Source of the DNA: Arthrobacter silviterrae
GTDB lineage: Bacteria; Actinomycetota; Actinomycetes; Actinomycetales; Micrococcaceae
Assembly (NCBI RefSeq): GCF_011045165.1
Contig: NZ_JAAKZI010000037.1
Location: 1 to 34,878, forward strand
Length of the DNA stretch: 34,878 bases
Direction: 5' to 3'
Under the pieces are notes generated by a model, which ran no database searches, was not told the DNA's origin, and worked only from the letters and a program-made list of their open reading frames with translations. Shown here one piece after another: positions 1 through 34,878 of this stretch. The stretch's first letter is position 1, and each line of letters starts with the position of its first letter. The position numbers were made by a program, and so were the translations under genes.

Positions 1-3
1 GGG

Positions 4-1119
4 CTAGATGCCGTTGAGCGCTTCCGAGGTGGCCCGCGCGGTGTAGCGGGCGGCGTCGGCCAGGGCGGCCTCCGGGGAGCCGGCCACGTCGGTGGCGCTG
101 ACAGCCGCCACCACGCCGTGGCCGGCCAGTTCTGCCTGCGTGACGCTGACGCGCCCGGCCACCACGACGACGGGCAGTCCCCTTGCGTGGGCGGCGTCCG
201 CCACGCCGATGGGCGCCTTCCCGGACAGCGACTGCTCATCCATGGACCCCTCACCCGTGATGACCAGGTCGGCGTCGTCAAGGGCGGCGTCCAGGCCCAC
301 CATTTCGGCAACCAGGTCAAAGCCGCGCTCAATCGAGGCATTGGCGTAGGCCACAAACAGGGACGGGAAGCCGCCGGCGGCGCCCGCGCCCTCAATGTTG
401 ATGTCCACCCCGGTGCTCTCCCGCACCAGCGACGCCAGGTGGCTCAGGCCGGCGTCGAGCTTCTCCACGGCGTCCGCGTCCGCACCCTTTTGCGGGCCGA
501 AAATGTGGGCGGCGCCGTTGTAGCCGTACAGCGGGTTGTCAACGTCCACGGCCATGCGGATCTTCGCCCCGGCCAGGCGGGGGTCCAGGCCGGAGGCATC
601 GATCGCGGCCACGTCCAGGAGGGAGCCGCCGCCCAGCGGGACCAGGTTGCCATGAGCGTCCAGGAGCTTCAGGCCCAGCGCGCGCAGGGCCCCGGAGCCG
701 GCGTCGGTCATGGCGGAGCCGCCCAGGCCGATGATGACCTCGGTGGCGCCGGCCTCCAGCGCGGCGGCGATGAGCTGGCCGGAACCGTAGGAGTGCGCCC
801 GCAGCGCGTTTTCGACGGTGGGCTCGGAAAGCAGGTAGCCGCTGGCCTGGGCTGTCTCAATGACGGCCACGTGGGTTTCCGGGTGCACCGCCCAGGCGGC
901 TCCGACGGGCTTGATGATTGGCCCCACCACGGCGTTGAGGCGCTCCTGGAAGCCCGCCGCGACGGCAGCCTCCAGGGTTCCCTCGCCGCCGTCGGCCACG
1001 GGCAGGGTGGTCACCACGGCGTCGGGGTAAACACGGAGAGCGCCTTCGCTCATGGCGGCGGCCGCTTCGACGCCGGTCAGGGTGCCCTTGAACTTGTCAG
1101 GTGCAATCAAAATTCGCAT
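4..1119 (-). CDS. glxK: Glycerate kinase, family 1
   Basis: Cytosolic kinase that phosphorylates D-glycerate with ATP, feeding glyoxylate or glycerate carbon into lower glycolysis. The 371-residue product starts MRILIAPDKFKGT, the typical N-terminus of the GlxK/GarK family. It carries the glycine-rich stretch VIIGLGGSAMTDAGSGA in the first half and DLVITGEGSMDEQSLSGK near the C-terminus, both family hallmarks, and has the usual length. The reading frame stays open upstream to 1437, but that part is Arg/Gly/Pro-rich and runs antisense through the next gene, so the ATG at 1119 is the start. It is last in a minus-strand series after the phosphodiesterase gene, 29 bp away, so co-transcription is likely. 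The stop codon is at 4-6, so the gene is complete at the window edge. Confidence 0.93.
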   Translation of the reverse strand: MRILIAPDKFKGTLTGVEAAAAMSEGALRVYPDAVVTTLPVADGGEGTLEAAVAAGFQERLNAVVGPIIKPVGAAWAVHPETHVAVIETAQASGYLLSEPTVENALRAHSYGSGQLIAAALEAGATEVIIGLGGSAMTDAGSGALRALGLKLLDAHGNLVPLGGGSLLDVAAIDASGLDPRLAGAKIRMAVDVDNPLYGYNGAAHIFGPQKGADADAVEKLDAGLSHLASLVRESTGVDINIEGAGAAGGFPSLFVAYANASIERGFDLVAEMVGLDAALDDADLVITGEGSMDEQSLSGKAPIGVADAAHARGLPVVVVAGRVSVTQAELAGHGVVAAVSATDVAGSPEAALADAARYTARATSEALNGI

Positions 1120-1148
1120 GGTCCCATCCTGCCAGCCCGGGGCGGATG

Positions 1149-1961
1149 TTACGCAGTCGCCGCCGGCGCCCCGGGGCCCGCCGGCCAGTAGCCGCGCCGT
1201 CGCATGACGGCGGCCAGCAGGTCCGCGCGGTCCGTCATGATCCCGTCCACGCCCAGGCCCAGGAGCTGGTCCATGTCCGCCGGCTCGTTGATGGTCCAGA
1301 CGTGCATCTTCAGCCCCGCCCGGTGCGCGCGTCCCACCGAACGCCGCGTCACCAGGTCCACGCCCATGGCCCGGCGCGGGATTTGCAGCACATCCACGCC
1401 GGCCATCATGGCGCGCAGCAGGGGGATGGGCAGCCACGGGCTGAGCAGCGCGTAGGCCAGCAGCAGCTTTTGGCCCGGCGAGCTAGCCACCGGCCGGCTC
1501 AGCCGCGACAGCACGTCCTTGCGCCTCCGGCCGGAAAAAGACGCCACGCACACCCGCTCATGCAGGCCGAACTCCTCGATGAGGGCCGCCAGCGTTGCCG
1601 CGGACCCAGCGTCCTTGACGTCAATGTTGAAGCGCGCCGCGGGCAGCGCCTCAAAAAATTCACGCAGGGTGGGAATGGGCTGCTCCCCGCCGATGCGTGC
1701 TTCGCGGACGACGGCGTACGGCAGCTCCGCGATCCGCCCGGCCCCGTCGGTGATCCGGTCAAGCGAGGTGTCGTGGAAGACCACCGTGACGCCGTCGGCC
1801 GTGGTGTTGATGTCGGTCTCGAGGTACTGGTAGCCCAGCTCGAGGGCCGCCCGGAACGCGGGGAGCGAGTTCTCCCACCCCTGCAGGCAGAAGCCGCGGT
1901 GGGCGATGGCGAGCGGGATGGGCGAATCCAGGTAGGGCTTCGGGACCCTGGCCGTCTTCAC
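1149..1961 (-). CDS. Glycerophosphodiester phosphodiesterase
   Basis: Hydrolyses glycerophosphodiesters to sn-glycerol 3-phosphate and an alcohol. The 270-residue protein is a GDPD TIM barrel. Catalytic and metal-binding positions are visible: H21-R22 (AHRG), E30-N31, E48/D50 in LETDI, and H63-D64 in VFHDTSLDR. The C-terminal VWTINEP and GVDGIMTDR motifs are typical. No signal peptide is seen, so it probably acts in the cytosol. The start is GTG, 3 nt after the stop codon of the HAD phosphatase gene, which implies translational coupling. With glycerate kinase downstream the group hints at glycerol/phosphate salvage, but that is inference. Confidence 0.92.
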   Translation of the reverse strand: MKTARVPKPYLDSPIPLAIAHRGFCLQGWENSLPAFRAALELGYQYLETDINTTADGVTVVFHDTSLDRITDGAGRIAELPYAVVREARIGGEQPIPTLREFFEALPAARFNIDVKDAGSAATLAALIEEFGLHERVCVASFSGRRRKDVLSRLSRPVASSPGQKLLLAYALLSPWLPIPLLRAMMAGVDVLQIPRRAMGVDLVTRRSVGRAHRAGLKMHVWTINEPADMDQLLGLGVDGIMTDRADLLAAVMRRRGYWPAGPGAPAATA

Positions 1962-1964
1962 CGC

Positions 1965-2774
1965 CTAGGCCAGCCGCAGCGCGGCCAGGCGGGCCTCGAT
2001 GACCTGGGCAACGCCGTCGTCCTCGAAGCGGGGGGCGGTCAGCGCGGCGGCGGCGAGCGCGTCAGGGTGCCCGCTGGCCATTGCGTAGCCGGCACCGGCC
2101 CAGCCCAGCATCTCGATGTCGTTGGGCATGTCCCCGAACGCCACCACGTCCGCCGCCGCGATCCCCTTCGAGGCGGCATATTCGGCGAGCGTGACGGCCT
2201 TGTTGACCCCGAGGGGGCCCATTTCCAGCAGGGCCAGCGTGGGGGCGGAATGCGTGACGGAGATGAGGCCGCCCACCTTGGGCCGGACCAGGTCCAGGAA
2301 GTCGTCGGCGTTGCCCGTGTGGAGGACGGCCAGCATTTTGATGATGCCGCCGCCGGCCATGGCGGGGGTCAGCTGCTCCGGTTCCAGGCCGGCCAGGGAC
2401 GGCGGCTGCTCCGCGCCGAGGAAGCCGGGCTCCACATGGAATCCGTCCAGGCTTTCCAGGGCAAAGCGGGGCTCGGGCGCCAGGCCGGAGATGATGTCGC
2501 GGACGTGGCTGACTGTCTCCCAGGGCAGCAGGTGCGAGGCCACCACGGACTCGCTTTCCAGGCTGTAGGTGACGGCGCCGTTGGAGCAGATCACCGTTCC
2601 GGTGTGGCCCACCTGCTCCCGGATGGGGTCCAGCCAGCGCGGGGGCCGTCCGGTGACGAAAACGATGCCGATCCCTGCCTCCGCGGCGGCCTGGAAGGCC
2701 TCCAGGGTGCGGCTGCTGATCTTTCCGTCGTGTCCGAGGATGGTTCCGTCAATGTCACTGGCAATTAAGCGCAT
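1965..2774 (-). CDS. HAD-superfamily (Cof-type) phosphatase
   Basis: Putative sugar-phosphate or nucleotide phosphatase of HAD subfamily IIB. In 269 residues it shows motif I (D7-I-D9-G-T), motif II around T41-G-R43, and the C-terminal motif GDMPNDIEML that binds Mg2+. The insert between motifs II and III is the size of a Cof/YidA-type cap. The substrate cannot be told from sequence. On the minus strand a TAGCCT hexamer lies 5 nt before the ATG with no clear ribosome-binding site, so the transcript may be leaderless. It probably starts the HAD, phosphodiesterase, glycerate kinase unit. Confidence 0.88.
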   Translation of the reverse strand: MRLIASDIDGTILGHDGKISSRTLEAFQAAAEAGIGIVFVTGRPPRWLDPIREQVGHTGTVICSNGAVTYSLESESVVASHLLPWETVSHVRDIISGLAPEPRFALESLDGFHVEPGFLGAEQPPSLAGLEPEQLTPAMAGGGIIKMLAVLHTGNADDFLDLVRPKVGGLISVTHSAPTLALLEMGPLGVNKAVTLAEYAASKGIAAADVVAFGDMPNDIEMLGWAGAGYAMASGHPDALAAAALTAPRFEDDGVAQVIEARLAALRLA

Positions 2775-2820
2775 ACCCTAGGCTATCCAACTTCGCCGGG
2801 CCTGTTTCCGCGCAGCCGCG

Positions 2821-3345
2821 TCATGCCACCTCGAAAATGCCGGTGATCCGGGCCCGGGCCAGTGTGTGGAAGTGCAGGTTGAAGCCGAGCACGGCCGGGG
2901 TGGCGTCGGCGCCGAGGTCCAGGGCCGGAACGTCCACGGCATGCACCACCACCATGTAGCGGTGCGGCCCGTCCCCGGCGGGAGGTGCCGAGCCCATGTA
3001 ACCGGGGAACCCGCCGTCGTTCTTCAGGGTCAGCGAGCCGGCGGGCATGCTGCCGGAGCCGGCGCCTTCGGGCAGGGAGGTCACGGACGCCGGGATGTTT
3101 GCCACGGCCCAGTGCCAGAAGCCGCTGGCGGTGGGCGCGTCGGGGTCGTACATGGTCACGGCGAAGCTTTGGGTGGCGGCGGGGAAGCCGGACCAGGCCA
3201 GCTGCGGCGAGAGGTCCCTGCCGTCCGGGTGCCCTCCGGGGTTGACCTGGTTGACGGGCATGGCGCCGCCGTCGGCCAGGGACGTGCTGGCCAGCGTGAA
3301 GCCGGGGACGGGGGCGAGAAATGCATAGGGATCATAGTCAAACAT
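2821..3345 (-). CDS. YbhB/YbcL-type PEBP-like protein
   Basis: Phosphatidylethanolamine-binding-protein family (bacterial YbhB/YbcL, 'Raf kinase inhibitor-like'), 174 residues. The family signature is clear: [21 protein letters not shown], followed by [15 protein letters not shown], which line the anion-binding pocket. No signal peptide is seen, so it is probably cytosolic. The bacterial role is not settled and I assign none. Its ATG lies 3 nt after the stop codon of the PfkB kinase gene, so the two are co-transcribed. A 46-bp gap separates it from the HAD gene downstream. Confidence 0.9.
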
Positions 3346-3348
3346 GGT

Positions 3349-4293
3349 TCAGCCTTCCTGCAGTTCGGTGCGGTTGGGTGGGTTGGCGCCTGCGCGGGAG
3401 ACCGTAATGGCGGCGGCCCGGGCGGCGTAGCGGATCAGTTCCTCGAGCTGTTCGGCGGTGATGGCGCGCAGGGTGGTGCGGCGCTGGGCACCGTCCAGTT
3501 CGCGGTCCACCAGGGCGGCCAGCAGGGCCGCCATGAAGGAGTCGCCGGCCCCCACGGTGTCCACCACCTTCACGGCCGGCACGGCGCACTCCGCCTCCCC
3601 GGCCGCGCACACCGCCCACGGGCCTTCCCCGCCCCGGGTGACAACCACGACGGCGGGGCCTTCCGCGCCGCCGTCGGCCAGCCACCTGCGGGCCGCCACC
3701 AACGGGTCGGTGCCCGGATAGAGCCATTCGAGGTCTTCATCGGAGGCCTTGACAATGTCTGCCAGGCGGACGAACTTTTCCGCCTGGGCGCGGGCAAAGG
3801 CCACGTCCTTGATGATGGTGGGGCGGCAATTGGGGTCATAGCTGATGGTGGCTGAGGGGTGGGCTGCCACCACGGCGTCGAACACCTGGTCCGCGCCGGG
3901 GGCCAGCATCGCGGCGATGGATCCGGTGTGCAGCAGGGTGGTGGCGGCCAGCATGAAATTGGGCATGCCGTCCGGCCCGGACAGGGCGGCGGGCAGTTCC
4001 CAGTCCAGGGTGAACTCGTAGCTGGCGGCGCCGTTGCCGTCCAGCACGGCCCGGGCAATGGAGGTGGGCCGGCTGTCCGGGGTGACCGGAACCAGCACGT
4101 CGTTTTCCTTGAGGTGCGCCGTCACCAGGGCACCGTACGCGTCCTTGCCGAAGCGGCCCAGGAACTGGACGGGGTGGCCCAGCCGGGCCAGGCCAACGGC
4201 CACGTTCATGGGGCTGCCGCCCACATGCGGCACGGCTTCGCGCCCCGGGCGGACCACTTCATCAATCAACGTCTCACCAATTACCGTCAGCAT
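3349..4293 (-). CDS. PfkB-family carbohydrate kinase (fructokinase-like)
   Basis: ATP-dependent sugar kinase of the ribokinase/PfkB fold, 314 residues. The substrate-binding signature GGSPMNVA is at 25-32. The second PfkB signature, D245-TVGAGD251-SF, carries the catalytic base D251 and the anion hole. The overall form resembles bacterial fructokinases, but the sugar cannot be fixed from sequence. A minus-strand TAGGCT hexamer at 4300-4305 is exactly 6 nt from the ATG and no ribosome-binding site precedes it, which suggests a leaderless mRNA. The gene diverges from the RelA/SpoT-type gene across 89 bp and leads the kinase-PEBP pair. Confidence 0.91.
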   Translation of the reverse strand: MLTVIGETLIDEVVRPGREAVPHVGGSPMNVAVGLARLGHPVQFLGRFGKDAYGALVTAHLKENDVLVPVTPDSRPTSIARAVLDGNGAASYEFTLDWELPAALSGPDGMPNFMLAATTLLHTGSIAAMLAPGADQVFDAVVAAHPSATISYDPNCRPTIIKDVAFARAQAEKFVRLADIVKASDEDLEWLYPGTDPLVAARRWLADGGAEGPAVVVVTRGGEGPWAVCAAGEAECAVPAVKVVDTVGAGDSFMAALLAALVDRELDGAQRRTTLRAITAEQLEELIRYAARAAAITVSRAGANPPNRTELQEG

Positions 4294-4299
4294 GGCAAC

Positions 4300-4305
4300 A
4301 GCCTA
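4300..4305 (-). promoter_or_regulatory. Putative -10 element of a leaderless promoter (PfkB kinase)
   Basis: The bottom strand reads TAGGCT, then six bases, then ATG. This matches the actinobacterial TANNNT -10 placed so that transcription would start at or within a base of the start codon. I did not find a convincing -35. Confidence 0.45.
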
Positions 4306-4382
4306 CGGCCATCCGGCCCGACGCCACCCCCTGTTACCCGCGTTACTCGCGCCGAAGGGGTCCGGCGCTTAAGCTCGAGGAT

Positions 4383-5489
4383 ATGAGCAGCCATTGGGAA
4401 CGCCTTGACGAATCACTGCGGCCGTCCGTCACGGCGTCCGTTGCGGCCTATGAGCGCGCCCTGCCGGAGCTGAAGCGGGTCACCTCGGAGATGGAATCCC
4501 TGGTCCGGGACGTCATGGAGGACGCCCAGGACAAGCCCCTGTTTGTCACCAGCCGGACCAAAACGGTGGAATCGTTCCGCGAAAAGGCGTCCCGCATGGT
4601 GGTGCCGGAGCCGGGCGCCGCCCCCGCCCTGCAGTTCCCGGACCCGCTGCGCAACCTCACGGACATGGTGGGCGTGCGCGTCATCACCACGCTCCCGGGC
4701 GAAAACGCGAACGTGGCGAACCTGATCAAGCGCCGCCGGAACATCTTTGACTGCCGCGGGGACAGGGAGAAGGACATCGGCTCCATCGAGTCCGGCACGT
4801 ACGGCTACTCCAGCCGGCACCTAATCCTGCGCAGCATCCAAAACGCCGTGGTGCGCTCCTACCAGGAGGCGCTGGACCCTGAGGCCAAGGCCAGCGGCAG
4901 CTACTTCTTTGAGTGCCAGATCCGCACCATATTCGCCCATGCCTGGAGCGAGATTGAGCATGACATCCGCTTCAAGGCACAGGATCCGCGTGCCTGGAGC
5001 CCCTACTTTGACCGCCAGTTCACGGCCACGGCGGCCATGCTGGAGACCGTGGAGTCCGCGTTCTCCGAACTGCACGAGCGGTACGAGACCGTCACCAGCT
5101 ATTGGGATGCCGAGGGCGAGGGAGGGGAGTCACTGACCCCGAACCGGATCAAGGCCGTGTGGCAGACCCTGCTGCCCCATGTGGACAGGAAGGCCGACGA
5201 CGACTGGGGCTGGGCGGCCGAGCTGGTCCATGCGCACGGGCTCACGCAGACCATCGACCTGGCGGCGCTGCTGCAGCCTGACATCATCTCCCACGTCCGC
5301 AAGGCGCTGGACCACCGCTACTCCCCCGGCCCCGACCGGCTCCTGGACGACCTGCTGCTGTGGCAGTTTGGGCAGCGACACATTGACCTGACGGCCGAGG
5401 AAGCCTCCGCCGAGCAGACCCCGCGCCGGGACAGCCTGCAGCGCCGCCACCAGCAGATGCAGCGCTACCGCACGTCGATGGGGTTCTAG
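4383..5489 (+). CDS. RelA/SpoT-domain (p)ppGpp synthetase-like protein with C-terminal extension
   Basis: Nucleotidyltransferase of the RelA/SpoT synthetase family, expected to transfer pyrophosphate from ATP to GTP or GDP. In 368 residues the synthetase motifs are visible: R58-T-K60 with ESFREK (64-68), LTDMVGVRV around D94, GYSSRH (141-146), and ECQIRT with E177 followed by AHAWSEIEHD. No HD hydrolase, TGS or ACT domain is seen, so it is not a long RSH enzyme. Small alarmone synthetases are usually 200-260 residues; this has about 150 extra C-terminal residues of unknown role. A GAGG ribosome-binding site precedes the ATG. It stands alone between a divergent kinase and a convergent TetR gene. 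It could be a housekeeping small alarmone synthetase or a toxic one; no antitoxin-like neighbour is seen. Confidence 0.85.
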   Translation: MSSHWERLDESLRPSVTASVAAYERALPELKRVTSEMESLVRDVMEDAQDKPLFVTSRTKTVESFREKASRMVVPEPGAAPALQFPDPLRNLTDMVGVRVITTLPGENANVANLIKRRRNIFDCRGDREKDIGSIESGTYGYSSRHLILRSIQNAVVRSYQEALDPEAKASGSYFFECQIRTIFAHAWSEIEHDIRFKAQDPRAWSPYFDRQFTATAAMLETVESAFSELHERYETVTSYWDAEGEGGESLTPNRIKAVWQTLLPHVDRKADDDWGWAAELVHAHGLTQTIDLAALLQPDIISHVRKALDHRYSPGPDRLLDDLLLWQFGQRHIDLTAEEASAEQTPRRDSLQRRHQQMQRYRTSMGF

Positions 5490-5517
5490 CCCACACCGAT
5501 TGGGCTTGTCGGTTTTT
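5488..5517 (+). terminator. Weak terminator candidate after the RelA/SpoT-type gene
   Basis: AGCCCA (5488-5493) can pair with TGGGCT (5501-5506); alternatively ACCGA (5495-5499) pairs with TCGGT (5509-5513), which runs into TTTTT. The stems are short, so efficiency is doubtful. It lies between two convergent genes. Confidence 0.35.
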
Positions 5518-5547
5518 GGAAGCGGACGTACGCAAAAATGCCGCCGT

Positions 5548-6162
5548 TTACGCAATTTGCACACCCAGCAGCTCCAGGATTCGGGCCACCTGCCGGGCGG
5601 CGTAGTCGAGCGGGTCATTCATTCCGAGGGCAAAGCCATAGAGGAGCGACGCACCTATCGATTGCATAAGCAGCTCCAGGTCCTCGTTCCCCAGGGTTTG
5701 GCCGGCCATCCGTTCCAGCCCGATGTTCAAGGCCTCGCCCAACAACGGCTGGTGGTTGCGGATGATCTCCTGCAGCTCGGGGTCGCGCCCGGCCTCGAGA
5801 ATGGGATTGAGCCTGGTGGTGACCACGTCCGGGCCCAGCCTGGGGGCAAAATAGATGGCCATGAGCTGCGCTGCAACCCAGGCCAAGGTGGATCCACGGC
5901 CCGTGTTCGTCAGGGCAACGCATTTCCGGGCAATCCCCAGCGCGCTCTGGGCGCGCAGGTCCTCGGCTCCTGCCACGGCGGCCCGGTACAGCTCCTTCTT
6001 GGAGGGATAGTAGTAGTTCCCGGAGCCTGCGGCCAGCCCGGCAGCCTCGGCAACGCGACGGTGGGTCACGGCGGAGGGGCCCTCGTCAATGAGCAGACGC
6101 GCGGCGGCCGCCGCCATCAGCTCCTGCTTCGCCTGACTGCGATGCTGCTTGATTTTCTCCAC
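5548..6162 (-). CDS. TetR-family transcriptional regulator
   Basis: DNA-binding repressor, 204 residues. The N-terminal helix-turn-helix spans about residues 10-56, with THRRVAEAAGLAAGSGNYYYPSK ending in the NYYYPSKKELY recognition-helix region typical of TetR proteins. The rest is a helical ligand-binding domain with no recognisable ligand. The GTG start at 6162 follows a G-rich stretch. It is divergent from the DUF981 gene, and the shared 122-bp region holds a perfect 10-bp-arm palindrome, so it very likely controls itself and the DUF981 gene. Confidence 0.9.
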   Translation of the reverse strand: MEKIKQHRSQAKQELMAAAAARLLIDEGPSAVTHRRVAEAAGLAAGSGNYYYPSKKELYRAAVAGAEDLRAQSALGIARKCVALTNTGRGSTLAWVAAQLMAIYFAPRLGPDVVTTRLNPILEAGRDPELQEIIRNHQPLLGEALNIGLERMAGQTLGNEDLELLMQSIGASLLYGFALGMNDPLDYAARQVARILELLGVQIA

Positions 6163-6215
6163 CCCCCTGCCCGCGGTCCAGCCGGAATAATTTCGCCCGC
6201 CCCGGCGCTACATCA

Positions 6216-6239
6216 AAAGCCATACACCAGTATGGCTTT
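6216..6239. promoter_or_regulatory. Perfect palindrome, likely TetR operator
   Basis: AAAGCCATAC (6216-6225), a 4-nt spacer, then GTATGGCTTT (6230-6239): ten-base arms with no mismatch. It lies midway between the divergent tetR and DUF981 start codons. The size and symmetry suit a TetR dimer pair. That the neighbouring TetR binds it is inference. Confidence 0.75.
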
Positions 6240-6284
6240 ATGAATGGACCGTGCGGCCCACACCTAAGGGAAAGCGATTGCACC

Positions 6285-7025
6285 ATGAGCATGGCAACCG
6301 AAGCTCTCAAGATCGACTGGGCGACCATGCCCACCTACAACACCATCATGTCACTGGCGGCCGGAGCGGGATTGCTGGCCGTGGTCATTTTTGCCCGCGA
6401 CCTCTTCGGGCTGCGCCGCAACAAGGATGCGACACTCAGCACAGACGGCTGGTCCCTGGCATTTGGCGTGCTCGGCGTGATCCTCACTGCCACGGGCCTG
6501 CACATGACGCTGACCTGGCCGCTCGCCGCAGGGGGCTTCCCGTTCGACAACATCATTTTCGGTGAAACCAGCCTGGGCTTCGGCGTGCTCCTGCTCGGGG
6601 CGGCTTTGTACCTGTGGAAGCGCGGTGCGGCTCTGGCGTCCGCCGTGGACCCGGTGGCTTTTGCCGCCACTACGGCCCGCCCATTGTCCCTCTTCGTTGG
6701 CGGGCTGGGACTGAGCCTGTTCGCCATCGCGGCCGCCGGCATCACCTACCAATTGTTCGCCGCCCCCGCCCAGGAGCCGATTTCCGGGGCATTCGCCGCC
6801 TATCCCATGATTGAGGCGACCTTCATGTCCGGGCTCTTTGCCGTCGTCGGGGTCGGCGCGGTGCTCTTCCCCGTTGCAATTGCAAAACTCCGCACGGCGG
6901 GCACGGCAGCGGCCGGGCTGGTCAAGACCATCGGGGTGGCCTGGTTTCTGACCGGGCTGGCATTCCTGCTCTTTGGCGCCATGAACTATTTCACCCACAT
7001 CGGCCTGATCGTCCACACCATGTAG
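6285..7025 (+). CDS. DUF981-family integral membrane protein
   Basis: Membrane protein of 246 residues with about six to seven hydrophobic segments. It has the DUF981-like N-terminal pattern DWATMPTYNTIMSLAAGAGLL and the charged RDLFGLRRNK loop after the first segment. Function is unknown. I chose the ATG at 6285, which gives MSMATEALKIDW, because a TAAGGGA ribosome-binding-like sequence lies just upstream; the longer frame from 6240 would start inside the palindrome. ATG 6291 is an alternative. It is divergent from and probably repressed by the adjacent TetR protein. Confidence 0.82.
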   Translation: MSMATEALKIDWATMPTYNTIMSLAAGAGLLAVVIFARDLFGLRRNKDATLSTDGWSLAFGVLGVILTATGLHMTLTWPLAAGGFPFDNIIFGETSLGFGVLLLGAALYLWKRGAALASAVDPVAFAATTARPLSLFVGGLGLSLFAIAAAGITYQLFAAPAQEPISGAFAAYPMIEATFMSGLFAVVGVGAVLFPVAIAKLRTAGTAAAGLVKTIGVAWFLTGLAFLLFGAMNYFTHIGLIVHTM

Positions 7026-7046
7026 TCCACAGCATGTGGCAGGCCC

Positions 7047-7072
7047 GGCCGGCGCCCTACCGTGCGCCGGCC
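7047..7072. terminator. GC-rich hairpin downstream of the DUF981 gene
   Basis: GGCCGGCGC (7047-7055) and GCGCCGGCC (7064-7072) form a perfect 9-bp stem with an 8-nt loop, 22 bp past the DUF981 stop. No T-run follows, so it may be a weak terminator or a 3'-end stabilising structure. The rest of 7026-7193 shows no gene. Confidence 0.4.
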
Positions 7073-7193
7073 ATCGCGGCACCAATTTTAGGCTCGCGCG
7101 GTCCCTGGTGGACTTCGCCGAGGCGGCCGCGGACCTCACATCCAAATAGTGAGATGATTTGTTCAAGGGGCGGACAAGGCGGAAAATAAACAG

Positions 7194-8177
7194 GTGCCTC
7201 AGTCAACTAATACCGCCCCAAAGACCACCTCAACAGCCCGGCCGGACCGCACCGCGCTCATCGCCGTCACCATCTTTCCCCTGCTGGTCATTGCGGCCGG
7301 AATCCTCGGGTTCCTGCTCCCCGGCTCGTTCAAACCGTTGGCCCCGTCGGTGCCGTACCTGCTCGGCATCATCATGTTCTGCATGGGCCTGACGCTGACC
7401 CTGCCCGATTTTGCCGCCGTCGCCAAGCGGCCGTGGGCCGTGGCCCTGGGCCTCGCAGCGCACTACGTCATCATGCCGGGGGCCGGCTGGCTCATTGCCA
7501 CGGGCCTTCACCTGAGCCCCGAACTGGCGGCCGGTGTGATCCTGGTGGGCTGTGCACCCAGCGGGACGTCCTCCAATGTGATGGCTTACCTGGCCAAGGG
7601 TGATGTGGCCCTCTCAGTGGCCGTTGCCACGATCTCCACCCTCGTGGCCCCCATCGTCATGCCTGCCCTGACGCTCTTCCTGGCGGGCTCATTCCTCCAT
7701 GTGGACGCAGGCGCCATGATGCTCGACATTCTCAAGACAGTGCTGCTGCCCGTCGTGGCCGGGCTGCTGGCCCGGCTGTTCCTCAACCGGATGGTGGACT
7801 TTGTGCTGCCCGTACTGCCGTGGATTTCCGCCGTCGTCATTTCCCTGATCGTGGCCATTGTGGTGGCCGGCTCTGCCTCGAAGATCGTGGCAGCGGGCGG
7901 GATCGTCTTCCTGGCCGTTGTCCTGCACAACGGCTTCGGCCTGGGCCTTGGCTACCTGGCCGGCAAGGCGGGGCGGCTGGACGCCCGGGCGCGCCGCGCC
8001 CTGGCATTTGAGGTGGGCATGCAGAATTCCGGGCTGGCTGCGACGCTGGCAACGGCCCATTTCTCCCCGCTGGCCGCCCTGCCCTCGGCAGTGTTCTCCG
8101 TCTGGCACAACATCTCCGGCGCCGTGGTGGCTGCCTGGCTGGCGCGCAAGCCGCTGCCGGACAAGGTGGCTGCGTAG
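7194..8177 (+). CDS. Bile acid:sodium symporter (BASS) family transporter
   Basis: Inner-membrane secondary transporter of 327 residues, probably nine or ten transmembrane helices, of the BASS family, which moves organic anions with Na+. Two family motifs are present: GCAPSGTSSNVMAYLAKGD in the middle, and EVGMQNSGLA near the C-terminus, where the Glu, Gln and Asn line the sodium sites. The substrate is unknown; bacterial members move bile acids, pantoate or keto acids. The start is GTG at 7194, preceded by a weak GGCGGA ribosome-binding-like sequence. No operon partner is seen. Confidence 0.9.
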   Translation: MPQSTNTAPKTTSTARPDRTALIAVTIFPLLVIAAGILGFLLPGSFKPLAPSVPYLLGIIMFCMGLTLTLPDFAAVAKRPWAVALGLAAHYVIMPGAGWLIATGLHLSPELAAGVILVGCAPSGTSSNVMAYLAKGDVALSVAVATISTLVAPIVMPALTLFLAGSFLHVDAGAMMLDILKTVLLPVVAGLLARLFLNRMVDFVLPVLPWISAVVISLIVAIVVAGSASKIVAAGGIVFLAVVLHNGFGLGLGYLAGKAGRLDARARRALAFEVGMQNSGLAATLATAHFSPLAALPSAVFSVWHNISGAVVAAWLARKPLPDKVAA

Positions 8178-8190
8178 CAGTTTCGGGTGG

Positions 8191-8245
8191 TGGGGTGCCG
8201 TGTCCCTCCGGGGCATGGGGAGTCCTGCATGGGGAGGACACCCCA
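8191..8245. other. Intergenic stretch before the WXG100 gene
   Basis: TGGGGTG (8191-8197) can pair with CACCCCA (8239-8245) around a long G-rich loop. Further on, TAGATT at 8270-8275 is a possible -10 for the WXG100 gene, with a poor -35. No gene is seen in 8178-8339. Confidence 0.3.
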
Positions 8246-8339
8246 TCGACGGGTGCGCGGGGCGGTTGTTAGATTCTTAGTAGTCAACCGGCCGGAGCAA
8301 CCAGCCGGACCACTCATTGAGCGAAGGATGTGCATCACC

Positions 8340-8606
8340 ATGGCAGGAATGCTTGGCAGCGACCCGAATGACATGGCCGACCTGGTCAACAAGATCGGCC
8401 ACGCCGTGGACCAGATCCACACCGTGACCTCCACCCTGGACAGCAAGGCCCAGTCCGTGCGCTGGGAAGGCCCCGACGCCAACCGCTTCAAGTCCAGCGA
8501 ATGGCCCTCCTACAAGGCCTCCCTGCAGCGCGTGGCCCAGGACCTGGAACAGGTCAAGAACCTGGTCAACAAGCAGAAGGAACAGCAGATCAACGCCTCT
8601 GCCTAA
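8340..8606 (+). CDS. WXG100-family protein (type VII secretion-type effector/Esx-like)
   Basis: Small helical-hairpin protein of 88 residues, the standard WXG100 size. The W42-E-G44 turn motif sits between two amphipathic helices, and there are no Cys residues. Such proteins are exported as dimers by ESX/T7SS machinery. No EccC, EccD, mycosin or partner Esx gene is in the window, so this is an orphan copy. No YxxxD/E export signal is obvious at the C-terminus (EQQINASA). ATG 8340 is preferred because GAAGGA at 8323-8328 is well spaced from it; ATG 8328 is embedded in that site. A strong terminator closes the gene, so it is monocistronic. Confidence 0.9.
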   Translation: MAGMLGSDPNDMADLVNKIGHAVDQIHTVTSTLDSKAQSVRWEGPDANRFKSSEWPSYKASLQRVAQDLEQVKNLVNKQKEQQINASA

Positions 8607-8614
8607 ACACCATG

Positions 8615-8660
8615 GCAGGCCCGGTGCGGGGAACACCCCGCACCGGGCCTGCTGTGTTTT
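8615..8660 (+). terminator. Strong rho-independent terminator of the WXG100 gene
   Basis: GCAGGCCCGGTGCGGGG (8615-8631) and CCCCGCACCGGGCCTGC (8636-8652) form a perfect 17-bp stem with an AACA loop. TGTGTTTT follows. This is the clearest intrinsic terminator in the window. Confidence 0.9.
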
Positions 8661-8671
8661 AACGACCACCC

Positions 8672-8742
8672 GGTTTCGACAAGCTCAACCACCGGGGCCT
8701 TGGTCTCGACAGGCTCAGCCAGCGGCCCGGCTCAGCCAGCGG
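8672..8742. repeat. REP-like tandem element, two copies and a partial third
   Basis: Copy 1 (8672-8695) begins GGTTTCGACAAGCTCAACCA; copy 2 (8702-8725) begins GGTCTCGACAGGCTCAGCCA; they are 30 bp apart. A partial third (8729-8742) is GGCTCAGCCAGCGG. Motifs of the type TCGACAAGCTCAACCA are familiar intergenic repeats in Arthrobacter-like and related actinobacterial genomes; this is recollection, not a search result. The partial copy runs into the 3' end of the aldehyde dehydrogenase gene and contains its stop codon. Confidence 0.7.
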
Positions 8743-10201
8743 CCAGCTGGCCGTCCACCCGCTGCGGGACGCCGAGCGGATTGTCGTCCTGCAGTGCCCC
8801 GGGGAGCAGGTGCGCCGGCAGGCCCTGGTAGGCCACGGGGCGCAGGAACCGGGTGATCCCGGCGGTCCCCACCGAGGTGGTGGTGGGCGCGGTGGTGGCG
8901 GGGTACGGCCCGCCGTGCTGCTGGGCGTAGGTCACTGAGACACCCGTGGGCCACTGGTTCCAGAGCACCCGGCCGGCCTTTTGCGCCAGCGCCCGCACCA
9001 GCTCGGGGGCCACCGCGTCGGTGTCCTCCCCCTGGATCGTGGCGGTCAGCTGTCCGTCCAGCACGCGCGCCACGGCCAGCAGCTCATCCTCGGACTCGTA
9101 GGTGGCCACGAGTGCGGACGGGCCGAAGCACTCGGTGATCAGCCCTTCCGGGTCTGCCAGCATGGCGGCGGCCGTGGTGGCGTTCAGCGCAGGGGCCGGC
9201 GGGAAGGCCAGGGTGTCACCCGTGGCACCCAAGGGGGCAACGGCGTCGTGCTTCAAAAGCCCTTCGAGGGCCTCCGTGTAGCCGGACTGGATCCTGTCGT
9301 TGAGCAGTTTGGCGGGGGCGGGCCGGGCGGCGGCAGCGAGTTCGGCAACCATGCCCGAGCCGGCGGGAACCAGCAGAATGCCCGGCTTGGTGCAGAACTG
9401 GCCGGCGCCCAAGGTGTACGACGCCACGAATTCCGTGACAATCTCCGCTCCGCGCGCGGCCGCGGCGGCCTCGGTGACGAACACGGGGTTCACGCTGCCC
9501 AGCTCGCCGTAAAAGGGGATGGGTTCGGGGCGGGAGTTGGCCAGGTCAAACAGTGCGCGGCCGCCGGGGATGGAGCCCGTGAACGCACCGGCCTTGATGC
9601 GCGGATCCAGCAGTGCGTCGCGGCCGGCGTCAGTGCCGTAGACCAGGGCGAGCAGGCCGTCCGGGGCCCCGGCTGCCCGGAGCGCCTCGTTGGCGACGCG
9701 CCCGACAGCGGCCGAGAGCCTGGGGTGCCCCGAGTGGACCTTCAGGACCACGGGGCAGCCGGCAGCCAGCGCCGAACAAGTGTCCCCGCCCAGGACGCTG
9801 AAGGCGAAGGGGAAGTTGCTGGCGGCGAAGACCACAACGGGGCCGAGGGGTTCCAGGACGCGGCGGATGTCGGGGCGGGCGCCCATGGGCCAGGCGGCGT
9901 CGGCGTGGTCGATGCGGGCGTCGAGGTAGCCGCCGTCGGTGAGGAGTTCGGCAAAGAGGCGGAGCTGGAACGTGGTGCGCTTCAGTTCCCCGGACAGGCG
10001 CCCCTCGGGGAGGAACGTTTCCTCCTGCGCCACCGGGATCAGCTGCGGCGCGGCTGCATCCAGGGCGTCGGCCACGGACACGAGGGCTGCGGCCCGCTGT
10101 GCTGCCGGGGCCTGTGCCCAGTCCGGCGCAGCGGCAGCTGCTGCGGCCAGGATGGATTCGAGCTCCTCGGCGGTGGTGGCAGCGGGGTCGGTGGTGGTCA
10201 T
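8732..10201 (-). CDS. Aldehyde dehydrogenase, probable 2-oxoglutarate semialdehyde dehydrogenase
   Basis: NAD(P)+-dependent oxidation of alpha-ketoglutarate semialdehyde to 2-oxoglutarate, the last step of trans-4-hydroxyproline catabolism. The 489-residue ALDH shows FAASNFPFAF with N129, the nucleotide-site FTGS (207-210), E233 in GELGSVNP, and the catalytic Cys C270 in GAGQFC. The GELGSVNP and GQFCTKPG forms are typical of the semialdehyde dehydrogenase clade found with hydroxyproline and sugar-acid genes. The substrate is assigned mostly from context. The ATG overlaps the alpha-subunit stop by 4 nt, so translation is coupled. The last codons and stop lie in a REP-like fragment. Confidence 0.9.
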   Translation of the reverse strand: MTTTDPAATTAEELESILAAAAAAAPDWAQAPAAQRAAALVSVADALDAAAPQLIPVAQEETFLPEGRLSGELKRTTFQLRLFAELLTDGGYLDARIDHADAAWPMGARPDIRRVLEPLGPVVVFAASNFPFAFSVLGGDTCSALAAGCPVVLKVHSGHPRLSAAVGRVANEALRAAGAPDGLLALVYGTDAGRDALLDPRIKAGAFTGSIPGGRALFDLANSRPEPIPFYGELGSVNPVFVTEAAAAARGAEIVTEFVASYTLGAGQFCTKPGILLVPAGSGMVAELAAAARPAPAKLLNDRIQSGYTEALEGLLKHDAVAPLGATGDTLAFPPAPALNATTAAAMLADPEGLITECFGPSALVATYESEDELLAVARVLDGQLTATIQGEDTDAVAPELVRALAQKAGRVLWNQWPTGVSVTYAQQHGGPYPATTAPTTTSVGTAGITRFLRPVAYQGLPAHLLPGALQDDNPLGVPQRVDGQLAAG

Positions 10202-11814
10202 GGTCGGCGTCCTTCGTCGGTGGGTGTTGGTTCGGGGGCGGGCGATTCGGCGGGCGGTTCAGGGGCGGGCGATTCAGGGGCGGGCGATTCGGCGGGCGGC
10301 TCAGCGGCCAGGGCGGCCAGCTGCCCGAGCCTGACCGGTGCTGCGAGTGTTCGCTTGGACATGGAACGCAAATCGGCGGCCGCCGTCGGGCCGTCAAAGG
10401 CGCGGCCGGCCAAGTCGGCGGCGATGGAGGCCGTGGCATATCCGCACACGCGCCCCTGGCACCAGCCCATGCCGGGCCGGGCAAAGGATTTCAGGCTCCG
10501 GGCGTCTTCGGCCCCGAGGTCAGCATGTGCCGTGCACAGCGCCCGGTACGTGACTTCCTCGCAGCGGCAGACCACGGTTTCCGGCGTCAGCCAGCCGTGC
10601 CAGCGCAGGGGCACGGGGTTGGCACGGTGCATGGCCTCGGCGAAGGCGCGCAGGCGGGCGCGGTCACGCTGCAGGGCGCCAATCCGGCGGCCCAGGGCCG
10701 TGCTACCGGCTGTGGCGGAGCCGGATTCCGCCGCCACGCAGAGGGCGGCCAGCTCGCCTTCGGCCACGGCCATCGCGGCGCCGCCCACGCCCGTGGCCTC
10801 CCCCGCCACGTAGATCCCGGGCACAGAGCTGCGCAGCCGCGCATCAACTACGGCCGTCAGCGAGTCGTCCACGTCCACGGCGGTTTCCGCACCCGCTGCC
10901 AACACCAGTTCCAGCTGGGCCGTGAAGCCCCAGCCCAGGGCGACGACGTCGCATGCGATGCGCCGTCCGGTCCCGGGCAGCACGGAGCCGTCGGCGGCCA
11001 GCTTGGAGACCGTCACAGCCTCCACCCTGTCCGTGCCGTGGATTTCCGTCACGGCAGTGCGGATTTTGTAGGGAATCCGGTGCCTGGCCAGCACCGCCGC
11101 GTACTCGGCGCCCTCCATCGCCTTTTCCGGCGCCCGGACGGCGCCGCGCAGGTTCCGCAGCCAGCCGGCCGGGCTGTTGGCCTCGCAGATTGCGGCCACT
11201 TTGACCCCTGCCGCTGCCAGGCCCGTGGCCACGGGCAGCAGGAAGGGCCCGGTTCCACCCACGACGGCGACCCTCCCGGGAGCTGTCCCGCTCGCCTTCA
11301 GCAACGCCTGCGCCCCGCCGGCGGCCATGACCCCGGGCAGGTCCCAGCCGGGGACCGGAAGCTGGCGGTCGTAGCCGCCGGGGCAGAGGATCGCCTGCCG
11401 GGCGCGGACGTCTGCGGGCAGCTGCTCCGGCCCGCCGCCGGGGATGTCCAGCGCCGGAGCCAGGCGCAACAGGGTTGACCCCTCCCCCGGCTCGAGCAGC
11501 CACACCTGGGTGGTGCGCCAGTACTCCACGGTGCCGGCGGCTTCGTGGGCGTACAGCCGCGCGCGGAGGTCCGCGAAACGCTTCCAGTCGTGGTGTCCGG
11601 CGGGAGTCCGGGCATCCGCAGCGTCAGGCTTCGAAGGCCCCGGCGGCGCAGCCCCGGGCTCCGCATCCACCCGCGCCTCGACCGCGTGCCGCCAGAACTG
11701 CCCGCCCGGCTGCGCACCGGCATCGACCAGGACCACGGACAGGCCCGCGTCGGCGGCGTGGACGGCGGCAGCCAAACCGGCCGGCCCGGCGCCGACAATG
11801 GCAACGTCAAACAT
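10198..11814 (-). CDS. D-hydroxyproline dehydrogenase alpha subunit-like FAD/[2Fe-2S] oxidoreductase
   Basis: Membrane-chain or cytosolic dehydrogenase subunit of the HcnB/OoxA/LhpE type. The dinucleotide-binding motif G8-A-G10-P-A-G13 opens the 538-residue protein, a second NAD(P)/FAD-type domain includes VAVVGGTGPFLLPVA, and a BFD-like [2Fe-2S] cluster site follows: VCRCEE, then WCQGRVCG (C-x-C and C-x4-C). In characterised heteromeric D-hydroxyproline dehydrogenases this subunit works with a DadA-like beta and a small ferredoxin-like gamma subunit, which are the two genes just upstream. The last ~35 residues are a Pro/Glu/Ser/Ala repeat not typical of the family. Overlaps of 8 nt (gamma) and 4 nt (aldehyde dehydrogenase) show a tight operon. 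Confidence 0.88.
   Translation of the reverse strand: MFDVAIVGAGPAGLAAAVHAADAGLSVVLVDAGAQPGGQFWRHAVEARVDAEPGAAPPGPSKPDAADARTPAGHHDWKRFADLRARLYAHEAAGTVEYWRTTQVWLLEPGEGSTLLRLAPALDIPGGGPEQLPADVRARQAILCPGGYDRQLPVPGWDLPGVMAAGGAQALLKASGTAPGRVAVVGGTGPFLLPVATGLAAAGVKVAAICEANSPAGWLRNLRGAVRAPEKAMEGAEYAAVLARHRIPYKIRTAVTEIHGTDRVEAVTVSKLAADGSVLPGTGRRIACDVVALGWGFTAQLELVLAAGAETAVDVDDSLTAVVDARLRSSVPGIYVAGEATGVGGAAMAVAEGELAALCVAAESGSATAGSTALGRRIGALQRDRARLRAFAEAMHRANPVPLRWHGWLTPETVVCRCEEVTYRALCTAHADLGAEDARSLKSFARPGMGWCQGRVCGYATASIAADLAGRAFDGPTAAADLRSMSKRTLAAPVRLGQLAALAAEPPAESPAPESPAPEPPAESPAPEPTPTDEGRRP
10235..10303. repeat. Tandem microrepeat in the alpha-subunit 3' end
   Basis: The 15-bp unit AGGGGCGGGCGATTC occurs twice in a row at 10261-10290, and a 27-bp unit recurs imperfectly at 10235-10261 and 10277-10303. 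It encodes the ESPAPESPAPEPPAESPAPEP-type tail of the alpha subunit. Such in-frame repeats are prone to length change by slippage. Confidence 0.75.
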
Positions 11815-12067
11815 CGGGGCCCGCCCCTGTCTCCAATGCCATGCCGTCCCTCGCAGGGGTGAGGCAGGCGCGCTGGTTGGGGACGCCGTCGGCCGTTATC
11901 AGGCAGTCGAAGCACACGCCGATGCCGCAAAACAGGCCCCGCGGCCGCCCTTCCTTGCGGGTGGTGCGCCACGCGGTGATGCCGGCCTCGGTGAGCGCGG
12001 CGCCCACGGTTTGGCCGGGGCGGGCGGACAGCGGCGCGCCGTCCAGGGTCAGGTGCAGCTCAGGCAT
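11807..12067 (-). CDS. D-hydroxyproline dehydrogenase gamma subunit-like [2Fe-2S] protein
   Basis: Small ferredoxin-like subunit of 86 residues of the HcnA/OoxC type. Four cysteines, C47, C52, C55 and C68 (C-x4-C-x2-C-x12-C), match the plant-type [2Fe-2S] site in GLFCGIGVCFDCLITADG...NQRAC. The N-terminus MPELHLTLDGAPLSARPGQTV is the usual beta-grasp start. The frame is open further upstream, but this ATG gives the family length and overlaps the beta-subunit stop by 8 nt. It overlaps the alpha-subunit start by 8 nt. It is expected to pass electrons between the two flavoprotein subunits; that is family knowledge. Confidence 0.87.
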   Translation of the reverse strand: MPELHLTLDGAPLSARPGQTVGAALTEAGITAWRTTRKEGRPRGLFCGIGVCFDCLITADGVPNQRACLTPARDGMALETGAGPDV

Positions 12068-13229
12068 GTGCGCCCTCCAAGTCGGTGTCAAAGCGTTCCG
12101 GCGCAAACGGCGCCAGGTCCAGGGCGGGGGCTGCGCCCGTGAGCGACGCCGCCACCAGCGCGCCGGTGCCCACCGAAAGGCCGATCCCGGCGCCTTCGTG
12201 CCCGCAGGCATGCCACAGCCCGGGAGCGCGCGGATCCGGGCCGATGACGGGCAGGTGGTCGGGGCAGTAGGGGCGGAAGCCAAAGTAGCTGCGGAGCACC
12301 TTGGCCTCCTGCAGGAACGGGAAAAGCGCCATGGCCTTGCCGGCCATTTCCGCCAGCACGTGCGGGTTGAAGGACTTGTCAAAGCCCACCCGTTCGCGGC
12401 TGGAACCGATCAGGATGGTGCCCGAAGCCGTCCCCTCCACCACGGGCGAGGTCTGCAGCCCGGCATCGGAGCTGGCCACATTGTCCACGTATTCGGCCGC
12501 GTACACCTTGTGGCGGACCATCACGGGAAGCGGTTCGGTGACCATCACGTAGCCCTTGCGAGGGAGCACAGGAACACGGACGCCGGCCAGCGACGCCACG
12601 GCGCCGCCCCAGGTCCCGGCGGCGTTGACCACGGAGTTGGCGCTGACGTTCCCGCGCGCGGTGGCCACGCCCGTGACGGCGTCGCCGCGGCGCAGAAAGC
12701 CGGTGACTTCAGTGCCCGGATGGACGGTGGCGCCCAGGCCGCGGGCCAGCCGGAGCAGGTGCGCGGCGGCCAGCATCGGCTGCACCTGCGCGTCCTGCGG
12801 GTAGAAGGCGCCGCCGGCCATGCCGGGTGCCAGGTGCGGTTCGTGGCTGTGCAGCTCCGCCCCCGCCACCAGTTCGACGTCGATCCCCGCCTCCCGCTGC
12901 CGTCGCGCCAGGCGTGCCAGGTTGGCCTGCGTGGTTTCCCGCGCCGACACCACCAGCCCGCCCTTGGATTCAAATTCCCACAGCGGCCCGTGTTCGGCCA
13001 GCTCGCCGCGCCACAAGGACTGCGAGTAGAGGGACAGTTCCAGTTCGGGGCCGGCCTCCTTGTCGGAGACCAGGATGTTTCCCTCGCAGGCGCTGGAGGT
13101 GCCGCCGGCAACGGGGCCGCTGTCCAGCACGGCCACCTTCAGTCCCGCGAGTGCGGCAAAATAAGCACAGGCGGCGCCCACGGCGCCGGCACCGATGACC
13201 ACAACGTCAGCCGAGAGGGGCAACTTCAT
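12060..13229 (-). CDS. D-hydroxyproline dehydrogenase beta subunit-like FAD amine oxidase (DadA-type)
   Basis: FAD-dependent D-amino-acid dehydrogenase of the DAO/DadA fold, 389 residues. The FAD Rossmann motif VVVIGAGAVGAACAYFAALAG begins at about residue 9 and ends in an acidic ribose-binding position (VAVLDSG). The C-terminus carries GHEGAGIGLSVGTGALVA, which also contacts FAD. It is predicted to oxidise cis-4-hydroxy-D-proline to the cyclic imine. The start is certain within a few residues because the Rossmann fold begins at once. No ribosome-binding site precedes the ATG, the operator-like palindrome lies 1 nt upstream, and CATACT sits 6 nt from the ATG, so the mRNA is probably leaderless. 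First gene of the beta-gamma-alpha-aldehyde dehydrogenase operon. Confidence 0.88.
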   Translation of the reverse strand: MKLPLSADVVVIGAGAVGAACAYFAALAGLKVAVLDSGPVAGGTSSACEGNILVSDKEAGPELELSLYSQSLWRGELAEHGPLWEFESKGGLVVSARETTQANLARLARRQREAGIDVELVAGAELHSHEPHLAPGMAGGAFYPQDAQVQPMLAAAHLLRLARGLGATVHPGTEVTGFLRRGDAVTGVATARGNVSANSVVNAAGTWGGAVASLAGVRVPVLPRKGYVMVTEPLPVMVRHKVYAAEYVDNVASSDAGLQTSPVVEGTASGTILIGSSRERVGFDKSFNPHVLAEMAGKAMALFPFLQEAKVLRSYFGFRPYCPDHLPVIGPDPRAPGLWHACGHEGAGIGLSVGTGALVAASLTGAAPALDLAPFAPERFDTDLEGAHA

Positions 13230-13230
13230 A

Positions 13231-13255
13231 ACAGTAGTATGTCACATGCTACTGT
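13231..13255. promoter_or_regulatory. Operator copy A, in front of the dehydrogenase operon
   Basis: ACAGTAGTATGT (13231-13242), a central C, then ACATGCTACTGT (13244-13255): twelve-base arms with one mismatch. The 21-bp core (13233-13253) fits the island consensus AGTA-N2-ATGT-S-ACAT-N2-TACT. On the bottom strand it contains CATACT (13236-13241), a -10-like hexamer 6 nt from the start codon. A bound GntR dimer would block the promoter. Confidence 0.75.
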
Positions 13256-13275
13256 CCGCGAACACCCCCGCGCCC

Positions 13276-13338
13276 GTTGAGGTTCGAGATAACCACCTCC
13301 CCGGGGCTCCTTCGGAGGTGGTTATCTCGAATCTCAAC
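13276..13338. repeat. Long inverted repeat between gntR and the dehydrogenase operon
   Basis: Arms of 25 nt (13276-13300 and 13314-13338) pair with a single G/A difference around a 13-nt loop. The arms contain TTCGAGATAACCACCTCC and its complement. The flanks 13261-13269 and 13341-13349 can extend the pairing after a small internal loop. No T-run follows on either strand, so it is a poor classical terminator. It may act as a gntR 3' hairpin or be an intergenic palindromic repeat. Confidence 0.8.
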
Positions 13339-13347
13339 GAGGGGGGG

Positions 13348-14016
13348 TTAGTGCCTGGCCCATTCGCCGCGGACGTGGCCAATGTGGCGGGTCATGAGGT
13401 CCTGCGCCTCCCGTGCCTTGCCGGCAGCCATGAGGTCAACAAGTTCCACGTGTTCCAGGGACATGTCCCGCAGCTTGCCAGTGGCGGCCAGCGGGGCCAG
13501 GCCCAGCAGCCGGGTGTGGGCGCGGAGCTCGGAAATCAACGCCACCAGGCGGCGGTTGCCGCTGTATTCCAGCACGGCAATGTGGAAGGCGCGGTCCGCT
13601 TCCGTGTAGGCAATGAGGTCGCCCTCGCCGGCGAATGTGACAATGTCCTCGGCCATCTTGCGCAGCCGGGCCAGCCCGGCGGCGTCAATGAGCGGGGTGA
13701 CGGCGCTGACGGTGGGCGGCTCGATCAGCAGCCGCAGGGCGGTGATCTCATCCAGGTCGCCGTCGGACACCTCGGTGACCCGGAAGCCCTTGTTCGGCAG
13801 GGAGACCACCAGGCCTTCCTTGGCCAGGTCGAGCATGGCCTCGCGCACCGGCGTGGGGGACACGCCAAATCGTTTGCCCAGGGTGGGGGCGGAATAGACC
13901 TCCCCGGGCTTCATCTCCCCCGAGATCACAGCCGCACGGAGGGCCTTTGTCACCGTTTCCCGCAGGCTGACGTTCTTCTTGACAACCGTCAGGTGCGAGC
14001 GTTCCATGGAGCCCAC
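13348..14016 (-). CDS. GntR-family regulator, FadR subfamily (FCD domain)
   Basis: Transcription factor of 222 residues. The winged helix-turn-helix covers about residues 16-82, with APTLGKRFGVSPTPVREAMLDLAKEGLV as the recognition core. The FCD ligand domain follows, with likely metal-binding residues D141 and H145 (DRAFH), H189 and H211. Regulators of this class often sense organic or amino acids and repress until the ligand binds. It sits inside the hydroxyproline island, with the palindromic motif in front of it and in front of three other units, so it is the obvious candidate regulator. GTG 14016 follows AGGAGG by 4 nt; ATG 14007 is an alternative start. Confidence 0.9.
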   Translation of the reverse strand: MGSMERSHLTVVKKNVSLRETVTKALRAAVISGEMKPGEVYSAPTLGKRFGVSPTPVREAMLDLAKEGLVVSLPNKGFRVTEVSDGDLDEITALRLLIEPPTVSAVTPLIDAAGLARLRKMAEDIVTFAGEGDLIAYTEADRAFHIAVLEYSGNRRLVALISELRAHTRLLGLAPLAATGKLRDMSLEHVELVDLMAAGKAREAQDLMTRHIGHVRGEWARH

Positions 14017-14063
14017 GGCCCCTCCTATTCCCAGCTAAAGCAGTGAAAGCGGAACGAAAATCC

Positions 14064-14086
14064 CACTACAATATGACATTTTAGTG
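14064..14086. promoter_or_regulatory. Operator copy B, upstream of gntR
   Basis: CACTA (14064-14068) and TAGTG (14082-14086) flank ATATGACAT (14071-14079). The 21-bp core is 14065-14085. It covers the stop codon of the ketimine reductase gene (14081-14083) and lies 48 bp upstream of gntR, suggesting autoregulation. The bottom strand carries TATTGT (14068-14073) as a -10-like hexamer. Confidence 0.65.
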
Positions 14087-15034
14087 CATGGCTGCGGCCG
14101 GCGGGATAAAAAGTTCATAGGCCCGTCCGGCCACCACAATGTCCTCCCACGACATCCCCACCCCCGTGTACAGCAGCGGCTTCCCGGACGTCGGCGCAAA
14201 CTGCCCGTTCACCAGCTCCGACAGCGTCGCCAGTCCGCCGGCGGCCCACTCCTCCGGGGACCGGGCGGGGATCAGGTCCCCGGCCTCGCGCAGCGCGGAA
14301 GCCCGGCCCTCCACCACCACGGCGGCCCGCCGCGCCAACGAAGGGTCAACTTCCCGGGCGTCCAGCCCGTGCGAGCCGATCGCTGCCACCACGGCGCCGT
14401 CCCGGACCAGCGCACCGTCAAAAATGGGGGTCGCGGAAGACGTTGCACAGACCACCACATCCGCCCCTGCCACGTCCGCGGCGGAACCGCTGCGGGCGGG
14501 CACCCCGCGGCCGGCCCACTTTTCCGCCAGCGCGGCGGCGGCTTCGGCCCGGCGGCCCACCACCACGAGGGAATCAATGCCGCACACCGCGTGCAGCGCC
14601 TCAATGTGCCGGTCCGCCTGCAGGGACGTCCCAAACACCACCACCGCACCGGCCCGGGCGGCGCCCCGCAACCCCAGGAGGTGCTTGAGCGCCAGGGTGG
14701 TCACGGCCGGGGTGCGGATCAGCGTCAGCTCGGCGCCGTCAAGGGCGGCCAGCGGAGTGAGGAACTCCCCGTCCAGCAGCAGGTACGTGCCCTGGATTTT
14801 CGGGTGCCCCTTGGCGGGGTTGCCCGGCGCCACGGTGGCCACTTTCACCCCGGCATACTTCGCGGACTGGGCGGGCATCAGCAGGAACTCCCCGGCCGAA
14901 AGCGGGGCAAACAGCCGCGGCGAGTCCAGCTCGGGGTCCTGTCCGCCGCGCAGGGCGTCCTCAAGGGCGGCCACGGCGGCGGCCGGGGACATCAGCGCGG
15001 CCAGCTCGGTGGCGTCGATGTACGGCAGGGTCAT
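14081..15034 (-). CDS. Ornithine cyclodeaminase/mu-crystallin family, probable delta1-pyrroline-2-carboxylate reductase
   Basis: NAD(P)H-dependent ketimine reductase that would turn delta1-pyrroline-2-carboxylate into L-proline. The 317-residue protein has K64 in AGVKVATV and R107 in LTLIRTPA, both in the substrate site of the family, and a Rossmann domain near 130-160. The dinucleotide loop reads VVFGTSLQADRH (135-143) where most members have GxGxQAxxH, so the third glycine is replaced by Ser. The ATG overlaps the aconitase X small-subunit stop by 4 nt. With aconitase X upstream, the pair forms the cis-3-hydroxyproline branch. True ornithine cyclodeaminase activity is a less likely alternative. 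Confidence 0.86.
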   Translation of the reverse strand: MTLPYIDATELAALMSPAAAVAALEDALRGGQDPELDSPRLFAPLSAGEFLLMPAQSAKYAGVKVATVAPGNPAKGHPKIQGTYLLLDGEFLTPLAALDGAELTLIRTPAVTTLALKHLLGLRGAARAGAVVVFGTSLQADRHIEALHAVCGIDSLVVVGRRAEAAAALAEKWAGRGVPARSGSAADVAGADVVVCATSSATPIFDGALVRDGAVVAAIGSHGLDAREVDPSLARRAAVVVEGRASALREAGDLIPARSPEEWAAGGLATLSELVNGQFAPTSGKPLLYTGVGMSWEDIVVAGRAYELFIPPAAAMH

Positions 15035-15522
15035 GAAGGGTCCTTTGTTTGGCGGGGGATGCTGGGAGGCTGAAGAACGACGGCGGCAGTCCCGTCCGCG
15101 CGAGCCGTCACCGACACGATGGGCATGGGCCCGGCAACGGTGCGCAGCGTGGCCGCGGCGCCGGCGTCGAGCATGGCAAGGGGCATGGCGGTGCCGTACA
15201 GCTCGGCGGCGGCCAGGGCGCCGAGTGCCACGATGGCGTCGCGGGCAGTCAGCAGGATGGCGGCCGGGCCCACGCCCGCGCGCAGCTGTTCGGCCAGGAC
15301 GGAGGAGGATGAGCTTGACCCGCGCGAGGCGTCCATGAGCAGCACCCGGCCGGCGATCGAGGTGCCGTGCTGGGGGTGGTGGGCGTCAATGATCATGCCT
15401 GTCCTGCGGTCGGTGCCGCCCCAGAAGGACAGCGGCTCATCCAGCAGCAACAGCTGCCCGCTGCCAACGCCCGGGCACAGGGCTGCCGCGGCCAGCTCAC
15501 ATTCAGTTCCACTGGCTGTCAT
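15031..15522 (-). CDS. Aconitase X small subunit (DUF126 swivel domain)
   Basis: Small subunit, 163 residues, of two-part aconitase X, which has been shown in other bacteria to be a cis-3-hydroxy-L-proline dehydratase. The swivelling-domain signature is clear: LDEPLSFWGGTDRRTGMIID, then the Ser-rich loop SRGSSSSSSVLAEQLRAG and the GPAAILLTARDAIVALGA segment. The ATG at 15522 is chosen because it gives the family start (MTASGTECELAAAALCPGVGSG); the frame stays open to 15576 within the large-subunit gene. It overlaps the large-subunit 3' end by 20 nt and the reductase gene by 4 nt. Confidence 0.87.
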   Translation of the reverse strand: MTASGTECELAAAALCPGVGSGQLLLLDEPLSFWGGTDRRTGMIIDAHHPQHGTSIAGRVLLMDASRGSSSSSSVLAEQLRAGVGPAAILLTARDAIVALGALAAAELYGTAMPLAMLDAGAAATLRTVAGPMPIVSVTARADGTAAVVLQPPSIPRQTKDPS

Positions 15523-16777
15523 CGCGCACCACCCGTCCGGCCCTGGCGGACGCGAGGCACTCGGCCAGCGTGCCAAACACCACGTCCACGCCGATGTTCA
15601 TGGGGGCGTACCAGGCCCACTTGCCCGACGGCGTCATGACGGTCCGCTCCTCCGGCGCCAGGATGGGCGTGATGTAGGTGCAGGTGTCCGCCACAATCCG
15701 CGCACCGCGTTCCTCGGCAGCCTGGACCAGCCCGGCCTCGCGCGCCTGTGCCAGCACCTCGCGGGAGGTGTTGATCCACACGGTGCATCCCGGGTGGAAG
15801 GGACGGGTGCCGGCGAGGGCAGCGGCCAGCTTTTCAAACTCGCGCACCGAAAAGTGCGGCGTGCCCAGGGCCACGGCATCCAGCGGCGCCGACGGGTCCG
15901 CGACGGTGGAAAGTTCATCCCGGGCGGCCCGCAGCATGGCGGAGGTGACGGGGGTGGACGGCAGCGCGGCCCACCCGGGTCCCGGCGTGAGGGCCTCGGG
16001 AGTCACGCCCGCCACATGGAACAGCGCCACGCCTCCGGAGGACGCCGCCGTGGCGCCCAGCGCCTTGAGCCTGTCCTCATCCACCGAGGCGGGGTCGATG
16101 CCCGTCAGCAGCGGCACGCCGGAACCGGACAGGCGGCCCACCACATCGCCCAGGGCGGCCCAGACGGCCTCTTCGCCCAGCATGGCCGTGGACAGCGCGG
16201 AACAGTCAAGTTCCAGCGTGGGCAGCCGGTGTTCATCGAGGTGCAGGCCGGCGTGGGGCACGCGGCCCGTGATGGCGGCGCAAATGTCAATGAAGTCGCC
16301 GTAGCGTTCGGTGCGGGCGCCCAGCACGGAGTTGGCGAAGACGATGGCGTTGGATTCTGCCCAGGCAACGTTCTCACCAAACGCGGGCCGTTCCGCGGAC
16401 TGGTAGGGCGCGCAGGTCCAGGTGGGGCGGGCGCCGAGGGCACGGTAGGCGTCCATGAGTGCGCGGGCCGGCACGGCATCTTCGGGCGGCAGCCGCACCA
16501 GGCCCGGGTGCATGAGGTCCAGCGAACTGGAGTTGAGCGTGGTGGGGACGGCCACCCGGGCACCGAGGGAAGCAAGCTTTTCGGCAAAGTCCAGCCCGGC
16601 CTGCCCGTGGTAGAGGCAGCTGTCGATGTGGGCGCCGGTGACGGGCATGAGCCGTTCGGCCCCAAGCACGCCGGCCAGCGCCACCACCATGCGCATGGCC
16701 ATGGCCACCCCGGGCCCGCTGTCGCCGCGGAGCATGGCGGCCTCCTCGGCGGTGAGCACGGGCCCGGGGGTGGTCAC
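15503..16777 (-). CDS. Aconitase X large subunit (DUF521), probable cis-3-hydroxy-L-proline dehydratase
   Basis: Catalytic large subunit, 424 residues, of aconitase X. The N-terminal part reads LTAEEAAMLRGDSGPGVAMAMRMVVALA, a typical DUF521 opening, with GAHIDSCLYHGQAGLDFAEKLA next. Candidate cluster or active-site cysteines include the Cys in WTCAPYQ and in VADTCTYITPI. The C-terminal SGKWAWYAPMN is family-typical. The enzyme dehydrates cis-3-hydroxy-L-proline to delta1-pyrroline-2-carboxylate. The start is GTG at 16777, overlapping the stop of the racemase-family gene (GTGA), which fits the family length; the open frame upstream is antisense-type filler. Confidence 0.88.
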   Translation of the reverse strand: MTTPGPVLTAEEAAMLRGDSGPGVAMAMRMVVALAGVLGAERLMPVTGAHIDSCLYHGQAGLDFAEKLASLGARVAVPTTLNSSSLDLMHPGLVRLPPEDAVPARALMDAYRALGARPTWTCAPYQSAERPAFGENVAWAESNAIVFANSVLGARTERYGDFIDICAAITGRVPHAGLHLDEHRLPTLELDCSALSTAMLGEEAVWAALGDVVGRLSGSGVPLLTGIDPASVDEDRLKALGATAASSGGVALFHVAGVTPEALTPGPGWAALPSTPVTSAMLRAARDELSTVADPSAPLDAVALGTPHFSVREFEKLAAALAGTRPFHPGCTVWINTSREVLAQAREAGLVQAAEERGARIVADTCTYITPILAPEERTVMTPSGKWAWYAPMNIGVDVVFGTLAECLASARAGRVVRDDSQWN

Positions 16778-17775
16778 AGCAAAAACCCGGCCGGGAAGGG
16801 GTCCTCGGGGTCCAGGTGGTACTGGGCCGTGCCGGTGATCCAGGCCCGGCCCGTGATGGTGGGGACCACGGCGGGCAGCCCGCCCACAGTGGTTTCCTCG
16901 ACCAGTCGTCCGGTGAACTGGGTGCCGATGAAGGATTCGTTCACGAAGTCCGTGTTCAGCTCCAATTCGCCGCGGGCGTGCAGCTGGGCCATGCGGGCGC
17001 TGGTGCCGGTGCCGCACGGCGAGCGGTCAAACCAGCCCGGGTAGATGGCCATGGCGTGGCGTGAATGCTCGGCGGTGGAGCCGGGCGCCTTGAGATACAC
17101 GTGGTGGCAGCCGGTGATGTCGGGCCGTTCCGGGTGGACCGGCGGGTTGTGGGCGTTGATGGCGTCCATGATCTTCAGCCCAGCGTCCAGGAGCTCGTTT
17201 TTCGCCGCCCGGTCAAAGGGCAGGCCAAGCTCCTCCAGCTCGACGACGGCGTAAAAGTTTCCCCCAAACGCCATGTCGTAGTGCACCTCGCCCAGGCCCT
17301 CCACCGCCACGGACTGGTCCAGCGCCAGCGAGAAGGAGGGCACATTGCGGATCGTGACGGACTTTGCGGCACCGTCCTCCACGGCCACCTCGGCGATGAC
17401 CAGCCCGGCCGGGGTGTCCAGCCGGATCGTGGTCACGGGCTCCACCACGGGCACCATGCCGGTTTCCACCAGCACGGTGGCCACCCCGATGGTGCCGTGC
17501 CCGCACATGGGCAGCAGCCCGGAGACCTCGATGAACAGCACCCCGTAGTCGGCGTCGGGCCGGGTGGGCGGCTGCAGGATGGCCCCGCTCATGGACGCAT
17601 GGCCGCGGGGTTCGTACATCAGCAGGGTGCGGACGTCGTCGCTGTTGTCCATGAACCACTGGCGCCTCTCGGCCATGGTGGCACCGGGGATGGTGCCCAC
17701 ACCGCCGGTGATGACCCGGGTGGGCATCCCCTCGGTGTGGGACTCCACGGCGTGAAAGACCCGCTTGGAGCGCAT
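16774..17775 (-). CDS. Proline racemase superfamily, probable 4-hydroxyproline 2-epimerase
   Basis: Cofactor-independent epimerase that would interconvert trans-4-hydroxy-L-proline and cis-4-hydroxy-D-proline, the first step of the pathway. The 333-residue protein has both catalytic cysteines: C91 in LLPMCGHGTIG and C254 in FDRSPCGTGTSA, with D250. The Cys/Cys pair is the epimerase pattern; dehydratase members have Ser or Thr at one site. It lies 11 bp after the deaminase gene and overlaps aconitase X by 4 nt. An AAGGGA ribosome-binding site precedes the ATG. Proline racemase activity cannot be excluded, but context favours hydroxyproline. Confidence 0.9.
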   Translation of the reverse strand: MRSKRVFHAVESHTEGMPTRVITGGVGTIPGATMAERRQWFMDNSDDVRTLLMYEPRGHASMSGAILQPPTRPDADYGVLFIEVSGLLPMCGHGTIGVATVLVETGMVPVVEPVTTIRLDTPAGLVIAEVAVEDGAAKSVTIRNVPSFSLALDQSVAVEGLGEVHYDMAFGGNFYAVVELEELGLPFDRAAKNELLDAGLKIMDAINAHNPPVHPERPDITGCHHVYLKAPGSTAEHSRHAMAIYPGWFDRSPCGTGTSARMAQLHARGELELNTDFVNESFIGTQFTGRLVEETTVGGLPAVVPTITGRAWITGTAQYHLDPEDPFPAGFLL

Positions 17776-17786
17776 CGGCGTATCCC

Positions 17787-18692
17787 TTACTTGTAGCCCT
17801 TGGCCAGCACGGCCTCGGTGTCGGCCGTGATGCGCGCGGCCAGCTCGGCGGGCAGCGGACCGCGCGGCTGGCGGCAGGCCCCGCCCTTGCGCCCGGCGAT
17901 GTCCATGGACAGCTTGATGGACTGGACAAACTCCGTCTTGGAGTCCCAGCGCAGCAGCGGGTGCAGGTCGCGGTAGATGGGCAGTGCCGTGGCAATGTCG
18001 TCGGTGCTGCCGCTGGTGACCAGGTTGTACAGGTTCACGGTGCTTTGCGGGATGGCGTTGGGGTAGCCGGCAATCCAGCCGACGGCGCCGGCCAGGCCAA
18101 GTTCCAGCAGTACGTCGTCGGAGCCCACCAGCAGGTCCAGCTCGGGGGCCAGTTCGGCGATCTCGTAGGCGCGGCGCACGTCGCCGGTGAATTCCTTCAC
18201 GGCCACGATCAGGCCCTCCGCGTGGAGGCGGGCCAGCAGAGCCGGCGTCAGGTCCACCTTGGTGTCGTAGGGGTTGTTGTAGGCCACGACCGGCAGGCCG
18301 GCCTTGGCCACCTCGCGGTAGTGCGCCACCACGGTGTCGTCGTCGGCCTTGAAGGTGTTCGGCGGCAGGGCCAGCACGGAGGCGGCCCCGGCGTCGCGGG
18401 CCTGCTCCGCCCAGCGGCGGGATTCGTCCGCGCCGTACGCGGCAACGCCCGGCATGACGGTGAAGCCCTCGGGCGAGGCGGCCACGGCGGTTTCCACCAC
18501 CTTGGCCCGCTCTTCCGGCGTCAGGGTCTGGTATTCGCCCAGGGAGCCGTTGGGGCAGACGCCGTCGCAGCCGTTGGCGGCCAGCCAGGCAACATGCTCG
18601 CCAAAGGAGGCGTGGTCAACGCTGCCGTCGTCGTTGAAGGGAAGTGCCGTGGCGACGTGGATGCCCTGCCAGGGCTGGGTGCGGGTGGTCAT
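17787..18692 (-). CDS. Dihydrodipicolinate synthase family, probable delta1-pyrroline-4-hydroxy-2-carboxylate deaminase
   Basis: Class I aldolase-fold lyase of 301 residues expected to deaminate the cyclic imine made by D-hydroxyproline dehydrogenase to alpha-ketoglutarate semialdehyde and ammonia. The Schiff-base lysine is K166 in VAVKEFTGD and the partner tyrosine Y138 lies in VVAYNNP. The loop that is GTTGE in true DapA reads NGSLGEY (48-54), the form seen in side-branch members such as HypD. A strong AAAGGAG ribosome-binding site lies 6 nt before the ATG. It heads the unit deaminase, epimerase, aconitase X, reductase, with operator copy C upstream. Confidence 0.87.
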   Translation of the reverse strand: MTTRTQPWQGIHVATALPFNDDGSVDHASFGEHVAWLAANGCDGVCPNGSLGEYQTLTPEERAKVVETAVAASPEGFTVMPGVAAYGADESRRWAEQARDAGAASVLALPPNTFKADDDTVVAHYREVAKAGLPVVAYNNPYDTKVDLTPALLARLHAEGLIVAVKEFTGDVRRAYEIAELAPELDLLVGSDDVLLELGLAGAVGWIAGYPNAIPQSTVNLYNLVTSGSTDDIATALPIYRDLHPLLRWDSKTEFVQSIKLSMDIAGRKGGACRQPRGPLPAELAARITADTEAVLAKGYK

Positions 18693-18752
18693 GCTGGTCT
18701 CCTTTGTCCAAAAACTGTTTCATGCGGGTCAACTTGTTGCCCCCACACTATC

Positions 18753-18773
18753 AGTACAATGTCACATGATACT
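18753..18773. promoter_or_regulatory. Operator copy C, upstream of the deaminase unit
   Basis: AGTA-CA-ATGT-C-ACAT-GA-TACT, a good match to the island palindrome, in the 94-bp gap upstream of the deaminase gene. The bottom strand presents CATTGT (18756-18761) as a weak -10-like hexamer. Confidence 0.75.
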
Positions 18774-18786
18774 AGGGGTGCGGGTC

Positions 18787-19812
18787 CTACCGCAGCACAA
18801 ACCCCAGCCCGAGCTCGTCGTCGGCCTCCAGCGTGAACTTGCACTCCCCCACGGGAAACGCCCGGCCGGTGACCTCAACCACCACGCCGGCGTCGGAGTG
18901 GCCCGCCACCTCGGAGGTGAAGTGCGAGTCGATGATGGAGAAGTGGTCCAGCACGTCCCCGTACGCCAGCTCACCCGAATCGGTCAGCGCCGCCACCCGG
19001 GCCGCGGTCCCCGAGCCGCACGGGGAGCGGTCCACCTGCCCGTCGGCAAAAATGGTCACGTTGCGCTGCGCCAGCGCCCCGTGCATGGCCAGGCCGCTGT
19101 CCGGCCCCACCGCCTCGTGGAAGATGGTGCCGTAAATCCCGTCCAGGCGGGTGTCGGTGGGGTGGTGGGCGGCGGGATGGTCCGCGAGCGCGGCCTTGAC
19201 CTGCCGGCCGGCTGAGATGAGCCTGAACAGGTTCGACGGCGTGACGTCCAGTCCCGCTGCCCGTGCCGGCAGCGAGGCGTACAGCGCCCCGCCCCAGAGC
19301 ACATCCACCCGGAGCCGGCCAAAGTCCGCGGTCTTGACCTCAATGTCCCGGGCCACCACGTAGGAGGGGACGTTGCGGAAGGTGACACTCTCCACGACAC
19401 CGTCCACCATCGACACCCTGGCCGTGACACGCCCGGACGGGACGTCGATGACCACGTCCGTGTCGCCGTCGTCCGGGGCCCGGACCAGGCCGCTGCGCAC
19501 GGCCCAGGCGCCCAGGGCGATGGTGCCGTGGCCGCACGCGGTGGAAAAGCCGTCCTTGTGCCAGAACAGCACGCCAAAATGGGCGCCGTCGTCATTGGGC
19601 GGGACGATGAAGCCGCCGTACATGTCCGCATGACCGCGGGGTTCATTGACCAGCAGGCGCCGCAGCTTGTCGGCATCGCCGGCCATGGCATTTTCGCGCC
19701 GTTCAAGCACCGTGGCACCCGGAATCAAGAACGGCAGGGCAGGCACAATCCGGAACGGCTCGCCCGCCGTGTGGTAGTCCACCGTTTCAATTTCCCAGGA
19801 TTCAACCTTCAT
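18787..19812 (-). CDS. Proline racemase superfamily protein, second copy
   Basis: Second family member of 341 residues, clearly diverged from the one at 16774. Catalytic cysteines C93 (STACGHGTIALG) and C265 (VDRSPCGSGTAAR) are both present, with D261. The Cys/Cys pattern predicts epimerase or racemase chemistry, not the Ser/Cys or Cys/Thr pattern linked to trans-3-hydroxyproline dehydratases. It may act on a different hydroxyproline isomer, on proline, or be a redundant epimerase. It lies 36 bp after livF and has an AAAGGGAG ribosome-binding site, so it is probably the last gene of the transporter operon, tying uptake to first-step conversion. Confidence 0.88.
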   Translation of the reverse strand: MKVESWEIETVDYHTAGEPFRIVPALPFLIPGATVLERRENAMAGDADKLRRLLVNEPRGHADMYGGFIVPPNDDGAHFGVLFWHKDGFSTACGHGTIALGAWAVRSGLVRAPDDGDTDVVIDVPSGRVTARVSMVDGVVESVTFRNVPSYVVARDIEVKTADFGRLRVDVLWGGALYASLPARAAGLDVTPSNLFRLISAGRQVKAALADHPAAHHPTDTRLDGIYGTIFHEAVGPDSGLAMHGALAQRNVTIFADGQVDRSPCGSGTAARVAALTDSGELAYGDVLDHFSIIDSHFTSEVAGHSDAGVVVEVTGRAFPVGECKFTLEADDELGLGFVLR

Positions 19813-19848
19813 TGCTCCCTTTCACTCCCTGCCAACATTTCCCGCCTG

Positions 19849-20559
19849 CTACGCACCAAGGTAGGCCTCAACAATGCGCGAATCCGCCATCAGCTCCGCC
19901 CCCGTGCCGGTCATGGTGGTGACCCCGTTTTCAATGACATAGCCGCGGCTGGTGATCTTCAGGGCGGCCCGCGCATTTTGTTCCACCAGCAGCACCGTGG
20001 TGCCGTTGGCATTCACTTCACGGATCACGTCCATGACCTGGGCCACGATCAACGGCGCCAGCCCCATGGACGGTTCGTCCAGCATCAGCATCCGCGGACC
20101 AGCAATAAGCGCCCGGCCAATGGCCAGCATCTGCTGCTCGCCGCCGGACAGCGTGCCGCCCTGCTGCGAGCGCCGCTCCGCCAGCAGCGGCAGCAGCTCA
20201 AAGACGTCCTTGAGCCGCTTTTGCACGGTCGCCGAGTCCTTCACCAGGTAGCCGCCCAGCTGCAGGTTTTCCAGCACGGACAGGGTGGAAAAAATCCGCC
20301 GCCCCTCCGGCACGTGGATCAACCCGGCGGCCACCACCTCCCACGGCTTGGCGCGCGTAATGTCCTTGCCGTCAAAGCTGATCTTTCCCGCGTGCGCCTT
20401 CACAATGGCCGACGCCGCCGACAGCGTGGTGGTCTTCCCCGCGCCGTTGTTTCCCAGCAGGGCAACGATCTCGCCCTCCTCGACCCGGACGTCGATGCCG
20501 CGCAGCGCCTGGATCTTGCCGTAAAACACTTCCACGTTCTCAAACTCGAGCATCGCCAT
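19849..20559 (-). CDS. livF: Branched-chain-amino-acid-type ABC transporter ATPase LivF
   Basis: Cytoplasmic ATPase subunit of 236 residues, the LivF size. Walker A is GNNGAGKTT (36-44), the signature LSGGEQQ begins at 137, and Walker B MLMLDEPSMGLAP spans about 157-169. It would power import of an amino acid across the membrane with LivG, LivH and LivM. The operon context makes hydroxyproline the likely substrate rather than leucine-type acids; this is inference. Its ATG overlaps the livG stop by one base (TGATG). Confidence 0.93.
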   Translation of the reverse strand: MAMLEFENVEVFYGKIQALRGIDVRVEEGEIVALLGNNGAGKTTTLSAASAIVKAHAGKISFDGKDITRAKPWEVVAAGLIHVPEGRRIFSTLSVLENLQLGGYLVKDSATVQKRLKDVFELLPLLAERRSQQGGTLSGGEQQMLAIGRALIAGPRMLMLDEPSMGLAPLIVAQVMDVIREVNANGTTVLLVEQNARAALKITSRGYVIENGVTTMTGTGAELMADSRIVEAYLGA

Positions 20560-21386
20560 CAGGAATCGCCCTCCGTTATATCCGGCCCTTCGGCCTTGGC
20601 CGGCTCATCGGCCTTGACTGGCTCATCGGCTTTGCCGAGGTAAGCCTCAATGACAGCCGGGTTCTTCTTCACCGCATCCGGCGTGCCATCGGCAATCTCC
20701 TTGCCGAAGTTCATCACCACCACGCGTTCGCTGACCTCCATCACCACGCCCATGTCATGTTCAATGAGCACCACAGCGGCGCCAAGGTCGCGGATCTTGC
20801 GGCACAGTTCCAGCAAATCCTGTTTTTCCGAGTGGTTGAGCCCCGCCCCAGGTTCGTCCAGGAGCACCAGCTTGGCCTTGCGGGCCATGGCGCGCGCCAT
20901 TTCCACCTGGCGCTGCTGGCCGTAGGCCAGGTTGCGCACGGGGATGCCGCGCCCGCCCTGGTAGCCCACGAAGTCCAGCCAGCGGTGGGCCTCCTCCGTG
21001 TAAAAGCGTTCGCTCTTGCGGTACCGGGGCGTGTGGAACAGGGCGTCCACAAAATTCTGGCCGCCGTACAGGTGCATGCCGCCACGGACATTGTCCAGCA
21101 CAGTCAGGTCCGGGAACAGCCGCAGGTTCTGGAAGGTGCGGGTCACCCCGGTGGCCGCTATGACGGCGGGCCGCTTGCCGGTGATGTCCTTCCCATCCAG
21201 CGTGATGGATCCGCTGACCGGCTTGTAAAACCCGGTGATGCAGTTGAAGGCGCTGGTTTTCCCGGCACCGTTGGGGCCGATCACCGAGACGATCTCCCCG
21301 GCGTCGGCGGAGAAGGTGAGGCCGTTGACAGCCTTGACTCCGCCAAAGGCGATCTGCAGTTCATTGACTTCAAGCAGCGGGCTCAC
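20559..21386 (-). CDS. livG: Branched-chain-amino-acid-type ABC transporter ATPase LivG
   Basis: Second ATPase subunit, 275 residues. Walker A is GPNGAGKTS (37-45). The signature is the LivG-type LAYGQQRQVEMARAMA instead of LSGGQ, and Walker B reads LVLLDEPGAGLNHSE. The C-terminus IADGTPDAVKKNPAVIEAYLGK is canonical. It is followed by about 25 extra residues, KADEPVKADEPAKAEGPDI and on, encoded by an 18-bp tandem repeat, which most LivG proteins lack. It overlaps livM by 4 nt and livF by 1 nt. Confidence 0.93.
   Translation of the reverse strand: MSPLLEVNELQIAFGGVKAVNGLTFSADAGEIVSVIGPNGAGKTSAFNCITGFYKPVSGSITLDGKDITGKRPAVIAATGVTRTFQNLRLFPDLTVLDNVRGGMHLYGGQNFVDALFHTPRYRKSERFYTEEAHRWLDFVGYQGGRGIPVRNLAYGQQRQVEMARAMARKAKLVLLDEPGAGLNHSEKQDLLELCRKIRDLGAAVVLIEHDMGVVMEVSERVVVMNFGKEIADGTPDAVKKNPAVIEAYLGKADEPVKADEPAKAEGPDITEGDS
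20593..20628. repeat. 18-bp tandem repeat in the livG 3' end
   Basis: GCCTTGGCCGGCTCATCG (20593-20610) is followed directly by GCCTTGACTGGCTCATCG (20611-20628), and a partial third unit begins at 20629. It encodes the KADEP(V/A) repeats of the LivG tail. Confidence 0.8.
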
Positions 21387-22456
21387 GGGGTCCCTCCCTT
21401 CGCGGTGGTGACGGGCGCACCCGGGCGGGGGCCGCCGTCGCGCTTCCCCTTGCGGGCCTCATCAAGTTTCTCCGGTTCATAGGCGCGGCTGGGCCAGAAG
21501 CCCTGGGGCCGGAGCACCATGACTGCCACCAGCACGACGCCGAAGATCACGTAGCGCAGGTTGCCCATGTCGCGCAGGAATTCCGGCAGCAGCGAGATGA
21601 CCACCGCTCCCACCACCACGCCGCGGGTGTTCCCCATGCCGCCCAGCACCACGGCCATCAGTACCAGGGCGGACTGCAGGAACACGAAGCTTTGCGGGGA
21701 GATGGCCGAAAGGTGCGCGGCGAAAAGCACGCCGCCGATCCCGCCCCAGATGGCGCCAAAGATGTACGCGGCCAGCTTGACCTTGTAGGTGTGGATGCCC
21801 ATGGCCTCGGCGGCGTCCTCATCCTCGCGGACAAAGCGCCACGCCCGGCCCAGCCGGGACTTGCCCAGCCGCGCCGAACCGAGCACCATCAGTGCCACCA
21901 CGGCCACGCAGAAGTAGTAGAACGGCACGGGCCCGGAGAGGTCCAGGCCGAAAAGGTCCACGCCGGGGATGCCGTAGATGCCGGAGGGGCCGCCCGTGAT
22001 GGCGAGGTTGTTGGCCGTGAGGCGGATGATTTCGCCGAAACCCAGGGTGACGATGGCCAGGTAGTCGCTACGCAGCCGGAGCGTGGGGCCGCCGATGATC
22101 AGCCCGGCCAGGATGCACATGATGACCACGGCAGGGATGGTGAAGAGGATGGGCAGTTCCCAGGCCTTGGCAATGATGCCGGAGGTGTAGGCCCCCACAG
22201 CCATGAACGCGATGTAGCCCAGGTCCAGCAGGCCGCAGTAGCCCACCACAATGTTCAGCCCGGACGCGAGCAGGATGAAGATGACGGCCGTGGTGCCGAT
22301 GCTCATCGCGTAGTTGCTGGCCAGCACAAACGGGAACAGCACGGCGATGGCAAAGGCGGCCCAGCCCAGCTGCCTGCTTTCAAACAGGCGGGAAATGCGG
22401 CTGGCGGGCTTGCCGATCCGGCGGGGCGCGCGGGTGGTGTCGACGTTGTCGCTCAT
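21383..22456 (-). CDS. livM: Branched-chain-amino-acid-type ABC transporter permease LivM
   Basis: Inner-membrane permease of 357 residues with about nine or ten transmembrane helices. LivM marks include LNIVVGYCGLLDLGYIAFMAVGAY near the first third and the coupling stretch RLGRAWRFVREDEDAAEAMGI that contacts the ATPases. The last 40 residues are charged and cytoplasmic. Its ATG directly abuts the livH stop codon, and its stop overlaps livG by 4 nt. It is expected to form the channel with LivH. Confidence 0.92.
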   Translation of the reverse strand: MSDNVDTTRAPRRIGKPASRISRLFESRQLGWAAFAIAVLFPFVLASNYAMSIGTTAVIFILLASGLNIVVGYCGLLDLGYIAFMAVGAYTSGIIAKAWELPILFTIPAVVIMCILAGLIIGGPTLRLRSDYLAIVTLGFGEIIRLTANNLAITGGPSGIYGIPGVDLFGLDLSGPVPFYYFCVAVVALMVLGSARLGKSRLGRAWRFVREDEDAAEAMGIHTYKVKLAAYIFGAIWGGIGGVLFAAHLSAISPQSFVFLQSALVLMAVVLGGMGNTRGVVVGAVVISLLPEFLRDMGNLRYVIFGVVLVAVMVLRPQGFWPSRAYEPEKLDEARKGKRDGGPRPGAPVTTAKGGTP

Positions 22457-23350
22457 TTAGACACGCTCCGTTACGCGTTCGCCCAGCAGGCCGGTGGGTT
22501 TCAGGGTCAGGAAGGCGATCAGGACCCCGAACGTGAACACGTCCCGCCATTCCCCGCCCAGCCACTGGGACCCGAAGGCTTCCAGCAGGCCCAGCAGCAG
22601 GCCGCCCAGCATGGCGCCCTTGATGTTTCCGATGCCGCCGATCACGGCCGCAGTAAACGCCTTCAGGCCGATGATGAAGCCCATGAGGAAGTCGATCTTG
22701 CCGTAGTAGGCCCCGGCCATGACGCCGGCGGCGCCGGCCAGGGCCGAGCCGATGAAGAACGTCCACGTGATGACCTTGTTGACGTTGATGCCCATCAAAA
22801 GCGAACCCTTGGTGTCCAGGGCAATGGCACGCATGGCCCGGCCCATCGAGGTGCGCTGGATGTAGGCATTCAGGCCCAGCATGAGCAGCACCGCGATCAC
22901 CATGAGGACGATCTGCGGAACGGAGATGCGGGCGCCAAGGACGGTGAAGCTATCGCCCTCGAGCCTGACCGGGAATACCTTGGGGTTGGGGCCGGCCACG
23001 GCGCTGACGCCGTATTCCAGCGTGAAGGACGCGCCGACGGCGGTGATCAGCACCGCGAGCCGCGGCGAGTTCCGCAGCGGCCGATACGCCAGATACTCAA
23101 TGCCGACGCCGATGCCGCCGGTGACCACCATGCACAGCAGCAGCACTATCAGCAGCGCCGTGATGGACATGGAGGCCGGAATGACGCCCACTGAGGTCAG
23201 CATGGCAAAGCCCACGAAGGCGCCCAGCATGTAAATGTCGCCATGGGCGAAGTTCAAAAGTTTGATGATGCCGTAGACCATGGAATAGCCCAGGGCGATA
23301 AGTGCGTAAAAAGAGCCTACGAAGAGGCCGTTCCAAACGAGCTGTGTCAT
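22457..23350 (-). CDS. livH: Branched-chain-amino-acid-type ABC transporter permease LivH
   Basis: Inner-membrane permease of 297 residues with about eight transmembrane helices. The N-terminus LVWNGLFVGSFYALIALGYSMVYGIIKLLNFAHGDIYMLGAF is the canonical LivH opening. The coupling loop IQRTSMGRAMRAIALDTKGSLLMGINVNKVI is also family-typical. An 88-bp gap with a stable hairpin separates it from the binding-protein gene upstream; livM follows with no gap. Confidence 0.92.
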   Translation of the reverse strand: MTQLVWNGLFVGSFYALIALGYSMVYGIIKLLNFAHGDIYMLGAFVGFAMLTSVGVIPASMSITALLIVLLLCMVVTGGIGVGIEYLAYRPLRNSPRLAVLITAVGASFTLEYGVSAVAGPNPKVFPVRLEGDSFTVLGARISVPQIVLMVIAVLLMLGLNAYIQRTSMGRAMRAIALDTKGSLLMGINVNKVITWTFFIGSALAGAAGVMAGAYYGKIDFLMGFIIGLKAFTAAVIGGIGNIKGAMLGGLLLGLLEAFGSQWLGGEWRDVFTFGVLIAFLTLKPTGLLGERVTERV

Positions 23351-23398
23351 GCGTGACCTGCCTCAAGCTGTGTCAGCGGTGTTCAGGGTGGAATGGTG

Positions 23399-23432
23399 CG
23401 GTTGGCGGGCCCCGGACGGGACCCGCCAACCG
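23399..23432. promoter_or_regulatory. Hairpin between livK and livH
   Basis: CGGTTGGCGGG (23399-23409) and CCCGCCAACCG (23422-23432) form a perfect 11-bp stem; the 12-nt loop can itself pair. No T-run follows. This position, just after a binding-protein gene, is where ABC operons often carry a 3'-stabilising hairpin that raises binding-protein output over permeases. Confidence 0.65.
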
Positions 23433-23438
23433 GCTGCG

Positions 23439-24611
23439 CTAGCTCAGCGCATCCTTCAGGACGAATTTTCCGCCCTGGACCACCAGGATCTGGAAGCCTC
23501 CGCTGCTCAGCGTGTGCTCCGGGGTGAACTTCAGCGGCCCGGAGAAGATCTGGAAGCCGTTGATCCCCTCCAGTGCCTTGATGACATCGGCGCCCTTGGT
23601 TCCCTTGGCCTGCGTGATGGCCTCGGCCGCCACGCGGACGGCGTCATAGGACTGCGTGGAGTACGGGCCGGGGGCCGAGCTGAACTTCTTGTTGTAGTTG
23701 GCGATCCACGTCTCGGCGCCCTTGATGGTGTCCGGGGTCTGGGTCATGGTGGCGAAGACGCCCTCGGCATTGGCGGAACCGGCAATCTTGACCAGTGACG
23801 GGTCAACGCTGCCGTCGGCCACCATGATCTTGCCCTTGAACCCGGCGGCCTTGAGCTGGTTGATGATCAGCCCGCCTTCCTGGTAGTAGCCCGTCCAGTA
23901 GAGCATGTCCGGGTTGGCGCCCATGATGTCGTGCACGGCGGAGGAGTAGTCGCTTTCACCTGCCGTGACGGAGGTGGAAAGGGCCACCTTGACGGAGCCG
24001 TCGGAAGCCAGGTCCTTCTTGGTTTCGGTGGCGATGTCCTTGGAATAGCTGGTGTTGTCATCCACCAGGGCAACGCTCTTCACCCCGTCCTTGACCATGA
24101 ACTTCACTGCCGCGGCCGCCTGCTGGGTGCCCGTGCCGTTGATCATGAAGACATTGGGCAATTTCTGGTTGACCAATTCCTGCGAGTTGGCCGCCGGAAT
24201 GATCATGGGGATGTTTGCCTTGTTGAAAATGGGCAGCGTGGGCAGCGTGGCCCCGGAGCAGTAGCCGCCCACGGAAATGAGGGCCCCGTTGGAGACGGCC
24301 TTGTTGGCCGCCGCGGCCGCCTGGGTGGGATCGCAGGCGCCGTCTTCCAGGTCGAGGGACAGTTGGCGGCCCAGCACCCCGCCCTTGGCGTTGATTTCAT
24401 CGACGGCCATTTGCATGCCGTTCTTCATGTAAACGCCGGTGGGGGCGCTCGAGCCGGACAGCGGGATCACCGCGGCGATCTTGATGGGTCCGGTGTCGGC
24501 CGAGGAACTGCTGCCACCGCCGCCGAGGATGCCCCCGCAGCCGGTGGTGGTGGCGAGCATTGCCGCCGCGACCGCACCGACCGCAAGTGCCTTGGGAATT
24601 CGAAGTTTCAT
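23439..24611 (-). CDS. livK: ABC transporter substrate-binding lipoprotein (LivK/Peripla_BP_6 type)
   Basis: Extracellular amino-acid-binding lipoprotein of 390 residues, anchored to the membrane in a Gram-positive. The signal peptide MKLRIPKALAVGAVAAAMLA leads to a lipobox ending TTTGC with the lipid-modified Cys at about residue 25, then a Ser/Gly linker. The mature domain begins IKIAAVIPLSGSSAPTG, typical of type I binding proteins of the leucine/amide class. The second in-frame ATG (24611) is chosen because AGGAG lies 9 nt upstream; the first ATG (24620) abuts it. It is the first gene of the transporter operon, under a near-consensus promoter with operator copy D. The ligand is inferred to be hydroxyproline. 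Confidence 0.92.
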   Translation of the reverse strand: MKLRIPKALAVGAVAAAMLATTTGCGGILGGGGSSSSADTGPIKIAAVIPLSGSSAPTGVYMKNGMQMAVDEINAKGGVLGRQLSLDLEDGACDPTQAAAAANKAVSNGALISVGGYCSGATLPTLPIFNKANIPMIIPAANSQELVNQKLPNVFMINGTGTQQAAAAVKFMVKDGVKSVALVDDNTSYSKDIATETKKDLASDGSVKVALSTSVTAGESDYSSAVHDIMGANPDMLYWTGYYQEGGLIINQLKAAGFKGKIMVADGSVDPSLVKIAGSANAEGVFATMTQTPDTIKGAETWIANYNKKFSSAPGPYSTQSYDAVRVAAEAITQAKGTKGADVIKALEGINGFQIFSGPLKFTPEHTLSSGGFQILVVQGGKFVLKDALS

Positions 24612-24702
24612 TGCCTGCATCTCCTTTGACGGGACAACATCCCAATTGAGAACCAACCACTCAAGACCCGGATGGCCGGGCCTGTCATGCACGTCACACT
24701 TC

Positions 24703-24730
24703 ACATGTCAGTAAAATATGACATGTCACG
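24703..24730. promoter_or_regulatory. Operator copy D with an overlapping perfect palindrome
   Basis: The 21-bp island motif spans 24710-24730 (AGTA-AA-ATAT-G-ACAT-GT-CACG, right outer arm degenerate). It overlaps a perfect palindrome, ACATGTCA (24703-24710), 8 nt, TGACATGT (24719-24726). The double symmetry could hold two overlapping sites. It lies in the 213-bp gap between livK and the divergent quinone-oxidoreductase-like gene. Confidence 0.65.
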
Positions 24731-24744
24731 GTCGGCACTGTCAA
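24715..24744 (-). promoter_or_regulatory. livK operon promoter
   Basis: The bottom strand reads TTGACA (24739-24744), 18 nt, CATATT (24715-24720), a good sigma70-type match. The operator covers the spacer end and the -10, as expected for repression. The predicted leader is about 95 nt. Confidence 0.6.
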
Positions 24745-24824
24745 TGGATGCACTTTGCTGCGGGCCGATCGCAACCGGACCGAGACCTTTCGTCGACGGC
24801 GCGGGGCGGGCATACACTCCATTC

Positions 24825-25832
24825 ATGGACCCCGAATTGATGCAAGCGGCCTTTTTCCGTGCCACGGGCGGCCCGGAAGTGATCGAACACGGCCTGGTGC
24901 CCCGCCCGGTGCCGGCGCCGGGCAGTGTGCTGGTGCGGGTGGCCGCAACGGCCGTGAACCACGTGGACACCTTTGTCCGCAGCGGAAAGTACGCCACGGA
25001 GCTCGCGTTCCCCCAGGCGGCGGGCCGCGACCTGGTGGGCGTGGTGGAGGAAACGGACCCTGCCGGGGATCCCGGATTTGCCCGCGGGGATGCCGTGTGG
25101 TCCAACTCCATGGGGTTTGGCGGGCGGCCCGGTGCCGCGGCCCGGTTCGCGGCCGTTCCCCGGGACCGGCTGTACCGCCTGCCCGACGGCGTGGACCCGG
25201 TCCAGGCGGCCGCCGTGCTGCATGCGGGGGCCACGGCCTACCTGGCCCTGCACGTTCATGGGGACGTGCAGGGCGGTGACACGGTGTTCGTGGGCGGGGC
25301 CGCAGGGGGCGTGGGATCCGCCCTGCTGGTGCAGGCTGTCCGCGCAGGCGCCAGGGTGGTCGTCTCGGCACGCGCCACTGACCTGGAGTATTGCCGCAGC
25401 CTGGGGGCGTCCGCGGCCATCGACTACGCTTCCCCGGACTTTGCGGCCCGGCTCCGCGGCGCGGTGGCGGATGCATCCGGCGGGCGCGGGCTGGACATCC
25501 ACATTGAGACGTCCGGGCGGCATCAGCTGGAACTGGCGGTGGACCTCTTGGCGCTGCGCGGGCGGATCATTGCCCTGTCCGGGCTGGCCGCCACCAACCA
25601 GGTTCCGCTGGGCAGGCTCTACACGCGCGACGGCAGCATTCGCGGCTTTGCCATCAGCAATGCCACGGTGGCCGAGCTCGCCGCTGCGGCCGGCGCCGTG
25701 AATGAACTGCTGGAGGATGGCAGCCTGCGCGCCCGCGATGTCACCGTGCTGCCCCTGTCCGCTGCGGCGTCCGCCCATGCTTCCCTGGAGTCCGGGACCG
25801 CCCGGGGCAAGCTGGTGCTGGTGCCGCAGTGA
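24825..25832 (+). CDS. Quinone-oxidoreductase-like MDR-family protein
   Basis: NADPH-dependent oxidoreductase of the zinc-free medium-chain family, 335 residues. The N-terminal GroES-like domain has AATAVNHVDTFVRSGKY and AAGRDLVGVVEE. The nucleotide loop is VFVGGAAGGVGSALLVQAVRAGARVV near the middle (AAGGVG). No structural zinc cysteines are seen, which fits quinone reductases/crotonyl-type MDR proteins. The substrate is unknown. There is no ribosome-binding site; TACACT (24813-24818) lies 6 nt before the ATG, so it is probably leaderless. It is divergent from livK and might share operator D, but membership in the hydroxyproline system is unproven. Confidence 0.86.
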   Translation: MDPELMQAAFFRATGGPEVIEHGLVPRPVPAPGSVLVRVAATAVNHVDTFVRSGKYATELAFPQAAGRDLVGVVEETDPAGDPGFARGDAVWSNSMGFGGRPGAAARFAAVPRDRLYRLPDGVDPVQAAAVLHAGATAYLALHVHGDVQGGDTVFVGGAAGGVGSALLVQAVRAGARVVVSARATDLEYCRSLGASAAIDYASPDFAARLRGAVADASGGRGLDIHIETSGRHQLELAVDLLALRGRIIALSGLAATNQVPLGRLYTRDGSIRGFAISNATVAELAAAAGAVNELLEDGSLRARDVTVLPLSAAASAHASLESGTARGKLVLVPQ

Positions 25833-25838
25833 CCCCGG

Positions 25839-26666
25839 CTAGCCGCGCCGGCCGCGCTTTTGCGCCCGGGCCTTGCCGCCGGGCCTCCCCCCGCCGCGCA
25901 GGTTGGGGCCCCCGCCCTTGCCGCCCGCACCGCCCGTGCGCGCCGGCGTCGAGCCCTTGCCGCCCGTAGACTTGCCTCCCGAAGCCTTGGCGCCCTTCTT
26001 TGGCGCCTCCGCCTGCTTGGCCAGCACGGACGGCTGCCGGGAGCTGTTGGCCCCGCGGCCGCGCACCACGCCAATGAATTCCTCGATGACGGCGTCAAAA
26101 CCGTCCGGCAGCGGGGTGTCGGAGTGCAGCCAGGCCAGGCCGACGCCGGATTCCGGCACGCCCGTGACCACGCGGGCCCGCAAGGCCTTGCGGTTGAAGT
26201 GCCGGGCCACGGACATCGGCAAAATGAGGATTCCCAGGCCGGCCTCAACCAGGTCCAGGGTCTCCTCCACGGAGGCCATGGCGGGCAGCGGCTTGCGGGT
26301 GCCCTCACGGATTTGGGTGGATATGTCCCGCCAGGCGGGAAAGTCGTTGGGGTCGGCCAGGAGGTACTCGTCGGCGAGCTCCCCGACCTCAATTTCCTCA
26401 AACGCGGCGATCGGGTGGTCCTTGGGCGCAACCACCACGGACAGCTCCGTATAGAGGGGGATGACGTTCAGCCCGGCCTTGTCCACCGGTAGCCGCACAA
26501 AGGCCAGGTCGGCATCCCCGGAGCGGACGGCGTCGAGCTGGTGGTGCTGCGCAACCGGGTCCACCCGGAGGGGAACCTGGCGCATCCGCTCCTCCCAGCG
26601 GTGGATCCACTTTCCGGGGGTCACGCCAGGGACAAAGGTCACTTTGAGTTCACGGGGTTCTGGCAC
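25839..26666 (-). CDS. LysR-type effector-binding domain without a DNA-binding domain, with a basic Gly/Lys/Arg tail
   Basis: Protein of 275 residues. About residues 7-210 resemble the periplasmic-binding-like effector domain of LysR regulators: LKVTFVPGVTPGKW, AVRSGDADLAFVRLPVD, PLYTELSVVVAPKDHP, EAGLGILILP. The usual N-terminal winged helix is absent, and the short upstream gap leaves no room for it. From about 217 to the end is a low-complexity tail rich in Gly, Lys and Arg (KASGGKSTGGKGS, then GGGRPGGKARAQKRGRRG) that should be positively charged and unstructured. The start is GTG, with TAGGGT 6 nt upstream, so probably leaderless. It is divergent from the DUF5997 gene. The role is unknown; nucleic-acid binding by the tail is a guess. 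Confidence 0.85.
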   Translation of the reverse strand: MPEPRELKVTFVPGVTPGKWIHRWEERMRQVPLRVDPVAQHHQLDAVRSGDADLAFVRLPVDKAGLNVIPLYTELSVVVAPKDHPIAAFEEIEVGELADEYLLADPNDFPAWRDISTQIREGTRKPLPAMASVEETLDLVEAGLGILILPMSVARHFNRKALRARVVTGVPESGVGLAWLHSDTPLPDGFDAVIEEFIGVVRGRGANSSRQPSVLAKQAEAPKKGAKASGGKSTGGKGSTPARTGGAGGKGGGPNLRGGGRPGGKARAQKRGRRG

Positions 26667-26685
26667 CTGTTCACCCTAACGCACT

Positions 26686-26706
26686 GCACTGCACGCCCGG
26701 CAGTGC
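26686..26706. promoter_or_regulatory. Palindrome between the LysR-like and DUF5997 genes
   Basis: GCACTGC (26686-26692), 7 nt, GCAGTGC (26700-26706), with exact arms, in a 56-bp divergent gap. It lies where the -35 regions of both putative leaderless promoters would fall, so a bound protein could control both genes. Confidence 0.5.
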
Positions 26707-26710
26707 CCGG

Positions 26711-26716
26711 TACCCT
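26711..26716 (+). promoter_or_regulatory. Putative -10 of the DUF5997 gene
   Basis: TACCCT followed by six bases and ATG. The opposite gene has the mirror arrangement, TAGGGT on the bottom strand at 26673-26678, six bases before its GTG. Confidence 0.45.
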
Positions 26717-26722
26717 TGAACC

Positions 26723-27112
26723 ATGACCATTGAACCGTCGCCCCAAGCCATGAAGTCCGCCACCGCGGCCAAGAAGCTGGGCATCCACCTGCCCGCTGCC
26801 CCTGCGGAGTTCCAAGAAAACGCCATCAGCCGGGAGGACTTCAAGAGTTTGCAGGAAAACCCGCCTGAGTGGCTGGCCGAGCTGCGCCGCACCGGCCCGC
26901 ACCCGCGCCAGGTGGTGGCCCAGAAACTGAACATCTCCATTGGCGGCCTGAACCGCTCCGACATCACCGAGCCGCTCACGACGGCGGAGATCACCGCGCT
27001 GCTGCAAGCTCCCCCCGCGTGGCTGGTGGAGGAACGCGCAGTGTTCGCCAAGGCCCGCGCCGAGGCGAAGCTGGCCAAGGAGCGCGAGGCGGCCAAGCGC
27101 CCGAAGAGCTAA
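26723..27112 (+). CDS. DUF5997-family protein
   Basis: Small protein of 129 residues, soluble and mostly helical, with no signal peptide. It resembles the actinobacterial DUF5997 family: KSATAAKKLGIHLPAAPAEFQENAISRED, then NPPEWLAELRRTGPHPRQVVAQKLNISIGGLNRS. The middle looks like a helix-turn-helix-type helical segment, but I would not call it DNA-binding on this alone. The C-terminus is charged (AKAEAK/KEREAAKR type). Its divergent pairing with a LysR-like effector-domain gene suggests that they work together. The stop codon overlaps that of the convergent oxidase gene. Confidence 0.82.
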   Translation: MTIEPSPQAMKSATAAKKLGIHLPAAPAEFQENAISREDFKSLQENPPEWLAELRRTGPHPRQVVAQKLNISIGGLNRSDITEPLTTAEITALLQAPPAWLVEERAVFAKARAEAKLAKEREAAKRPKS

Positions 27113-28488
27113 GCGGCCAGTTCGGCGATCAGCTTTTTGGCGGTGAACTGGCCCATGCGGACGGCACCGTCCACATGCTGGTAGCCCTCCGCGGCCAAAT
27201 CGGAGCAGGACCAGTGGATGGGGCCCACGGGGATGAGCTGGTCCGGTCCGTAGCGGTGCAGGCCGCCAAGGTCATAGCTGGCCGCGTAGGCGCCGCGGGT
27301 CCACTCCTCGGAGCCCCAGTCGGACTCGTAGTAGACCACCGGTTCCAGGGCGGTGTCACCGAGGAATTCGGCCAGTGACGCCGTGATTTCCTTCTGGCGC
27401 TGCTCGGCGGAGAGGGAGAAGGCATAGTCTGCCTTCTCGTCCGAAATGAAGCCGACCAGCGTGCCGCGGGTGTCGCCGTAGTTGGTGTTGTCGTAAACCT
27501 CCTGGACCAGCGAGGACGCGGAGAAGCCGGTGCCGGACAGCCCGTCCGCACGCCAGAACGGCGTGTCGTAGACGGCGTGGACCTTGATGACCAGGCCCAG
27601 CGACTGGTGCTGGTGCATCTGGTGCTGTCGGCGCGGCAGGGGCGGCTCAAAGGAGACGCGGGAGTACAGGTTCGGCGGCACGGCCATGACCACGCGCTTG
27701 GCGGTCACCGTGACGCCGTCGGCAATCACGGTGGCGAGCCAGCCGCCGTCGTTCTTCTCCCAGCGGACGGTGCGGGCCGGGGAGTTGAGGAAAACATCCC
27801 CGCCCAGCTTCTCGGCGATGGCGAGGGAGACGCCCTGCATGCCGCCGATGACGCGCTTGTCGAGGATGAAATTGTCGTCCACCAGGTGCGTGAAGGAGCC
27901 GGCGGAGGCTGCCATGAACACAGCCTGCAGGGCGGAGAAGGCGTGGGCGGGCTTGGTGAGCATGCCGCCGGCAATGAACAGGCCAATGTTGTTGCAGGCC
28001 TCCTCGTTGCCGGACTGGCTGCGCAGCCAGTGGTGGAAGGAGATGATGTCCAGCTCGCGGGCCTGCGGGTGGTTCCAGGGCTCTTGCGGGTCCATGGCGG
28101 CGGCCAGCGCGTCCATGGTCTCGATGAGCTTGTTCATCTCGGCCTCGGTGTCCGCGTCGACAGGGAACATTTCGCCGGTGTAGCGGGTGCGGGTGCCGTC
28201 CGGGGCCACGTAGACGCTGTCGCCGTCGCGGTAGCGGGAGTAGGTCCCCAGGCCCAGCTCGTCGAGCAGCCCGATCAGGGCCGTCTGGTCCGGGGAGACC
28301 CACTGTCCGCCCAATTCCAGCCAGGCGCCGTCAATCGTGTTGTTCCAGGTCCGTCCGCCCACGCGGTCTCGGGCTTCGACGACGGCAACGCTCAGGCCGG
28401 CCTTGGTGAGTTCATGGGCGGCCGTCATGCCGGACGGTCCGGCTCCGATGATGACGACGTCGCGCTGAATGTTTGGTGTTGTGGTCAT
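27109..28488 (-). CDS. puo: Flavin monoamine oxidase, probable putrescine oxidase
   Basis: FAD-dependent oxidase of 459 residues that would oxidise putrescine to 4-aminobutanal with release of ammonia and H2O2. The N-terminal FAD motif is VVIIGAGPSG (G15, G17, G20) with E38, then the RDRVGGRTWN signature of the monoamine oxidase family. The C-terminal FAD motif GPIHWSCSDLAAEGYQHVDGAVRMG is close to that of putrescine oxidases from Kocuria and Rhodococcus, from memory. There is no signal peptide. It is divergent from a TetR gene, and a perfect 9-bp-arm palindrome lies between them, so amine-responsive repression is likely. Another small-amine substrate is possible. Confidence 0.87.
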   Translation of the reverse strand: MTTTPNIQRDVVIIGAGPSGMTAAHELTKAGLSVAVVEARDRVGGRTWNNTIDGAWLELGGQWVSPDQTALIGLLDELGLGTYSRYRDGDSVYVAPDGTRTRYTGEMFPVDADTEAEMNKLIETMDALAAAMDPQEPWNHPQARELDIISFHHWLRSQSGNEEACNNIGLFIAGGMLTKPAHAFSALQAVFMAASAGSFTHLVDDNFILDKRVIGGMQGVSLAIAEKLGGDVFLNSPARTVRWEKNDGGWLATVIADGVTVTAKRVVMAVPPNLYSRVSFEPPLPRRQHQMHQHQSLGLVIKVHAVYDTPFWRADGLSGTGFSASSLVQEVYDNTNYGDTRGTLVGFISDEKADYAFSLSAEQRQKEITASLAEFLGDTALEPVVYYESDWGSEEWTRGAYAASYDLGGLHRYGPDQLIPVGPIHWSCSDLAAEGYQHVDGAVRMGQFTAKKLIAELAA

Positions 28489-28525
28489 GATTCCCTCTCC
28501 GATGCGCCCGCGGCGGCCGGGCTCA

Positions 28526-28548
28526 CTAAATGAATGACGTTCATTTAG
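28526..28548. promoter_or_regulatory. Perfect palindrome, likely TetR operator for the oxidase
   Basis: CTAAATGAA (28526-28534), 5 nt, TTCATTTAG (28540-28548), with exact arms, in the 149-bp gap between the oxidase gene and the divergent tetR. It stands out as AT-rich in GC-rich DNA. It is 38 bp upstream of the oxidase start codon. Confidence 0.75.
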
Positions 28549-28637
28549 ATTAGACTGTAACTGACGTCACCCCGTTTGGTAAAGGGGGGTACGGAAAAAT
28601 TGCGCCCGGGGCGCCTGGTTCGAAGGGGAGAGTGATC

Positions 28638-29315
28638 TTGAGCGAGCGTGCCGTGCCCGTGAAACCAGTCCGACGACGGGCCGGCCGGCCCCCGCACGCC
28701 CTGCTGGGCCATGCGCAGATCACCAAGGCCGCCCTGGCGCTGGTGACCCGGCACGGTTACAAGGCGCTGACCATGTCCGGGCTGGCCAAGGCGCTGAACG
28801 TGGCGCCGTCGGCCCTGTACAACCACGTCAGTTCCAAGCAGGACGTGCTGCTGCTGGTGGAGGATGCCCTCATGGGCCGCGTGGATGTTTCGGCCTTTGC
28901 GGACAAGCCGTGGGAGGAAGCGGTGCGGCTGTGGGCACGCTCCTACCGCGACGTGTTCTCCGCCCACCTGCCCCTGATCCCCGTCATTGCGCTGCTGCCC
29001 GTGACCAATGCGCCGCAGACCGTCAAGATGTACGACGCCGTCACGGACGGCTTCCTGCGCGCGGGCTGGCCCAAGGAGCGGGTTGTGGACGCCGTGGTGG
29101 CGCTGGAATCATTCATTTACGGCTCGGCGTATGACGTCAATGCCCCTGCCGACATCTTTGCCCCCGGGGAACTGGCGGACGTGGCACCCCACTTCACGTC
29201 CGCCGTCGCACACCGGCGCAATCCCTCCGGGCACAACGACGCCGATGCCGCCTTCAACCTAGGCCTGGACGCCATGGTGGCCGGCCTCGAGGCGGCGCTG
29301 GCGGCACAACACTAG
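28638..29315 (+). CDS. TetR/AcrR-family transcriptional regulator
   Basis: Repressor-type protein of 225 residues. After a basic arm (VRRRAGRPP) comes the helix-turn-helix, about residues 30-72: ITKAALALVTRHGYKALTMSGLAKALNVAPSALYNHVSSKQDVL. The rest is a TetR-type helical C-terminal domain. TTG at 28638 is preferred because AAGGGGAG at 28623-28630 lies 7 nt upstream; GTG at 28632 is only 1 nt away from that site. The adjoining palindrome and divergent putrescine oxidase suggest that it represses that gene and itself, with a polyamine or aldehyde as a possible ligand (inference). Confidence 0.87.
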   Translation: MSERAVPVKPVRRRAGRPPHALLGHAQITKAALALVTRHGYKALTMSGLAKALNVAPSALYNHVSSKQDVLLLVEDALMGRVDVSAFADKPWEEAVRLWARSYRDVFSAHLPLIPVIALLPVTNAPQTVKMYDAVTDGFLRAGWPKERVVDAVVALESFIYGSAYDVNAPADIFAPGELADVAPHFTSAVAHRRNPSGHNDADAAFNLGLDAMVAGLEAALAAQH

Positions 29316-29395
29316 CCAGGCCGCCGCGGATTCCCTAGGCTGATCGTGGACGCACTGCAGGGCACGGGGCAACGGGACGAGGCAAGGGGAACACC

Positions 29396-29806
29396 ATGGG
29401 TTTGAGCATCAGCAACGCCGCACTTCGCCTGGTGTCGGGGGCGTTCATCCTCAATTCCGGCATCGGAAAGCTCAGCCTGGCCCCGGAACACGCCGCCGGG
29501 CTGCAGGCCTCCGCCGCCCGCGTGGTGCCGCAGGTGGAAACGCTGGAGCCTGAAAGGTTTGGCCGCTACCTGAGCTACGCGGAAATCGGGATCGGCGCCA
29601 CACTCCTGCTCCCCATGGTCCCGAGCCGGCTGGCCGGGCTGGTCCTGGGCGCATTTTCCGGCGGCCTCCTGGCCAACTATCTCAAGTCCCCCGGCCTGAC
29701 CCAGGCGGACGGCATCCGCCCCACGCCGGCCGGGGTGCCGCTGGCCAAGGATGTGTGGCTGGTGGGCATCGCCGTGGCCCTGGTGTTCCACCGCAAACGC
29801 CGGTAA
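29396..29806 (+). CDS. Small membrane protein, DoxX-like
   Basis: Protein of 136 residues with about three hydrophobic segments (residues 8-22, 60-78 and 113-128). The opening ALRLVSGAFILNSGIGKL resembles the first helix of DoxX-type proteins, but the similarity is limited. It ends in a basic HRKRR anchor. An AAGGGGA ribosome-binding site is well placed before the ATG. A TAGGCT sequence about 60 bp upstream is a possible -10. Function unknown. Confidence 0.75.
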   Translation: MGLSISNAALRLVSGAFILNSGIGKLSLAPEHAAGLQASAARVVPQVETLEPERFGRYLSYAEIGIGATLLLPMVPSRLAGLVLGAFSGGLLANYLKSPGLTQADGIRPTPAGVPLAKDVWLVGIAVALVFHRKRR

Positions 29807-29907
29807 AACTGCCGCTGGCCAGGGTGCGCCTTCTCTGGGATCCTTGGGCATACGCCGCCAAAGGTCCCGTTAGCCGAGTCGCGCGGCCGCACCTTGGAGG
29901 AGTAGGC

Positions 29908-31254
29908 ATGGAATCCCTGAAACGAGCCCTGGCCGGCAGCCTGCACCAACCCGGCGATCCGGGCTACTCCGCACTGGCCACGCCGTGGAACCTGGCCGTG
30001 CAGACCACCCCGGCCGCCGTGGTTGAGGCCGCCAACGCCCAGGATGTGGTGGAGGCCGTCCGCTTTGCCGCCGCCAATGGCCTTCCCGTGGCGGTCCAGG
30101 CCACGGGCCACGGCATTGCCAGCGACCTGGCCGGCGCACTGCTGGTGCACACCGGCCGCCTGGACGAATGCACGGTTGATCCCGCAGGTTGGGCCCGGAC
30201 CGGGGCCGGCACCACCTGGAAGGCCGTTCTCGCAGCCGGTGCGCAACACGGCCTCGCGGGGCTGAGCGGTTCCGCGCCCGGGGTCAGCGTGGCCGGCTAC
30301 ACCAGCGGCGGGGGCATCGGCCCCATGGCCCGGACATTTGGGGCGGCCTCGGACAGGGTGCGCTCCCTTGAGGTGGTCACGGGGGACGGTCAAATCCGCC
30401 ACGTCACGGCGGAAACCGAGCCCGAGCTGTTTTGGGGGCTGCGTGGCGGCAAGGGCTCCCTGGGCATCATCACCGCCCTGGAATTTGACCTGCTCCCGCT
30501 CCCCGTCATTTACGCGGGCGCCCTCTTCTTCGGCGCGGAATCGGCCGCGGACGTGGTCCTGGCCTGGTCAGAATGGTGCCCCACCCTGCCGCCGGAGGCC
30601 ACCACCTCCCTGGCGCTCATGCAGCTGCCGCCCCTGCCCGGTGTCCCTGAACAACTGGGCGGCAAGTTCACCGTCGCCGTCCGGTATGTCTTCACCGGCA
30701 GCCCGGACGACGGCGCCCGCTGGCTTGCGCCGATCCGTGCGGCCGGGGTCCCGCTCATCGATGCGGTGCAGTCCATGCCTTCGTCGCTGATCGGGGCGGT
30801 CCATTCGGACCCCGAGGACGCCCTGCCGGTGCAGGAGGCGTCCTGCCTGCTCGCAAGCTTTCCGGCGGAGGGGGCACAGACCCTGCTGCGGGCCGTGGGC
30901 CCGGAGAGCAATTCGCCACAGCTGCTGGTGGAAATCCGGCAGTTTGGCGGCGCGCTGTCCAAGGAGCCGGACGTTGCCAGCGCCCTCTGCCACCGCGACG
31001 CCGGGTTTGGGTTGTATAGCGTTGGCGTGGCTGCACCGCCGGCACTGCCGGGCATTGCCGCACATGCCGCGGGCCTGTCCCGGGCGATGGCGGACTGGTC
31101 CTTCGGCGGCAGCCTGCCCAATTTTTCCGCCGGTGCCGGCGCGGCGGGCTTTGCCGGCAGCTACACGCAGGAAGTGCTGGCGCGGCTGGCGGGGCTGGCC
31201 GGACATTACGATCCCGAGGCCCTTTTCCGTTTGGGGCAGGTTCCTGCGCGGTAA
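29908..31254 (+). CDS. FAD-binding oxidoreductase, berberine-bridge-type
   Basis: Flavoprotein of 448 residues of the PCMH/BBE family. The FAD domain shows VEAVRFAAANGLPVAVQATGHG (H68 is a candidate for covalent FAD attachment), SGSAPGVSVAGYTSGGGIGPMARTFG, and LFWGLRGGKGSLGIITALEF. The C-terminal YDPEALFRLG is the short BBE-type end. No signal peptide is seen. The substrate is unknown. GGAGGAG lies 7 nt before the ATG, which fixes the start; the open frame upstream belongs to no real protein. Confidence 0.87.
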   Translation: MESLKRALAGSLHQPGDPGYSALATPWNLAVQTTPAAVVEAANAQDVVEAVRFAAANGLPVAVQATGHGIASDLAGALLVHTGRLDECTVDPAGWARTGAGTTWKAVLAAGAQHGLAGLSGSAPGVSVAGYTSGGGIGPMARTFGAASDRVRSLEVVTGDGQIRHVTAETEPELFWGLRGGKGSLGIITALEFDLLPLPVIYAGALFFGAESAADVVLAWSEWCPTLPPEATTSLALMQLPPLPGVPEQLGGKFTVAVRYVFTGSPDDGARWLAPIRAAGVPLIDAVQSMPSSLIGAVHSDPEDALPVQEASCLLASFPAEGAQTLLRAVGPESNSPQLLVEIRQFGGALSKEPDVASALCHRDAGFGLYSVGVAAPPALPGIAAHAAGLSRAMADWSFGGSLPNFSAGAGAAGFAGSYTQEVLARLAGLAGHYDPEALFRLGQVPAR

Positions 31255-31310
31255 ACTCGCAGACAGTGGCCGGTGCAAGGTGCAGGGCCAATTTCCTGGA
31301 GGAGCCCGCC

Positions 31311-32852
31311 TTGCCCCCTGCCGTCCCGTCACCGGCGCCAACGCCCGCCCCGGCGCGGCTCCTGACGAGGCCCGACGTCGTCGAACGCAAGGGGCGGCTG
31401 GCCCTCGTGAACCGCACCCTGACCCAGCACCAGGCCATGGTGGCGGACCTGCTGGCCATCCGTGCAGCACTGGAAAGCTACGCGATCCCCTACCTGCTGG
31501 TCCGGGGCAACGACCAGCGGCCCGTGCTGGCCATCGACCGCTCCTACCGGCACGCGCTGAAGAATGCCCTGGTGCGCACCTTTGCCGGTGAGCCGCTGTA
31601 TGCGCGCAGCATTGACACCAAGAAGAAGTCCACCGTGCTGGTGGCGGACGGCACGCTGGCGCTGTCCGGCAAGACCCGCATCCTGAGACTTTTCCGGCCG
31701 CGGCTTGAGCCGTCCGGCGGCTTGTTCTTCGGCGCTGATTCCGGCGTTCAGTTGGAACTGTGGACGTTTCGGGCCGGGCAGATCCGCCTGCCCGTTGAGA
31801 ACTCGCTGACCAGGCGCACCGTCACCGAGGCCGAGGCCCGGCGCGGAACAGTTGAGCTGTACGGGAAAACGTGGCCGACCATTGAAAACATGTTTGCCGA
31901 CCATGCTTTCGACGTCCGCTTCCCCGTGGACATGGTGTTTTCCTGGGTGGACGGCAGTTCCCAGGAGTACCAGGCGGCCCGCCGTGAACAGGAATCCGGC
32001 GTGGTGCTGGGCGAGGGGGACGGGCACGAGGCCCGGTTCCGGCAGATTGACGAGCTGAAATATGCCCTGCGGTCCATATACATGTTCGCGCCCTGGATCC
32101 GCACCATCTACATCGCCACGGACTCCCCGGCGCCGCAGTGGCTGGCCAGGCACCCCAAGGTGAGGCTGGTGATCAGTGCGGAACATTTTTTGGATCCGTC
32201 GGTGCTGCCCACCCACAATTCCATGGCCGTGGAGTCCCAGCTCCACCATATCGAGGGCCTCTCGGAGCATTTCCTGTATTCCAACGACGACATGTTTTTT
32301 GGCCGCCCGCTGTCCCCGGACATGTTTTTCACGCCCGGCGGCATCACCCGGTTCATGCTTTCCCCCAACAGGATTGGCCTGGGCGAGAGTTCGGCGGAAC
32401 GCAGCGGCTTTGAAAATTCCGCACGCGTGAACCGCCGGCTGCTGTGGGACCGCTTTGGCCGCATCACCACCCGCCACCTGGAACATTCGGCGGCCCCGTT
32501 CCGCAAGTCGGTCATGGCCGAACTGGAGGACACCTTTGCCGCGGAATTTGCGGCCACGGCGGCCAGCCGCTTCCGGGCGGCAGGGAACATTTCGGTGACC
32601 AATTCCCTGTACCACTACTATGCGCTGCTGACCGGGCGGGCCGTGATGCACGCCGAAGGCAGGGGAGTCTACGTGGACACCACCACCCGGGCCGGGCTGG
32701 ATTCGCTGGGGCGGGTCCTGGAGCGGCGCAACGCGGACTTTCTGTGCCTCAACGACGGCAGCTTCCCCGAGGTGGATGCAGGGGAACGCCGCGAAAGGGT
32801 CACGGACTTTTTGGAAAAGTACTTCCCCCTCAAGGCTCCCTGGGAGAAGTAG
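31311..32852 (+). CDS. Stealth-family phosphotransferase (CpsY-like)
   Basis: Sugar-phosphate transferase of the Stealth family, which makes phosphodiester-linked cell-surface polysaccharides, 513 residues. The conserved regions occur in order: CR1 FPVDMVFSWVDGSS; CR2 IDELKYALRSIYMFAPWIRTIYIATD, then LPTHNSMAVESQLHHIEGLSEHFLYSNDDMFFGRP; CR3 with SVTNSLYHYYALLTGRA; CR4 near LNDGSFPEV. A TTG start at 31311 is chosen because CTGGAGGAG lies 6 nt upstream; an earlier GTG (31266) lacks one. No transmembrane segment is seen. It is isolated, with no capsule genes nearby. Confidence 0.9.
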   Translation: MPPAVPSPAPTPAPARLLTRPDVVERKGRLALVNRTLTQHQAMVADLLAIRAALESYAIPYLLVRGNDQRPVLAIDRSYRHALKNALVRTFAGEPLYARSIDTKKKSTVLVADGTLALSGKTRILRLFRPRLEPSGGLFFGADSGVQLELWTFRAGQIRLPVENSLTRRTVTEAEARRGTVELYGKTWPTIENMFADHAFDVRFPVDMVFSWVDGSSQEYQAARREQESGVVLGEGDGHEARFRQIDELKYALRSIYMFAPWIRTIYIATDSPAPQWLARHPKVRLVISAEHFLDPSVLPTHNSMAVESQLHHIEGLSEHFLYSNDDMFFGRPLSPDMFFTPGGITRFMLSPNRIGLGESSAERSGFENSARVNRRLLWDRFGRITTRHLEHSAAPFRKSVMAELEDTFAAEFAATAASRFRAAGNISVTNSLYHYYALLTGRAVMHAEGRGVYVDTTTRAGLDSLGRVLERRNADFLCLNDGSFPEVDAGERRERVTDFLEKYFPLKAPWEK

Positions 32853-32862
32853 GCCCTTCCGG

Positions 32863-32901
32863 GGTGGTTGGGTTTGCCGGGCGCCGGCAAACCCAGCCAC
32901 C
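32863..32901. terminator. Bidirectional terminator-type hairpin
   Basis: GGTGGTTGGGTTTGCCGG (32863-32880) pairs with CCGGCAAACCCAGCCACC (32884-32901) with one wobble and a 3-nt loop. It lies between the convergent Stealth and formaldehyde dehydrogenase genes and could serve both, although T-runs are absent. Confidence 0.65.
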
Positions 32902-32908
32902 GCGGCAG

Positions 32909-34123
32909 TTAGTTCAGGTACCCGTTCGGATTGAGCACATACTTGGTGGCAGCGCCGGCGTCGAACTCGGCATAGCCGCGCGGCGCGTCGGTGAGCGGGA
33001 TCGCCTTGGCGTTGACGTTCTTGGCGATGTGCACCTTGTCATGCAGGATCGCCATCATCAGGCCGCGGTTGTACTTCATGACCGGGCACTGGCCCGTGGT
33101 GAACGCGAGCGACTTTGCCCAGCCGGTGCCCAGGCTCAGCGAGAGGGAACCCTTCTGCGCGGCGGCGTCAATGCCGCCCGGGTCGCCCGTCACGTACAGG
33201 CCCGGGATGCCGAGCGAACCCCCGGCCGCGGTGATGTCCATGAGCGAGTTCAGCACGGTTGCCGGCGCCTCGTGGCCCGCGTCCGCGCCATGCCCCTTGG
33301 CCTCAAAGCCGACGGCGTCCACGGCGCAGTCAACTTCCGGGACGCCCAGGAGCTGCTCAATCTGTGCGCCGGGATCGCCCTGGGTCAGGTCGATGGTCTC
33401 GCAGCCGAAGGTCCGGGCCTGGGTGAGCCGGCTGGCGTTCATGTCACCGACAATCACCACGGCAGCCCCCAGCAGGTGCGCGGATGTTGCCGCGGCGAGT
33501 CCCACGGGACCGGCCCCGGCCACGTAGACGGTGGACCCCACGCCCACCCCGGCGGAGACGGCGCCATGGTAGCCGGTGGGGAAGATGTCGGACAGCATGG
33601 TCAGGTCCATGATCTTCTCCAAGGCCTGGTCCCGGTCCGGGAACTTCAGCAGGTTCCAGTCGGCGTAGGGCACCAGGACATATTCGGCCTGGCCTCCCAC
33701 CCAGCCGCCCATGTCCACGTACCCGTAGGCGCTGCCCGGACGGTCGGGGTTGACGTTGAGGCAGATGCCCGTCTTGCGCTCCTTGCAGTTGCGGCAGCGC
33801 CCGCAGGAGATGTTGAACGGCACCGAGCAGATGTCGCCCACCTTGATGAATTCAACGTCCGGGCCCACCTCCACCACTTCGCCGGTGATCTCGTGGCCCA
33901 GCACCAGGTCGGCCGGGGCGGTGGTGCGGCCGCGGACCATGTGCTGGTCGGAGCCGCAGATGTTGGTGGCGACGGTCTTGAGGATCACGCCGTGGGGCAC
34001 CTTCCGCCCCACATTGGCCGGGTTGACGCCCGGCCCGTCCTTCAGTTCAAACGTAGGGTAGTCGATGTCAATGACTTCGACCTTCCCGGGGCCCTTGTAG
34101 GCAACAGCCTTGTTTCCTGACAT
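32909..34123 (-). CDS. fdhA: Glutathione-independent formaldehyde dehydrogenase
   Basis: Zinc-dependent MDR alcohol dehydrogenase family enzyme of 404 residues that oxidises formaldehyde to formate with NAD+ without a thiol cofactor. The catalytic zinc site is seen in TNICGSDQHMVRGRT and LGHEITGEV; the structural zinc cysteines in ISCGRCRNCKERKTGIC; the NAD loop in VYVAGAGPVGLAAATSA. The long insert and C-terminus (GTGWAKSLAFTTGQCPV) match the Pseudomonas FdhA class. AGGAAAGG lies just before the ATG. It could instead act on other aldehydes by dismutation. The gap 34124-34321 holds no gene; a TAGACT on the bottom strand (34272-34277) is a possible -10. Confidence 0.92.
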   Translation of the reverse strand: MSGNKAVAYKGPGKVEVIDIDYPTFELKDGPGVNPANVGRKVPHGVILKTVATNICGSDQHMVRGRTTAPADLVLGHEITGEVVEVGPDVEFIKVGDICSVPFNISCGRCRNCKERKTGICLNVNPDRPGSAYGYVDMGGWVGGQAEYVLVPYADWNLLKFPDRDQALEKIMDLTMLSDIFPTGYHGAVSAGVGVGSTVYVAGAGPVGLAAATSAHLLGAAVVIVGDMNASRLTQARTFGCETIDLTQGDPGAQIEQLLGVPEVDCAVDAVGFEAKGHGADAGHEAPATVLNSLMDITAAGGSLGIPGLYVTGDPGGIDAAAQKGSLSLSLGTGWAKSLAFTTGQCPVMKYNRGLMMAILHDKVHIAKNVNAKAIPLTDAPRGYAEFDAGAATKYVLNPNGYLN

Positions 34124-34321
34124 GGAATGCACCTTTCCTCGCAATCCGGGAACCGCGTCTGGGCTTCCCGGTACAACAAGAACGCCCCGGCGCGCGCCAA
34201 ATCAACGAGCGGCAATTCCGTCACCCGTTGCAGGGTGCGCGAATTTCACTGGAAAAATCCGGGGTTGTCGCCAGTCTAGGACGGAAGCTGTGAATATGTA
34301 AGGGGGGCCGGCGCCGGGGGC

Positions 34322-34840
34322 TCAGGAACCCGCCGGGAGGCCCTTGACGTACGCCGCCTGGCCGCCGTGCTGGACGCCGTCGTCCACGATGCTGATGAGC
34401 CGCACGCCCAGCGTCACGGGCGGGTTCCACCGGCGATCCACCACCCGGTCCAGGTCCCCGTCGGAAAGGGAGCCGACGTACGCCTGGCTGGCGGCGGAGA
34501 CGGCGTGCTGGTATTCGGCGAGCAGGCCGGCGTCGCCCACCCGGACCGCGTCCACGTCGGAGGAGCTGTGGCCGTAGCCGGTGTCGGCAGGGTCCAGGGC
34601 GAAGCCAAAACGGTCCGCATAGCCGCCTGATGCCCAGACCGACTCCGCGCCCGCCACGTCGGCGATTTGTTCGTCCTGGCCGCGGCTCAAGTGCCAGACC
34701 AGCCAGGCGATGGAATTGCCCGTGCCGCCCGGCCGGCGGTTCAAGGCCTCGCGGTCCAGCCCGGCCAGGACCCTCGCGACAATTCCGTCGACCCGGCCAA
34801 ACGCATCCACCAGCAACTCAGAAGTCTTCATGGCTGCCAT
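34322..34840 (-). CDS. DinB/DUF664-family protein (mycothiol-transferase-like)
   Basis: Four-helix-bundle protein of 172 residues. The N-terminal helices contain NSIAWLVWHLSRGQDEQIADVAG, with H50 a likely metal ligand; the C-terminus reads VDDGVQHGGQAAYVKGL with H158 in the second ligand region. Members of this group include mycothiol-dependent enzymes in actinobacteria, but the substrate is not known. The ATG at 34840 has a weak GGTGA just upstream; ATG 34831 is an alternative. The gene is complete, and 34841-34878 shows no other feature. Confidence 0.85.
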   Translation of the reverse strand: MAAMKTSELLVDAFGRVDGIVARVLAGLDREALNRRPGGTGNSIAWLVWHLSRGQDEQIADVAGAESVWASGGYADRFGFALDPADTGYGHSSSDVDAVRVGDAGLLAEYQHAVSAASQAYVGSLSDGDLDRVVDRRWNPPVTLGVRLISIVDDGVQHGGQAAYVKGLPAGS

Positions 34841-34878
34841 GCTGTCACCGCAGGATGAGCACGTCCAGTGTCCGGGGC

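What the first reader, a model, noticed from the sequence alone, without database searches (positions are those of the whole stretch)
13231..24730. Four copies of one palindromic operator define a local GntR regulon
Cores at 13233-13253, 14065-14085, 18753-18773 and 24710-24730 align without gaps to A-S-T-A-N2-ATRT-S-ACAT-N2..., with positions A1, T3, A4, A7, T8, T10, A12-C13-A14-T15 and A19 the same in all four. One copy stands in front of each inferred transcription unit of the island, including gntR itself, and I did not see it elsewhere in the window. The TGT-N-ACA heart suits a FadR-type GntR dimer.
Basis: partly seen in the sequence, partly recalled or inferred. Interest (0 to 1): 0.75.

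Follow-up and report, generated by a model that had tools for sequence, protein, structure and literature searches.

The report
HypR operators controlling a hydroxyproline regulon
Four copies of a 21-base palindrome are very probably landing sites for a repressor that holds a soil bacterium's hydroxyproline-eating genes off until needed; it is a clear new example of a regulator already studied in Streptomyces, with a sharper picture of its DNA site and a likely extra target elsewhere in the genome.

Summary
In detail: four similar 21-bp dyads lie at the stated coordinates, one before each of four transcription units. Left-out tests, permuted matrices and related genomes put them far above chance.

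The GntR gene (13348-14016) encodes a FadR-type (FCD) protein, 53% identical to a Streptomyces protein that carries all 14 published residues of S. coelicolor HypR, a characterised repressor of hydroxyproline genes. The published HypR footprint core TACAATGTCAC lies exactly within the site at 18753.

Three additions. (1) The HypR site, whose symmetry was published as unclear, is a 21-bp dyad. (2) The regulon is not only local: a fifth operator precedes a prolyl-aminopeptidase-like / Xaa-Pro-aminopeptidase-like pair on another contig; in seven of ten genus-mates examined the first of these genes lies in the island. (3) The dyad covers the -10 region; at the D-hydroxyproline dehydrogenase operon it ends 3 nt before the start codon, the geometry of a leaderless promoter.

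Most likely mechanism: promoter occlusion by a HypR dimer, released by a pathway metabolite that remains unknown. Binding by this protein is untested.

The parts
13233..13253 (-). HypR operator O1; in gene direction AGTAGCATGTGACATACTACT; ends 3 nt before the ATG of the HypDH-beta gene, has CATACT at positions 13-18 (leaderless -10 geometry, inferred)
14065..14085 (-). HypR operator O2 in front of gntR (autoregulation, inferred); overlaps the stop codon of the upstream OCD-family gene
18753..18773 (-). HypR operator O3 in front of the HypD-epimerase-AcnX-OCD operon; contains the published S. coelicolor footprint core TACAATGTCAC exactly
24710..24730 (-). HypR operator O4 in front of the Liv-type transporter operon; TTGACA lies 8 bp upstream of the site in gene direction (7-8 bp in 8 of 8 genomes)
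24692..24712 (.). weak second match (14.2 bits) overlapping O4; status uncertain
13348..14016 (-). gntR (HypR): 222 aa, GntR + FCD domains; 12 of 14 published HypR residues at a constant offset of 3
12060..13229 (-). D-hydroxyproline dehydrogenase beta subunit (DAO family)
11807..12067 (-). HypDH gamma subunit, 86 aa, Fer2_4 domain (as in SCO6290)
10198..11814 (-). HypDH alpha subunit (SoxA-like / Pyr_redox_2)
8732..10201 (-). aldehyde dehydrogenase, by position alpha-ketoglutarate semialdehyde dehydrogenase (divergent)
14081..15034 (-). OCD/mu-crystallin family, Delta1-pyrroline-2-carboxylate reductase-like
15031..15525 (-). AcnX small (swivel) subunit; start approximate (open frame scanned was 15031-15576)
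15503..16777 (-). [quoted passage not shown] start approximate (frame scanned was 15503-17017)
16774..17775 (-). proline racemase family, 4-hydroxyproline epimerase-like (Cys/Cys)
17787..18692 (-). DHDPS family, pyrroline-4-hydroxy-2-carboxylate deaminase (HypD)-like
18787..19812 (-). second proline racemase-family protein, 3-hydroxyproline dehydratase/epimerase-like (Cys/Cys), last gene of the transporter operon
19849..24611 (-). Liv-type ABC transporter (LivF, LivG, LivM, LivH, lipoprotein SBP; SBP start taken as ATG 24611 with GGAG upstream)

Best explanation
The four dyads are operators of the GntR/FadR-type repressor encoded at 13348-14016, an orthologue (or very close co-functional relative) of Streptomyces HypR. 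A HypR dimer binds the 21-bp dyad, one subunit per half, and covers the -10 region of each promoter. It thereby shuts off four units: the Liv-type transporter operon, the 4-/3-hydroxyproline enzyme operon, its own gene, and the D-hydroxyproline dehydrogenase operon. A fifth dyad on another contig puts a prolyl-aminopeptidase-like and a Xaa-Pro-aminopeptidase-like gene under the same control. When hydroxyproline is taken up and metabolised, an intermediate (most likely downstream of D-hydroxyproline, bound at the FCD metal site) releases HypR and the whole set is induced. Shown here: sequences, positions, conservation, co-occurrence, residue identities. Taken from work on S. coelicolor: DNA binding, repression, induction by L-Hyp. 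Inferred: dimer on dyad, leaderless HypDH transcript, identity of the effector.
For: Site 18753 contains the S. coelicolor HypR footprint core TACAATGTCAC; that footprint was 21 bp and covered the -10 region. A matrix from the four window sites alone scores the 11-mers of all 7 EMSA-bound S. coelicolor fragments (4 distinct sequences; 13.06-17.59) above both unbound ones (12.89, 11.08); the margin is small. Window GntR shares 12 of 14 published HypR residues including the metal-site His/Glu/Asp, and 53% identity with L076, which has 14 of 14 and the gene order I infer for S. coelicolor from the paper. Sites are enriched 107 to 1.16 in 80 related loci. 61 of 65 loci with at least two hydroxyproline genes carry one above 14 bits, against 4.4% expected. 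Four-slot conservation, 39 of 39 examined slots. Motif and gntR co-occur 9/9 versus 0/7 in the genus; in 245 family genomes 22 of 43 with gntR have the motif, 6 of 202 without it do. Anchored only on the published 11-mer, the unscored bases of 52 distinct sites still show the second half of the dyad: 3.94 of 6 positions against 1.67 (maximum 2.50) in scrambled controls.
Against: No binding or expression data exist for this protein. One of the five DNA-contact residues named for S. coelicolor HypR differs (Arg71 is Pro74 here). 21 of 43 family genomes with a GntR hit have no motif at up to 1 mismatch, so either the threshold takes in paralogues or the motif drifts; and in at least two of the 22 double-positive genomes (G023, G144) the motif lies on another contig or far from gntR and may be chance. 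4 of 65 hydroxyproline loci (L028, L030, L079, L081) lack a site above 14 bits. NCBIfam names the GntR for none of its curated families: all six matches lie below cut-off, the best being a phosphonate regulator. S. coelicolor HypR did not respond to L-Hyp or D-Hyp in vitro, so the release step is unproven. Genus-mates are related, so conservation counts are not independent events.
Confidence: 0.9

Rival explanations
1. The dyads are bound by a different regulator (for example an activator such as the AraC-type LhpR of Pseudomonas, or a LysR- or CRP-type protein), and gntR is only a neighbour.
For: No binding test for this GntR. In S. coelicolor one HypR-bound site lies more than 60 bp upstream of the transcription start, so not every site fits simple occlusion. 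An open frame with a LysR substrate-binding domain lies at 25839-26666.
Against: Motif and gntR co-occur exactly in the genus. A dyad precedes gntR itself in 10 of 10 islands. The site matches the S. coelicolor HypR footprint core and separates EMSA-bound from unbound sites.
Confidence: 0.05
2. The dyads act as RNA hairpins or terminators rather than protein-binding sites.
For: They are inverted repeats between genes.
Against: The arms are only about 10 bases and A+T-rich. At the HypDH operon they end 3 nt before the start codon, where a leaderless transcript would not contain them. The same core sequence is a protein footprint in Streptomyces. I ran no folding calculation.
Confidence: 0.02
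3. The repeats are mobile or duplicated DNA (MITE-like) or chance similarity in A+T-rich spacers.
For: Four similar copies within 12 kb.
Against: Similarity stops at the site edges (flank identity 0.32-0.59). Strong sites occupy the same slots before transcription units in relatives. Left-out tests exclude chance within the window.
Confidence: 0.01

Closest known systems
HypR (SCO6294) of Streptomyces coelicolor, PMC6608401 (abstract, sections 21 and 22 and selected passages read)
   Same: FadR-subfamily GntR with FCD metal site; site core TACAATGTCAC; represses itself and the HypDH-HypD-epimerase genes; regulon reaches beyond the cluster
   Different: Here the operator is a clear 21-bp dyad. 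The island also holds 3-hydroxyproline-type enzymes, a Liv-type transporter and an aldehyde dehydrogenase. The remote target found is a peptidase-like pair; no M9 collagenase was found in the genome, but the same search found none in its control genomes either, so absence is not shown, and kgd was not looked for.
HypR regulons of Proteobacteria, PMC5343134 (passages read), and S. meliloti HypR (known to me here only through that paper and PMC6608401)
   Same: GntR repressor of hydroxyproline genes; ABC transporter, OCD and collagenases as lineage-specific targets
   Different: Relationship of the proteins and motifs to the actinobacterial HypR was not tested here
GntR/FCD proteins of known structure (3fms, 3sxy, 7xp0). 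That TM0439 corresponds to 3fms/3sxy is recalled
   Same: Sequence relatives over almost the whole length; metal-site histidines published for TM0439 and HypR correspond
   Different: Their DNA sites and ligands were not compared

Membership tests
Actinobacterial HypR (S. coelicolor type) | FadR-type GntR with FCD domain and three-His metal site | tested here: met
   GntR and FCD domains; H145, H189, H211, E99, D141, E188 match the published residues
Actinobacterial HypR (S. coelicolor type) | DNA-contact residues S50, T52, R55, R71, N72 | tested here: inconclusive
   4 of 5 conserved; R71 is Pro in the window protein
Actinobacterial HypR (S. coelicolor type) | Operator with core like TRCMATGTSAC before its own gene and the D-HypDH/HypD/epimerase genes | tested here: met
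   site 18753 has the core exactly, the other three window sites differ from it at one or more bases but fit the 21-bp matrix; all examined target slots occupied
Actinobacterial HypR (S. coelicolor type) | Repression of targets, induction by L-Hyp, Zn2+-sensitive DNA binding | not testable with these tools
   needs protein and strains
FadR subfamily of GntR regulators | winged helix plus FCD domain, dyad with central GT-N-AC | tested here: met
   TGT-S-ACA or its G-to-A variant at the centre
LhpR (AraC-type activator of Pseudomonas) | AraC-type DNA-binding domain | tested here: not met
   Pfam gives GntR and FCD only
S. meliloti / proteobacterial HypR | orthology of protein and binding motif | not tested
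   no proteobacterial HypR sequence was compared

The most novel reading that the evidence does not exclude
HypR operators are built into the core promoter itself. The right arm of the dyad supplies the -10 hexamer, and at the D-hydroxyproline dehydrogenase operon the promoter is leaderless, so the repressor dimer sits 3 nt from the start codon, an arrangement kept from Micrococcaceae to Streptomyces. The operator also travels with function: a proline-peptidase-like gene that lies in the island in relatives sits elsewhere here, yet has its own operator.
Probability: 0.6. Interest if true: 0.45.

Novelty: new member of a known kind. Interest (0 to 1): 0.35.

Why it matters
It ties a whole hydroxyproline-scavenging programme (probably peptide trimming, uptake, 4-Hyp and 3-Hyp degradation) in an Arthrobacter/Specibacter-like soil bacterium to one known repressor. 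It settles by comparison the symmetry of a site that was published as unclear, and it gives a 21-bp matrix with which HypR regulons can be mapped across Actinomycetota. The regulon's common denominator (several hydroxyproline isomers feeding pyrroline carboxylates and alpha-ketoglutarate semialdehyde) narrows the search for the missing effector.

Tried and rejected
Looking for S. coelicolor HypR itself in the protein database gave only other proteins among the 120 rows listed. Orthology was instead tested by the published residue numbers: the first Streptomyces proteins looked at (P0172 and similar), read by eye, do not have the published Arg71, whereas L076 fits 14 of 14. The M9 collagenase search is uninformative because no control genome matched either. 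Two pattern hits of 14-16 bits outside long open frames (C36:4879, C52:157013) lie near an aldo/keto reductase and an inositol-phosphate-synthase-like gene, or near frames without a Pfam match; I take them as chance. The script stopped with an error only when saving a file, after its results were printed; those are used. Literature searches bearing on novelty: (listings only, of which one search showed 20 of 95 papers and one search showed 8 of 53). In those listings I saw no HypR regulon described in Arthrobacter/Specibacter, no paper with a proline iminopeptidase in a hydroxyproline regulon (0 papers) and none on leaderless HypDH (1 unrelated paper). They cover open-licence papers only. Further papers seen only as passages: PMC5144071, PMC8184944, PMC5343134.

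Full report
THE OBSERVATION. Read in the direction of the genes (all on the minus strand) they are AGTAGCATGTGACATACTACT (before HypDH-beta), ACTAAAATGTCATATTGTAGT (before gntR), AGTATCATGTGACATTGTACT (before HypD) and CGTGACATGTCATATTTTACT (before the transporter SBP). With each site left out in turn, the matrix from the other three ranks it above every non-site position in the window: 23.6-28.9 bits against at most 15.5. The window is the whole of contig C38 of a 4.29-Mb, 106-contig genome. The nearest named relatives of the GntR are from Specibacter and Arthrobacter.

THE ISLAND. Profile searches give a Liv-type ABC transporter; two proline-racemase-family proteins; a DHDPS-family protein (HypD-like); a split aconitase X; an OCD-family reductase; a GntR/FCD regulator; a DAO-family, a Fer2_4 and a SoxA-like protein, the three subunits of a D-hydroxyproline dehydrogenase as described for S. 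coelicolor; and an aldehyde dehydrogenase. This is a trans-4-hydroxyproline pathway plus a probable 3-hydroxyproline branch. Split AcnX enzymes of the Type-IIa class, including some from Actinobacteria, are characterised cis-3-hydroxy-L-proline dehydratases (PMC8184944, passages read). I did not place the window's AcnX in that tree.

THE REGULATOR IS A KNOWN KIND. PMC6608401 (abstract, sections 21 and 22 and passages read) describes HypR of S. coelicolor: a FadR-type repressor with a 21-bp footprint over the -10 region of its own promoter, core TACAATGTCAC, repressing the HypDH-HypD-epimerase genes, a collagenase gene and a 2-oxoglutarate dehydrogenase gene; its targets are induced by L-Hyp in vivo. 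[quoted passage not shown] The window site at 18753 contains that core exactly. The S. coelicolor protein did not appear by name. Locus L076 (Streptomyces sp. CB02414) has the gene order that I infer from the paper, and its GntR carries all 14 published residues at the published numbers. The window GntR carries 12 of 14 at a constant offset of 3 and is 53% identical to it. The two differences are Pro for Arg71, one of the proposed DNA contacts, and Ile for Leu209. A matrix made only from the window sites puts the 11-mers of the 7 EMSA-bound S. coelicolor fragments above the 2 unbound ones (lowest bound 13.06, highest unbound 12.89). Counting distinct sequences (4 bound, 2 unbound) that order has a chance of 1 in 15, and the margin is small.

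CONSERVATION. In those 80 loci (1.53 Mb) the window matrix finds 107 matches above 16 bits, against a mean of 1.16 and a maximum of 9 for 100 matrices with permuted half-columns. Of 65 loci with at least two hydroxyproline gene types, 61 have a site above 14 bits (expected 4.4%); the misses are L028 and L030 (Microbacterium), L079 and L081. Of the other 15 loci, 10 have a site. Five of these ten are Kribbella loci (L008-L010, L012, L021) whose sites score 21.5-25.1 and which carry a homologue of the peptidase described below and ABC-transporter ATPase homologues.

GENUS AND FAMILY TEST. In 16 genomes of the genus, the dyad (up to 1 mismatch) occurs in 9 and the regulator (E <= 1e-40) in the same 9 (p = 8.7e-5). 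In 245 family genomes the counts are motif 28, regulator 43, both 22; 6 of 202 genomes without the regulator have the motif (p = 1.8e-14; overlap counted by hand). The reversed-pattern control rang in 1 of 245. 21 of 43 regulator-positive genomes lack the motif at this threshold, and in G023 and G144 the motif is not near the regulator. Phylogeny is not corrected for.

SLOT BY SLOT. I fetched island stretches of ten genus-mates, eight chosen because they have the regulator and two (G246, G250) because they have the close peptidase homologue. In these and the window every examinable slot has a site above 13 bits: SBP 8 of 8, HypD 11 of 11, gntR 10 of 10, HypDH-beta 10 of 10. Pairwise identity is 0.85-0.93 in the site, 0.91-1.00 in its core, and 0.32-0.59 in the 40-bp flanks; the highest flank value is coding sequence of HypDH-beta.

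THE FIFTH OPERATOR. C63:111448-111468 (AGTAATATATGACATGTTACA, 29.2 bits) precedes an alpha/beta-hydrolase-fold protein (Pfam) whose best NCBIfam names are prolyl aminopeptidase / proline iminopeptidase, all below cut-off (37.9 bits against 259.75), and whose closest solved relative is Arabidopsis AT3g61540. The gene after it overlaps it by 4 bases and encodes an M24 + AMP_N protein, best NCBIfam name Xaa-Pro aminopeptidase, below cut-off. The peptidase names are thus probable, not certain. Close homologues of the first protein (74-81%) lie just upstream of the HypD operator in seven of the ten genus-mates (L171, L172, L173, L175, L176, L181, L182). They are not seen in the stretches of the other three. 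More distant homologues (46-57%) in the genus have no site: best score 9.1 or less in the 13 such loci fetched (L158-L170; four further matches were not fetched). From the contig lengths the gene lies at least about 40 kb from the island here, yet it has its own operator, so the regulon extends beyond the island.

SYMMETRY. Anchoring only on the published asymmetric 11-mer (as TRCMATGTSAC) in the 80 loci gives 61 hits; scrambled patterns that hit at all average 2.4 distinct hits. In the 52 distinct 21-mers the unscored positions lean towards the dyad: G2 45/52, A14 34/52, T15 36/52, Y18 49/52, A19 32/52, C20 31/52, and more weakly A1 23/52 and T21 23/52. The mean is 3.94 of 6 right-arm positions against 1.67 (maximum 2.50) in controls. 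The HypR site is therefore a 21-bp dyad with one strong and one looser arm in many genomes.

PROMOTER GEOMETRY. Before HypDH-beta the dyad ends 3 nt from the start codon in 8 of 10 genus islands and 4 nt in 2. Of 56 HypDH-beta genes in the named loci, 35 have no site above 12 bits directly upstream. No Shine-Dalgarno fits in 3 nt, and positions 13-18 (CATACT/CATATT) then fall at -12 to -7 of the start codon, which is leaderless geometry (inference; no transcript data). Some of the other loci have a GGAGG-like stretch after the site and look leadered. Before SBP, TTGACA stands 7-8 bp upstream of the dyad in 8 of 8 genomes, 17-18 bp from CATATT (GATATT in one) inside the dyad. In both cases a bound dimer would cover the -10 region. 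This fits repression by occlusion, as published for the hypR promoter of S. coelicolor.

VERDICT. The finding is real and its interpretation is mostly right. It is a new member of a known kind, with useful refinements (dyad, fifth target, promoter geometry). The effector is the open question.

Noticed in passing
window 24681-24709 (gene direction, downstream of O4): AGTGTGA is conserved just downstream of the transporter operator in all eight aligned genomes, followed by a looser GACA/AACA stretch; possibly a second regulatory element, overlapping the weak HypR match.
   Followed up: no
window 18787-19812: The second proline-racemase-family protein has Cys at both catalytic positions (ACGHG, DRSPCGSG). 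From recalled knowledge of the family this suggests a 2-epimerase or bifunctional enzyme rather than a Cys/Thr trans-3-hydroxyproline dehydratase.
   Followed up: partly
window 8732-10201: The presumed alpha-ketoglutarate semialdehyde dehydrogenase matches the Aldedh profile only over residues 7-281 (133.9 bits) and scores far below the cut-off of each of the 25 NCBIfam families listed: a divergent aldehyde dehydrogenase.
   Followed up: no
L183 (G192:C1:460001-468000): A second locus in one genus-mate with a HypD-like gene (69%) and two strong HypR dyads (25.3 and 26.5 bits).
   Followed up: no
L008-L010, L012, L021 (Kribbella): HypR-like regulator with homologues of the C63 peptidase-like protein and of ABC-transporter ATPases and strong dyads, but no hydroxyproline catabolic gene hits within the fetched stretch.
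   Followed up: partly
L028, L030 (Microbacterium): Hydroxyproline clusters with a 57%-identical GntR but no dyad above 6.4 bits: the site may have changed there.
   Followed up: no
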